Origin: Ophiocordyceps camponoti-saundersi (nom. inval.)
Lineage: Eukaryota; Ascomycota; Sordariomycetes; Hypocreales; Ophiocordycipitaceae
Assembly (NCBI GenBank): GCA_003339415.1
Contig: PDHQ01000018.1
Location: 248,001 to 312,000, forward strand
DNA: 64,000 bases
Direction of reading: 5' to 3'
Program-made: the position numbers and the translations under genes
The notes under the pieces: model-generated
Databases searched by the model: none
The model's input: only the letters and a program-made list of their open reading frames with translations
Told to the model about the DNA's origin: nothing
Part shown: positions 1 through 64,000 of the stretch, one piece after another
Layout: each line of letters opens with the position of its first letter
Numbering within the stretch: position 1 is the stretch's first letter

Positions 1-190
1 CAGTCACTCGAAACAACCCACGGTAGCCTTTCTGTTCCCTTGAGCAGACACTTTCCCTTCGCCCTGTCTATACGACCGTGTCAGCCAGCGCAGTCGGCCA
101 TCTCCGTCCCCTAGCAGAGGCGGAAGTGGATGAAACATGCCTATATGATTAGCCGTCTATATGAGTAGTAGCTAGCCGTGAGCCATGGAA

Positions 191-210
191 TACATACATA
201 TAAGGCCGGG
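191..210 (+). promoter_or_regulatory. TATA-like element of FAD oxidase gene
   Basis: A TATAAGG-type element lies about 95 nt before the start codon at 297, followed by a pyrimidine-rich leader. The spacing suits a fungal core promoter. This is a motif match only. Confidence 0.4.
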
Positions 211-296
211 GAGAAACAGCTTCCTCCCGTCGGTTTATTTCCCCGGCAATATCTACACAGCTTCTATCTGTTCCTCTATACCGCGGTGAAGCAGTC

Positions 297-2041
297 ATGA
301 AGCTTACCGGAATCATCCAGGCCTCATTGGCCCTGACCGGCATCACCGTCTCGGCCAGCCCTACCGACAACTCGACCTCCCTCTGTGTAAGTCAAATAGA
401 AGATCAAGAACTTTCTCCCATCTCTCCGTAACTCATCATGTCAGTGCGACACGCTCGCCCACGAACTCCCAGCCATCTTCCACGGACAAGTCTCCACCGA
501 CTTCAACGGCCTGTTACAAGCTCGCTGGTCGGGGACTTCGATGCTACGCCCAGGATGCATCATGACGCCCCAATCAGCCGACGACGTCTCCCGCATCGTC
601 AAGATCCTGACCAGAGGCCGATGCCAGTTCGCCGTCAAGGCCGGAGGCCACAACGCCAACCCGGGCGCCAATAGCATCGCCGGCGGCGTCTCCATCGACC
701 TCGTCCGTCTGAATACCGCGCACCTTGCCAGCGATAGGTCATACGTTAGCCTCGGTGCCGGCTTAACCTGGGGACAAGCCTATGACATGTTCAACAACAG
801 CCAGGTTGGCTTCCCGGGCGGTATTTGCGAGGGCGTCGGTGTAGGGGGTGTCTCTCTCGGAGGCGGACAGTCTCTTTTCCAGGCGAAGGTGGGCTGGGTC
901 ATCGATAACATCCTCGAATACCAGCTCGTTCTGGCATCAGGAGACATCGTCACCGCCAGCCAGAATCGACGTCCAGACCTCTTCAAGGCACTGAAAGGCG
1001 GCAACACCAACTTCGGCATCGTCACACGCGTCAAGATCGCCGCCTTCGACTTCCCGGGCTTGTGGAGCGGGCACGTCGTAGCCAGCGTCGACAAAGGACC
1101 TACCAACCGCTCCGCCATGCTCGATAGCGTGGGCCACACCATGGTGGACTTCGTGGCGGACAACAACCAGGATGTCGACTCGGAGGCTCAAGTCGTCATG
1201 GCACATCTCCGTGGCAACGGCGGACAGATTGCCTTGGCGACGCTGTCCAACGTCGCCAACGTCGCCAACCCGCCTTCTCTCAAGGGCTTCTTGAATATGC
1301 CCAATCGAGTGTCTTTCACGGAACGGCACGAAAAGATGGCCGACTTTTCCCATCTGATAAGCCAGTTTCAGCCAATAGGCTTCCGGTAACTTTCACCCAA
1401 CTGCTTTATACATACACATACTCTCTTCCTAACCTTCGTGGCTGGAACAGTCAAGTCACGGCTGGAGTGACCATCAGCAACGACTTTGAGACTCTTCGCC
1501 GCATCTGGGACGCCTCTGATGAAGTGTACAACTCGCTGCCGCAAAAGGACAAGGTCGATTGGATCGTTATCGTCTCCCCACAGCCCGTCATTCTGGAGTC
1601 GTATTCCAAGAAGCGAGGCGGCAACAGTCTCGGTCTCTCCGACAACCCGCAGGACCAGATCGGTAAGTCCGGCTTCTCCCTCTGAGTTCCTCCCTATACG
1701 TCGATCCCTCGAAGCCGTCGAGCATGGGTTTCACTAACGGCAATCGTTGCTTAGTTGTCTGGTTGGCTTCACGCTGGTCCGACCCCAGCCTTGACGGCAT
1801 GATGGAAACAGCTCGACGCGACTTCATCGACGCGACCGTGGCCGTGGCGAAGAAGCACAATGCCTACTCCCCCTTCATTTACATCAACTATGCCAGTCCG
1901 GAACAGGACCCCCTCTGCGGGTACGGCGCCGAGAGCGTCGACTTTCTCAAGCGGACGGCCAAGAAATACGATCCCGACGCCGTCTTTCAGAACCTGATGC
2001 CGGGCGGGTTCAAGGTCAGCAAGGCGAAGTGTGAGAGATGA
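297..2041 (+). CDS. Secreted FAD-linked oxidase, berberine bridge enzyme (BBE)-like
   Basis: Four exons (297-386, 445-1385, 1451-1662, 1755-2041) give a 509-residue protein. Introns are 58, 65 and 92 nt with GT/AG ends, and all phases match. The N-terminus is a signal peptide starting MKLTGIIQASLAL. The FAD_binding_4 region shows KAGGHNANPG, whose His is the usual covalent flavin site, and GGICEGVGVGG. The Cys there sits where bicovalent BBE enzymes attach the second flavin bond, so bicovalent FAD is likely. The C-terminus has the BBE domain ending DPDAVFQNLMPGGF, with FQN and a Tyr-rich YINYASPEQ segment. The family oxidises sugars, alkaloids or polyketide intermediates outside the cell; the substrate cannot be told. 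No biosynthetic partners are adjacent, so a carbohydrate or phenolic oxidase is as likely as a secondary-metabolism enzyme. Confidence 0.9.
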
Positions 2042-2647
2042 GAGTCTTGGCGGCATCTTGGGCGATAAAAAATGTAAATAACTCGTCGTTGCTGGGGATG
2101 GATTATGTGAAGGTTGAGATAATTAATCGTCTGCCTTATTATGTATGTATGTTCTATTAGCAAGCACCGAAACGACCTTGTCCAAGCCGTGGGAGAAGAA
2201 ACTGTAGGGTTTAGGTTGATCCTCATGTCCACTTCAGCTGAAGAACTCGACAAGACAATAAGAAACTCGTTCTTATAAGAACTATGAAGTGATATGGCCC
2301 AAGTCTAGCTCCGTAGCCGATAGTGATGTGTTGACTTATTGGATACACCACAATGTACGAGAGAGAGGTCGTACAGGAAGGTGTCTGAATATGTCGATAT
2401 GCCGAGAATATCATGCAATGACCAAGATAGTGCTTCCAAGAACCGTCTCCATGCGTCAAGATATGTAAAGTATAAATCATTCGATGAAGCATGTTAATAT
2501 AGCGAGGCGTAGCATACGTCTATGCCTATATCAACCACAGAGCGTTCCCTCGTCAAAGTCACATCTCATGCTTGATACAGTCATTGCTTTCCGATTCAAC
2601 CTCACAATTCATAACATATCTATCCCTCTCGAAACTCGTCACATAGG
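2042..2647. other. Intergenic, no gene seen
   Basis: This AT-richer spacer has only short ORFs without recognisable content. A TATAAAT at 2471-2477 could serve the small secreted gene that starts at 2648. Confidence 0.5.
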
Positions 2648-2962
2648 ATGAAGACTTTGCTCTTAACCGTGCTCCTCCTGGCAGAGGCAGGGACTAGTCT
2701 TGCCGCAACTCCAACCAAGTCAGACGCACACGGACGGGATGTCAACCGCTCAAAAGCCTCCATCTCTCCCCTGCCGAAGATGGATACGCCGCTTCTTCGG
2801 CCTGAAATCCTGATGATACCGTCCAATAGAGAGCCGCATGTGCTCTGGAAACGAGACGAGGAGGTATCCCAGCCAGAGACAACCCGGACTCGAGGGAAGG
2901 GACCGGATTCCACGCAAGATGCATATGTTCCGTTTCGTGTGCATAACATGAGGGTTCCCTAA
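2648..2962 (+). CDS. Small secreted protein, candidate effector, 104 aa
   Basis: This is a single-exon ORF starting MKTLLLTVLLLAEAGTSLAA, a clear signal peptide with likely cleavage near residue 20. The mature part is short, rich in charged and Pro/Ser residues, and has no cysteine. A Lys-Arg pair in LWKRDEEV (around residue 68) is a possible Kex2 processing site that would release a C-terminal peptide of about 35 residues. I recognise no domain. A TATAAAT lies about 170 nt upstream. The signal peptide and Met context support a real gene; the short length and lack of homology I can name keep confidence moderate. Peptide pheromone, effector or orphan gene are all possible. Confidence 0.5.
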   Translation: MKTLLLTVLLLAEAGTSLAATPTKSDAHGRDVNRSKASISPLPKMDTPLLRPEILMIPSNREPHVLWKRDEEVSQPETTRTRGKGPDSTQDAYVPFRVHNMRVP

Positions 2963-5156
2963 GAAGCAGACATACCTACCGATGTATTTATCGAGTGTAG
3001 AGGTTCTGGAGGGCATAACCGCGTGAACGGAGGCAAATCTCAGATTCCAAAACACCATCAAACAACACCTCTTCTCCCCAGAAATATTATAAACATGGCA
3101 TATATAGTGTAAACTTTCTCCTTTGACAATGAACCAACTGGGAAATCTCTGCTTTGACCTGATGGGACAAGAAGGGTGCATACATGTACACGGGTAGGGT
3201 AGGGCAGATATCAGTCAGTTAACCGCATGCATGTCGAGGAAATTATGGAGGCGTAGGGGAGGATATTGAGGCAGCCAGAGAGTAGGGATGACAGCATACT
3301 TGTACAATCACTTACGTAGCCAGTTGATTGTATAAGTTGTGTAGGATAGTCTAGGGTCTGAATAGGGGTGGTCTGAATAAGGGCAAGCCGAAACTGACAA
3401 CTGTCTACCCGCTAGCACATGTGTAAGTAAGTCGTAACTGTCTCGCAACAGTTGTCCACTCCCTTCTCAGGAGCAAGCAGCTCTGTTTGTCCCTTGCTTG
3501 GTATCTAGCTGCAAGTCCTGTAGGGTAGTAGTCAAGTTTGAAGTCGGTTCGAAGCTGATTGTGCTCATGGCGGTTACTGGGTAGGCTAGGAAGCCCTTGT
3601 AAGTTTATTGGGACATGAAAGAGTTCCATGAGCTGCTTAGCAGTGATGGATGGTGGTATGTTTATACAGCTTCCTGAACGCGGTGCTTAATCCGGCTTTT
3701 ACAATTGCAGTGAAGAGGAAGCTTGCCGCTATATCGTCAAGTTGACTCTACAATTATATCCTGTCCACCTTCTTGACCGGTGGCCAACTTGGCTCTCTAG
3801 CCTGCTTATAACAGTGAGTTTACTAGAGTGAGGAATATAAAGGTCTCGTGTTATTTTCTTCAGCTGCTCTAGATCTGCCCATCTTCAAACCCCATCCTTT
3901 AACCATGATGATAGGTTATAGTAGCTATCATCACCATCAACGTAGCCGACTGAATAGGCATGAACCTAACTATTCCGTCACTAGGATCGTTAAACACGGC
4001 GTCAATTGCTGGTCAGGCACGAAACCTATCGAAACTATATTACAAAGTCTTCGAAACTCATATTAAACCATTCGAACTCGGCGATACTCCAAAGCGAGGA
4101 GGTCAACATTCGCCAACATGACGCTACTAATCCCGGCACACATAGCTCAAGCCAATTCACGGCTGCAGCCGAGAAATGGAATCGTCTACATGCAGTCTCA
4201 TCTCATCCGCCTTGAAGATGCTTACTCCATCCGAAGCAAGCGGCCTCATTGCCGACGCGAACAGAGGGCAGGCAGGCAGGCAGACGAGAAGATAGGCAGG
4301 CATTCGATAGTGTTTTTGCCCGAGGGATGTGAGTCAAGCCAGCAATTAAAACGACCCGAGCCGGTCCGGGCCGTGGTCTCAGATTTACCTGCAGCTACAG
4401 CAGCTAGCCCTCTCTCGCCCTACCTTGAAGCGAGGGTGAGGAAATGACGAGGAGAGGGAAGCAAAGACGACGGAGAGGGGCGGGAAAAGGAGGAAGAGTG
4501 CCAGACATGTGAAGTTCGGTGGCGACTTGGGACGTTGTTTTCGATATGATAGGGAACTGAAGGCTGCTTACACGCAGACTGTGAAGTCTCCTATAGACAT
4601 AAGAGACATAGAAGGCATAAAGGACGCAGGAGACAAAGGTTCGAGAGTAATGTCTGACAGAAGGGAATAAACAAAGCGAATAAAGGCCATACATTCTCAC
4701 TATGCTATGCAAACCACGGCTCTTCTACGAGACAACAGGGCTGTTTCCGAAAGGGCGATGCCGCTTCGTCCTCATCTGAGTCCGTGGATCGACACAGGAG
4801 ATTTCGCCGCGCAGGAATGTCGAGTCGGAGGTGAATCTTCCTCGACAGGGGAAGTGAGCGAGGGAGTTCAGTCAGTCAGCTTTGGTCCTTTTCCCTTGGG
4901 AGGCTGTGGGTTTTCGTCAAGGCAAGTAAGTCTCTTGAGTTCGGCTTCGAGGAATATATAAAGCTAGCTTGATCTTCTCTATCAGTCTCATCCACTCACA
5001 CTCACTCACAACTCTCACTCATAACTCACTCACTCACAACTCACTCTCTCAACTCACTCTCTCAACTCACTCACTCAACCCTCACAGTCCACTCTTTCAA
5101 CCTCCTCCTCTTCACAAACTAACCACTCTCTTCACCACCCACCCAAAACCGCCAAG
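2963..5156. other. 2.2 kb intergenic region with TATA box and CT-rich leader of next gene
   Basis: No ORF here shows a domain, a signal peptide or plausible splicing. A TATATAAAG element is at about 4954-4962. It is followed at about 4985-5150 by a strongly CT/CA-biased tract of repeated CTCACT and CTCAACTC units, best read as the 5' leader of the GPI-protein gene at 5157. The rest is unremarkable. Confidence 0.55.
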
Positions 5157-6608
5157 ATGTTCGCCAAGGCTGTCCTCATCTCTTCCCTCGCCGGCCTTGC
5201 CGTCTCCCAGCTCGACCAGCTCGAGGGCAAAGCCGAGTCCATCCTCTCGGCCGCTACCTCCAAAGTCGACAGCGTGCTTGATTCCAAGGTCGCCACCGTC
5301 GAGTCCATAATCGACTCTAAGATCGATGCCAAGACCAGCCTCGTCTCCGAGATTCTCGGCGGCGACAAGACCTCCGACGTCACCACCGCCACCAGCATTG
5401 CTTCCAGCGTGGCTTCCTCCGACAGCTCCAGCGCCACGGCTGCCAACCCTACTACCAATGACCCGGCCAGCACCGGCATGAAGGCCGGCTCCGGATCTTA
5501 CGGCTCCGGCTACGGCCAGCCTACTCTTGCTCCTGGCCCCGTCGTCGTCACCACCACCCGCGTCGTCCACGATGAGTACGTCACCTGGTGCCCTGAGCCC
5601 ACCGTCGTCACTATGAACGGCAAGTTCTACACCGCCGACAAGCCCATGCACATCACCATCAAGGACTGCCCCTGCACCGTGGTCGAGTCTTTCCCATCTG
5701 GCCACTCTGGCAATGGCGGCTACGGTGGTGGCCACGGCTGCTCCGGCCCGGAATGCGGTGGCGGCTACGGTGGTGGCGAGGGCAGTGGCTGCTCCGGTCC
5801 TGAGTGCGGCGGTGGCCATGGCGGCCCTGGAAGCGGCCATGGCGGTCCCGGTGGTTGCTCTGGTCCTGAGTGCGGTGGCGGCCATGGCGGCCCCGGTGGC
5901 TGCTCTGGACCCGAGTGCGGTGGCGGCAATGGCGGCAATGGCGGCCCCGGTGGTTGCTCCGGACCCGAGTGCGGTGGTGGCCATGGTGGCCCCGGTGGTT
6001 GCTCCGGACCCGAGTGCGGTGGCCAAGGCGGCAATGAGGGTGGCAAGCCTGGCTGCTCCGGACCCGAGTGCGGCGGCAATGGTGGTTCTGAGGGTGGCAA
6101 GCCCGGACATGGTGGCCCCGAGGGCGGCAAGCCTGGCTGCTCTGGCCCTGAGTGTGGCGGCGGTCCTGAGGGTGGCAAGCCTGGATATGGTGGACCCGAG
6201 GGCGGCAAGCCTGGATGCTCCGGACCTGAGTGCGGCGGCCAGGGTGGTTCTGAGGGTGGCAAGCCTGGCTGCTCCGGTCCTTCTTGCGGTGGTGGCTCCG
6301 AGGGTGGCAAGCCTGGATGCTCCGGACCCGAGTGCGGCGGCAAGGGTGGCGCCGAGGGTGGTAAGCCCGGCTATGGTGGCTCCGAGGGTGGCAAGCCTGG
6401 CTGCTCTGGCCCGTCTTGCTCTAAGGGCGCTGAGGGTGGCAAGTCTGGCGAGAAGAGTGCCTGCTCCGGCCCGTCTTGTCCCAACTCTGGCAACTCTGGC
6501 AACAACTACGAGAAGCCTGTCGAGGTGGCCAGCGCCCATGCCAAGAACATCGCTTACGCCCTCGCCATGGCCGCTGCCGGCGTCGTCAGCTACCTCGCTC
6601 TCATGTAA
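5157..6608 (+). CDS. GPI-anchored cell-wall protein with 13 CSGP[E/S]C repeats
   Basis: This single exon encodes 483 aa. A signal peptide (MFAKAVLISSLAGLAVSQ) is followed by a Ser/Thr/Val-rich stretch. Next, around residues 130-180, is a compact domain with VTWCPEPTVV and KDCPCTVV, seen in fungal surface proteins. The middle (about 185-445) is Gly-rich and contains CSGPEC ten times and CSGPSC three times. The linkers change from GGHGGPGG in the first half to EGGKPG in the second half. The C-terminus is hydrophobic (YALAMAAAGVVSYLAL) after a small-residue region, as expected for GPI attachment. The regular CX4C spacing would suit intramolecular disulfides or metal ligation. It is probably a structural or adhesive wall protein. 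A long antisense ORF exists only because of the repeats' composition. Confidence 0.85.
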   Translation: MFAKAVLISSLAGLAVSQLDQLEGKAESILSAATSKVDSVLDSKVATVESIIDSKIDAKTSLVSEILGGDKTSDVTTATSIASSVASSDSSSATAANPTTNDPASTGMKAGSGSYGSGYGQPTLAPGPVVVTTTRVVHDEYVTWCPEPTVVTMNGKFYTADKPMHITIKDCPCTVVESFPSGHSGNGGYGGGHGCSGPECGGGYGGGEGSGCSGPECGGGHGGPGSGHGGPGGCSGPECGGGHGGPGGCSGPECGGGNGGNGGPGGCSGPECGGGHGGPGGCSGPECGGQGGNEGGKPGCSGPECGGNGGSEGGKPGHGGPEGGKPGCSGPECGGGPEGGKPGYGGPEGGKPGCSGPECGGQGGSEGGKPGCSGPSCGGGSEGGKPGCSGPECGGKGGAEGGKPGYGGSEGGKPGCSGPSCSKGAEGGKSGEKSACSGPSCPNSGNSGNNYEKPVEVASAHAKNIAYALAMAAAGVVSYLALM

Positions 6609-7597
6609 AGGACGACAACGAACAAAGACACATACAAACTGGAAGAATACACCGAGAGAGAACAAACTGCAAAGCACACAACTGGGAAGCAGGGATATCT
6701 ATTGAACAGGAAAGCCATGGAACAGCTGGTAGATGACTCTGAACACAAATAGGTAGAGCTCGACATACAAGTATGTAAATTAGCTATAGACCGAGTACAA
6801 TTAGATAGAGACAAGTGACTTTTATCCTACTCAACTGAGGAGCTCTTTTAACAAAAGCTGCGATTGTCTTCCTATTTGATACTCGGGTTGACAAGGTGAA
6901 GGCAAAGCAGTATCACGGTGACAACTCATCGAACCCTGACAAGGTGAATCACCTCATCCGATGGGAAAAGAAGAATTCGAACTAACTGCATCTCTCCTTT
7001 AGCGTTTTTAATCAGCATCTGTTGCCCTTATACACCAAGGCTGAGGCGGAAGCTATTCAAGCAACCAGGGTCCTGCTCCGATGATCGGCCCAACCCCGAG
7101 CCGCAAGAGGCTGTTTCGACGACGAGCGATGACTAACCTACTCCCACCCACCTTCCCTCCTACCTTCCCTCCTACCTACGGACTACGGGATACTGCACTG
7201 CCTTTGCAGATTCACTCAGCCGCTTCTTGACCTGGCATAGATCCATTTGGCCGTTGGTAAGCTTCCCCTCGCCCTGTCGACGCGCCTGAACATACTAAGA
7301 GAACCCAGCCAATCAGCCGGGAAACACGATGGCCAGGACCATCTCAGCCACCCCCAAGAGGCTGAGCCCCCGAGAGGCGGTTACTCCTGTTCAGCTGGCG
7401 CGGGATAAGCCTTGCGGGGAAGCTGATTGCCTCCATCCCTCGGGTCTGTCTCTATCTCTTGAGTCAGTCTGTTTGTCTATCCTGTCTTGATCCTTTGCCT
7501 GCCTACCTAGGCACTGCTCTTTCGAATACTACGTGTACTTGTCGATCGATCATCGTCTGTCTTCCTTTCAAATCGTTCTACGGATACAACGTACAAC
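6609..7597. other. Intergenic, promoter side of NLR gene
   Basis: No gene is seen in this roughly 990-nt region. It includes a short CCTACCTTCCCTC-type repeat near 7145-7175 and serves as 3' flank of the GPI protein and 5' flank of the NLR. Confidence 0.5.
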
Positions 7598-10500
7598 ATG
7601 CCGGACCTCCAGGACTACACCATTGGCTGGATTTGCGCCGTCACAGTGGAATCCGTTGCTGCTCTGGCCATGCTAGACGAAGAGCATGAACCACCAGACT
7701 CCCCTCCAGGCCACAACGACAACAACACCTACATCTTGGGGAGAATCGGCCGTCACAATATCGTCATCGCTACCCTGCCCAAGTGGGAATACGGGTTGGC
7801 TCCTGCGGCTACTGTTGCGAGGGACATGGTCCGCAGCTTTCCCAACGTCCGCATCGGACTCATGGTCGGTATTGGAGGCGGCGTGCCGAGTAAGAGGCAT
7901 GATATACGCCTTGGTGATGTCATCGTCGGCAGCCGCTCTGGTGAGAAGGGCGGCGTGTTCCAATACGACTACGGTAGAGCGACGCAGGACCGAGAAAACC
8001 CTCAGTTTATCACTACAGGGCATCTGAATCAATCGCCACAGTCGTTGTTGACGGCGGTCGGCGTACTCGAAGCGAAGCACGAGAAGAATGGCCATAGACT
8101 GAACGAGACGGCTGAAGAAGCATTGAAGAGCATTAGGAAGCGCAAGAAATACAGCCGCCTTCCATTAACCGAGGACAGACTGTTCCCATCTTCCCTGATC
8201 CATCCGCAGGATACACCTGGACAGTGCAGCAAAGTGTGCGACTTATCCTACTTGATAGAACGAGAGGAGCGTGATGAAGAGGATGATGATCCGGCAATTC
8301 ACTACGGCCTGATCGCCTCTGCCAACACTCTGATGAAGGATGCAACGATAAGAGATAAGCTGGCGGATCAACATGATATTCTCTGCTTCGAGATGGAGGC
8401 AGCGGGACTTATGAATCATTTCCCCTGCTTGGTTATCCGTGGTGTGTGCGATTACGCAGATTCCCACATCAACCAGGACTGGCAGGGATTCGCGGCGATG
8501 ATGGCGGCCGCCTATGCCAAGGATCTCCTTCTGCTGGTTCAACCATCCAAGGTGGAAGCTGAAAGGAAGATGGGTGAAGTTCTTTCAGGTTGGTCCGCTA
8601 AATTCGAGGTTACAAGTCATAAGAAGTAGATGATAATGATGCCGTTACAACGACAGATATACAAGAAAATGTTGAGGAGCTGGTCTGTCACAAGCGTAAC
8701 TCGGAGTCAGAGCGTATTCTGAGATGGCTTTCGCCGCATGAATTCTGGCGACAGCAGATTGACTTTCTCAACAGGCGTCAACCCGGCACCGGCCAATGGC
8801 TTTTGGAGACGGAAGAGTTTCGAACATGGCGAGAAAGCAAGGGGTTTACATTGCTTTGTCAAGGCATTCCAGGAGCTGGCAAAACGATCCTCGCGTCCAC
8901 GGTGGTGGATAGCCTGCAGAAACAACATCAGAAGGATCCTAGCGTTGGCATCGCGTTTGTTTATTGCAACTACAAGCGACACGATGAACAGACTGCTCTG
9001 CACTTGTTGGAGAACATGTTGAAGCAACTGACACAAGGCCTCTCCTCGATTCCCGTTAAAGTCAACTTACTTTATGAGAATCATACCAAGCATCAGTCAC
9101 GACCTTCATGTGAAGAAATCATAAGCAGTCTACGAGTCGTCGCAGGACTTTACGCTAGAGTCTATATTGTTGTTGACGCGCTCGACGAGTGTCAGACATC
9201 TGATGGCAGTCGAACAAAACTCTTGTCCTCCATCTGTAAGCTTCAGACTGCTTGTGGTATCAATTTCCTGACAACTTCAAGACACACGTCAGATGGCAGC
9301 GACTCCAAAATCTTCACAGAGAGTACATGTGCCAAGCTGGAGATATCCGCAAAGGCGGAAGATGTGCACATGTTTCTTGACGAGCGTATGCCACGACTGC
9401 CAGGATTTGTCTGCCGAAATTCAGAACTTCAAACAGAGGTTAAGGCCGGGATAGTAGGTTCTGTACGGGGAATGTAAGCTATCCGTCGATCCGTAGAGGA
9501 AGATGTGGTCTATTACTGGGAGAAGACAAGCCGCTGATGAGCATTTCTGAACAGGTTTCTCCTCGCTCAACTATATGTCGACTCGTTGATAGGCATGAAG
9601 TCAGTCAAGGCCCTGCGAACTTCTCTAGCAGAGCTTCATACTCGAACACATCCCTATAAATACGCATATGAGTCCGCCATGGAGCGGATCAACGGACAAC
9701 TTAGACATCAGCAGCAGCTTGCCAAAGACGTTCTTCTATGGGTAACTCATGCAAGAAGGCCATTGAAAAGTCGCGAACTACAGCATGCTCTGGCGGTAGA
9801 GCAGGGAGCTGCAGACATTGACGAAGATAATATATCCGACATCCAAGACATGATCTCGGTATGTGCAGGCCTGGTCACAGTTGATGAGCAGAGCAACATC
9901 ATCCGACTAGTCCATTACACGACGCAGCAGTACTTTGAGGAAACTCGGGAGAGATGGTTTCCAAACGGAGAAACTGAAATCACAAAGACATGCCTTACTT
10001 ACCTGTCATTCGATGTTTTCGAGACCTGGGATTTCGGGTCATCAGACGAAGACTACAGGTCGCGCATCATGGCGCTCAAGGAGACTTACAGCCTCTACGA
10101 ATACGCAGCTTTTAACTGGGGTGATCATTGGAAACATCTAGCTCGCGAGGCACTACCGATTTCCGAGACGATGGATTTCCTCAGAAGTAAAGCCAAGATT
10201 CAGATATCGTATGAGATTCTTCCGCCTAAGCCTAAGCCTTATTATTGGGTACCAAGGGCCCGTGAGATAACAGGGCTGCACTTGGCAGCCGTCTTGGGAC
10301 TGGAACACTTGGTAAGGTTACTGATCGACACATGTGGTGAAGACGTTGATCCGAAAGACAACTGGGATCGGACGCCACTGTTTTATGCTGTCTGGAGAGG
10401 GCATGATGGCGTCGTGGAGTTGCTGCTCAACAGCGGTAAAGTCAACGTCGACCACAGAGAGATTTGGCAAAGCCGAACAGCACTTTCATTCGCAGCCGGG

Positions 10501-12199
10501 GACGGATTTGTCACTATAGGCAAGCTGCTGCTCGATGCCGGCGCCGATCCGGACGCTGGAGATGAATGTCTACGCACGCCGCTGCATTACGCGGCGGAGA
10601 GGGAATTTGAAGGCATGGCCCACCTGCTGATAGACAGGGGCGCTGATCCAGACTCTAGAGATAAATATTTATCCACGCCGCTACACTACGCGACAAGGCA
10701 AGGATTTGAAGGCATGGCCCACCTGCTGAATAGACAGGGGCGCTGATCCAGACTTTAGTGATAAAAATATAAACGAGCCGCTATCGGGTGTAGTAAAAGA
10801 AGAACTTGAGGCGACAGTCAAGCTGCTCCTAGAGAAGGGTGCTGATCCGAACTCGAGGGATCACAAAGCTCAAACGCCGCTAGCACTTGCGGCAGCCACA
10901 GACTGTGTTGAGATCGTCAAGCTAATGTTAGCCAAGGGCGCTGATCCAGACTCAGAGGATGAAGAAGGATGGACGCCTCTAATGCGTGCAGCACGAGGAG
11001 GGAACATGGCAATAGTCGACTCACTTCTCGCAGAGACCACGATCCAGGACGAGGACGAGAGAGGTCGGTATAGACAAATAGTTTTGGCATGGTGCATGTG
11101 TCAAGACTCGTTTGAAGATGTCAGGGAGCTCCTCAAGCGGCCGGACATTAACCCCAACTTCTGGAACGATAGATATACTGATAGCACGCCATTAGTATGG
11201 GCAGCAAGAAACGTGAAGGAGCATGAATGTGCCGAGCTTTTGATGGCCAGAGATGACATTCAAATCAACTTTCAAGGCGATGACGGGGTAACGGCACTCC
11301 TGGCAGCAGTAGGATCCGGAAATGAGAAGATGACTAGGATGCTGTTGGCCAGACATGACTTGGACGTGAATCTTCAACACAAGAAGAAGGGATTCACCGC
11401 ACTCATGGCGGCAGTGGGACTTGAGCAACTGGCCATGGTCGAGCTTCTATGTACCTGCAAGAGCATCGACGTGAATCTGCAACACAAGCTGGGATTCACC
11501 GCACTCATGATAGCAGTGGCACTTAACCACCTGGCCATGGCGGAGCTTCTATGTGCCTTCAAGAGCGTCGACGTCAACCTAAAGGATTTTCAGGGAAGCA
11601 CTGCACTGAATTATGCAGCAGCATTTGGACACTCACCGATGGTTGACCTCCTGCTCGCTCGCGGTGACATCGAGTTGAACTCGGAGGATAAACATGGTCG
11701 CACGGCACTATCAAATGCAGCAATCTTCAACAGACCGGCTATCCTTCGATCTCTGCTTGCTGTAAGCGACGTCAACAAGAACACGGAGGACATCAATGGA
11801 CGGACACCGCTAGCATTGGCAGCAAGGCGAGGTCATAAAGACGCGATTAACGTCCTTCTCTCTACCACCGGTGTCGACGTCAACACAAAGGATAAAAACG
11901 ACAGAACTGCCTTGTCTCTAGCGGCCAAGCGAGGGCACAAAGACGTCGTTGAGGCTTTGATTACAGCGGCCGACATTGACTTGAACTCCAGAGACAAGCA
12001 CGGTAGAACACCGCTGTCCTGGGCAGAGAAAAAGGGGCATCAAGAGCTGGTTGAGACTCTCCTTACCGCAGGGGGCGTCGTCGGCACCGACTTGGATAAC
12101 GAGGCTGAATTGACTGACTCGTCTGAGGAGAGCGTATTAAGAATCGATTATGAATCGTTAGCTGAGGAGAGTGAGTTGTCTCCTGACGAGGCTGATTAG
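7598..12199 (+). pseudogene. PNP-NACHT-ankyrin NLR, frame broken by one extra base
   Basis: Exons 7598-8588, 8657-9473 and 9555-12199 (introns of 68 and 81 nt) join in phase. Residues 1-330 form a PNP_UDP-type nucleoside-phosphorylase fold with GIGGGVP, CFEMEAAG and RGVCDYADSH. A NACHT domain follows, with Walker A GIPGAGKT (about residue 400) and Walker B VYIVVDALDEC (about 500), then the helical FLLAQLYVDSL region. Ankyrin repeats run from about 10.26 kb to 12.1 kb. At 10729-10730 one extra A (CTGCTGAATAG, against CTGCTGATAG in the neighbouring repeat 99 nt upstream) shifts frame. It gives a stop at 10744-10746, after which the other frame stays open to 12199 with intact repeats. Ignoring that base, the product would be about 1,483 aa. 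NLRs of this type act in non-self recognition and cell death. The break may be real inactivation, an allele, or a consensus error. Confidence 0.85.
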
Positions 12200-12420
12200 A
12201 TGGAATTTTTCGGGGAGGCAGAATGGAGAAGAAGGATGAGATTTGGTATAGATCATTCTAGTTTCTTGTGATGTATAAGAATTATGCCGATGGAACTGAA
12301 ACCGGCCTTAGATCGGAAGACTCATAGAGTCTCATGTCTCATGAAGATATAAATAAGATGAAATTCGCATAGAGGGGCTCTTAAAAGCAGTCATTATTAC
12401 CAAGGAGTCCTCCCCCCCCC

Positions 12421-12916
12421 TCAAGGCCCCGTGTTATGCTTAATCGCATCATCCCTAACCGAAGCCTGACAGTTGGTATATAGCGCATCATGAGCCCTAA
12501 CCTGGTCGCCAACCGCGATGGCATCCTTCATCACCTGCACGGACCGAGCCATCTCCGGCGTCCGGACGTTTTCCGGATCGGCGCCGAATCTCTGGGCGAA
12601 CTCCATAGTGAGATCGCCCGGGGCGAGGACGGAGACGGTTAAGCGGCATCCATCCCATCTTTGCTTTTGGTGACGCTTTGCTAGGTTTTCTGACGGCTGT
12701 GATGGTTCTGCTGCTGAGAGGGTTTATCATTGTTAGTTTTTTTCTTTCTCTTGGTATGAACCGTTTCTGTCTTTCTTCCTTACCGAGTATGTCTCTGCTT
12801 TCCGTCAGGGATATCATGGATGAGTCGGGGATGGCCAGGCTGTTTGCTGCGGCGAAGAGGGAAGAGGCGGCGGTGAAGAGGGCGAGCGTGCCCTTGACGC
12901 TGAGAGAGAGTTGCAT
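12421..12916 (-). CDS. Small secreted protein with Kex2-type pro-region, 139 aa
   Basis: Two exons (12916-12784 and 12707-12421) flank a 76-nt phase-1 intron with a CTAAC branch site. Its 3' end is CAGCAGCAG, so two upstream acceptors would add one or two residues. The protein starts MQLSLSVKGTLALFTAASSL, a good signal peptide. A Lys-Arg at residues 55-56 (ENLAKRHQ) suggests Kex2 cleavage leaving a mature peptide of about 83 residues with two cysteines (C65, C124), likely disulfide-bonded. I recognise no domain. On this strand TATAAAG at about 13016-13025 lies roughly 100 nt upstream. Secreted, pro-peptide-processed and Cys-paired proteins in fungi are often effectors or antimicrobial proteins, which is inference here. 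Confidence 0.65.
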
Positions 12917-13405
12917 CGTGAGAGGGAGGGAGTTAGTTGTCGTAGTGAAAAGTTGTCAAGAGAGGAGAGTTGGATGAGAAACTGGAGTGAGAGGTGAGAG
13001 GTGGTTTTGGTAGAGCTCTTTATACGCGTCTCCGTCTATATAGATTCGATAGTCTTTTCATCTCGGCGGCTATATGCGAGACTTGTCAGCTATTCGGCAC
13101 TTTTGCAGTTAATCACAGAGTTGAGAGAGAGATGACGGTTAGCAGATGATGCATCGTCATGCAGGACTATGCCTGCAAGTCTTCAAACTCAGCGACTCGT
13201 CAACACCATCGTATTGTCTATCAACTGAAATACTCGGTAGAAACTCGTACAGCTTCGATAGCTTCGACTCTCATGCATGTCGAGTTGTCAATAGATAGCT
13301 GCAGCCAAGGAGGTAAAGTGTCTGACGTCTCTGTCCACGTTTAGCCGCCGATGTGTGAATATCAAGTGCTTCCATCTCGCCTCAACAAACCCTCCCAATC
13401 AAAGC
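12917..13405. other. Intergenic, promoter of the small secreted gene
   Basis: Nothing coding is recognised. The region contains the minus-strand TATAAAG near 13020 and ends at the 3' end of the methyltransferase gene. Confidence 0.5.
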
Positions 13406-14176
13406 TCAAGATATCCTCGCAACCACAACAGCAAGCATAGGTTCCTCCCGCATCTCTTTCCAAAACTCCGGGTCCGACTTGTAAATCTCAGTCTCCTCGA
13501 TGGCAACCTCCTCAAAGTCGATAAGGCCAAGCCTCCTCGGCACCTCGTTCACCATCGTAGCGCTATCCCGCATCGTCGTCGCCTCAAGGGTGAAGGGAGG
13601 GTCAACGTGAATCAGAACCCGGTATCGCCACCCGCCGGGAACCTCTTTTATGTCCGCCCAGGTCACGCCGTACTTGACCCGTCCCGCTCTTCCATAGATT
13701 CCGGGGTAGCGAGTCCTGACGCCTAGGAACTTACCACCGGGTTTAAGGTGGCTGACGATATTTCGCCACATGGGTTCGTAGTCTTCCTCTGACTTGACGG
13801 CGCTGTCCAGGAGCCAGTTCCCCATGACGATGTCGTATTTCCCATCCGGAGGACTGATGTCACACTGCCCGAGTAGCGGCTTAGTTGCGTCGGCGACGAA
13901 CCAGCGAATTCGATCTCCCTCACCGGCTCTGGCTCTCCGTTTCCCAATGTCGATCATGAGCTTGGAGATGTCGACGACGTCGACGTATTCCGCGCCCGCG
14001 TCCAGGGCTCGCCTTGCGTGAAGACCGTCTCCGCCGCCGAGATCGAGGACGGTGAGTCCGTTGCAGTTACCGAGTGCCTTGCCTACGAGCTCGGATACCA
14101 GCTTTGCGTGAGGGGTTGTCACGTCGGAGTTTCTGATGTAATCATCACCTATGATGTCGTACTGTTTAGTGTTCAT
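13406..14176 (-). CDS. Class I SAM-dependent methyltransferase, 256 aa
   Basis: This is a single exon. SAM-binding motif I is VLDLGGGDG (about residues 43-51). The acidic residue ending beta-2 lies in VDVVDIS, a motif-II-like Asp in WFVADATK, and the post-II segment is KYDIVMGNWLLDSA followed by LKPGGKFLGV. This order is typical of Methyltransf_11/25 small-molecule methyltransferases. There is no signal peptide or membrane segment, so it is cytosolic. The substrate is unknown: no polyketide synthase, NRPS or other tailoring enzyme is nearby, and the motif set does not single out an O-, N- or C-methyltransferase. The start MNTKQYDIIGDDYIRNS is typical of the family, where an N-terminal YD..GxxY motif begins the domain. 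Confidence 0.85.
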   Translation of the reverse strand: MNTKQYDIIGDDYIRNSDVTTPHAKLVSELVGKALGNCNGLTVLDLGGGDGLHARRALDAGAEYVDVVDISKLMIDIGKRRARAGEGDRIRWFVADATKPLLGQCDISPPDGKYDIVMGNWLLDSAVKSEEDYEPMWRNIVSHLKPGGKFLGVRTRYPGIYGRAGRVKYGVTWADIKEVPGGWRYRVLIHVDPPFTLEATTMRDSATMVNEVPRRLGLIDFEEVAIEETEIYKSDPEFWKEMREEPMLAVVVARIS

Positions 14177-14821
14177 GGTTGTCTGTGAAGCTTATCTTGT
14201 TAATCCTTTGAAACTGGGTTTGGAGATGTGAAGGAGAGAGGAAGTGATAGAATAGACGACGATGGAGACAGCTTCAAGTACTGGGCAGCAGCAGCATAAT
14301 GTGCAATCGGAACGACACAGATAGCTGATGGTCATGATCCAGGAAGAGTTGCAAGTGATAAAACCATGCAATATATGCCTGAACCCTGTGAGAGCATATA
14401 TAAGCAACCTCACTGGGAAAAACTGATTGGTAGGAACGTTGCCACTAACGGATCGGTGAAGCAGCCCATAAAGCGAAATTGGCGATCTTGTCCTTGTTCC
14501 TCTTTGCCAGCAGCTGAGCACGGGGGGGGGGGGGCTGTCGATTGATCCCGTCTTTTACCTTCTTCGGCTCGTCTTCTGCATGTCCGCATGAATATGGCAT
14601 CTTTTTCTTTCTGCATGTGATTGTTATGCCTCCTTTTATAGATATATCCAGACTCATATTGAAGCGGAGAAGAGAGAACATCGAGTTGCGACTCCGAATG
14701 CTGCATATAGACAAACATACATACGTCAGACCCTTGATACATACTCGAATGGGTTGAATGCATCTCCTTTCACGCCATGGGCTTGACCTTTATCCAAGTA
14801 ACATACACACTGTGTAAAGTC
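14177..14821. other. Intergenic with a G-tract
   Basis: No gene is recognised. An uninterrupted run of about 14 G lies at about 14521-14534, one of several long G/C homopolymers in this window. Confidence 0.5.
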
Positions 14822-15379
14822 TTACAGCTTTGACTCAGCCTCATGCCGCCGAGACAGACTCTCCTCGGCCAACACATCAGTGACATGCCGCCGCAGCGCC
14901 GCAGCCAACAACTCAGCATCATCATCATCCAGCTCCTCCCTCATCCCCTTACCGAACATGGTGAAGCTCTCGCAGACGCGTCCACTGGCGCGAATCTCAG
15001 GTCTGGGAATCAAGTGGAAGTGCATGTGCGGCACCACCTGCGCAGCAGCCGCGCCGTTGTTCTGCACCACGTTCCAGTCCACCACGCCCGTTGCGCGGGA
15101 CAGGGCAGCCGAGAGGACGCGGACGTAGGCGCCGAGCTCGCGCGCCTCAAAGGGTGAGGCGTCGGTGAGCTTCGGCCGGTGCACCCGCGGACAGACGAGG
15201 AGGTGGCCGCGCGACAGCGGCATGATGTCGAGGAAGGCTACCAGCGCCGTCGTCGACAGCACGACGTAAGAGGCGGGCGAGGTCAGCGTCGCCGAGATCG
15301 TCGCTGGCGGCTGCAGAGCGTCCCACGGGGCGTAGGCGGCTGCGATGGCGCAGAACGGGCATGTCGGGTCGGCTGACAT
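14822..15379 (-). CDS. HIT-family nucleotide hydrolase/transferase
   Basis: A single exon encodes 185 aa. The N-terminus has CPFCAIAA, as in HINT-like proteins. The core has the histidine-triad signature VPHMHFHLIPR (about residues 117-127), with QNNGAAAAQ before it and LSRGHLLVCPRVH (about 55-67). These are the standard landmarks of HIT proteins, which hydrolyse AMP-lysine, AMP-NH2 or dinucleoside polyphosphates through a nucleotidyl-His intermediate. There is no targeting signal, so it is probably cytosolic or nuclear. The C-terminal 45 residues after the triad are acidic and helical (EELDDDDAELLAAAL). The gene ends about 420 nt before the enterotoxin-like gene on the same strand, with no sign of co-regulation. 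Confidence 0.85.
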   Translation of the reverse strand: MSADPTCPFCAIAAAYAPWDALQPPATISATLTSPASYVVLSTTALVAFLDIMPLSRGHLLVCPRVHRPKLTDASPFEARELGAYVRVLSAALSRATGVVDWNVVQNNGAAAAQVVPHMHFHLIPRPEIRASGRVCESFTMFGKGMREELDDDDAELLAAALRRHVTDVLAEESLSRRHEAESKL

Positions 15380-15800
15380 GGCTGCTGCCGGCCCGACGAT
15401 GCTCCACTGCTTCTTCCGAGAGGAAGGATCCGTCGACTGTCTGCTGGTGAGAGTGAGGAGAGAGAAGCTGAGGAGGAGACTGCGGGAAGAGAGGAGCGTT
15501 GGCAGGACATTCGGTTAGGCGGAGGGTGAGTGAGAGGGGAGGAGTGATGCTGGAGACGAGAAGTCGGTCGGCTTCGGCCGAAGAAATGATCCGACGACGG
15601 ACGACCTGTTAGTGACCCCTGCCCTATTACGCCCCGCTTTTCCCGGCCGGCAACGATCCGGGCCGGTAACGATTCGGCTGAGCTCCGTTTCTCCCGCTTC
15701 CGCCTCTTTCTCCAACCACCGAAGCGTTCATCCTCACCTTACAGGCTCATCGTATACATGTATACATACATGTATCTTGCCAAGTCTAGGCTGAGAAGCC

Positions 15801-18218
15801 TCATCGTGACCTCTTGTTGTTGGCTGTAGCTCGTTCAAAGACTTCCTGGAATCTGGCTTGCACGTCCTTGGTTCGAGGCCCAGGCCGTAACCCCTGCTTC
15901 GACGATCCGCCGTCGACATCATCTCGGGGATACATGTCTCGAAACTGCTTCATGTAAGCGTCCCGAAGAATCCTCCTCTTCTCAGTCCAGCCGACCGTGC
16001 TGGCAAGAATCTGAACCCATTGCGAATTCGAAGCACGTATCCACTCGCTCGTCAGAGCTATACCCTTCGAGCCCGTATCCAGACCTTGGATCAGGAAGAA
16101 AGTTCCTGGGAAAAGCTTGAATGCTAGCTTGGCTTCGGTCGGTAGCGGTGTCGAGTCGAGGATGTGCCCCTTAAGTATGTCTCCGGACCTTTCAAGCCAT
16201 GACTTGAGATGATTCTGGTCCCATGGCTTGAAGAAGTTGTCTAGCGAATCTCGTAGGTTGTCCATGAACTGCTTATCGTATTCTTCGTAGTCGGTTTCAA
16301 GTTTCGAGACCAGATTCGATGCCAGTTCCGTTGAGAGAAGCTTCTTCCTTTGGTCATATGCCTTGGTTATCTCGTCTTCACTGAACCCCAGGATTTTCTC
16401 ATCGCTTATATCGCGTGGTAGCGTATCTTTGGCGTCAACTCCGGCTTCATCATCGACATCACTGAATTGCAATTCGAAGTCTCCGTCGTCAGCAGCAGCA
16501 TGGCCAACATCATGTTTTGACCCCGTATTGGCATTCCCCGAGGCATTCGTAGTCAAGTTGGCTGCGTACAAGACGCCGGCTGCTTGTGACACCAACAAGG
16601 TAGCGTCGAGTCTCTGCATCTCCAACTCGGCCGCCAAGGTCTGCATGTATTTCGCCGATTGCAAAAAGTTCGTCACGTTGGCGAGATAGTTGTTCCAACC
16701 ACGCTGATATGTCTGATGTATCTCCTCGAAAGACGGAGGATCCGGCTTCCTAAACAAACCCTCCAGCAAACGGAATGCCATCCTGACTCCCTGTATCAGA
16801 ATAGCAATCGGCTGACCGCCCGGAGTGAAAGCCAGTACGTCGGCGGCGCTGCAGAGTATCTGATCGACGGCCGTGATAGTCTTGTCCCGGCCTGCCTCTG
16901 TATCCACCACGGCGTCCGCTACGCATCCGGCCAGAGGTATCCAGCTGATCAGAGCGGCAACACGCTCGCTGGTGCTCGACTCCCTCGAGAACGTGTCCTT
17001 GACCCCGTGAAGCACGAGGCCGAACTGTAGTCCGGCCTTTGGTCCCGGTAGCTTCCACCTGATCGGCTTGAACTTGCTCATCTTGTCGAAGCCGAATCTC
17101 TGCTTTAGTTGTCCGAGATTATTCCCGTGTGTGAGCTTCTCGAAAACAGCCTTGGCACGCAATACAGCGGCTCGTTTTCGCTGCTTCTGGGTGATTGCGA
17201 GGTTTGTACCGCAAGCTGTATCGGCTCTCTTCCGCAGCTTTGATGAAGAGCACGGATTGATCGGTCGAAAGGTCCATTTCTTGTTGTTTTTACTGACGGT
17301 TCCCAAGGATCCAAAGTCTCCGTCTATCGTTTGAACCCAAACATCACCTACATGTATCGATCAAGAGCCGGTTACTGACGATCTGTACGTGTTCATAAAC
17401 GGACCATCGTACCTTCAACTTGAAGCCGATATACCATCGTCCTCTGGTTGATACGACGTGATTCTCCGCTCTGTACAGCCTTCACGATCTCGTTTCTGGT
17501 GATGTCGGCCTTTCCCTGTGTTGGGTTCGGTATCGAAACTGGAACGCTGCCGCGTAACTTGGAAAGGGCTTCTGTATCGTCTAGTTTCATCAACGGTTCG
17601 AAATCATTCACGTGTTTCCCATTTTTGATCAGATCATCGAAATGGTATTCATAGAGAGCGTTTCCATCCTTTATCTTAGTTGCTATTACGAACAGGTTCT
17701 TCTGCCCTGCTTTGCTGGAGTCGATGCGCATAACTTCGGCGTCGGTTGGATGCCGCAGTATGGCAACTGGTTTCTCGATGACGGGTCTCCCCTCTTGTAA
17801 TACGGCTCTTCCGTTCTCTGTTTTGACGGCACAGATGAGGCGGAATGTTCCACGGGAAGACACGCCTGTGTGCGACTGATCAGGATCCAGCGTGGAAGGA
17901 ATAGGATAGAAGCTACAGAACAGACATACTGTCTTGTACCAGCAGATCGTATTCCATCAGTTGCCCGCTCTGATAACCAACGAATATTCTTCCATCTACA
18001 AGAGGGCTATTCCGGTACAGCTTAGGAGTCTGCTTCTTGATCTGTTCTGATATCCAAGCTCGCGACTTCTCGACGTTGCCGAGCTGCAAGAAAGGTGGCA
18101 TTCGAGATAAGCCTGTGAATCCTGGCTCATCGACCTTGGCTTGCGAGAAGGCCGAGAGAGCAACGAGGCAGAAGAGGAGAAGGGCTTGCTTGAGTGCCGA
18201 GTTCATATTGGAGAACAT
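15801..18218 (-). CDS. Large secreted protein with enterotoxin A-like features, probably non-catalytic
   Basis: Three exons (18218-17930, 17865-17413, 17347-15801; introns of 64 and 65 nt, phases consistent) give 762 aa. The N-terminus is a signal peptide (ALLLFCLVALSAFSQA). Residues about 100-250 contain LFVIATKI and a later EALSKLRGSVPVSI. These resemble a degenerate fold of the heat-labile-enterotoxin-type ADP-ribosyltransferases abundant in insect-pathogenic fungi, but I see no Arg, STS or Glu active-site signature. Residues about 350-420 carry hydrophobic helices (SWIPLAGCVADAVVD, AADVLAFTPGGQPIA) like the C-terminal module I recall downstream of the catalytic domain in fungal family members. 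A charged helical tail follows. The gene structure is solid; the family assignment is inference. It could equally be an unrelated pore- or partner-binding secreted protein. Confidence 0.7.
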
Positions 18219-19692
18219 TCAAGAGAAAGATAGTGACGAGCTTGAGCAGTGAGAGACTCGGGTGTTGAGACGGCCTCTTGATGGCTGTATAAGGGGGGCG
18301 TGTACGAGACACAGAATGTGCTTGCAGAAGGGGCGTGTATCGACACTCGTCTGCCAGAAGGACAGTGGGCAATATTTATGTACTCGACTCCCAACGCCTG
18401 TGGGATTGGCGAGAAAACACAGACCGAGAGAGCCTTACTTCGACCGAGTCATAGGTAGGAGTGTGAGTACATATGAATATGCCTACCCAGATATGGCTTG
18501 GAGATGGCAGTTGTGGGGTTAGCCGGTTGATCGTCCGTCCCTCAGCTGAGAGATTTCACTAAATACACGAGTGACGCGTAGATGGTCAAACTGCTCGGCA
18601 AGGGGCGTGACGTGGATCCGGCGATCCGGGGATGTCATGCCTTGAGCCGCCGACTCTGCCTTGCCCCTTGTCTGTGATATCTATAGCCTGTTTACGGACC
18701 TGTCTGGGGATAGTTTCTACTTGTTAGAGAGGAGGGGGGGGAGGGCATGTGATCAGGCCGGTCACCTTGGCCCACACACACACACACACACACTCACACA
18801 AGCACGGAGTGTAACCTCTATGGCCTATGCATTCCTTCCATCACCAAAGGTACTGCTGAATAGGGCGAGAAGATGGCTGACAACTTATAGAGTCTGTTCA
18901 CAAAAGGAAAGGATGCTCAGCGAACGTCGTAGTAGCCGCCGATGGGGACTGACTCGCACATGATGGAGGAGAGAATGACAAGTTCTCCTGGCTTCGGAAG
19001 CGGGACCCGAGGGACGAGCCATGCCTTGTTGCTCCCGTGTCATCGGACTCAAGTCTCGCTGCGTATTGAGTCATGCATCATACCTACTGTCCAGCACCAA
19101 ACGGGTAGTGGGAGAGACGATGAGCAACCTTTATTGACTTCATTAGACTAACCGTCCAGTAACGAGATGCTGTTGCGAAAGTGTTGTAGAGATGACAGTT
19201 GCACGCTTTAAGAGTTGCTAAACACAGCTTCGTGTTGACAATAAAACACTGAACTCGCAATAGACAACGAAAGAAGAGCGGATTGAACACATCTCGAAGC
19301 TTTGAGCCCCGTCTCTGAGGGCCTTGAGCAGGACATGTCGTGACTGGCTCTGGCGGTTCCGGACCAATCATACTTAGGTACGCCTCGCAGCTGGAAAGCC
19401 GTCAAGTTGAATAGTATCTTCAGCCTTCTTCTATTCCTGTGAGATGCCAAGGCTGAAGAATATAGAAATACGGATACGGAGTTGTCGACGGTCAGCCAAG
19501 GCCACACACAGCCCGCCGACAAGGCGCAGCGACTCGTTTGCCTTGCATAGCCTGTTTGCCTGTTTAGGCGAACCGTAGCCTTAACTTGATGCGTCTCATA
19601 AATCGCATCTCGTAGGGCTCGCTCTCATCTGCCATACTGCATGTATGTCAGATGGCACGTGAGATCAGATGGGGGTGTGTGTGGTGGAATCC

Positions 19693-19739
<47 letters not shown>

Positions 19740-19744
19740 ACCAA

Positions 19745-19777
<33 letters not shown>

Positions 19778-19994
19778 AAAAAAAAATTGGCAGCTAGATG
19801 GTAGATGGAGTCGTGGCTGTGCTCAGCTGAACCCTTAGTCTCCTCGTCCAGACTTGGAGCATTAGACGGGGGGACAGACTGCAGCCAACCCCTACTTAAA
19901 CCCACTGTATATCTCAAAGGCTGAGCTCACTATAAGTGGTTGTGGAAATAAGCAAAACATCTCCCATCACAGGGTCAAACATCAGCAGCAAACA
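18219..19994. other. 1.8 kb intergenic region with CA microsatellite and C/A homopolymer tract
   Basis: No gene is recognised. A (CA)n microsatellite sits at about 18773-18792. At 19696-19736 there is a run of 41 C, followed after nine bases by an A-rich run to 19786 interrupted by one G. A TATAAG at 19930-19936 lies about 60 nt before the caspase gene. Confidence 0.6.
19696..19786. repeat. Composite homopolymer: C41, nine-base spacer, A30-G-A10
   Basis: The run of 41 C, the TCCACCAAC spacer and the A tract are read directly. Such adjacent C and A homopolymers are unusual and may be a sequencing or assembly artefact or a true unstable locus. Confidence 0.9.
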
Positions 19995-22073
19995 ATGCCC
20001 AAACGCTTCGCCCTCCTCGTCGGAATCGACCTCTACTATAACAACGGCTTCAGAGAACACGATGGTGAAAAGCAGGAACTCGACAACCTCAAAGGCTGCG
20101 TCAACGACGTCAACGCCGTCAAGAGCTTCATAGAAAGGAACTTTCACTTTGACGAGATATCCGTCTTGACATCTCCGTTACCGGACTCTGGAAACACGGG
20201 AGATGCAGCGAAAGACCACGACTCTGTACTGCAAAAGACATGGACAACCATCTCATCCTGGATCCCTGGCCTGGATCACACTAAACAACGTCCACCGCTG
20301 GATAACCACCATCTACCGACCTTCTACAACATCAGACGACACTTCGACACCATCTGTCGAAAAGCCACTGCCGGCGACTTCTTCTTCTTCCACTTCTCAG
20401 GCCACGGCGCGCCGCTGCCACGGGTTAGGAAATCGCCCGGGTCACGATCTCTCGATCCCTCGCTGCTGACCGTTGCCTACTGCTGCGGCGAGCCGGCGAT
20501 TCGAGGATGGCAGCTTAACGAGTGGCTCGAGAGATTCAACCGCAAGGACGTCCGCGTCGTCGTCTCCCTCGATAGCTGCTATTCCGGCGGCGCCTGGAGG
20601 AAGAGGAGAACGGACAAGCTGTATCGCTCTCCGTATAAATGGCCTCATCTTCCGAACCTGCCTGTCGACGAAGAGGTTGCCGACGAGGAGGAGTTGACGA
20701 TCACGAATTCGGCTCTAAGAGCTGCCAGGCTGCAGGATTCCTGGTCTATCAACCCCAAGGACTTCACCTTGATGACGGCCTGCGGCTCGGACGAGGTGGC
20801 GGCTGAGGTCGTCCTCGATGATGGAAAGTCGTACGGCGCTTTTACCCGCGAGCTTCTCAACTGTCTAGACGGACGGAAAAAAGACGGAAGGGAAAACGGG
20901 ATTTCGCACCTTACCTACCGCATTATAGGGAATCAGTTGACGAGTAAGATTCAGAGCCAGACGCCGGCTGTCTTTGGCCGTGATAGGCTGCTTTTCTTCG
21001 GCGACTCCGAGCCGTTTTCTCTTCTGCCTTTTGTGGTGAAGATAGAGGACGATCGGGCTTTGCTGCCTGTCGGTGAAGCTCATGGGGTTCATGAGGGAGC
21101 CGAGTTTGTGCCTTATTCGTTGACGCGGCCTCTTCCTCCTGCTATGACCGTCAACCGCGTTTCACAATTCCATTGCAGTGCCGGTATCGTCGATGAATAT
21201 GCGCACATTCTCGAGAGGTTTGACCGGATAGTTATCCCTTCACGATGGAGTTTCGGAGAAGAGCCTATAAAGGTTTATATCGATCCTGCTTTGAATGGAG
21301 AATTTCGCTCTTTGTTAGAAGAGTCTCTCCACAGATATATCACGAGTCCTGTCGAGATCATCGATGACGATGCGGAAGAGTCAGACGTCAGCAGATGGAG
21401 ACTGAAGCATACTGAAGATCGCGTCGAAATCTTCGGTTCCGAACGAGTCGTTGGATACATCGGCCCCGTCGAGCCTCTGAAACTTGAAATCAGCTCTGAG
21501 AAAGCCGCAGCAGAAACAGCTGCCATTCTTCACCATCTCTTCCGCTTCGAACAGGTTTTCAATCTCGGACCGAGGATGTGCTCGACTCTATCTGTCGAAG
21601 TAGACTTGAAGCCGGTTGGCATACCGACCAAAGCGAACAACTCAACCTGTTACGCAGCAGATCAGAAGTTCAGACTGACCTTTAGCAACAACACGCAAAA
21701 CGCCCTCTTCATCTCCGTCCTCGTCCTAGGTCCTGAATTCAACATCCAGCAGGTTTTCCCTCCGGAGGAGAAACCGTTTCGTGTTTTCAGCCGGAACAAG
21801 CACTGGATAGAGTTCGAAATGAGCATCCCGAAAGATTATCCCCGATGGGCTTCCGGGCATAGACGCCGTCGCCGTCGGGATATTATTCGTACTATCGTTA
21901 CCGAGCAAGGAGGGATTTCGTGGAGGAGTCTTGAGTTGCCGCATGTTTGGAATGCGAGTCAGATTGTTAAGGATCCTCGAGATTATAAGAAATCGTCGTT
22001 GAGGGACGTGCAGGTTTTCACTCAGAAAGATTACTGGGTTTACGATAGGGAAGTGGTGACAGTTTCCGAGTGA
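19995..22073 (+). CDS. Caspase-fold (peptidase C14) protein with C-terminal beta-rich domain
   Basis: A single exon encodes 692 aa. The N-terminal 300 residues are a C14 caspase/metacaspase-like domain. It starts FALLVGIDLYYNNG and has the catalytic His in HFSGHG (H137) and the catalytic Cys in SLDSCYSGG (C195), followed by LMTACGSDEVA and GAFTRELL. The acidic residue before Cys supports the basic-residue specificity typical of metacaspases. After a linker, residues about 500-690 form a beta-rich region (RLTFSNNTQNALFISVLVL, then IQQVFPP), similar in pattern to the DUF4384-like domains that follow caspase domains in fungi and bacteria. There is no prodomain, NACHT or death-fold adaptor, so activation must come from a partner. 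It lies 66 nt, tail to tail, from the TPR-CHAT gene. Expected role: executor protease in regulated death or immunity (inference). Confidence 0.88.
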   Translation: MPKRFALLVGIDLYYNNGFREHDGEKQELDNLKGCVNDVNAVKSFIERNFHFDEISVLTSPLPDSGNTGDAAKDHDSVLQKTWTTISSWIPGLDHTKQRPPLDNHHLPTFYNIRRHFDTICRKATAGDFFFFHFSGHGAPLPRVRKSPGSRSLDPSLLTVAYCCGEPAIRGWQLNEWLERFNRKDVRVVVSLDSCYSGGAWRKRRTDKLYRSPYKWPHLPNLPVDEEVADEEELTITNSALRAARLQDSWSINPKDFTLMTACGSDEVAAEVVLDDGKSYGAFTRELLNCLDGRKKDGRENGISHLTYRIIGNQLTSKIQSQTPAVFGRDRLLFFGDSEPFSLLPFVVKIEDDRALLPVGEAHGVHEGAEFVPYSLTRPLPPAMTVNRVSQFHCSAGIVDEYAHILERFDRIVIPSRWSFGEEPIKVYIDPALNGEFRSLLEESLHRYITSPVEIIDDDAEESDVSRWRLKHTEDRVEIFGSERVVGYIGPVEPLKLEISSEKAAAETAAILHHLFRFEQVFNLGPRMCSTLSVEVDLKPVGIPTKANNSTCYAADQKFRLTFSNNTQNALFISVLVLGPEFNIQQVFPPEEKPFRVFSRNKHWIEFEMSIPKDYPRWASGHRRRRRRDIIRTIVTEQGGISWRSLELPHVWNASQIVKDPRDYKKSSLRDVQVFTQKDYWVYDREVVTVSE

Positions 22074-22139
22074 CAGCTTCAAGTATTGGACAGGCATCAA
22101 GTTCAAAACAACAGTGGACTAGTTACTGTTTCTCAGCTT

Positions 22140-25100
22140 CTAAACCCCAAAGTGAACGTACGGAACCCAATATGGGTTCATAGCGCTCTGCATCTCCGTC
22201 TTAGATCCCACAAGGGTAACATCTCTCGCCTCTGCTCTCTTCCTCGCCTCTTCTCCCTTCTTCATCTCTTCATCCCGCAACTCCCGGACAGCAAAATGAA
22301 GTCCTCGACAGACAGCAACGTCCGTCATGCCTTCATCTCGCAGCGTTCTGTAAAGAACCCTCGCGACATCAACGCAAAACTCATCCGATACCTCCCATAG
22401 AGTTCCGATGACGTGGCGGAAACCAGCTAGCTGGAAGGAATTGATGAGATGGATTCCCTCGTCGATAAGCTTGCCCGTGTCGTTCGCTCCGGTGGAACAG
22501 GCTGAGAGAAAGCCGAGGAAGGGTGGGCTTCCCTGCAGCCTGTGATCTCGAATGTCGCCTACAGTCAGTGGCTTTGCTTTCCAGTCTTCGAGGAGAAGAC
22601 AGCTGAGAGAAGGTTCCTTCGAGTTCGCTTTGCCGTGACCGGCGAAGTGGAAGATTGTGCATGACTTGAGGAGTTCGAGGACATCGTCTCTCCGTAGTTT
22701 AGGCATGATTGGTTGTAGGTTTAGAGATGGACAAAAGTCTTTTACCATCTTCAGCTCGTCCGCGGCAAAGGAGAGGATCCCGTCTCCAGCCAGATCCGGT
22801 GTTTCACGCATGGCAACTAGGAGGGCATGTGAATCAGAAGACGGCGGTTTGACGTCCTGTCGGCGTCCGAATATCAACGACTTCACCGATGACGCGTACG
22901 AAGACATGACCCTATCGAGAACAGTCTCCGAGCTCCCCTTTGTGTGGTATCCCGCTGCATGAAGGGGCAACTGGCTCAAAGGACCGGTAGGAATCCACCA
23001 CACGCGCGGTAAGTGTCCATCCGGAGGCGGACCTTTGAAACCGAGCTCGTCCAGACAAGGACGAGCAACCACGTCCCAGAGCCATTCCAGCAAGGGGGAG
23101 ATGTCGAAGAAAGCCCTCAAGCGAGAGGACTGCAGATGGCGGGCTCGAGTCTCGGCTTCTGTCAGTGTCATGTCCGGAAGGTTCAGTACCCTGATTTGAT
23201 GGTGCTCTATGAGAAAGGCATCGCAGCGGAATCTGCTCAAGTTGATGACTATGATGGGATCTGGATTCGCCGCTGCCTTCAGAGACTCTGCTGTAGGCGG
23301 GAGTAGGAAGTTGTTGAACCCAGGCTGGTTGCGAATCTCGGTGATGAGTTGGTTTAGTCTTTGATCGGCTTCACGACGTCGTTTCGCGCTCGACTCTAAC
23401 GAAGCTATCGTGTTTCCAGGGCTCATCAAAGACGGGAGAGTCTCCTCTGGCTTGTCAAGCTCGTCTCGAAGGGTTATGAATTTATCAGCTAAAGCAGGAT
23501 GCTTCTCCCTAACGTCTGACATGTCCCCTCGTATGTCCATCAACAGGCTAGCGATGATGCCACGACCAAGTTCGAGAAGTTGCAGAGCACGTATCACGTC
23601 TCCGTTCGCGTTGAGAATCGTCGAGGCCGCGAGTGAAGCGACGCCGAAAAAGCCTCCAAGCGCATGCTCCTTGTCCGTGTGTTTCAACGATCTCGGGCTG
23701 ACGGTTGAGAGAAGCGTGACGGCTTCCTCGGATAGCTGACTTGACTCTTTCCACTTCGCCTGCGAGCCGTAGACCTCAGCCGCGTCGGAGGCCAGCCATG
23801 TGCGGATCCTCGGACTGGCGGCTTCGCAACGGAGTCCTTCCAGGTAACACGATAGAGCGCGGTCTCGGTCATCTGGTGAGCGAATCAAGTCGAAGCGTCT
23901 GATGAGCCAATCTCCAATGTTGTAGAGACGAACTGCTCGGTTGGGATGTTGGCGAGGGCTGGCGTCTATTGCCTCGCTGGTTCTGTCGATGGCACGACTG
24001 AGGTCTTCCCTCGATCCGCTTTGCGTGTATCGTCGGCCGAAGTGCATCCCGAGGTTGTTGAGATAACTGGCTCTCGTGGGATTGTTCTCAGGACAGGCAT
24101 CGATAGCCCCAGTGGTGTATTCGATAGCACGGTCAATATCCTCCGTCAACTCGGTCTCCAGAAATCGGTCGTTGAAGAACTGTCCGAGGTTACTCAAGAT
24201 GATCGGTCTTTTGGGATGGTCTCGGGAACAGGCATCTTCAGCTATAGTCAAGCTTTCGATAGCACTGTTGAGGTCCTTCAACGACTTGGTTCGCCCGTAT
24301 AGCATGCCGAGACCAATTCCCCGAGCAATCAGATACGTGATTCGATGGGGATTCTCATGGCTGACGTCTCCAGCCATATTCATGACTTCAATGGCACGGT
24401 TAAGGTCGTCCATTGAACCCACGCGTAGAGAGCGGCGTTGAAGACAGGTTCCGAGATTCGATAGATGAAGAACTCGGTCAGAGTGATGTCGATGTCCGAC
24501 CTCAACGGACAGAGTGATGAGGTCAATGGCACGATCGAGATCAACCATGGAAGCGGTCTGGTCGTATCGTCTTCCCAGACAGTTGCCGAGATTGTTTAGG
24601 TGCTTTGCTCGATTCGTGATGTCTTCATCAGCTGCTTCAACAGCCATCTCAGCAGCCTTGGTAGCACTGTCAATGTCCTCTATCAAGCCCGTTTCATCAA
24701 ACCGCCTCTCGAACCTCGAAGCAAGGATATCGAGTCTGCCGGCTCTCAATGGGTCGGTATGAGGCGTCGCGTCAACTGTCATAGTCGCATCGTTAATGGA
24801 ACGAGTCAAGTCGTCGACTACTTTAGTCTTTTCGAACCGCTCAGAGAGCCAGTATCCGCGACTGTATAAACGAAGCGGTCTATCTGGGTGATCGAGAGGC
24901 ATCGCGTTCAAAACCGCCGTCACAATGTCGATAGCGCCGGTAAGATCTTGTATCGAGCCTACTCGCTCGAATCGTTTACCGAGCCAGAAAGCCAAGACAT
25001 GTAGGCAATCCGTTCGCCTAACAAAGTTACTGGGCATCGAACAGACAGCCATGGCTGCGAAATTGACGGCATTGTTGAGGTCATCTATCGAGTCTGTTTG

Positions 25101-25670
25101 ATCGGATAGCTTGCCGAGCTCGTTTGCCAAGTTGCTTATCATGTTGGGCTACAGTAGATGTTTAGTAGAGGTTGTTGTCGTTACGTTGTTGTCAACCGAC
25201 GAGTCTTACCCGAGTTCTCATCTCTTGCTTCCATTGAGTGCTCATTTCACCGGATATCCGTAGTCTATGGATGCAAGGCATGACATTGTAAACAGATCAC
25301 GTTCCTTGGGTATCGAGGGTTCTAGAGATGCAACTTACCTTACTCCAGTTGACGACGCCTCAGATGTATCGCGTCCCATCCAAAACGACATCAACTGGAG
25401 AATATGGCTTCGTCGTCTATAATCGGCGTGATCTGTAGCCGTTGCCGCGACCCATGCTTTCGAGCAGTCAAAGGCAAGTTTGAGGAAGTCGTTGGGATTC
25501 GACTCCCCTCTCTTGAAGACGAGGAAGCACATATAGATATACAGCTCCTTTTGGTCATCTGCTGCATCATCTTGACACAGCTGTATCAGGCGGCGCAGTT
25601 TATCATCGTCTTGGTGGTTTAGCAGGGTGATTAACTTGTCATCGACCCAGAAGAGGTCCGTCTCGTCCAT
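22140..25670 (-). CDS. TPR-CHAT protein (caspase-superfamily protease with about 10 TPR-like repeats)
   Basis: Three exons (25670-25339, 25264-25210, 25148-22140; introns of 74 and 61 nt, phases consistent) give 1,131 aa. After an N-terminal helical segment come about ten tandem TPR-like repeats (about residues 130-620), each with a DL(N/D)RAI-type helix, spaced roughly 47-50 residues. The C-terminal third is a CHAT domain with the catalytic His in FHFAGHG (about 963) and the catalytic Cys in LSACSTG (about 1012), then AGFRHVIGTLWEVSD, a hallmark of the family. CHAT domains are caspase relatives; in bacteria TPR-CHAT proteases act as effectors in CRISPR-linked and other immune systems. It is convergent with the C14 gene and divergent from the NLR at 26365. 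Function here is inferred. The small middle exon of 55 nt is the least certain part. Confidence 0.88.
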
Positions 25671-26364
25671 GAAGGAGGATTTGAAGCCTGTGGATTAGAA
25701 GAGTTCTGTCCTCAGTCTCACATATGGATGCATCCCGTGTTTCTTTGAGATCATCTGAATACCCACACGATATGGCTGCTCTACCCAACGTCTATGGCCA
25801 CCCCCCCGCCCGTAACGCCTCTTCCTGATTCGCGTCTGATCCAAGCCCGCTTACCTTGCCGCCGCGGTGCCGCAAATCAGGATACGCCATTCGCTGTGTC
25901 GTAAGCCATGCATGTTTCTCAAGGCTGAGCTGGGACCGGAGGCGGAGCTTCAGTCGCAAATCACAGCCCCCTGTCTCTGTTGCCTTGTATCGGCCTTTCT
26001 CACTGCCCTCTCCCCTCGTATCTCTCACCATGATCGATGAGGCGGAGCGGCAAATACCTCTGTTTGCAAGGAAAATAGGCGCGGCACCAAGTATTTCCAG
26101 TTCCCTGAGGAAAGTGGTGTGCAGCACCCAGTCGTTCTTGCTTACAAGTTATCGGTCACGTCACTGTGGCTGAGTGTCGACGGCGATCCCAGCTCGTCCT
26201 TCCTTCCGTCCCCCTCACACCCCCAATCTGTCTGCCAAACGAGATCTGACAACACGCACGAACACACAAACCCTCGCTCGCTTGATCCTAAGTCTAACGA
26301 ATTGTCTTTGCATATAGTCGGCCTCGAAGCAAAGAGTCCAAGGTCGTTCTCGCTAACAAGGAAG
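25671..26364. promoter_or_regulatory. Divergent intergenic promoter between TPR-CHAT and NLR genes
   Basis: These 694 nt separate the two start codons and hold no gene I can support, so both promoters must lie here. A C-tract of seven or more bases sits near 25800. The NLR frame is open upstream of 26365, but the Met at 26365 followed by a basic, then acidic stretch is the best start. Confidence 0.5.
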
Positions 26365-29300
26365 ATGAACAAGAGACGATTCCATCGTGACGACAACGAC
26401 GACGACGACGACGAAGACGAAGACGAAGACGAAGACGAAGACGAAGACGTCGAGTCTGGCCTATCTCAGCCCCCAAAACGACCAAAGACCCTCTACTACG
26501 ACCCAGCAGTCACGCTCCCATCGCTGCCCAGAGACCAATACACCATCGCCTGGATATGTGCCCTTCATATCGAGCTGGCAGCAGCTCGCTGCATGATGGA
26601 CGTCTTCCACGAACCCTTACCTATGGAACAAGGGCATAACGTCGACACCAACTCCTACGTCTTGGGAAGTATCAAGGAGCACAACATCGTCATGGCCTGC
26701 TTGCCTGCTGCCCAGTACGGTACGAATAACGCTGCCATAGTTGCTACTCATCTTCAGCGGACCTTTCCATCAATTCGTCTGGCCTTAATGGTCGGCATCG
26801 GAGGCGGCGTTCCAAGTATGGAAGATGTGCGCTTGGGTGACGTCGTCGTCGGCTTGAGGGTGATGCAATATGATATGGGCAAGATTATCGAGAACGGGAA
26901 GCTACAGAGGACTGAGACGTGGAGACATCCAAGACCGTCACTCCTAACAGCTGTTTCGAGCTTGCGATCAAAACACGAGTGCCAGCCCAGTCGTATCCCC
27001 ATCATACTCCGAGAGAAGCTGAAAACACAGCCTGAATTCCTTCGTCCAAGCCTACCAGACCATCTCTTCTGTGCCTCGTATTGTCATCAGTCGTCGACTC
27101 CAAGCTGTGACGACTGCGACCTGGACAAGTTAGTTCCGCGAAGAACCCGCGCATCTGACGACCCCGAAATTTATTATGGCGGTATTGCTTCGTCCAATCA
27201 AGTAATGAGAAGTGCCACTTATCGGGATACCTTGGCTCAGCATCTTAACGTCAAATGTTTCGAGATGGAGGCTGCTGGGCTGATGGATATCCTTCATTGT
27301 CTCCCTATCCGGGGCGTATGCGACTACTCTGATTCTCATAAGAGCAAGGAATGGCAGAAATATGCAGCAGCGACAGCCGCGGCATACGCAAGAGAACTCA
27401 TCGAGATGTTGCCCCGGCCTCATTCGCAGATACAGTCTGCTCAGTTACCCATCTCTGGTAAGATGTGTCTACACTCTACAATAACCAAGAAATTGCATTT
27501 GTAGCTTCAGCGTTTCTGACATGCTTACAGAAGCAGACCAACATCCATCCCTGGCCCGTCGACAGCTGCTGCTCGACTCTCTCCGTTTCGAGCAAATGGA
27601 TTCCCGTAAACTGAATATTAAAAACGCACACAAGAGGACTTGTCAATGGTTTCTCAAACACCCAGACTACCTCGACTGGCTAAATCACGACCGACTTGCG
27701 ACGCACCATGGCTTTCTCTGGATCCGTGGCAAACCCGGAGCTGGCAAGTCGACATTGATGAAATTTGTTTACTCTCACCTCAAAGTCAGGACTCGCCATC
27801 AACTTAAAGCCTCTTTCTTCTTCAACGCTCGGGGAGATGATCTGGAGAAGTCGATTTCCGGAATGTATCGCTCGCTACTACTTCAGCTGCTCGAAGGCTT
27901 TCCCGATCTTCAGGCAGTTTTTGATGACCCTGAGCTTGTTTCCCGAGATCAGAGCGACTGCCCTTCATTGCATGTACTCAAGAATCTCCTCAGCAGCGCC
28001 TTGTCTAAGCTCGGCGATCGGTCGTTTACGTGCTTCGTCGATGCCCTGGACGAGTGTGACGAACAGCACGTCATGGACATGATCCAGTACTTTGAAGAGG
28101 TAGCAGAGGATTCCGCGGAGAACGGAATAGCCCTCCGTATCTGTTTCTCCAGTCGACATTATCCGTACATCAACATACGAAAAGGCGCTCAACTGGTACT
28201 GGAGGACCAAGAAGACCATGCCGCGGATTTAGACAAGTACGTCAGGACTCGGCTTGACATCAAGGGTGGTGCAGTTGCCGAAGAACTGCGGTCACAAATC
28301 GTCGAGAAAGCTGCCGGAGTGTTTCTTTGGGTTGCCTTAGTTGTGGATATCCTCAACAAGGAACAACGACGGGGCGGCCTAGCTTTAAAGAAGAGGCTGA
28401 AGGAAGTCCCAAGCGACTTGAGCGAGCTTTTCAAGGAGATCTTGACGCGTGACAACCAGAATATGGAGCATTTGCTGCTCTGCATCCTCTGGATTCTCTT
28501 GACAAAACAACCGCTGAAGCCTGACGAGTACTACCACGCTCTCTGGTCTGGGTTGTCTCTGCAGGGCCTGGCTGACGCCGAGATACCGGATGCTACACCC
28601 TCCGTCCTTACCAGTTGTGTCGTCAGCTCGTCCAAAGGGCTTGCAGAGATTACAAAGTCCAAGCAACCGACTGTGCAGTTTATTCACGAATCCGTCCGCG
28701 ACTTTCTCATCAAAGACAAGGGTATTCAGGAGCTATGGCCTGATGTCGGATTTGACTGGGAGAGCCCTGGTCACGAGAAGCTCAAAGATTGCTGCATGAC
28801 GTACATGAAGCATCCCTCAATACATGCGTCTATCAACCAGCCGCAGTCTACATGTGCCGAAGTCTCGATAAATTATCCATTTTTACAATATGCCAGCCAG
28901 CGTATTCTCTTCCATGCTGATGCGGCGGCGCTTGCCATTTCTCAGGATAACTTTCTCAGGCAATTTCCCCTATCTGAATGGGTCTCATTGCTGAACTTCT
29001 TTGAGAAGTACAAGGTTCGACGATACGGTCCGGATGCTAGCCTTCTCTACATTCTGGCAGACAAAGGTCTTCCCAGGCTGATCCGCACGCGCCTCAGGCA
29101 AGGTATAAGACACAACGTTAAAGGGGGGAGATACGTCTATCCGTTCTTTGCTGCTCTAAACAGCGGTTGCAAAGACGCTGTCGCCGCCATTTTGGACATA
29201 CCAAGTTGCTTTCACAATGGGGTAGACATTGCCGACTGCCCACGGCACAGAAGAAAACAAGCCTTCAAGCGTCGGACGCCTTTGTCGTGGGCAGCCGAAG

Positions 29301-31039
29301 ACGGTCGTGCTGAGCTCGTCGACCTGCTCCTTCGAAAGGGACAGCTGGTTAATGAAATGGATGAGGGCAGGTGCACGCCACTTATGCGAGCCCTGGACGG
29401 ATTCGGTATTATGGAAGGAAACCACGATGCGACCATACACATTCTCATCGACGAGGGAGCAGACGTCGACATCATCTGCAGAGACACTTACGAGAGAGTG
29501 CTACAAATTGCCTCGTCCAACGGCAATATAGCCATCGCAAAGCTTACTCTGGAAAGGGGGACAGACGTCAATGCTTACGATAAAATAAGAGGAGAGACGG
29601 CGCTGATGGCTGCCTCATCGCACGGCTTCACAGCAATGGCAAAGCTTCTTCTGGAAAAGAGGGCAAAATCTAATGCCCGCGATTTCCGTGGGAGGACAGC
29701 GCTCCATTTTGCCTTGGAACACTCTGGACAGGAAGCAGAGAAGCCCGAGGCCCATGAGAAGAGGGACCACGCCCATGACTTCGACTGTAAGACTTTGGTG
29801 GAGCTTCTCATCGATAATGGGGCCGATATCAACGTTTCCGATCAGTCTTCTTCAACGCCGCTTCATCTGGCCTGCGGAAAAGGTCAAGAGGCGATAGCAA
29901 GGCTCCTCATCGAAAGAGGTGCAGGCGTCGACGCCCAAGACGAAGGCGATCAAACACCGCTTCATCTAGCCTTAAGAAATGGCCACGAAGCAATAGCAAT
30001 GCTCCTTATCGGAAAAGGTGCAGGCGTCTACGCCTATAACAAATATAATCAAACACCGCTTCACCTTGCTGCATCAATTGGTTCTGTGGCGGTAGGAAGG
30101 CTTTTTATCGGAAAAGGTGCAAGCGTTAACGCCTACGGCGAAGACGATCAAACACCGCTTCATCTAGCCATAGGAAATGGCCACGAAGCAATAGCAAGGC
30201 TCCTCATCGAAAGAGGTGCAGACGTCAAAGCTAACCGCAAAGATAATGAAACACCGCTCCACCTTGCCTGCAGAAAAGGTCACGAGGCGATGGTAAGGCT
30301 TCTTATCGAAAGAGAGGCGGATGTCAATGCCTGTGCCCGCTTTGGCTGGACACCAATTCATCTAGCCTCGATGGCAGGTCATGAAGCGGTGGTGAAGCTA
30401 CTTACCGAGAAAGGGGCAGATCAAAATACCCCTGACTATTCAGGCTGCATGCCAATTCATTATGCCTCGAAAAGGGGTCACAAGGAGGTATTGAGATTAC
30501 TCATCGAAAAGGGGGTAGATATAAATACCAATAATGCCTCTTGCCGGACGCCACTTCACGAAGCCTCAAGCGCAGGTCATGCGGGAGTGGTACAGCTTCT
30601 TCTTGACAATGGAGCATTTCTAGATGTCTGCGATTTGAATGATAAGACACCACTTCATGAAGCCTCAAAATTCGATCACGAGGAGGTGGCGAGACTTCTT
30701 ATCGAAAGGGGATCAGATATCAACGCCTCTGATATTGACAACTGTACGCCGCTACATGAAGCCTCGATAAAGGGTCACGAAGCGGTGGTAAAGCTTCTCG
30801 TTGACAAGGGGGCAGACGTTAATGCAAAGCGAGGCGTAAATGGAGACTCACCATTGTGTGTGGCGATATCGCATGGTCGCGAGGCGATAGCCAGGCTTCT
30901 TATTGACCATGGAGCTGAAGTTGACAATTTCGTGGATCGCGATGGCAGGACACTGCGGCAGTTGGCCTCGGAGAAAGGTCTTGACGCGTTGGCAAAGTTT
31001 CTCTCTGACCGTGAAGCCGGCACGGGCCCTAGTGGTTGA
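26365..31039 (+). CDS. PNP-NACHT-ankyrin NLR, intact, with acidic N-terminal extension
   Basis: Two exons (26365-27457 and 27531-31039; 73-nt phase-1 intron) give 1,533 aa. Residues 1-45 carry a basic start, a run of about 20 Asp/Glu and a nuclear-signal-like PPKRPK. Residues about 55-350 form a PNP_UDP nucleoside-phosphorylase-like domain with GIGGGVP (144-150), CFEMEAAG (298-305) and RGVCDYSDSH. NACHT follows with Walker A GKPGAGKS (431-438) and Walker B FTCFVDALDEC (about 530). From about residue 940 to the end there are about 17 ankyrin repeats, some nearly identical at DNA level. Fungal NLRs with this order are thought to sense non-self through the repeats and signal through the N-terminal domain. 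Its closest neighbour is TPR-CHAT, divergent across 694 nt. All key motifs look intact. Confidence 0.92.
29948..30238 (+). repeat. Near-identical ankyrin repeat units, 198 nt apart
   Basis: The segment beginning GATCAAACACCGCTTCATC at 29948 recurs at 30146 with few differences over at least 70 nt. The offset of 198 nt equals two 99-nt ankyrin units, which implies recent duplication or gene conversion within the sensor array. Confidence 0.85.
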
Positions 31040-31415
31040 AGAGATGGAAGAATGCATTCTTTTCTCAAGACATGATGAACAAGCCTAAGCCATCTTGGAA
31101 ACGTCAACTAGGCCATTTACAAGGAACACATACAGCTTGATATCAGGATTTGATGTGCACTGCGGTAAGTAGAAGACACAATCTCCTGCGTGGTTATTTA
31201 CGAAGAAAGGGCCAGAGTGGCAGGGGAGGGAGGCCGCCAGAGAGACTATCCCCTTTACCATGCTCTCAGTACCTGTTGAATACATCAATGGCTCACGTTC
31301 ATACGTTCTAGCAAAAGGGACATGTCAAGATTGTGTTTGTTTATTAGCTATCTTGACCTCGCCTAGACTGCCATTCTACCAGCTATAAAGAGAGAGTTCC
31401 ACCCTGCCGCTGTCT
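31040..31415. other. Short intergenic, convergent 3' ends
   Basis: This holds the 3' flanks of the NLR (+) and the GLEYA gene (-). Nothing else is seen. Confidence 0.5.
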
Positions 31416-33176
31416 TTAGAAGAATCCGAAGGCTTTTGACTTGAGATCGCTAAGGAGATCGCCTCCTCTGGACGAGTCGCTCTCCCTGGATGAGTTGTCC
31501 TCACCAGACGGGCTGTCATAGCTAGACGAGCTGGTGGGGGTGGGAGAAGAGGTGGGAGAAGAGGTGGGATAGGGACTCGGCGAGGGGCTGGGAGAAGGGC
31601 TGGGCTCGGGGGTAAAATAGGGGTCGGGAGAGGGCGCGGGAGAGCTGTCCTCCTCACACTTCTCGGCCAGAAGCTGTTCGTTGACCCTGCCCTTCCGGTT
31701 CAGCCTCTCGCCGTTGGGACCGGTGATGTCGAGGTTCAGGTAGCCGGCGCCCTGGGAGTTGGCCCAGATGACGAGGATGGGGTAATACTTCCCCTTCTCG
31801 ATGGTCCTCTGCACGCTCTGCGGCCTCCTATTGACGTAGTTTGTCTGGAAGATGTCGGCGTTATCGCGAGTCGGCTTGCTGACCTTTTCGTCGCCGAACC
31901 ACATAAAGGCGACGTCGTCCGTCTGTCGGGAGGTGAAGTTGTACGTGCCGCCGGTGCAGGCGTAGAGGAACGTACGGAACTCTATGGCGGCGTTGTCGTG
32001 CGTCCTGTTGGCGTAGTCGCTTTCGACGTAGATGTCGTTGACGATGCCGCCGTCGAGGAAGTCGCCTGCCTTCTTCTTCCGCTCGAACACGTCCATGTCG
32101 AAGTTGCGGTAGTTGGAGCTCGTGTCGCCGCTGAACGGGTTCTCGAATCGGGTGAATTTGATGCCGCGGCTGCCGCAGACTTCCTTGCCGCACACCTTCA
32201 CGCTGGGTTTCGGCTTGGGGGGCATGGAGGATGAGCTTGGGCTGTAGGTGGGCGTGGAAGATGAGGTTGGAGTGGAGGACGAGGTTGGCTCGTAGGTTGA
32301 CGTCGGGGTGGAGGATGAAGTCGGTTCCGGCACGGGGTAGGAAGAGCTCGTCTTCTCAGTCGGTTCAGCCGTGATGGGCTTCGACGAAGACTCGCTGCTC
32401 TGAGCAGGGGTGTTCTTCGGGGGCTCCTCACGCGGCAGAGAAGGGCAGTTGCAAGGCCTGCAAGCCGGCCGCGGTCTGAAATCGTGGCCCCTGAAGTCGT
32501 GGTGGTCCTCAATGTCGCGGAGGATGGCGTGGATCTGGGCCAGTTTGCGGTGGCACAGCTGCGGACTTCCCCTGAAGTCGAAGGTTGCGTGGCCGCTGTA
32601 GCCGAAGTCCGGGTTCCAGCCGGGGAAGTGCTCCATTCCCTGGCCGGTCTGCTTCTCGGCTCCGGTCTGCTGCTGGGCGTTGGTCTGCTTCAGGGCCCCG
32701 GCCTGTTTCTGAGACTCGGTCTGCTGCTGGGCCTTGGTCTGCCTCTCGGCGCCGGTCTGTCTCTCGGCGCCGGTCTGCCTCTCGGCCCCGGTCTGCCTCT
32801 CGGCCCCAGCCTGCCGCTGAGCCTTGACCTGCTGCTTGGTCCCGACCTGATTCTCGGCCATGGCCTGCTGCTGAGCCTTGGCCTGCCTCTGGTTGTCGAC
32901 CTGCTGCTGAGCCTCGGTTTCCTGCTGAGCCACCGTCTCCTGCTCAGAACCGGCCTGTTGCTGAGCGTCAGTCTGCTGCTGAGAACCGGCCTGCTGCTGA
33001 GCCCAGCCTTGCTGCTGAGCCCAGGCTTGCTGCTGAGAGTCTGCCTGCTGTTGAGCGTCGGCCTGTTGCTGGGCTCCAATCTCCGAAGCTGATCCCTGGC
33101 TGCCTGCCATGTCCTGGGCGGACAGGGCGAGGGCGTTGCCTACCAGGAAGGCAACGGCGGCGACTTTGAACATCAT
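31416..33176 (-). CDS. GLEYA-domain adhesin-like secreted protein with Gln-rich hexapeptide array
   Basis: A single exon encodes 586 aa. The signal peptide is FKVAAVAFLVGNALALS. Residues 35-178 are 24 tandem hexapeptides of type (A/S)QQQ(A/T)x, with four identical AERQTG-type units in the middle. A Cys-containing segment (PACRPCNCPS) and a Ser/Thr/Pro stalk follow. Residues about 330-495 look like a GLEYA/PA14-type lectin domain, with KFTRFENPF, a YNFTSRQTDDVAFMWFGD core and GAGYLNLDITGPNG. The tail is Pro/Ser-rich and ends LLSDLKSKAFGFF with no GPI signal, so it may be released or wall-trapped. GLEYA domains in yeast adhesins bind glycans through calcium. A minus-strand TATAAAA at 33277-33283 lies about 100 nt upstream of the start. 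Probable role: attachment to a host or substrate. Confidence 0.85.
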   Translation of the reverse strand: MMFKVAAVAFLVGNALALSAQDMAGSQGSASEIGAQQQADAQQQADSQQQAWAQQQGWAQQQAGSQQQTDAQQQAGSEQETVAQQETEAQQQVDNQRQAKAQQQAMAENQVGTKQQVKAQRQAGAERQTGAERQTGAERQTGAERQTKAQQQTESQKQAGALKQTNAQQQTGAEKQTGQGMEHFPGWNPDFGYSGHATFDFRGSPQLCHRKLAQIHAILRDIEDHHDFRGHDFRPRPACRPCNCPSLPREEPPKNTPAQSSESSSKPITAEPTEKTSSSYPVPEPTSSSTPTSTYEPTSSSTPTSSSTPTYSPSSSSMPPKPKPSVKVCGKEVCGSRGIKFTRFENPFSGDTSSNYRNFDMDVFERKKKAGDFLDGGIVNDIYVESDYANRTHDNAAIEFRTFLYACTGGTYNFTSRQTDDVAFMWFGDEKVSKPTRDNADIFQTNYVNRRPQSVQRTIEKGKYYPILVIWANSQGAGYLNLDITGPNGERLNRKGRVNEQLLAEKCEEDSSPAPSPDPYFTPEPSPSPSPSPSPYPTSSPTSSPTPTSSSSYDSPSGEDNSSRESDSSRGGDLLSDLKSKAFGFF

Positions 33177-34271
33177 TTTGAGTCCGTGGGATAGAGGACA
33201 GGGCAGTTGAGTTGAAGGAGATGCTCTGGATGATTGATGCTCTGGTAGTTGTGTTCATGAGAGAGTTGCGTTCGAGTTTTATACCTCATCGTATGAGGTG
33301 TAAGTTCTCGTCAAGGACGAGTTACGATCCTCTCGGAGGCTGTCATTTACTTGGCTAGTTGCAGGAATCTCTACCAACATGCCAAACCTCATCTCTAAAG
33401 CTGTGGCTCTAAAGCTGTGGAAGAACACCAGCAAGGCCTGTATCCGTTATTCCTCTAACTTCAAGTGAGTAGAACATGTGAAAAGCTAACTATACAGCAA
33501 CGGTCTGCAGTCCAAGAAAGCAACGGTGAGCTGATACTAGCCGGTTGAGTCGAGACTAGACTGCATAGGCTCAAGCTTGATCTCTCTCGTAAGGCATGTC
33601 TCGCTGTTGAACTGCCTTGAACGTGTTAAACGCAGGAGGCAGGGGTCTGACTCAGTCTCACAGTTATGCAGTCACGCGATGCGCTGGTGGTGCTAAGAAG
33701 AGGGGGGGGTTTGCCCTGGGCTAGACTAACCTGGTTCTGGGTTGCAGAGCAATGAGAAATGGGCGTGGATTGAGACATTTTGAAGGGAATTGACGCTGCT
33801 CATCGGTTTCTCAGCGAGAATTGCATGCTTGAAGGTGCTGAATGATGGTACCAGCAGTTGATGGTCACGACAGTTAAAAGAAACCAGGAGCAGAGACGGC
33901 GTCTTTCGAAAGATCATGTTCGACAACCTGCTATGCTATACCAAGTTGCCGTGACTGGCTGGCAGATTGCCTCTTTACGAATACATGGATATGATAGTAG
34001 AGTGACTCTGAGCTCTGAATGGGGTGATATCATAGGACTTCCTAGCCATCATCGTCCTCAGCTTCACCTCCGGCATTCGAGTTGAGGCCAGTGGAGTAAC
34101 CAGATTAGATCAATTCACAACTCATGCATGACCTCTGCCATCCTCAACACAACGTGCAGATCCCAGATAACACTATACAGCCCAACTCGTCAACTCCTAT
34201 CAATCACAACCTGCACATGCCAAACCATATATCATCTCCAAATTCACTCCCCCATCTTCGGTAACAATCAT
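33177..34271. other. Intergenic, no gene seen
   Basis: This roughly 1.1 kb region contains the TATAAAA promoter element of the adhesin gene near 33280 and the 3' flank of the GMC gene. The short ORFs lack domains. Confidence 0.5.
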
Positions 34272-36011
34272 CTACTTTTTGTACAAATCCTTGTGCTCAG
34301 CCTTGATCTGATCCGCGCCCTTCTCAGCACACATGTAAACCGAGTTCTGGATACGGCAGTCAGGGATAACGGGAATCACCGACGCATCAATCACCCGCAG
34401 GTTCTTGATGCCGTGAACCTTGAGCTGAGGATCAACGACTCCCTGCTGCACGTCCTTGGACAGACGAGCCGTGCCGCAAGGGTGGAAAGAAGTCTGGCAG
34501 CGATCGAGCACGGCGTGATGCATCGCCTTGTCGTCATCGAGCGGCATATCCCACGGGTACTGCGCGACGACGAGGTCCTTGAAGCCATCACCCTTGAGAA
34601 GGACGTCGTAGGTAAAGCGGATTCCTTCCCTCATAGCGATAATATCGAGATCGTTTTCGAAGAAGTTGAGGTTGATATCGGCCTGCTGGAACGGGTCTGT
34701 GCTACGCAGCTTGACGGTGCCGCCTTCGGAGATAGGTCGAACGAGATCAACCATGACAGTCGTGTAGTTACCCTTCTCAGGGATAGGATAATGCCACTGG
34801 AAGGACTTGCCAAACATGCAGACAAAGTCCAGCTCGAAGTGAGGCTGTCCCTCAGGGGAGAAGATGCATTTCCCGCCGTTGGCCTCCTTCGCTTTACGAT
34901 ACTGCTCATCCTTCTCGAGATAGTCGTCGATACGAGGGAAACCAACCAGCTCGAGAAGACCAGATCCCATAGGACCAGCGTGGCCGTTCTCGTATTTCTT
35001 GACGGCAGCCGTATGCTTCGGACCGGGACGAATCAACTCGTCTTCCACGCCGAAGCCATCCTTCACCTGAAGCACGAAAGGAACACCAGGGTGATCCAGC
35101 AAGTGCTCGCCCACGTGAGGGGAGTCGACGATAACTTCAATGCCGTGCTTCTTCAACTCATCAGCCGGGCCGATGCCGCTTAGCTGTAGCAACTTGGGCG
35201 TCTCGAAAACACCCTCGGAGACGATGACCTCGCGATCAGCGAAGAAGCTCATCTCCTTCCCGCCCTTGATAACCGTCACGCCCTTGCAGGTCTTGTCCGC
35301 CTTGTCGATGATGAGGCACTTGGACGTAGCCTCGGCGCAGACGGTGATCTTTGGCTTGTTCTCGAGGAAGAACCAGCTTCCGGATCGACGGCCGTGGTAG
35401 ATAGAGGCGCAGCAGTGGGTGAGACCCTTCATCTCGCCGTCGTAAATGTCCTCGCTCATCTCGTGACCCCTTGACTTCCACGCCTTGATGAGGTTCTCGC
35501 GGAACGGCTCCATCTCTTCGATCAGCTCGCAGTGCGAGATCGGGAGAGGCCCGTCGGGACCAATCTTCTTCAGATCGGGAGAGTAGAGGTTATCATCGTC
35601 GTGATACTTGCCGCTCTTACGCAGGTACGGCACGAGCGGTTCCCACGTCCACTCCTTGCCGCCGTATTCCTCCCACATGTCGAAGGTAGGCTTACACCCC
35701 GGGATCCAGGTGAAGTAGTTGAGAGAAGACGAGCCGCCGAGAGCCTTACCGCGGGTGTTGGGCTTCTCGATCCGTTCGTAATCATCACGACGGACCATGG
35801 TCGTCTTGTACTGCCAGTCGTGCTCGCTGCCACGGAGGTCCATGGCCAGTGCCGGCGTCATGATGTCCGTGTTTTCACGAGGGTTGCCGATGCCGGCCTC
35901 GATGACCAGGACGGACACGTCTGGGTTCTCGGCGAGGCGACCGGCCACAACGTTGCCAGCGGTGCCGCCGCCGACGACGATGAAGTCGTAGTGAGATCCG
36001 TCAGTTGCCAT
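34272..36011 (-). CDS. GMC-family FAD oxidoreductase, 579 aa
   Basis: This is a single exon. I chose the Met at 36011 because the Rossmann motif DFIVVGGGTAGNVVAGRLA follows within ten residues. An in-frame upstream Met would add 45 unconvincing residues that run over a TATA-like element near 36112-36120. Further landmarks are GKALGGSSSLNY (GMC signature 1), GVFETPKLLQLSGIGP (signature 2), the catalytic His in TSFHPCGTARL, and the C-terminal VIDASVIPVIPDCRIQNSVYM. The protein has no signal peptide and no peroxisomal tripeptide, so it is probably cytosolic, unlike secreted aryl-alcohol or glucose oxidases. GMC enzymes oxidise alcohols or choline and reduce oxygen or another acceptor. The substrate is unknown, and no P450 or methyltransferase is adjacent to suggest a pathway. 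Confidence 0.9.
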   Translation of the reverse strand: MATDGSHYDFIVVGGGTAGNVVAGRLAENPDVSVLVIEAGIGNPRENTDIMTPALAMDLRGSEHDWQYKTTMVRRDDYERIEKPNTRGKALGGSSSLNYFTWIPGCKPTFDMWEEYGGKEWTWEPLVPYLRKSGKYHDDDNLYSPDLKKIGPDGPLPISHCELIEEMEPFRENLIKAWKSRGHEMSEDIYDGEMKGLTHCCASIYHGRRSGSWFFLENKPKITVCAEATSKCLIIDKADKTCKGVTVIKGGKEMSFFADREVIVSEGVFETPKLLQLSGIGPADELKKHGIEVIVDSPHVGEHLLDHPGVPFVLQVKDGFGVEDELIRPGPKHTAAVKKYENGHAGPMGSGLLELVGFPRIDDYLEKDEQYRKAKEANGGKCIFSPEGQPHFELDFVCMFGKSFQWHYPIPEKGNYTTVMVDLVRPISEGGTVKLRSTDPFQQADINLNFFENDLDIIAMREGIRFTYDVLLKGDGFKDLVVAQYPWDMPLDDDKAMHHAVLDRCQTSFHPCGTARLSKDVQQGVVDPQLKVHGIKNLRVIDASVIPVIPDCRIQNSVYMCAEKGADQIKAEHKDLYKK

Positions 36012-37587
36012 TGTTTTGGAATGGAAAAAGATGTGAATTCTCTTGCTCAACTCTAGGATATAGGAGGGTGTTGAAGTTGTCGATGGAGAATAAACCCAGA
36101 GGACTTCACCTCTTATATATCCGTCCCTCTCGCCCTCATCAGCCAAGAGAGAGCCTCAATCTCGATGAAGAAAAACTCAGTTTCAGCTCTCCAGAAAAAC
36201 GGCGTGCATCTCCGGCCACAACGGCATTGACGCTACAGAGGTCACCGCTCGATCCCGCCCGCTATATCGGGATCCATACCGGAGGCCATGCCGCGTGCCT
36301 CCTATCTCCTGTGGAGTTGATTAAGAGCTTGGTATCAGGCCGTGACAGAATAATGAGATGTTCTCCGTCATGCGGCATCCGGAAGGTAAGCCGTATCCAG
36401 TCCTGATCCACCTCATCTCGGAGTCGGACGATATGCTCGTGAGAGGAGGCTGCCCTTGATCTCTCTGTTTCATGACGGACACGAACGGACGTCAGCGGGA
36501 GACGCCACCACAGCCACGAAACGTTGGGATGCAAGTGGCGAGGCATTATACACCGAACTGTCTTCTAACCGGTGCTGCCGGACAGGCGGCAACCCTGTAG
36601 AAGGACCGGTGGAAAGGGGGGGGGATTTCCGGCAGGGGTGCTTATCGAGGGTCCTGTTCCCTTTGTCTACTAGGTTAAGGGATGTATGTATACTGAGAGA
36701 CTCACATGTATCATGTATGTATGGAGAAGCCGAGTTATACAGGTTGTCTGTTCATATGTATACCTGTATCCGTAGATATATCGGTGTATGTGTACGGGTC
36801 CCTTGCTCGGACAGCTCGGAGATGACCCGTATATGTTGTGCCTCCGACTATGCCATTGTGTATTCACAAATCAACAACACTCATTATGCCCTGCGGTCAG
36901 ACCTAAAAGACCTCTCTCTCTCCACACTCCCTCTCCTCCCCCTCCTCTCTCTCCACATACCAGCAAATCCCTTGCTCGGACTGTCCGGCAAGCAACAGCC
37001 ACAACCAAGCTGGCTCTAACGCCACACAACCCCTGAACCGACACGCAGATCAGATGCAAGGAAAACACGCATTGAACGAGACAAGGCAGCGTTCTGACTG
37101 GTCAGGAGTCAAGCCCCTTTTTGCCGAACCCCGACTCGTGCGAGCTCGCCCTTCTGTGGCTGAAGCTGTCTGAACTCGGCCACAGGACCCAGACAAAGGT
37201 GATGAAGACAGCAGGGTCTTTGTCTAAAGCATCTCCTGCTGGCTACGGAGATGCCGGAAGAAACGACTGCTGAGATGGAGAAAATAGGTGGGGAAGTGAA
37301 GGGGGTTGGGAGTTTTCGAGGTTCTTCAGCTCCTCCTATGGGCCACGGTAGATGATCATGGACGCAACGGTGAAGAGGCCTTTTGTTCAGAAAGGACAGG
37401 TCATCTCAGACATGGATGATCAAGTGCGTAGAGAAGAGGAGAGACAGAACAGAACAGATGTCTCTGGATAACAGAAAGTTGCAGTGACTGACTATGAGAA
37501 CACCTAAGCCACCAACCAGCACCCCCGACCCCCCACCAACCCCAAAAACACGATGCACGGCAAAGCAAAAACAAAAANNNNNNNNNN

Positions 37588-37624
<37 letters not shown>

Positions 37625-38011
37625 AGGAGCAGTCCTCGGCTTACCGCGGCTAAACAACTGCTTCGATGAATGCATCCTCGGACCGAACCGAAAGACATGT
37701 CCGTCGCCGGCCAATGGGCAAGCCTGCTTGAGGTAGGCCAAATAGCCGTCCTGCAGGCAGGGAGGAGCCATTCACGGCAGCATGCATGCAGATTCGGAAT
37801 GTCTCCGGGGGCGCAGTCGTAGTGAGACAACTGTCGACAACATAAGCCAGCCAGCAAGCATCGGCCGTAGTCATCGTCGTCGTCGTCAAAGTCGTCATCG
37901 TAGATGTGACAGTTTTGTCAGAGTTAACAAAGATCAACAAGCAAAAGGAGAAGAGAGAGAGAAAGAAAGAGAGGGAGAGAGAGAGAGAGAGACCAAAAGA
38001 AAAGGAGACAA
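36012..38011. other. 2 kb intergenic region with assembly gap
   Basis: No gene is recognised. A possible TATA for the GMC gene is at about 36112-36120 (minus strand). A gap of 10 N is at 37578-37587, followed by 35 C. GA-rich sequence at about 37950-37992 precedes the cupin start. Missing sequence at the gap cannot be judged. Confidence 0.6.
37578..37622. other. Assembly gap (10 N) followed by a C35 tract
   Basis: Ten undetermined bases are directly followed by a run of 35 C ending at 37622, with an A-rich sequence on the left. The gap length is probably nominal. Confidence 0.95.
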
Positions 38012-38530
38012 ATGTCTCAACCAAGCGACAGCCTCCTCCGTCCCCTACGACACGTCTACACCGCCAACGACCCTCAAAGCCTACAAGCCATCTTCACCAA
38101 GGCCCGAGCCGGCGCACCAACAACCTACAGCGAAGGAAGCCTCGCCGTCGACGACATATACGGCAGCCTCGCAACGAAGCAGCTCCCAGACCTAGACGAG
38201 CTCACCGACGCCGGCGCGCGGGCCGTCGAAGCCGGGGCCGCGAACCCAGGCGGGACCGTCTGCCGCGTCGTCGACTTCGCGCCGCGGCACGAGTGCGCTA
38301 CCCGTCGCGGCCAGAACCTGGACTACGCCGTCGTCATCGAGGGAAGCATCGTCCTTACCCTCGCTTCGGGTCAGGAGACTAGGTTGGAACGCGGCGACGT
38401 GGCCGTTCAGAGGGCGACGAGCCACGTTTGGAGGAATCCTAGTGAGACGGGGTGGGCGAGGATGCTGTTTGTTCTGCAGGATGCGAGCTCGTCGCTTTCG
38501 GCTACGGCGAGGAGTAGGCGGTGGGTGTAG
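38012..38530 (+). CDS. Cupin-domain protein, 172 aa
   Basis: This is a single exon. Residues about 75-160 form one cupin beta-barrel: GGTVCRVVDFAP, then the motif 1 region HECATRRGQNLDYAVVIEGSIVLTL, a G-D turn (LERGDVAVQ) and the motif 2 region ATSHVWRNPSE. Metal ligands are incomplete: motif 1 has a His in PRHECAT but no clear HxH, and motif 2 keeps one His. Metal binding is therefore uncertain. Small fungal cupins of this size are annotated with varied roles (isomerase, oxygenase or none). There is no signal peptide. The leader is a GA-rich tract. I infer a cytosolic cupin of unknown substrate. Confidence 0.75.
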   Translation: MSQPSDSLLRPLRHVYTANDPQSLQAIFTKARAGAPTTYSEGSLAVDDIYGSLATKQLPDLDELTDAGARAVEAGAANPGGTVCRVVDFAPRHECATRRGQNLDYAVVIEGSIVLTLASGQETRLERGDVAVQRATSHVWRNPSETGWARMLFVLQDASSSLSATARSRRWV

Positions 38531-39497
38531 CGGGAGTTTGATGTTGATTGGGTACCTGGATGTTGTTCGTCTTGGTTATATAGCCTGGGAGTTGTGTGAG
38601 AGTGCTGTGATATCTGCACATATATCATAGGAAAGATGTCGTCATTTCTTAAAGAGATTATCAACTCGTCATCTGTACTGCTTCAGAATCCATCGCCTAT
38701 GTGGAATCAAACAAACCTGCGAGGCAGAGATCCAAGGTTGAAGAGTCTGTATCCGGAATCAGCAAGTTTTCAGGGCGCAGACCGCCATGTAAAACACCTC
38801 GACTATGGATGTAAATAGACGATAGACTCTATGACTTGTCGAAACCATCTCTTTCGCAGGGATAGAGTAATAGCCTGACCTTTGCTATCAAGAAAGCGCT
38901 GTAAACTCTCCCATGGCTGGGCTTCAGCAACGAGTAACCCCGTAGGAAACTAGGTCCTTCACCCGAAGAATCTTGACCAGCATTAGCACTCATACTCACA
39001 TCCGTGTCTCTCAGATTGCTGCCCATTGAACCTCACGATCCCGGGGATGCTCTCCTAGACGCTCTTATATCTGCCTCGTTCGACCATGTTATCTCTTGCA
39101 ACACTCGGCTTCTCCCGCATCTCCTGTATCCTCCGTTACTTGACTCTGCCTTTTCAGATGATTCCAGTCTCAACTCGGAAGAGATAACCAGCTCTCCATC
39201 CACCCGATCCTACCTCAGTCAGTACTCAGTAGTCATGGACACGACACTCGAGGGTGGAGATGAAATGCACGCTGCCAAGCCATGACAGACGAGCCAATCA
39301 TGACAAAGACAATTGCGCCACATCCCCATTCGTCCCGCTGACTAATGCCTCCAATTTCTCTCGTGGCGCTATTCAGACAGACGACCAGGCCGTCCATCAT
39401 CGCCTCATCTTCTCCTATCATCGTCATTTCCCCCTCTTACCGTCACTTTTCTTCTCCCATCGCTTCAGCCTCCCATCAACAAACCTTCAACTACACA
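38531..39497. other. Intergenic, no gene seen
   Basis: About 970 nt without a supportable gene; this is the promoter side of DRE2. Confidence 0.5.
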
Positions 39498-40453
39498 ATG
39501 GCCGCTTCCGACGCCGCCACCGCCGCCGCCGTGCCCGTCAAACCCCCCACAGGCCGCACCCTCCTGCTGGCCCCCCCCTCGCTCGCCGCCCGCCAGGACA
39601 AACTGCGCGACGTCTTCGACACGCTAGACCGCGCCACCTGCGACCTCCAGATGCTCGACCGCCTCTCAGCCGGTCTCGTCTCCCTACCAGCCGCAATGTA
39701 CGACCTCGTTCTCGTTCTTACCGACCGCGATGGCGCTCGTCGACCCGAGGCTCTCCAACTGTTGGGCCGTGACGTCTATGCTCTGCTGGTACCATCTTTG
39801 AAGCCCGGCGGGAGACTCCGCTTCCAACATGGCGCGCTGCAGCCTGGCGATGAGAAAGAGGCTATCCTGGCTGGTCTTGTCGAGACGGGCGACGCGTTCG
39901 AGAAGCAGGCCGACCAAGAAACTGCCATTCCCTTGCGGCTTGGCCGAAAGAGCAAAGATCCGCCCGCTCCCAAGACGTTCGACTTTAGCCAGCTCGACGA
40001 CGGTGACGACGAGTTGGTGGACGAAAACGACCTACTTTCGGAAGAAGACCGCAAGAGACGGCCGACCATACGTTCGTCTCTACTCTTCTTTTTTTTTGTC
40101 CGTGTAATACCCGCATTGCTAACGCAACCCCCCCCCCCCCCTTTCCAACAGCCGCCAACTGCCAACCAGAGAAGCGCAGACGCCCCTGTAAGGATTGCAC
40201 ATGCGGTCTCGCCGCCAAGCTCGAAGCTCAAGACCGCGAACGACGAGCCAAAGCCGTCCAGGGCCTCGAGGAGCTCAAGCTCGACGCCAACGACCTCAAC
40301 GAGCTCGACTTTACCGTCAAGGGCAAGACGGGCTCCTGCAACAACTGCTCCCTCGGCGATGCCTTTCGCTGCTCTACCTGTCCTTACATCGGACTTCCGG
40401 CGTTCAAGCCTGGAGAGGAGGTGCGGATCTTGAATGATGTGGTGCAGCTTTGA
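39498..40453 (+). CDS. DRE2: Fe-S cluster assembly protein DRE2 (anamorsin)
   Basis: Two exons (39498-40071 and 40152-40453) flank an 80-nt phase-1 intron that contains a 9-T and a 14-C run. The protein has 291 aa. The N-terminal part is the degenerate methyltransferase-like domain (residues about 20-140). After an acidic linker ([23 protein letters not shown]) come the two cysteine motifs of the family: CX8CX2CXC in [15 protein letters not shown], which binds a 2Fe-2S cluster, and the twin CX2C in [20 protein letters not shown]2 takes electrons from TAH18 in the cytosolic iron-sulfur assembly pathway and also acts in ribonucleotide reductase assembly. It is essential in yeast. All eight cysteines are present. 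Confidence 0.95.
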
Positions 40454-40841
40454 GGGCTGGTTTCCTTGGGTTGTGTGGATATGTTTCACTTCATGGATGA
40501 TGGCGTAGAGCGTGAATGGGCTAGGATTTTGTACGTGTTATATGGCAAGGTAGCATTTCTAGCCAACCTGCAAGTCTACCTACCTACCTATTCATGTCCC
40601 TTAACTACTACATATATAGGTATACAGGAGTGATATGCGAGCCTGCATCGTCTGATGAATCCTCTCCACAGCAAAAAGGATATCCGCTCTATCACATGGC
40701 AGCGCAGCAGCGCAGCAATGGACCCTCCTCACAAACCGTATTACTAATCGAAAAACCACGTAACTTTTTCCTCTCTCTCCTTCCCAAACCCACGAACTAC
40801 CAACCTCCATCATCCTCACCAACACACACAAAACAGCCAAA
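40454..40841. other. Intergenic between DRE2 and RPB12
   Basis: About 390 nt. A (CTAC)n-like stretch at about 40570-40590 is the only notable repeat. Confidence 0.5.
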
Positions 40842-41181
40842 ATGCCAAGAGAAGAATACCAAGTCCCCACCGGCTCGGGAGCAGCCCCCTCGACCTCCTC
40901 CGGCGCAGGCGCGGCAAATGCCTCCGCGGCGCGAGGGTCTACGCGCGAAATCCACGACGCCCGGTCCGTCATGTCGTATATCTGCGGGGACTGCGGCGGG
41001 ACGGTGACGCTGGGGAGGGAGTCGCTTGTTGCTTGTCCGCATTGTGCGGGGAGGGTTTTATACAAGGAGCGGACGAAGAGGTTGGTTTTTTCTTGGTTGA
41101 TGGAGGATGAGTCGAGTTAGGGGATGAAGTTGATGATGTTGCTTACGGGAGTTTAGGATGGTGCAGTTTGAGGCTAGGTGA
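40842..41181 (+). CDS. RPB12: RNA polymerases I/II/III subunit RPABC4 (Rpb12)
   Basis: Two exons (40842-41080 and 41157-41181; 76-nt phase-2 intron) encode 87 aa. The second exon adds only eight codons, but it restores the invariant C-terminus (MVQFEAR) lost if the intron is ignored. The conserved core is YICGDCGGTVTL, then CPHCAGRVLYKERTKR, a CX2C plus CX2C zinc ribbon. The N-terminal 40 residues are a low-complexity Gly/Ala/Ser extension, normal for fungal members. The subunit is shared by all three nuclear RNA polymerases. It is tail to tail with GPN1, whose product imports RNA polymerase II, although co-location may be coincidental. Confidence 0.93.
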
Positions 41182-41459
41182 GGGAATCGTCGGATTCATG
41201 ATGTGGCGTGCTAGACGGTTGGGAACGGGGCGTTTAACGAGTTCACGAGGATCGAGTCTTTTTTCCCATCGCCACTTTGGAGGAGGTTTGCAAGGACGGG
41301 CTCGGCATTGAGGTCCTGCTTTTTTTTTTCAACCATGATTACTCCCCGCCGGCTAGCTATACACCCTCAGATACCCCCCATACTCCTCCCCTCTACGCCG
41401 ACAATTTCAAAGAGCTGGCTGGCTGTTCAGAATGAAACGAGCTGATACAGAATACGCTG

Positions 41460-42739
41460 CTATCTTTGCGAGTGGAGGTACTTGGCGAAGCTCGCATCTG
41501 CCATGACGGAGTTGTCGTCGTCCCCGAGAGCAGCCTGATATCGAGCTTGCAATCCGTCTTTCGAAGTCGTCGCGCCGTCATAGTCGTCGTCGTCATCATC
41601 ATCGTCATCGTCATCGGCCAAGTCAGCATCGCTGACAGCATCTCCATCTTCGTTGTCATCAAGGCCATGTCCGTTGCCTTTAGCACCCTCCTGCTGCTGC
41701 TCGCCCACAGACATGCCCTCCATCATCTTACCCAGCTCCTTGTCGCGCGACGCCGTCCGCTTCTCCTTCCACTGAGCCCTCCGTCGCTGTAGCTCCGGTA
41801 GGTAGTCGCGCATAAACTCATCGCGCTTCTCGTCCACAGCAGTAAAGAAATCGTCTACGCCAGTACCGAGGCGCGAGCTGACGGCCACCACCGTCAGATG
41901 GGTGTAAAACTCCTCGAGAACGAGGCTCATGGAGTTGAGCAGGCTGTTCATGTAGCCGCTTCCCTCGGCGCCGCTGCCCAGGCCGTCTAGTGAGGTCTCG
42001 TCTCTGCTCAGGGCCGCCTGAAAGGCATCGAAGTCGGTCATCCACTCGCGTGCAAATGAGGCGTCGTGCACGTCCGTCTTGTTGAAGACGAGAATCATGG
42101 GTAGCTTCGTCTTGTAGAGGATGGAACATGCGTAGAGCATGTTGGACATGAAGGTCGACGTCGACGCAGTGCGGGGCGTGTCGATGATGTATGCGATGAC
42201 GGTAGGGAAAGACGACGCCAGTGACTCGAGCAATATCGTCCCGGACGCAGACCAGACGAAGACTTCGATCTGACCCGGCGTATCCACCAGGATGCGATCA
42301 ATAGGCCGCCGCTCCGGTTTCTCTGGATCTGGTTGTGCGCGCTTCTCCAACAGGCCGACGACCTGGTCGACCTTTGTGGCGAAGAGGTTGAGCGACGTGA
42401 GGATGCCGCCGTTGGGGCCGAGGCCGTACTGCCGCATCACTTCACCATAGTTGACCGAGTCGCGGATGTCGATGTTGGCGTCGAACGGGACTGACATGAC
42501 AGCCGGGTCGAGATTGATGACGTAGGGAGGCTGTTTCGCAGTGTGAAGATGCGCGTTGATGCGCTGCATGAACGTCGTCTTGCCGGAGCCTGTCGGGAGA
42601 CTTTCAGCGCTATTCAAGGACAGTTTGCCATACGAACAGATGGGATGAGCAGCAATAAGCTCGCTCACTTACCCGCCATGCCGACGCAGACGATGGCCAC
42701 GGGCGGCTTCGTCCCGTCGTCACCGGGCGTCGACGCCAT
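41460..42739 (-). CDS. NPA3: GPN-loop GTPase 1 (Npa3/XAB1)
   Basis: Two exons (42739-42673 and 42589-41460; 83-nt phase-1 intron that splits Walker A) encode 398 aa. The joined Walker A reads GMAGSGKTT. The diagnostic Gly-Pro-Asn loop is [11 protein letters not shown], the switch region is DTPGQIEVF, and the guanine-specificity motif is FNKTDVHD. The C-terminal tail is acidic, with a run of about 12 Asp encoded by a GTC-type trinucleotide tract on the plus strand. GPN1 forms dimers with GPN2/GPN3 and is required to assemble and import RNA polymerase II into the nucleus. It is essential in yeast. There is no sign of damage. Confidence 0.94.
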
Positions 42740-43264
42740 CGTGACGAGGTTTGAGGGTATCCCGCGATGATCGGTTTGGTAAGGGGAAGGGGATGTTGAA
42801 TGGTGAAGAGTGGGAAAGCGATGTCGGAGAGATCGGCTTGAGAAATTCCTCGCTTATCTTCCCCGGATTTTTGTTCTCCGAAATAGATAAGGAAGGAAAA
42901 AAAAAAACAGAGTTACGTCACGTGAGTGTAGCACTCGATCCACTTATAACCTCTCAACTTCGATTGAGCTTCTAGAAGACGAACCAACTCCATCTTCAAC
43001 ACCAAAGGAAGACTGAAGCATCATCTCAACCCCTCGTTGAATTTACAGTCTCTATTCAGAGTCTCTGAGTCAAAGTATTCCTACACACCATATCTTTCAG
43101 CTATCCGAGCACGACCGAATCGACGCCTCAACGCCCGTGTGAGAGATGTCTGTGTCGTCTAACCATCTGTAGACTCACGAGGAACTATGCCGGGGAAACG
43201 ACGTCAATCTATTTCAAGGGCTACATTATACTCATAATCTACTCCTTCTGCCTCTTTTTAAAAT
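42740..43264. other. Intergenic, no gene seen
   Basis: About 525 nt between the GPN1 start and the end of the Cys-repeat gene. Nothing is recognised. Confidence 0.5.
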
Positions 43265-45232
43265 CTACGTCTTGTCTTCGCACTTCCCCTCTTCATATTT
43301 CCACTCCATATCATGTCTCGACTCACAGATCCAGAAGCTGGCGAGAAACTCATCCGGCTTCTGGTCCCGTCCACATAACACCTTCGTTTCGGGACCGCCG
43401 CATATCGCCTCGGCAAAGCCTTTTGCCTTGTAGCTCTCGTCCAAGACGGCGAGGGCTTGCTCACACGTCATGTCCACTCCACACCTTCCCCGTTCGAGCT
43501 TCCACTTCGTGACGGACGGCATGGAACGACAGGTCTTGAAGTCGGCGAGGTACTGGGAAGGGCTTTTCCCGCCGGCGCATTCTACCTTGTCACCGTCCAG
43601 GTCCGGGTAGCATGTGGTTGAGTTTCAGTTCTGTGCCTTTGCGATGCCCTTCAACTGCTCCAAGGCCTGGTCGTCTGGCATCTTGGTTGCACACTTTTCC
43701 TGCTTCGGCTTCCACGATTTGTTTCGTTTGGATTCACAGATTCTGAAGTCGGCGAGAACCTCACCAGGACTCCTCCCGCCTTCACATTTGTTCTCGCCCT
43801 GACGGCATGGATCGACGCCCCATTCTCGCTGTTCGTAGATCGCAGTCAACTCCTTGTGAGCTTCGTTATCCGATATATCCGCGGCGCATATTCCCCGTCT
43901 GTGTCTCCACTTCAATCTCGCCTGCGATTGACAGGCCTTGAAGTCGGAGTAAAGCTGAGTAGGTGTCTTTCCGTCGGCACACACAATCTTGCCCTCCGTC
44001 TGCTTACACGTGGTCGAAGGCCAACTTCGTTTCCCATACACCTCCGTCAACTTCATGTCGGCGTTCTTATCCGATACTTTATCGACATGAACGCCGATCT
44101 TGCCGCACAGCTTCTTCGCATCTTCTGTCACTTCGCCGACCGAGGACTCGCATGCTTCCTTGAGCTTGCTGGGATTTCCGGACTGGGAAGCCAGTTCAAT
44201 CTGACCGATTCGGTCATCGAGATCGACGCCGACATCGTGGCACAACTGCTGCGAATATAGCGAGACTTGGCCGCTGAATTTCGTGCACGATTTCTGGAGC
44301 TTGGTGAGGTTCCTGGAGTCCAAGGCCAGTTGGAACTCGTTGCGATGCTTGTCAAGCTCGACGCCGAGATCGCGGCAGAGGTGCTTCACATGTGTGAAAG
44401 CTGCGGAGTGAGAGTTCTGGCACGCAGTGATGAGCTCAACGAGATCTCCCGGTCGATCCTCTCCGGAACTCCGAACCGGTCTCTCCAACTTGGAGCAATC
44501 ACCCTTACAGGCGAAGCTGTCGATGTAGGCTCTCGTCACAACCCTTGTGACAAGCTCACCATACCACTTGCCCCATTCATATGATTCGACAGGGTCGGAC
44601 AAGTCCGGGAAAGGAACGCCAAAAGCATTGACCAGCCCCTTATAAGCCAGGCCAACAATGCCTGCCACACCCGTCCCAGCCTTACCCAAGACCTTACCCA
44701 CGACCTTAACCACGACCTTACCCGCGCCCTTGCCCGCGCCCTTGACTGTGTCCCAAAGCGAGGAACCGCCGCCTTCTTTTGTATTAAGTTTCTCAAGTTG
44801 AGCTTTTGTCTCCGCCGGTGCCGACTTATACGCGTCTTCAAACCCCTTTCTTAGGGCTTCTTCTGCTTTCGTCTTCGTCTGTATGTCACAGCCAAGGCTA
44901 CGCTTCCTCGAGCAGCCTGAGAATTTTCCCCGAGGCACGTCTTGCTTCTTCTTTGGTCCACGAGGTTCGCCTGGTTCACCGTCAACTCTTGGGGATGGAG
45001 ACCTGTGTCTTGTCCCGGCTGGAGGTCTCGGACTTGGTGACCTCCCTCCACCTGGGCTAACCCTACGCTCGGGTATCGGGCTACGTGATCTCTGATCCTT
45101 GGCTCACTTCTCCAGGCCTGCCTTGCAAGCAGCGGCGAGTTCGAATCCTAACATACGGTCGGCTGGACATTTTCCTGGTTGTGTTAAGACGACTGGAAGA
45201 AAGACGGCCCAAAGAGAGATGGAAGGCTTCAT
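43265..45232 (-). pseudogene. Secreted mosaic Cys-repeat protein with in-frame stop
   Basis: Exon 1 (45232-45108) encodes a signal peptide (MKPSISLWAVFLPVVLTQ). A 51-nt intron (45107-45057) leads into an exon open from 45056 to a TGA at 43627-43625, giving about 518 aa. Next come a Pro/Gly/Arg-rich segment, a Gly/Lys/Val-rich helical region, about three repeats with LC-x-DLGVELD-type cores, then repeats with a W...C...C.GG.(S/T)P...L.DF..C pattern. The same frame continues past the TGA for 119 codons with the same Cys pattern and ends at 43265. The stop sits where other repeats have a conserved Trp. I recognise no family with certainty. It may be a truncated but functional protein, a recent nonsense allele or an error. 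A minus-strand TATATAG lies near 45345. Confidence 0.65.
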
Positions 45233-46903
45233 TGTTCAAGCGAGTGCAGAGTATGTCTTGAAGTTAGGTCAAGGCTTTCACTGAGACTGTCTTTACCGGT
45301 CTGATATCCATGTGATGAGAGTTGGAACTCGAGTTAACTATATAAGAAGGCAGCCAGTCTTCCTTTAACAAACAAACGTTCGGATCCGGCGCATGGACCT
45401 TGAATCACACGATAGGTTTATGCCTTGTACGACTCATATCGAGTTCAAGAGGGAGTATGCCTCGCGCCTCTACCAGTGATGGCACAGATGAGCACAATGC
45501 CTGTCCCCATATACATATATTGTACTTGTCATACGTTACAATAACATCAGCCATCCAGGCTTAATCATGAACAAGGATAAGGCGTTTTCTGCTCCGCCTG
45601 TTTGTATGGACTGACTTACAAGTCGCTGGGAACGAGTCAGTCTACCACTCATGGCCCCCTCGGCCTTGAGCCAAAACCGGAAGAGCCCGGCGATCTTACA
45701 CAGCTTGACGGTTCCCGTCTACGATCCCTTTCGAGTGGGAAGCTAAGGCTGAGTGAGAAGACACAAGGTGGTTGTCGTGTTTGCATTTGCTTCCTAGTAC
45801 GGTAAGCAGCAGCGAGTCTAAGGGGGGCAGCTATCGTGACCTGAAACTCACCTTGAACCAACCACCTACTACAAAGGTAAGCCTCTACACCTTGTCCACT
45901 CCCTTCGAACTACCTACCCAGTTACTCGTCGTTTATCCATGTCGATAAACTTCAAGTTGCACAACCCCTTGTACGTCATTCGGAGTTATGACCCGGCTTG
46001 TCAGCCTTGCAAGGAATGGCAGCCCTGCCGCGCCCCAGACGTCAGCAGCCTGTCAAAACAGCGTCACGACTCAGACAGGGAAACTGGTGAGAGAGGAATT
46101 CATTGGACCGACGCGTTTAAGTTCAGTCATAGAGCCAGCGTCGAAGAGAGAGACGTTTCACCTGACCATCTGCCGTCTCGCGAACGGCTCTACATACCTG
46201 TCGATCTCCAGGATTTCCCTTTCGATCAGAGCCTTCCGTGCTGTGTTTGCAGTTCTTTACATTCAAGACACGGCCGAAACTCTAGGTTCTGGATAAAGCA
46301 ATCGATTACATATTTATGCGGCCATCTTGACGGGTTACGCACCATCAATTCCGTTTGTGCGCAAGACCATGATACAAACGATTAACTACTAACAACGATC
46401 CAGCTATCCTTCAAAGTTGGTAGACATTTCATCTACCGGCACTGAAATCAGCTGGAAAGTATTTGCACTCGTGAGAGAGCGGTGAGTTGCGGACTGTGGT
46501 CGGTTGACAACTCACAACTCCGTATGAACAAGCCTCTTCACCGTCGAGCATCACGAAACTTGCATCTACGCCTCATCAATCATCCACCATGATATCACAT
46601 CGAATCCGGCCTTACAAATTACCAGCGCAAAACCCTCCTCTATCCTCATTTCGAAACCAGCGAGTTTAAAAGGTATCAAATGGAAACACCAACTATAACT
46701 CTCACAGGTAACTCGACAACTACCCGTAACCTCTTCACCCCCTGAACCCATCGTATATTCCCCAGTCAGACGTTGCTCTCTATCATGACATCGTCAACTC
46801 ACTTCCTCTCCAGCCCAGCCCAGCCCAAGACCGCATCTCCGCCCTTCTACCCCTTCAAAAGACTCGAAAGCAAAAACAGCTTCAATCAGCCACCCAGCAA
46901 AAC
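45233..46903. other. Intergenic, no supported gene
   Basis: About 1.7 kb. The longest ORF (148 codons, 45939-46385) has no domain, signal peptide or typical start context, and I do not call it. The TATATAG of the Cys-repeat gene lies near 45345. Confidence 0.45.
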
Positions 46904-49292
46904 TCATCCGTCCGTCCCGCTACTTCGAAAGGTCGCGCACAAGGCAGCATAGTGATGCGTCAAGTCCAACACGTTCTGCGGCAGACTCGTCGCCTGGATG
47001 ATGCTCCGCACCTTCACCGCCCCCTCGTCCTCGATCAGCGTCCGGATCGTATGCAGCAGCTCCGGGCTGAACTCGCTGTACCAGCGGTATTGCCACGTCA
47101 CCAGCCTGATGACAGCCGCCACCGTCTCCCGCGTGCTCTTGTTCTTCTCCAGCACACGGAGCACCCCGGCCAGTGCCTTGGGGCTGAATCGCTGCGCTAG
47201 ACAGGCCCGGTACGCCTCGACGGCCTCATCCTCGTGCTGCATTCGCTCCGCCAGCGCGCCGAGAATCTCCCACTCCTCGGCCGACTTCTTGTACTGCATC
47301 TGCTGCGCCCGGTACTGCGCCATCTGCGTGCGCCAGATGGTGTACACCCGCAGGTCTTCGTAGAGCGCCATGAAGAGGTTGTCGAGCCATCGCTCGCACA
47401 GCCGCTTGGTGTTGAGCTTAGACAGGTGCTCGTCACTCGATCCCGCCATCTAACGGTGTCAGCTTCTTCCCCTCGCTGAAAGATGCTTGCTTCTCACCTT
47501 TTCGCCATCGGCCTTCACCCCCTGTGGCCCCACGGTATTCGACGGCTTCTCCAAGCCGTTGCTACCTTCATTGCTGTCATCGTCGTTATTACTGCGACCG
47601 TTGGCCGCCGGCTTCTCAGACAAGGAGTCCGTTTCCTCGTCCGACTCGCCGTCCCCGTTCGTTGTCGGATCCGGCGTTCCGCGCAACCCATCTGTGCTGG
47701 CCGTTCGTTTGGTTGGCGATGTTTGCGTGGCTTCCTGCTTCTCTGTCCTGTACTCCTCTTCCATGACAAACACGTTGCTGCGAATCTTCAGCAGCTGGTC
47801 CCAGCCAATCTTGGCCGTCATCTCCGTCAGGATTTTGTACGCCTGTTTGAAGGTGCCGCGATACGCCGCGCCCCGGAGACCCAGTAAGCTGGCGTCTACC
47901 TGCTCTGCGTATCTAGACTCGGGTTCACTATCGATGTCGTCGAGACGCGTGTCAGCCAGGATCGGGAGGTTGATTTCCCGTGGCTCCGGCATGATGGGTG
48001 TGTCCTTGTCCTGATAGGTGAACATGGGGCACGAATTGAGCGCTGTCAGCGCGTTCTCCCAGTCTTCCATGGCAACGTAGACCTGTGCCAGCCTGGCCCA
48101 CGTGCCGAATTCACTCGGAGCCGCGACGGTGCTGCGATCGGCGCAGCCAAGGGCCATTCTCAGCCTCTCCTCCTTGATCTCTGACGTCTCTGCCTTGTTG
48201 GCTTTGCGGAGGAGAAATTCGGCCTGAGTATCCAGCATGACGTGGTCCATGGGCGTTTTTTGTAGGGATTGGTAGAGCGTCTTGATGCCCGCCACCTCCT
48301 CGTTACCCATGAACAGCACCTTTGCCAGGAGTGAGGCAACCTCGATATTTTGGGATCGTAGCTTTTCGAAAAGGTTGATGCCAGACGTGTAGCGTCCTGT
48401 AGTCTGTAGGTACTTGAGGAGTCCCGTTGTGAGGTGGTTGGAGACGTTGGTCGATACTTGCACGACAGAGTCGGAACCGAGCTGCCAACCTGTGAAGAAC
48501 AGACGTCTCAGCTTTCAGCGTGAGAGAAGAATGGTAAGGCCCTGAAGTCGTGGATGAATTCACCTCGGAAAAAGAGCTGTTCGGCCGCATTGAGGAACCG
48601 ATGCTCAGTTTCAGTGTTGGTTACAGGGTTGAAGCGCCGGACGCCGGCAATCTTGCGGATGGTGTCGCCGCTCCCATCGTCGGCGTATGAATAGGCTCTC
48701 AGGACGCTGCACAGATACGTCTCGAGCCAAAGCTCGTCAGACGCTTTGCGCTTCTCGCCCCGCTCATCGACGCAGTAACTCTCGACAGTACCGGGGATGG
48801 AGACATGTACGCGCATGTCAAGCCGCGAAAACGCATTGTAACAGCTGACAGGAGAGAGTCAGCTGAGTGCCCTGACCAGTGTTGGTGTTGACGCACCAGT
48901 AGACGCCTTCGACGATCTTGGACGTGGGATTGGGCCCGTTATCGTGGTAAGTGAGGGTATTGATGTAGGCAGCGAGACTGGCCGAAGACGAGGCGTCTAC
49001 GCCTGTGACGTGATGATAGACACCCGTCTGGAGAGAAGACGTCAGGGCAAAGGACAATCGAGATGCATTGGCCAGGTAGTCTTGCCTGTCTAGCGGTGTT
49101 GCGGACGCTTTGCTTGAGAAGGTGGACGAGGTCGGGCGGGCCAAGTTCGCGCAAGGCAGCAAGTGATTCGGTCCTAGCGTGGATGGACTCGTGGAGGACC
49201 TCCTCGGTAAGTCTGGGCATCGGTGGTGAGCCCGTGACCGAAGCCGTGAACGATTGTGTGTCATCTTACTCTGGCACCGTTGGTGCGACCAT
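46904..49292 (-). CDS. ChAPs-family exomer cargo adaptor (Bch1/Bud7-like)
   Basis: Six exons (49292-49270, 49212-49086, 49027-48897, 48844-48564, 48489-47498, 47449-46904) give 699 aa; introns are 57, 58, 52, 74 and 48 nt. Intron 2 has a GC donor (CAG/GCAAGA), a CTGAC branch site and acceptor CTCCAG, and it alone reconciles the two frames. Landmarks are LRELGPPDLVHLLKQS, GVYHHVTGVDASSS, YCCYNAFSRLDMRVHVSIPG, a TPR-like centre (ALGCADRSTVAAPSEFGTWARLAQVYVAMEDW) and a C-terminal WEILGALAERM helix region. A low-complexity acidic insert precedes the last exon. ChAPs proteins bind Chs5 and Arf1 at the trans-Golgi and sort cargo such as chitin synthase to the surface. This assignment rests on those conserved strings. 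Confidence 0.85.
49028..49085 (-). other. Probable GC-AG intron in the ChAPs gene
   Basis: Donor CAG/GCAAGA, branch-like CTGAC about 18 nt before acceptor CTTCTCTCCAG, length 58 nt, phase 0. Without it the coding frame changes between VRNTARQ and TGVYHHVTG. Confidence 0.75.
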
Positions 49293-50601
49293 GATGAAGA
49301 AGAGGCCCGATGGAAGCCGAAGGGTCCCTTGCGCCCGAAGCTAGAGGTTGTGCTGCGCTTCTGTAGAGACGCGCGGACAGGGGCTGGAGCTGCGCCTGGA
49401 GCTCAGCCAGCTCGAGGAGGGTCGATAAGAGGGATGCTGCTGGATGAGGCTGCGTTTTCCCCCATCGGAGAGGGAGATAAGATATGAATGGCATGGTCTC
49501 CACTTTTTTTGTTCAAGGCTAGATGGAACCGATTATACCTAGGTACTTAGCCACAGCCAGAGCCGAGCCACAGCCCAGGCATGCCACAGGTTGCTTTGCA
49601 CTGTGCTGACGATGGCCACCACAGACTGCACAGTAGCAGAAGAGGAGCTGACACGCGGTGGCCGTCGAGAGCTCTCGGCTGGATCAATTTCGTTCCGTGC
49701 CGAGAGATCATGGCTGAGTGCATGCAGTTGGGGGCTGGGGATAGGCAGGCAGGCCAGCCTCTCTGTGCCCCCCCTCTCCGTGCAACCCTCTCTGTAGGGA
49801 CATCCGCCGATGACGACAGGCAGATACCTAGCTTTTAACATGGGTAGGGCAAAGGCGTTACCTATGTATGTACATATTCGTATCTGTGCATGTATGAAGA
49901 AAGAAACAGCATCTTCATCCTCGGTTTAATATGACAAAGTGTAGGTATCGAAGATATCAACCACTTCAAAGCTCAACTATATGATCGGATATTCAGCAAG
50001 CAAATGGAATATTACCCCTCTATAAGCGACGCTCGAGGCTCTGTCTGCGTCTGCACGAATCCCTGGGCTCGAGTCTCAGCAAAAACGGACTATTGAGTAA
50101 GATGCGGCCCGGCTGACGTCTCAGCTCTAACCACACCGATATTCACCAGTTTGTGTTAGTAGAAGACGGATATCTGCCTGCTACCCCTACTACCTACAAA
50201 TACTACCTACCCACCCACCTACCTATCATCATGTCTGCGAGGAATATTCCCTGTTCTCAGATGTTCGACACCACATGTTAAATACCTAGGTAGGCAGCCA
50301 AGTATCTGACGGTTAAAGAGCCCTTATCTGTACATTGGGCACGAAGCATCCATCCCTCTCGAATGTATGTACCCATTGTTACCCCAATCACTCCTCGTAG
50401 CCACCTACTCATTACGTTGTCGAGCATGGTGCCACTTGAACGACACAGTTAGTGGCAAACCCCAAGGTATGAAACCCCCCTCAACACCCAGCCACCCTAC
50501 ATTAACACCTGTATCCCCAAAGTGATTCAACGTCAAACAGAGGCAATCACCGTTTACATCGCGGCAAGACCTAATTTCACCGTCTTCGAATCAAGTCTGT
50601 C
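49293..50601. other. Intergenic, no gene seen
   Basis: About 1.3 kb including the ChAPs promoter. A TACC-rich stretch at about 50185-50225 is the only clear repeat. Confidence 0.5.
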
Positions 50602-51536
50602 ATGCAACCTCCAAGCAGAAGCCTGAGCAACCAGTTCCCAAACATCTGGCAGGCCAGCACAGCTGATAGCAACCTCACTCTCCATGGCTTCCGCCGATTC
50701 AAAACGACCCATTTACTCAATCTGCGATATCTAGAAAGTGAAATCGCCGAGATAGACCATCTCATCTATCAGATCGGGCTTGGTCTGAATATCGAACCCT
50801 CCAAGGTCGACCGGCTAGGACTGAGACAATGCAAGAAAGAAAAAGATGTCCCATGCCCTGAAAAGGCACTCTCAAAGCAGCTCATCTATAAGCTACGTCG
50901 ACTGATGAAGGAATATGGTTCGTGAAAGTCCTCTCTGTTGATTCGAATGAGTAACACTGAACGAATATGATGACAGACGAGGCAATCATCTCTTTCAACA
51001 CCATCATGTCCCTCGACACCTTCTCGCTCTTGGACAACGAGGAGCAAGCCGCAATAGCAGACCGTCCACTATACGAAACGTACAAGACTAGACTCCTCCG
51101 AGTCGACCAGGCGCCCCGAACGCGACAGGATCCATTACAGCGTTATATCCACCGCCTCTTGAGATTCCTTCGCTACCTCAGATTATCCAAGGCCTCTGAC
51201 CATAGCATCGAGAACGCGTCGAAGGCGAACTATTGCAGAAAGCGGGACGGATGGTCTTCCCAGAACACGGCGCTTATAGCCGATGCGTCCTCCAGGGTCA
51301 TCGTCGCCCTCGTCACTGCCATTTTTCTAACCCTGCCGCTGGTCGTCCTATCTCACGAATCGCGGACGAGCGTTCAGATGATCATCATCTCCGTCTGTGT
51401 CGTGGCCTTTGCTTGTTTCGTTTCTGTAGCGTTGAGGGCGTCCAATTTGGAGATGATGATTGTCGCCGCCGGTTACGCTGCTATCATTGCCGTCTTCATC
51501 TCCAACGGTTCGGGGGCAAAGCCAACTCCGGCTTGA
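50602..51536 (+). CDS. DUF6594 membrane protein, 291 aa
   Basis: Two exons (50602-50917 and 50977-51536) flank a 59-nt phase-1 intron. The pattern is that of fungal DUF6594 proteins. There is an N-terminal FRRF..LNLRYLESEIAEIDHLI helix, a KEYDEAI..FNTIMSL segment, and a C-terminal set of three hydrophobic helices (VIVALVTAIFLTLPLVVL, IIISVCVVAFACFVSVAL, MMIVAAGYAAIIAVFI). The protein is thus probably anchored in a membrane with a large cytosolic N-terminal part. The family is common and expanded in filamentous ascomycetes, often near incompatibility genes, but its function is unknown. No partner gene is adjacent. Confidence 0.8.
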
Positions 51537-53119
51537 CACGGAGGAAGATGTTTCATTCACTGTGTCTCAGGCGATGTCATATAATGACAGGTCTTGTATA
51601 TCCGTACTCTAGACTGATATAGTTTGAATTACGTAGGCGACCTCCTTCTTCTGTCGACTTGGCTTCTGCTGTAGGCTCTGGCTTCTCTTCTTCCACTTGC
51701 TCATAGTCGCCCGCCATTGCGTTCAAGAGTCATTGCCCTTGAGCGTTTCTTTTTCTGATGCCAATTATTTTTCTGCGGTCTTATTTCCTATTCTTCAAGC
51801 TGCGCGTCTGTCGATCGAGCACCTTTTTTTCGCATCTCTACCCTAACCCCGTCAAGCCTCATGCATACCCTAACCCTAAGCAGCTCATCACCCTATAACT
51901 TAAGGACCTCCGCCACGGAATCACAGGATTTACTTCCAAATATCGGAATAGTGAAAGCCCGATAGCCAGGATACGGAGTAAGTTTATAGCAATACTGTAA
52001 TCATACGCCCCCTCTCACCTGGATATTTTCGAATAGCTCAGGAGAATCTCGACGCTGGAGTGGTTGTGACACGCTGTATCGTAAATCGTACGACTATAAA
52101 CGTATCCTTCGACTTAGATTAGGGATTATGAAAGCAAAGCCCCGGCAAGCTCAGCCTTTCAAGAACATGGAGTATGTAGAAGATTGCGGAAATGTGGTTG
52201 ATGTGATCTGTACGCCCCTTAACTGGCCACTTGGAGAGAAGCCAGCTCTCGATCCCGGCATAGACGAAGCAAACAAAACTTGAGCATATTTTTCAAAGTC
52301 AAATCGCCGGTGTAATGCTATAGCTAGGTAGCTACGTGCAGCTTCCTCAGGATTGAATGCTTAAGATTCAGCGGCCACTACGGCAACGACAGTGACCAAG
52401 AAATGGAGGAATATGCGTTAAACAGTCAGCATATCGAGAAGTCTGAGCCGAAGTTGCCGCCGGATATCCTCGCTTTGGGCCGATAAGAAACCACTTAGGG
52501 CGGCAGCGTGTACGGCAGGCAAGGCAGTGGTTTCTAGACTTGACGTGACACCCGTCAAGGTGGTTGCCAGGCCAGTCAGGCAGACGCCCCTTTCGTGCTT
52601 CTCGTCCAAGGGGCTCTGGAACTTATCCAAGAACACCGTCAACCTTTGGATGTTGCATCTCCTTTGAATCGGACATGTTTTATGGTCAGAAGAGGCTTTA
52701 TTCCAGCTCTCAGGGTCGAGGCCGGCGGGCTTTAGCCCCTTGCCTATCAGTCCAATTCTACCATGTAACCAACAGATGTATGCGAGTATTCCCGCACGAC
52801 ACATGGTAGAAGCTCAGCCGCGAAGCCTCTTTATATGCATCTTTCATGAAAACAAAAACTCCCTTGAATCAATGACGATATCAAGATATTGAACTTGGCG
52901 ATGCCCAAGCCCCGACATGACGATATTCAGCTACTACTGAGCGCACAACCGTGTAGGCCATATATGCGTATATCGGTATGCCGGCGTCAATCGCAAAGAT
53001 CCCCGCATTAATGAATATTCCGCCGCAAGCAAATCATCCCGCCCTCACCCTTGATCTAACAAACCTGTTGATTTCCTTCTCTACCAGCCGCATGACGCTT
53101 TGGACAGCAGACAGCCATC
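51537..53119. other. Intergenic with telomere-like repeats, no supported gene
   Basis: About 1.6 kb. CCCTAACCCC at 51841-51850 and CCCTAA twice at 51868-51879 are telomere-type hexamers. A minus-strand ORF of 128 codons at 52418-52804 has no domain or signal and is not called. Confidence 0.5.
51839..51879. repeat. Interstitial telomere-like CCCTAA repeats
   Basis: CCCTAACCCC and, 17 nt later, two perfect CCCTAA units. The run is too short for a telomere, so it is interstitial. Confidence 0.7.
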
Positions 53120-56100
53120 ATGGCAAGCTCCCCGGCTCCCGCCATCTACCGCCCTGTTCGGCTAACCTGCCCGCAGCCTGCCTTTCAGGCTATCAACCTC
53201 GAGCCCGAGGAAGACGTCGACGACCAGGTTGACACGACCAAAGAGCTCTATGTGAGTCCACGCGACGCCTTGCCGTCTCCGTGGTCTTCCTTACCAACGC
53301 CATTGTCGCAGGTCGAAGAGGCGCTCAAGCTATTCCAAAGAGCTCTGAAGCTTCACGCTCAAGGCTCCCGTTCTCGCGACGCCGCCCGCGAGGCGTACGA
53401 GGATCTATTCCGCTCCGACATTTTCTCTTACCGCGAGGCTCTGACCGAATATGAGCGGGCCGAGAAACACGCCGGCGATCCTCCCGAGGCTTCTGCCATC
53501 GAAACCTTCTCTACGAATCTCGATGTCGACTCCGTCACAGGGGACGCCGCTGCCGCCAGCCTGTCCCAGGCTCTCTATCTTTCCTACAAAAACTATGGCC
53601 AGCTGCATCTCGATCAGCTCAGGGATCAGAGTCTGACCGATCCGGACTGGACTCAGGCGCGGATACGGTACAGCCATCAAGGTAAGCCCATCGTCGACAA
53701 TTGGGTGGCCGCCCTGGATCAAGATCCCTCAGATCCTGAGCTGTGGAGGAAGATGGCTCGCTTAGCCGGCGCTCTCAACAGTGGCAGGGTGAAGCGTTAC
53801 TGTCTCGAGGCCGCCATCGAGTTGGATGACGACCCTACCATCACCGAGGTCGAGCCTCCCTCTCTCGCCGAAGGCTTGGCTGGCGAGCAGTTGAAACGAT
53901 ACCTCGAGACTCTCAACGATGACACCGCTTTGTCGCACCCGGCCATGACGCCATGGGTGAAGAGAAGGATGCCGGATTTTATCATGAAGCACCTAGATCC
54001 AGTCCCCTTTCTTCCCGACCCGAGCGTGACGCTCACTCCGCCCCCGACGACTAGAAGCGGCACACCCTCCGACGATACCCCGACCTCTGGCGAACAAGCA
54101 CCCGCAGAACCCATTCTCTCATGGGACACCCTCGGTCTCGAGCTTCTCAAATGTCACCGAGACACTAATAGTGCTATTCGAGCGTGTCGCATGATCCTCG
54201 AAGCAGCTCAGGAAGCGGCGACGAAGCCCGAAAACGAGACGGTGACAGAAGTCGCCACCTCAGACGCCAGGTCCAAGCCACCGTCACCGCCGGCAAAGGA
54301 TAGACTGACATCCGAAGCCGCCGATAGCAACGGCTCCAAGGCATCGGAGCAGCCCCAGAAGGAGCGTGACACGTCTGCGTTGGCTCGAAAGCGCTCGCAA
54401 TCTGTTGCCGGCCTACCTGACGTGGCCGATGAGGACAACGGTATGGAGAAGAGGAGCAAGCGTGTGCGCCGGAGGACAGAGGCTAAGGAGGTGGAGGAGA
54501 CGAAAGATGCAAGCACGCTGATCGCCTACCAGGAAGCCGATCTGAATCTCTTTCGCATCACAAGTAACATCCTAGAAAGCCTGGGCGTAGAAGATGGAGA
54601 GACGTTGGACTGCTTGCAGAGTTTCCTGGACTCGTGCACCACCGCCGAGGACCGCACATCCAAGATAACACTTTTGGCGGCCAAAGATCTGTGGACCGTC
54701 ATGACGAGCTTCAACCAAGATACGGCCATGGCACTACTCAACAAAAACGAGCAGGTGACGTTGGGTCTTTCGTCATTCCTCGAACATGCCAAGTCCGGCT
54801 CGCAAGACAAGCCCAAGATGCCTCCGTTCGACCCGGCTCAGGGGCTGAATAGCTTCGCGGACATGGTGTGCCGATGCAGCTCCTGGATGCTGCACGATGA
54901 CATCTGCTTCGAATGGTTGCGAGCCGTCAGCGAAAGCTACGTAACTCATACCTGGTCCGACGTGATGAAGGTGACGGTGGTGCAGATGCTGAACCGCCAC
55001 GACGCAATGTTATTTGAGCGTATTGCTGGCACGCTTCGGCATCTATCCGCTTCTACCGAGGAGCTCGCGCGGCTGAACAACATGATCCCGATGCTGTTTG
55101 AGCTTCACGTCGACATATACGAGAGGATAACCAATCCGAGCAGTGTGGTCGACTACGCGACCCGCACAGAGACCAAGTACCGCCTGAGTCGATGGCTGGA
55201 CGTTGCCTCGACCTACGTCCACCTCATGGGCCGGCCCGCCAGCGATCCTCTGTGCATACGCTTCCTGTGGGCGTCGGTCATGGCCTCGTCGCTCTCGGAT
55301 AACCCCGTGCGAGAGCACATTCTACGTCTGTGGACGTCAATCCGAGACTTTCTCACCGCTGAGGGCGTCGAGCAGATCAATCTAGCCAACAACGTTGTCA
55401 TGCCGGTGATATCGCCGGCCGCCGCCGATCGCGAGATCTCGACCTTGACAACCATGGACTTTTTCCTCGGCCTGTTCCAGGACGAGATGGAAGATCCGGT
55501 TCAGGTCATCGAGACGCTGGAGCCCGTCCTCAATCCTTCGTCAGTCTGTTCCGCGACAGATGGCTCCTCGTCGCCGGAATCACAGGGACGACCCGTGTCT
55601 GAGTGCGCCACGCAGGGCATGCGTGATCTCTGGAAGTTCCTCTCTAGCAGCAGCACCGAGCTACGTCTGTTCCTGTGGTCGAGACTGGGCGACGCCTACG
55701 CAGCTATCCAGTACCAGACGAAGCGGCTCTCGTGCATTCTTAAAAGCATCGAGATGATCATGGCCGACCTCTCTCGCGATACATACTCCCGGACGCCTGA
55801 CGGCCCGCGGCGGCTGCTGCTGATGAGGACGATGAAGTCTCTGGACGAGCTGCTGATACAGGCGCTATCCCTGGGACTCAACGACAGCAGCGCCTTTGAA
55901 ATCGTCGACGAGACTCACATCAAATCGAGCGCTGGCGCCCTGACGAGGCTCAGCTGCCTGCTACATGTGGCATCGCTGTGCGAGGACGAGAGTCGCATCA
56001 ATGGCTCCAGCTCGGCAGCGGCCGGCAGCAGCAGCAGCAGCACGCAACTATCGCTTATAAACAAGCTGCGTGAGATGCAAGTGCGCGCTTGGTCTACTCT

Positions 56101-59100
56101 TTACACCCTGTTCCGCGCCGGGCTGCCCCAGCGTGAGGGCGTCGTCTCGTACGAAAACGACCTGGCTGGGTTCTTGGCAGTGGTGCACCAGGCCGTGGGT
56201 ATCCGCAAATTCTGCAAGTCCTCCAACAAGATATTCCTCAAGATGATGCGGATGGAGCTTCTCAAGTGGAACAGCGTGGAGAACTGGGAAGATCACCTTG
56301 GCCAGGTGCTGTACGACTTGCACGGGTTGAAGCTGGGTATCGGTGTCTGGGAGGTGCGGGACCACGGCTGTCCTACTGAAAACCTGGAGAGGCGGCAGGC
56401 CATACAGCTGGTGGAAAAGGTGACTATACTCGCGCGCCGCATGCCGATGAAGGACATCCTGAAGTCGGATCTGAAGGCAACTATCGAGCATCTGCAGCAG
56501 GCTATCGGGCAGACCAAGTCGACGCACCAGATGATTCACAACTTGCGTAACTTTGGAGAGTACCTTAGAAAGCCCATCCATCCGCAGCGGTTGTTTCGGG
56601 CCCTCAAGGGAGACGTCGCCGTTGACTCGGTCGGTGTTTGCATTCCCGACGCCACTCTGGCCCGTCACGGCTGGTTCTTCTTGCTGGGCATGGTCGCCCT
56701 AACTAAATTCAAAGGCGTGGACCTCAATCGCAGACAGTCGCCGGGCGCGACCGACGATCTGCGGATCGGTGCCACCTTCTTGCGACTCCAGCTGCAGTTC
56801 ACGGCAGACAACTGGCAGGCCTGGTTCCGGCTGGCCGAGTGCTTCGACTATGAACTGGACGAAGCGGTCTTGTGGACGGCGGATAAGATGAACAAGGACC
56901 GGGCTGAGCTGATCAAGCTGCAGCGCAACGCCATCCACTGCTATACGCTGGCCTTGTCGCACTCGGTCAACGCGGAGACCGACGTCAGCGACGGCGACCC
57001 TTTGCATGATCTGTACCACAAGTTTGCCATGCGGCTGTACTCGTCCAGCCGCGAGCCTTTTGCCATGGAACCCTTCCATCACGCCGACCAGGAGCGTTTC
57101 TTTATTGAAGAGACGGGGGCCGGCACGTTCAAGCAGATTGTGCACCAGGAGATGGCCCAGTTCAAGGTGTGGAAGCTGGCGGCCAAGCTCTTCAAGAAGG
57201 CTCTGAGGAGGAAGCCGGACAACTGGATGAACGCTTACATGTTGGCCAAGTGCTACTGGAAGATGTACCAGACGCCGCTCGAGGGGCGGGACGAACCGGA
57301 CAAGAAGACCATCGTCACGGTCAAGCATCTCATTCGAACGCTCAGCACGGCCATACGCGTGGCGACGAGAGCGCGCAAGTCTCGTAACAGCGACCCTATC
57401 CTGGAGCCTCATTACAAGATGGTCTCCATCCTACACAAGCTCGTCGGCCGCGACGATATATCGGTGGAGGAGGCGGTGGCAACGCTCTCGCAGCAGCCAT
57501 TTGGCGTCGCACGAAACAACAGCCCAGACGACGACGACTCTCAGTCAGAAGACTGGGAGGAGTATGTGATCCGCCATCTGACGCGGCTTCGAGAAAAGGA
57601 CAAATCCAACTGGCATCATCGCATTGTTATGCGGCACGCCCGCATCCTCTTCGAGGACGGTGAGCGAGAGGGGGGTGATGGCCTGATGGAGACCAAGGCG
57701 GCGTTTGCCATCCTCAAGGAAAACATGTTCACCAAGACGATGGTGATGAACGTGTGGAAGTGCGACGCCGAACGACCAGGACGGCATCACGTCTTTACCG
57801 AGCAGTACGTGCGATTCATGACGCGACTGCTGTTCATCATGGCCGACCGGACAAACCTGGAGCTACTGCTTCGCCGGCTGCGTAAGAAAGGCGCCGACTT
57901 CTATCATTTTACGGATCTGTGGCAGTCGTGCTGTCTCACGTACATTGAGCTGCTGAAGGCGGCCTACAAAATCCGGCCGGTGTCAGAGGATGCCCTCAAG
58001 GCGCTGCCTACGGAGGAGTTCGAGGTGATGAGCGAGCGGATCACGGAGTGGGCGGCCGGCGAGGGCCCGCATGTTGACGAGCTCAGCTGCATGAAAGAGG
58101 CGGTCGAGCTGAAGAAGCTGAATGCTAACTTGATGAAGGTGACGCCCATCGACGACCTCATCAGCGACTGCTACGTCATTATATACGTCGACGTCGCAAG
58201 CAGCCTTCCGGGTGGGGAAGCCAGCAAGGTGATTGCTGAGCGGAACCACGCCAAGGAGGTGGCGGCTCAACTGGCGCAGGCCGAACCGAGGCCGCCGGCA
58301 TCGCTCAGCAGCATCCTCAATCCGGCCAACGGGCGAGAGGCTGGGACGGCGACGCCCAACGAGGCCGAGAAGTCGGAAACGGTGCCAAGGGGCGGCCGTA
58401 AGACGGTACGGAGGCCAGATGTGCTTCGCAAGGCGGAACAGGCTGTTGTCCGCTCGCTCGAGGCACCAGCCAGGGTGACTCGCGACAACAAAAGCAGTGT
58501 GACAAGCAAGCGAGGGAGCCATACGCCCGCGGCGATACTCAGCGATGGCGGGAGCAGTGGTAGAGGAGACTCCTCAGAAGACGACGACGAGGACGACGAG
58601 GACGACGAAGACGACGGGGCAATGGGAGCCGAGGTGCTACGGGCTCCGAGGGAGGACGTCGACGAGGAGATGAAGGACGCAGACGTCATCGTTATGGGGG
58701 ATGCGGCGGCTATGGTCGGGGTCAAGGACGACAGTGAAGCCGGTAGCGTGCACGACTCGGCCGACGACGAGAGCGACCTCAGCGACGTGCCGGAGGGGTA
58801 CGACGAAGAAGTGCCACCGGGACTCTTGTTTGCCAACCTCGAGCGTGCGCCGGAGCAGAGCGCGGAGAGGAGCGGCGAGGAGGCGGACAGTGAGAGCGAA
58901 GGGGAGGAGACGAATGAGGAGGAGGAAGAAGAGGAGGAGGAAGAGGAAGAAGAAGAAGACGAGGATGAGGTTGAGCTCGTAGGCGAGGTTGGAGCTGCTG
59001 ACGAGGTTGAGGTTGCTGACGAGGAAGAGGTTCTTGATGAGGAAGAGGTTGAGGATGAGATTGAGGTTGAGGTTGACGAGGAAGAAGTTGAGGAAGAGGA

Positions 59101-59431
59101 AGAGGATGAGGATGAGGAAGAGGACGAGGACGAGGAAGAGGCTGACCAGGCTGCCGAGGTTGACGATGTTGACGATGTTGACGAAGGCGACGATGAAGGA
59201 GAACAGGAAGAAGGACAGGAAGAAGAAGAAGAAGATGAAGAAGAGGATGAAGAAGAGGATGACGAGGAAGAGGAAGAGGAGGTGCAGGTGGAGGCGGTGT
59301 TGTACGCTGGAGGCGACGAGGGTGACGCCCACGAGACGCGCCGGGCTGGACCAGAGGTTGGTTTCGAGGCGGTGATCGACGACGATGACGACACGGCTAT
59401 GCCCGACGCCGAGGCGTACGGACAGCATTGA
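53120..59431 (+). CDS. HIR3: HIR complex histone chaperone subunit Hir3 (CABIN1-like)
   Basis: Exon 1 (53120-53251) and exon 2 (53312-59431) give 2,083 aa. The 60-nt sequence between them (GTGAGT to CGCAG) is phase 0 and stop-free, so unspliced RNA would still read through with 20 extra residues. The N-terminus [19 protein letters not shown] joins [18 protein letters not shown], a TPR-like start typical of Hir3. Long alpha-helical TPR-like sequence fills residues about 50-1750. The C-terminal 350 residues are low complexity: Ser/Arg-rich, then strongly Glu/Asp-rich with DEVEV-type alternation. Hir3 scaffolds the HIR complex for replication-independent H3-H4 deposition and histone gene repression. 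The acidic tail fits histone binding. Confidence 0.9.
58920..59300 (+). repeat. GAG/GAGGTT-rich coding repeat (acidic tail of Hir3)
   Basis: A simple-sequence tract of GAG, GAA and GAC codons with recurring GAGGTT steps. It encodes Glu/Asp runs spaced by Val, Leu or Ile, and such tracts expand easily. Confidence 0.85.
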
Positions 59432-59679
59432 TAGAGCGGGTTTTGCTTTTCATCTTGTTCTTCCTTTTCATGTACTTCTACTCTGGATGCTGACGAACTG
59501 TACATCATTCCTTTTACCCTCCTCCCGTCTTATACCCCTTATCACTTTACCCCTTTTCACCTCATGGTTGACTCGCAGTCGGATACCATTAGACGGTGAG
59601 GACGAGTTTACCTAGCTATGCAACCGGAGGTCGATGAGATAGAATCATGTACCAAAAGACATGACAAGAAACCCCCCCT

Positions 59680-61068
59680 TTAACCCTCGTCCTTGTCCAT
59701 GTCGTCGCGCCGACGCTTGTCACCCCCCTTGAGCCGCCTCCCTCCACCGCGTCGGGATTGGTTCTCGGCCAGAGCCTTCATCTCGACGCGGGCATGACGC
59801 TGGGCCTCGTCGACGCGAGGCTGAAAGGCCATGACGGCCTGCTTGTCTGTAGGGTAGAGGTCGAGCTTGCGGCCGAGGGCGGTCTCGATCCGTTGATAGA
59901 GCTCCGTCTCGTACTGGGTGACGAGGTTGAGGGCGACGCCCGACTTTCCGGCGCGGGCGGTGCGGCCGACGCGGTGGATGTACGTCTTGGAACTGTCTGG
60001 CATGTCGTAGTTGAGGACGACGTCGACGCTGGGGATGTCGAGGCCGCGGGCGGCTACGTCGGTGGCGACGAGGATGTCTCGGCTTCGCGACCGGAACTTG
60101 TTGAGGGCCCCTAGGCGGGCTGACTGGGAGAGCTGGCCGTGTAAGGGGATGGCGCCGAAGCCGAGGCTTCGTAGGAGGATGGCTACGCGTTGGGCTTCGT
60201 AGACGGTGCGGGCGAAGACGATGATGGACTTGCCGGCGAATTCGTTGACTAGGTAGACGAGGTAGGTGTCCTTTCGAAGCTGAGGGACGAAAAGGTAGTG
60301 CTGGAGGAGAGTGGCTACCGTCTGGAAGCGGCTTTCGCTGACGCTCACCCTTACGGGGTCGCGGAGGCTGGCTCGTTGTAGGCTTTCGACGCGGGAGCTC
60401 ATGGTGGCGGAGAAGAGGAGGGTGCGGCGATCTCGCGGGAGGAAGCGTAGCAATTTGTCGATGCTGGGGCCAAAGTCCATATCTAGAAGACGGTCTGCTT
60501 CGTCCATGACTAGCCATTTGAGGGAGCGGAGAGAGAAGCCCTTTGTCTTTTCAAGGTGGTCGACGAGCCTTCCCGGGGTGGCGACGACGACGTGCGGTTT
60601 CCGACCGAGGGCGATGGCCTGGGGAACCATGTCCAAGCCGCCGACGACGAGGGCGCATCGCAGCGAAATGGAAGAGCCGAGCGCTTCGAAAGCCTGGCTG
60701 ATCTGCGCGGCAAGTTCCCTCGTAGGCGCGAGGACGAGACCGAACAGCGGCTGCGGTTTCTCGAGGAGCGCCTGTAGCATCGGCAGCGCAAAGGCAGCTG
60801 TCTTGCCGCTTCCCGTCTCGGCTAGGCCGATGACGTCCCGACCTGATAGGGCGACGGGGATTGCTTTTGCCTGGATCGCCGTCGGGGTCTTGTAGGATAG
60901 TGCGGCGCAGGCTTCGCAGAGGGGGTCGACGACGCCTAGTTCTTTGAAGGTCTTTGGTGGTGAGGTCTCCTCCGGGGCGGAAGCAGAGGAGGGGGAGGGA
61001 GACGGGGAGGAGGAGGGGGAGGGGGAAGAAGAGCCGCGCTCGGTTTTGCGACGTTTGGAAGCGTTCAT
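59680..61068 (-). CDS. RRP3: DEAD-box RNA helicase Rrp3 (DDX47)
   Basis: A single exon encodes 462 aa. All helicase motifs are in order: Q motif ([16 protein letters not shown]), motif I AETGSGKT, Ia APTRELA, Ib [56 protein letters not shown] and [13 protein letters not shown] short Ser-Pro-rich N-terminus and a basic C-terminus complete it. The LLDMDFG and [13 protein letters not shown] strings match the Rrp3/DDX47 branch, which acts in early 18S rRNA processing in the nucleolus. The gene is divergent from SSF1 with a 360-nt shared promoter, so the two ribosome-biogenesis genes may be co-regulated. Confidence 0.94.
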
Positions 61069-61284
61069 TGTGAGTTAAGGTGGGAGGATGAGGGTGGAAG
61101 CTGAAGATGATGATGGTGAAGGTGAAGGTGAAGGTGAAAGTGATTTAATGGAGGCTCGATGAGGGAAAAATCCATCACACAATTGATTATCACCACGTGA
61201 TCTTCATCGCATCTTATCTTATCGTAATTTTTTTTCCTTCCTTATCGCCTCCACACACCACGCATTATTATCACGACTTCTTCA

Positions 61285-61323
<39 letters not shown>

Positions 61324-61428
61324 CACACACTCTCTCTCCTCCTCCTCCTCCTTTATCCCTCTCTCTTCTCTCACTGCACGAGCTGTCCTTTCTTAACCGT
61401 CCATTTCTTTCCAAGCAGACAAGTAGAA
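61069..61428. promoter_or_regulatory. Bidirectional promoter of RRP3 and SSF1
   Basis: These 360 nt hold a CACGTG E-box at 61194-61199 and near-matches to the PAC element (TCGATGAG around 61156-61163, TTCATCGC at 61203-61210). A T-run at about 61228-61235 follows, then a (CT)n leader at 61288-61320. PAC-type motifs control ribosome-biogenesis genes in yeasts; here they are one-mismatch matches. Confidence 0.55.
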
Positions 61429-62812
61429 ATGGCCCGCAAACGCACAAAGAAGCGCACCCATGCCGGCGCAAACAACCCCCATCCCGACTCGGCAACGGGC
61501 CACGCCACCATGGCATCGCCCAAGAGTCTGGTCATACGGATCGGGGCGAGTGACGTCGGCTCCAGCATCAGTCAGCTCACGATGGACGTCCGGCGCGTCA
61601 TGGAACCTGGGACGGCCACGAGACTCAAGGAGAGGAAGGGGAATCGGCTCAAGGACTATGTCGTCATGTGCGGTCCTCTCGGCGTCACTCACTTATTACT
61701 CTTTTCTCGATCCGAGAGCGGAAATACGAACCTGAGGATTGCTTCGACGCCGCGAGGGCCGACGTTGAATTTTCGTGTAGAGTCCTATTCTCTCTGCAGA
61801 GACGTTCAGCGCGTTCAGAAGCACCCCCGCGGCGGTGGCAAGGAGTTTCTCACACCTCCCCTGGTAAAAGATGCCCATTCCCTATTAATCGAATCATCTC
61901 AACTGATGCAATCCAAAGCTCGTCATGGATAACTTCTCCTTACCCGACGCTGGTGCCAAGTCAAAGGTGCCCAAACACCTCGAGTCCCTTGCTGCTACCG
62001 TCTTTCGCTCCCTCTTCCCACCCATCAACCCGCAGGCGACGCCGCTCAAGACGGTGCGCCGCGTCGTCCTTGTCAGCCGCGAGACTTCATCGGCCGACGA
62101 TGGTACCTTTATCGTCAACTTCCGCCACTACGCCATCACTACCCGTGCCACGAACGTGTCGCGACCGCTGCGCAGGATCAGCGCCGCCGAGAAGTTCATG
62201 TCGACAAAATCGAGCCGCCACAGCAAGGTTCCGAATCTCGGAAAGCTCGAAGACATCGCCGACTTCATGATGGCTGACGGATACGCCACCGACGCAACGA
62301 GCGGGAGCGAAATCGACACCGACGCCGAGGTCGAGGTGCTCGAGACGGCGCCCAAAAAGGTCCTTTCGTCCAAAAAGGCTCGGGCCGCGGCAGCTGCTGG
62401 CTCCAAAGACGAGGCTGAGGCGGAGGATGGCGGCGGCGGCGGCGGCGGCGAGGACCGGGTCGAGAGGGTGGGCATCAAGCTGGTGGAGCTCGGCCCGCGC
62501 ATGAGGCTGCGTCTTACCAAGGTGGAGGAAGGCCTCTGCGACGGCAAGGTCATGTGGCACGAGTACGTGCAGAAGAGTATGGGCGAGGTGCGGGAGTTGG
62601 AGAAGAGGTGGGAGAAGAGACGGCAGGAGAAGGAGGCACGTCGGAGGGAGCAAAAGGCGAACTTGGAGAAGAAGCGGGCGACGAAGAAGAGGAAGAAGGG
62701 GGATGATGGTGAGGGTGGTGATGGTGATGGTGATGATGACGACGACGAGGATGATGATATGGACGATGCCTTTGTCTCATATGACGAGGACGAGGACGAA
62801 GATGCCGAGTAA
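61429..62812 (+). CDS. SSF1: Brix-domain ribosome biogenesis factor Ssf1 (Peter Pan)
   Basis: Two exons (61429-61863 and 61919-62812; 55-nt phase-0 intron) encode 442 aa. Splicing joins EFLTPPL to LVMDNFSLP, restoring the conserved PPLLVM-N-F string. The Brix domain begins after a basic N-terminus (MARKRTKKRTHAG) and includes LVIRIGASDVGSSISQL, DYVVMCGPLGVTHLLLFS and GPTLNFRV. The C-terminal part is charged, with a coiled helix rich in Arg/Lys/Glu (ELEKRWEKRRQEKEARRRE) and an acidic end of Asp/Glu. Ssf1 binds pre-60S particles and is needed for 27S pre-rRNA processing. A long antisense ORF over the tail is a composition effect. Confidence 0.94.
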
Positions 62813-63003
62813 GAAGAAGAGGTCGATGGCCCGGTATAATGCAATTGGGAAGATGTTGAATGCAGACACCACCTAGGTAGGTATGCATACATACATCTGC
62901 CCTTTCTGGTGGTGCTGATTTTGAAGCCATCGTCCATCATCTCTCTTTATCACTACATCGTTTCATCAAGTCATCTTCCCATCTTCCATCTACCCCTTAC
63001 CTG

Positions 63004-63771
63004 CTAAAACAGAGGCCACCTCCCCTTCCAGCCAACCTTAGCCGGCAACCCGTCCATAAAAGCCTCCAGCCTCGCCCTAACAACAGTCTCACAGCCCTCA
63101 AGACACTCATCCGCAAGCCAAGGCTGAGGCCCCGTAATCGGCATCTTCACCCAACCACGATCAAAGTCCTCGCTCGCCGCCAACACGTCCCCCCTCCACG
63201 AAGCCGGAACGTCATGCCCGGAAGGGACGTAGACCGATCCCAGCACTTGACTCCATCGTATCCCCCCCGCCGCCACCCAGTTCTCCCTCCGAGACTGGTT
63301 TCGGGCATGCGCCGGTAGGGAATCGTATTCCGGGAACATGTTGGGCGAAGGGTGGATTATATACACCCACGATCCGTTCTTGACGTGCGCCGCTTCGGAC
63401 GCCGCTTGCATGAAGTTCCTCGTCGTCGATATGAAGACTGTATCCTGCGCGGCGTCATCGTCACCCCCCCACTGCGCATGACAGTAGACGCTGAAAGCCT
63501 CGTTGGAACGCGGCGGCTTAGAAGGCAAGAAACCGCCGGCAGTCTTGACCACAGCCGGAGGCCGACTATCAGCTCGGTGGACGACGGCGTTCCAGCCTCC
63601 TACGCTGCCTTGTCTCCGTACGATGGGCGGACGGGTGCCGACCATGAGGTTGGAAGGGGACGATTGGGAGTCGCGTTTGATGGGGAGGGAGTGGCTTTGG
63701 ACGAGGGGGAGGAGGAGGAGGAGGAGGGTGAGGAGGAGCATTTCTCTTGCTGTTGATGGGAAGACTGCCAT
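63004..63771 (-). CDS. Secreted ADP-ribosyltransferase-like protein, enterotoxin A type, active site doubtful
   Basis: A single exon encodes 255 aa. A strong signal peptide (LLLTLLLLLLPLVQS) is followed by Lys-Arg in LPIKRDSQ, a likely Kex2 site. Residues 65-72 (HRADSRPP) match the Arg motif, residues 114-117 (ISTT) the Ser-Thr motif, and YIIHPSPNMF and GGIRWSQVLG the later conserved segments of the heat-labile enterotoxin/pertussis-type fold. Where the catalytic Glu pair precedes the GGI motif, the sequence reads NQSRRENW, with a single Glu (E163) displaced, so activity may be reduced or lost. Such genes are numerous in insect-pathogenic hypocrealean fungi. A minus-strand TATAAAT at 63913-63919 and an AG/CT-rich leader lie upstream. 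No repair or altered form is proposed. Confidence 0.8.
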   Translation of the reverse strand: MAVFPSTAREMLLLTLLLLLLPLVQSHSLPIKRDSQSSPSNLMVGTRPPIVRRQGSVGGWNAVVHRADSRPPAVVKTAGGFLPSKPPRSNEAFSVYCHAQWGGDDDAAQDTVFISTTRNFMQAASEAAHVKNGSWVYIIHPSPNMFPEYDSLPAHARNQSRRENWVAAGGIRWSQVLGSVYVPSGHDVPASWRGDVLAASEDFDRGWVKMPITGPQPWLADECLEGCETVVRARLEAFMDGLPAKVGWKGRWPLF

Positions 63772-64000
63772 TTGAGATGATGGGGGGGGGAGGTTGTGAT
63801 GGAGGATACAAGTATAGAGGAATAGACTGAGAATGGATCAGGACGAGCTCATCTAGAGAGAGAGAGAGAGGAAGCGAGAGAGAGAGAGAGAGAGAGAAGA
63901 GGTTCAAGAGGCATTTATACGTGAGAAAAAAAAAAGGGCCAAAGGAGGAATACGAAGATCGAGACACTCACTCACTCACTCACTCACTCTCACTCACACC
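63772..64000. other. Promoter and microsatellites at window end
   Basis: This contains the TATAAAT at 63913-63919 (minus), an (AG)n tract at about 63855-63898 and (CACT)n at about 63965-63996 running to the window edge. Confidence 0.6.

Follow-up and report, generated by a model that had tools for sequence, protein, structure and literature searches.

Recurrent pairing of C14 and CHAT protease genes in Ophiocordyceps camponoti-saundersi suggests an old two-protease module

In the zombie-ant fungus Ophiocordyceps camponoti-saundersi, a gene for a C14 caspase-family protease stands end to end with a gene for a TPR-CHAT protease. Related pairs, present at another site of the genome, as a natural fusion in one protein, and in some bacteria, suggest that the two proteases form an old module, which probably serves immunity or cell death. 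We estimate a probability of about one half that the two genes at the heart of the locus form an ancient unit of two proteases, with the TPR-CHAT protein as the sensor that then activates the C14 protease; the neighbouring NLR gene may be incidental and is more likely an immune gene of its own in a stretch rich in such genes. The basis of this reading is observed, namely the domains, the intact dyads, the recurrent pairing, the fusion and the bacterial adjacency; protease contact, cleavage, the direction of activation, the substrate and the immune role are parts of the model that we infer.

CHAT proteases, NLRs and gasdermins are known to take part in fungal cell death, and in the parts of the literature on this subject at hand no discussion of fungal C14 proteins of the present kind was found. 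A recurrent C14-CHAT pair gives both proteins a concrete, testable partner and ties fungal immunity to bacterial protease genes. Such a pair would also make the origin of caspase cascades open to experiment.

The focal locus and its gene products

The window, that is, the whole stretch of 64,000 nucleotides of O. camponoti-saundersi DNA that was analysed, contains at 19995-31039 a block of about 11 kb in which the genes for the C14 protease, the TPR-CHAT protease and a PNP-NACHT-ankyrin NLR are all intact (Table 1). The original prediction had placed here a C14 protein with HFSGHG and DSCYSGG, a CHAT protein with FHFAGHG and LSACSTG, a convergent arrangement of their genes with 66 nt between stops, and an intact NLR gene divergent from the CHAT gene across 694 nt. 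All of this was borne out by the domain matches, the motifs and the coordinates, the 694 nt lying between ATGs 25670 and 26365.

Table 1. Features of the window, with positions counted from its first nucleotide; the C14 alignment has 61 rows and the CHAT alignment 25, each including the window's own protein.
Feature	Positions	Strand	Remarks
Second PNP-NACHT-ankyrin NLR	7511-12196	+	several open frames (introns or lesions)
C14 caspase-family gene, 692 aa	19995-22073	+	single open frame; ATG 19995, stop 22073
Predicted catalytic His137 of C14	20403-20405	+	kept in at least 90% of 61 aligned rows
Predicted catalytic Cys195 of C14	20577-20579	+	61/61 rows; D193-S194-C195 invariant
Spacer, 66 nt	22074-22139		between convergent stop codons of C14 and TPR-CHAT
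TPR-CHAT main exon	22140-25148	-	CHAT domain at about 22146-23096
CHAT Cys882 codon (in LSACSTG)	22497-22499	-	invariant in 25 aligned rows
CHAT His836 codon (in FHFAGHG)	22635-22637	-	invariant in 25 aligned rows
TPR-CHAT probable 5' coding exon	25344-25670	-	ATG 25670; similar N-terminus in P0119
NLR exon 1	26365-27457	+	PNP_UDP_1 domain
NLR exon 2	27531-31039	+	NPHP3_N/NACHT (about 27638-28156) and ankyrin repeats
DUF6594 gene or remnant	50662-51488	+	hydrophobic C-terminal segments

The C14 protein matches PF00656 (E 9.7e-14, residues 3-296), and its caspase domain (residues 1-338) is followed by a C-terminal region of about 350 residues. An Asp two residues before the catalytic Cys is a metacaspase-like trait, and cleavage after Arg or Lys and calcium dependence are further traits of that class. 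The C14 protein has this Asp together with a caspase fold and a His-Cys dyad, and a structure comparison limited to residues 1-338 gave metacaspases and GSU0716 as the best matches; the predicted model has a pLDDT of 78.7 overall, with poorly ordered loops after the catalytic Cys. While the fold and the dyad are shared with metacaspases and orthocaspases, the protein differs from them in its C-terminal region, which is common to bacterial caspase-family proteins with DUF4384, and solved metacaspases match it over the caspase part only. Similarity to the bacterial C14-DUF4384 family extends over the full length (probability 100, 555 columns); in the C14 protein, Pfam gave no match to the DUF4384 model. 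In the tree, fungal C14 rows are split from bacterial rows with support of 100/99.

The TPR-CHAT protein combines a TPR array (TPR_10, E 9.4e-9) with a CHAT domain bearing a His-Cys dyad (PF12770, E 7.8e-29, residues 683-999 of 1000 aa counted from ATG 25142), and Pfam found TPR and CHAT only, with no SAVED domain. The 5' exon is supported because the N-terminus of P0119, a protein of O. camponoti-leonardi, is similar to it; the intron placed between the exons (25149-25343) is one of several possible. A sequence search of solved structures with the CHAT protein matched none, and its database copy (P0107, CP533_5334) is partial.

Joined across a 73-nt GT-AG intron, the two NLR exons give a protein of 1533 aa with no inner stop. 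It has the architecture of a fungal NLR in one reading frame after the predicted intron, with an N-terminal effector domain (PNP_UDP_1, 4.4e-9), a NACHT-type NTPase (NPHP3_N, 1.3e-34; the NACHT model stayed below its cut-off, 21.2 vs 26.7 bits) and C-terminal repeats (ankyrins, 1.2e-112).

Recurrence of the pair in the genome

The genome contains four C14 loci and eight CHAT loci, and each of the two unsplit C14 genes has a CHAT gene no more than 6 kb away; under random placement, in a model that ignores hot spots, two or more such pairs have a P of about 3e-5. As judged from the gene order of this one fungal genome, the neighbourhood of C14 and CHAT genes is more than chance. No C14 match lies near the remaining six of the eight CHAT loci. 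The second pair, on C722, has another sequence and another orientation and stands without an NLR. A recent segmental duplication behind the two pairs was rejected on the grounds of 25-33% identity, unlike orientation and different CHAT clades.

Bacterial relatives

The bacterial survey covered 80 of 336 relatives of the C14 protein. A CHAT gene lay within 500 nt of the C14 relative at 18 of these loci; the other 62, some of them with short flanks, had none within this distance. Among 12 gammaproteobacteria, CHAT stood directly downstream of C14 in seven, and the other five lacked it. The survey included C14 and CHAT neighbours on the same strand with a 3-nt spacing between frames. Because CHAT genes so often adjoin bacterial C14 relatives, the likeness to bacterial protease-based defence that had been drawn for the focal locus fits. 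In the analysis of CHAT distances (29 ORFs, with L064 added), densities are biased towards the nearest bin, which is never without a following gene. An iterated CHAT profile drifted into C14 itself and was discarded together with its matches and bins.

In the gammaproteobacterial CHAT partners checked, CHAT occupies the N-terminal half and Pfam found no TPR, so the architecture is not uniform throughout. Tentatively, and somewhat short of even odds, C14 and CHAT may constitute a proteolytic cascade of two steps that predates the fungi by far, which would have been an operon-like bacterial unit, entered or persisted in fungi, become fused once or more, and worked independently of NLRs. Such a cascade would correspond in fungi to the initiator and executioner caspases.

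Comparison with known systems and proposed mechanism

SAVED-CHAT is said to act on a caspase-type protease. Its CHAT protease confers immunity via a cascade of proteolysis, according to the accessible part of PMC11229360, and the SAVED-CHAT cascade of type III-B CRISPR is the subject of Steens et al. 2024, a title cited in the available part of PMC11417357. For the three gammaproteobacterial CHAT partners tested, the best PADLOC model was SAVED_CHAT (1.1e-19, 8.2e-19 and 2.9e-4), and for two of the three the best NCBIfam model was HetF, far below its cut-off. The focal system, in contrast, is fungal, carries TPR repeats, showed no SAVED domain, and gave no PADLOC match for its CHAT.

In Craspase (type III-E CRISPR), the TPR-CHAT protein Csx29 is inactive until its RNA-guided partner signals, and once activated it cleaves a protein from its own locus (PMC10028731, in the part at hand). 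The fungal CHAT region is picked up by the NCBIfam csx29 model (4.2e-9), but the score of 35.8 bits does not reach the cut-off of 300, and the substrate proposed here is another protease. Most fungal gasdermin genes stand in clusters with protease genes, and in P. anserina a gasdermin is activated by a CHAT protease that bears TPRs (available parts of PMC12881547 and PMC10197012); this gasdermin is the only fungal TPR-CHAT substrate met in the accessible literature and is not a C14 (PMC12881547). These two-gene clusters likewise bring together cell-death genes, some with TPR-CHAT, whereas the neighbour at the focal locus is a second protease. A largely open-access literature search found no C14-CHAT pair in fungi in the text it reached; the accessible part of one paper with 'CHAT domain', 'peptidase C14' and 'fungal' has these terms in separate passages, and CHAT is absent from the main text of the survey PMC3501461.

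In the proposed mechanism, the TPR array would most likely hold the CHAT protein in check as long as no ligand or partner is bound. Once released, CHAT would cleave and switch on C14, probably in the loops after the catalytic Cys, and activated C14 would cleave after Arg or Lys, leading to cell death or another immune output.

Neighbouring genes as sensors or executors

The locus had been read as a module of a sensor with possible executors. One part of this stands, as two proteases of different caspase-superfamily branches look coupled through the recurring pair, the fusion and the bacterial adjacency; the NLR, however, is set aside as their sensor because of the genome-wide counts. An NLR lies within 6 kb of only one of the eight CHAT loci (random-placement P about 0.05, borderline; 25 NLR loci were used, a rounding of 29 NPHP3_N genome matches) and none at C722, where no NACHT, NPHP3_N or NB-ARC match was obtained and the ORFs scanned around the pair contained no NLR family. 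In the genome search for NB-ARC, two matches were obtained on C266, each of them weak, and none elsewhere.

We regard as improbable a three-gene immunity block in which the PNP-NACHT-ankyrin NLR acts as sensor and activator of both proteases, even though the compact, intact block speaks for it, as do the NACHT-type-TPR-CHAT fusions P0111 and P0113, the Cladobotryum protein P0003, in which C14 is linked with a partial PNP domain, and the C14-nSTAND1 (L056 and L057, two bacteria) and CHAT-nSTAND1 (L091, one bacterium) genes that adjoin bacterial C14 genes. In A. fumigatus, moreover, hetB (CHAT) and a PNP_UDP/NB-ARC gene, of the same protein classes as the focal CHAT and NLR, act in heterokaryon incompatibility, but the accessible text treats them as separate het genes and mentions no C14 partner (PMC11138114). 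Besides the counts given above, the NLR has a PNP effector domain of its own, and NLR clusters are common in Sordariales (PMC12258605, in the part available) and are seen in this genome as three pairs within 40 kb.

Very unlikely, in our assessment, is control by the proteases of a third gene, such as a fungal gasdermin or a DUF6594 membrane protein, that executes death. The gasdermin-protease clusters and the P. anserina activation are in its favour, together with a DUF6594 gene that separates CHAT from C14 at C722 and, of two other DUF6594 loci, one that lies about 20 kb past the focal NLR and 25 kb away from CHAT. Against it, some frames of the DUF6594 matches contain stops at both loci (introns or decay), and a literature search on DUF6594 found no paper. 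Gasdermin is absent among the 25 of 37 families listed for 126 ORFs of the window, and PF04598 gave no match in the genome, a weak test, as the same model matched no control genome either.

Fusion proteins and mixed architectures

In P0227 (1975 aa), C14 is fused to TPR-CHAT in one protein; this is a single Logan protein with two member sequences on a 9,015-nt contig, taken as fungal from its position in the C14 tree. Of six long C14 proteins examined within the fungal family, only one contains CHAT. The two proteases might instead be independent effector domains that can stand in for one another, recombine with TPR, PNP and other sensors, and owe their co-location to the gathering of immunity genes, a reading that we consider rather unlikely. 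Such exchange would accord with C14 joined to TPR without CHAT in P0025, to part of PNP in P0003, and to a lectin and a metalloprotease-like stretch in P0228, and with partner CHATs from several clades, those of the focal pair, the C722 pair and the P0227 fusion not forming one clade (p-AU 4e-10); the second NLR, about 8 kb upstream of C14, is also close by. The bacterial same-strand neighbours at 3-nt spacing and the full C14-TPR-CHAT fusion, however, exceed regional gathering, and the two-protease unit is the reading that we prefer. Among the 120 of 722 CHAT matches listed, and too weak for adjacency, is one further observation: P0075 (C14) and P0193 (CHAT) are each on a contig of 229,713 nt.

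Organization of the Locus

The assembly scanned (45.7 Mb, 733 contigs) contains the window at G000:C99:248001-312000, where, as the original prediction had it, genes for a caspase-family protease (C14), a TPR-CHAT protease, and an intact NLR lie side by side, separated by 66 nt (C14-CHAT) and 694 nt (CHAT-NLR). The product of the CHAT gene is 100% identical to the partial protein CP533_5334 from Ophiocordyceps camponoti-saundersi; a likely 5′ exon of the gene starts at 25670, with a predicted product similar to the N-terminus of P0119, the O. camponoti-leonardi homologue. The database proteins matching the window C14 do not include its own copy, and this gene therefore seems to be unannotated in the public record. 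The NLR is a complete receptor with a PNP domain of its own.

Features of the window and of the second C14-CHAT pair on contig C722
Feature	Sequence	Coordinates	Strand	Details
C14	window	19995-22073	+	single open frame, 692 aa; PF00656 at residues 3-296
TPR-CHAT	window	22140-25670	-	convergent to C14; 1000 aa without the likely 5′ exon, CHAT at residues 683-999 of these; TPR_10 9.4e-9
Focal NLR	window	26365-27457 + 27531-31039	+	1533 aa; PNP, NPHP3_N/NACHT, ankyrins
Second PNP-NACHT-ankyrin NLR	window	7511-12196	+	several frames, from introns or lesions; about 8 kb upstream of C14
Open frame	window	15804-17360	-	519 aa; hydrophobic stretch
Open frame	window	17396-17956	-	187 aa
Q/A-rich long-repeat gene	window	31416-33176	-	by NLR 3′ end
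DUF6594	window	50662-51488	+	about 20 kb past focal NLR
CHAT	C722	300568-303576	-	
DUF6594	G000:C722	304292-305162	-	between CHAT and C14
C14	C722	306323-308305	+	

Recurrence of the Protease Pair in the Genome and in One Fusion

What the locus shows is best described as a C14-CHAT protease pair that recurs, one more form of the protease-based immunity modules already known. Six PF00656 matches in the genome correspond to four loci (C722, the window, C199, and C659), of which those on contigs C199 and C659, each matched in two pieces, are probably ordinary metacaspases; PF12770 marks eight CHAT loci. Under uniform random placement, which takes no account of hot spots, the probability that at least two of the four C14 loci lie within 6 kb of one of the eight CHAT loci is 3e-5, and that at least one does so is 0.0085. 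The window and C722 pairs are old, because their C14s share 25% identity over 385 aa, the C722 CHAT (32.7% identical to the focal one) is the most distant among seven paralogues, and the gene arrangement differs. The DUF6594 gene has only three matched loci in this genome; the window and C722 copies bear hydrophobic C-terminal segments, and the protein is a candidate membrane executor.

Among 13 proteins found in a fusion search restricted to about 990-3155 aa, six belong to the fungal C14 family. P0227 is a 1975-aa protein that contains C14 and its tail as well as TPR and CHAT, and P0025 carries TPRs that share 61% identity across 231 aa with the repeats of P0193, a TPR-CHAT protein. P0003 includes part of a PNP domain, its N-terminus being 33% identical to the window PNP domain over 268 positions, and may be either a true fusion or two merged gene models. 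P0228 (Trichoderma velutinum) adds two H-type lectin domains and a matrixin/astacin-like metalloprotease stretch that scores under cut-off; Pfam gives C14 alone for P0230 and no match for P0229. A single clade uniting the window, C722, and P0227 CHATs was rejected (p-AU 4e-10), so C14 is linked with CHATs of different lineages. Two further proteins, P0111 and P0113, combine TPR-CHAT with NPHP3_N. Literature searches turned up no description of a C14-CHAT pair in fungi.

Bacterial Relatives

Bacterial loci were scanned using aligned members from bacteria and fungi, with the bacterial P0105 as reference; of 336 relatives found, 80 loci were kept. At 18 of the 80, the C14 ORF has CHAT no more than 500 nt away, in 19 ORFs altogether, 18 of them on the same strand and all 19 confirmed by the Pfam CHAT model; 11 further CHAT ORFs lie farther away, out to 7 kb. 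TPR models scored above cut-off in eight of the 18 loci (L106, L111, L112, L116, L118, L121, L122, and L130), which thus have the fungal-type architecture. The best matches to P0105 come from 12 gammaproteobacterial genomes; CHAT is present in 11 of them (18 matches altogether) and lies directly downstream of C14 in seven, with frames overlapping or 3 nt apart. All six of these partners that were scanned have the CHAT domain in the N-terminal half, and Pfam found no TPR in them. PADLOC labeled all four C14s tested 'caspase' and gave 'SAVED_CHAT' as the best model for three gammaproteobacterial CHATs; all NCBIfam matches fell below the cut-offs of that library.

Proposed Function

Since the two genes adjoin each other in distantly related lineages and are joined within a single protein, C14 and CHAT very probably share a pathway. 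The SAVED-CHAT cascade proceeds through a caspase-type protease. Immunity conferred by SAVED-CHAT works through cascading proteolysis (PMC11229360), and Csx29, a TPR-CHAT protease, is turned on by a partner and then cuts a protein encoded alongside (PMC10028731). A gasdermin is the protein switched on by a TPR-CHAT protease of fungal origin (PMC12881547). These cases, together with the sensor-like repeats belonging to the CHAT protein, suggest that TPR-CHAT would act upstream and C14 downstream. CHAT may cut C14 in the low-confidence loops past C195 (197-206 and 237-254 in the predicted structure); as the gasdermin case shows, a fungal CHAT can have a different substrate. An allorecognition role is plausible, because the incompatibility genes of A. 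fumigatus include one encoding CHAT and another encoding PNP_UDP/NB-ARC (PMC11138114).

Place of the NLR

The original prediction read the three genes as sensor and possible executors, a reading supported in part. The protease pair recurs on C722, where genome profile searches gave no NACHT, NPHP3_N, or NB-ARC match, and 53 ORFs over 20 kb there included no NLR family, in a scan that omitted the CHAT frame spanning both stretches. Under uniform random placement, the probability that a CHAT locus has any of 25 NLR loci no farther than 6 kb away is 0.051. PNP-bearing NLRs are frequent in fungi (PMC10197012), and across 37 Sordariales genomes clusters account for 26% of 2349 NLRs (PMC12258605); three pairs among the 29 NLR-type loci compared here lie within 40 kb. 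We provisionally treat the NLR as a neighbor of the protease pair. Bacterial STAND neighbors leave room for an NLR/STAND-linked reading: at two loci the gene ahead of C14 encodes C14-nSTAND1-WD40 (L056:2792-6754 and L057:1911-6329), and the CHAT neighbor at a third is CHAT-nSTAND1 (L091:10285-14349). At all three, a STAND protease gene adjoins a second protease gene.

The PNP part of the second NLR in the window is 44% identical to that of the focal one. Pfam gave no match for the 519-aa and 187-aa frames adjoining the block. In a bulk scan, one of 126 window ORFs matched PF01375 (heat-labile enterotoxin alpha chain; 2.6e-14), and a GLEYA match may belong to the Q/A-rich gene.
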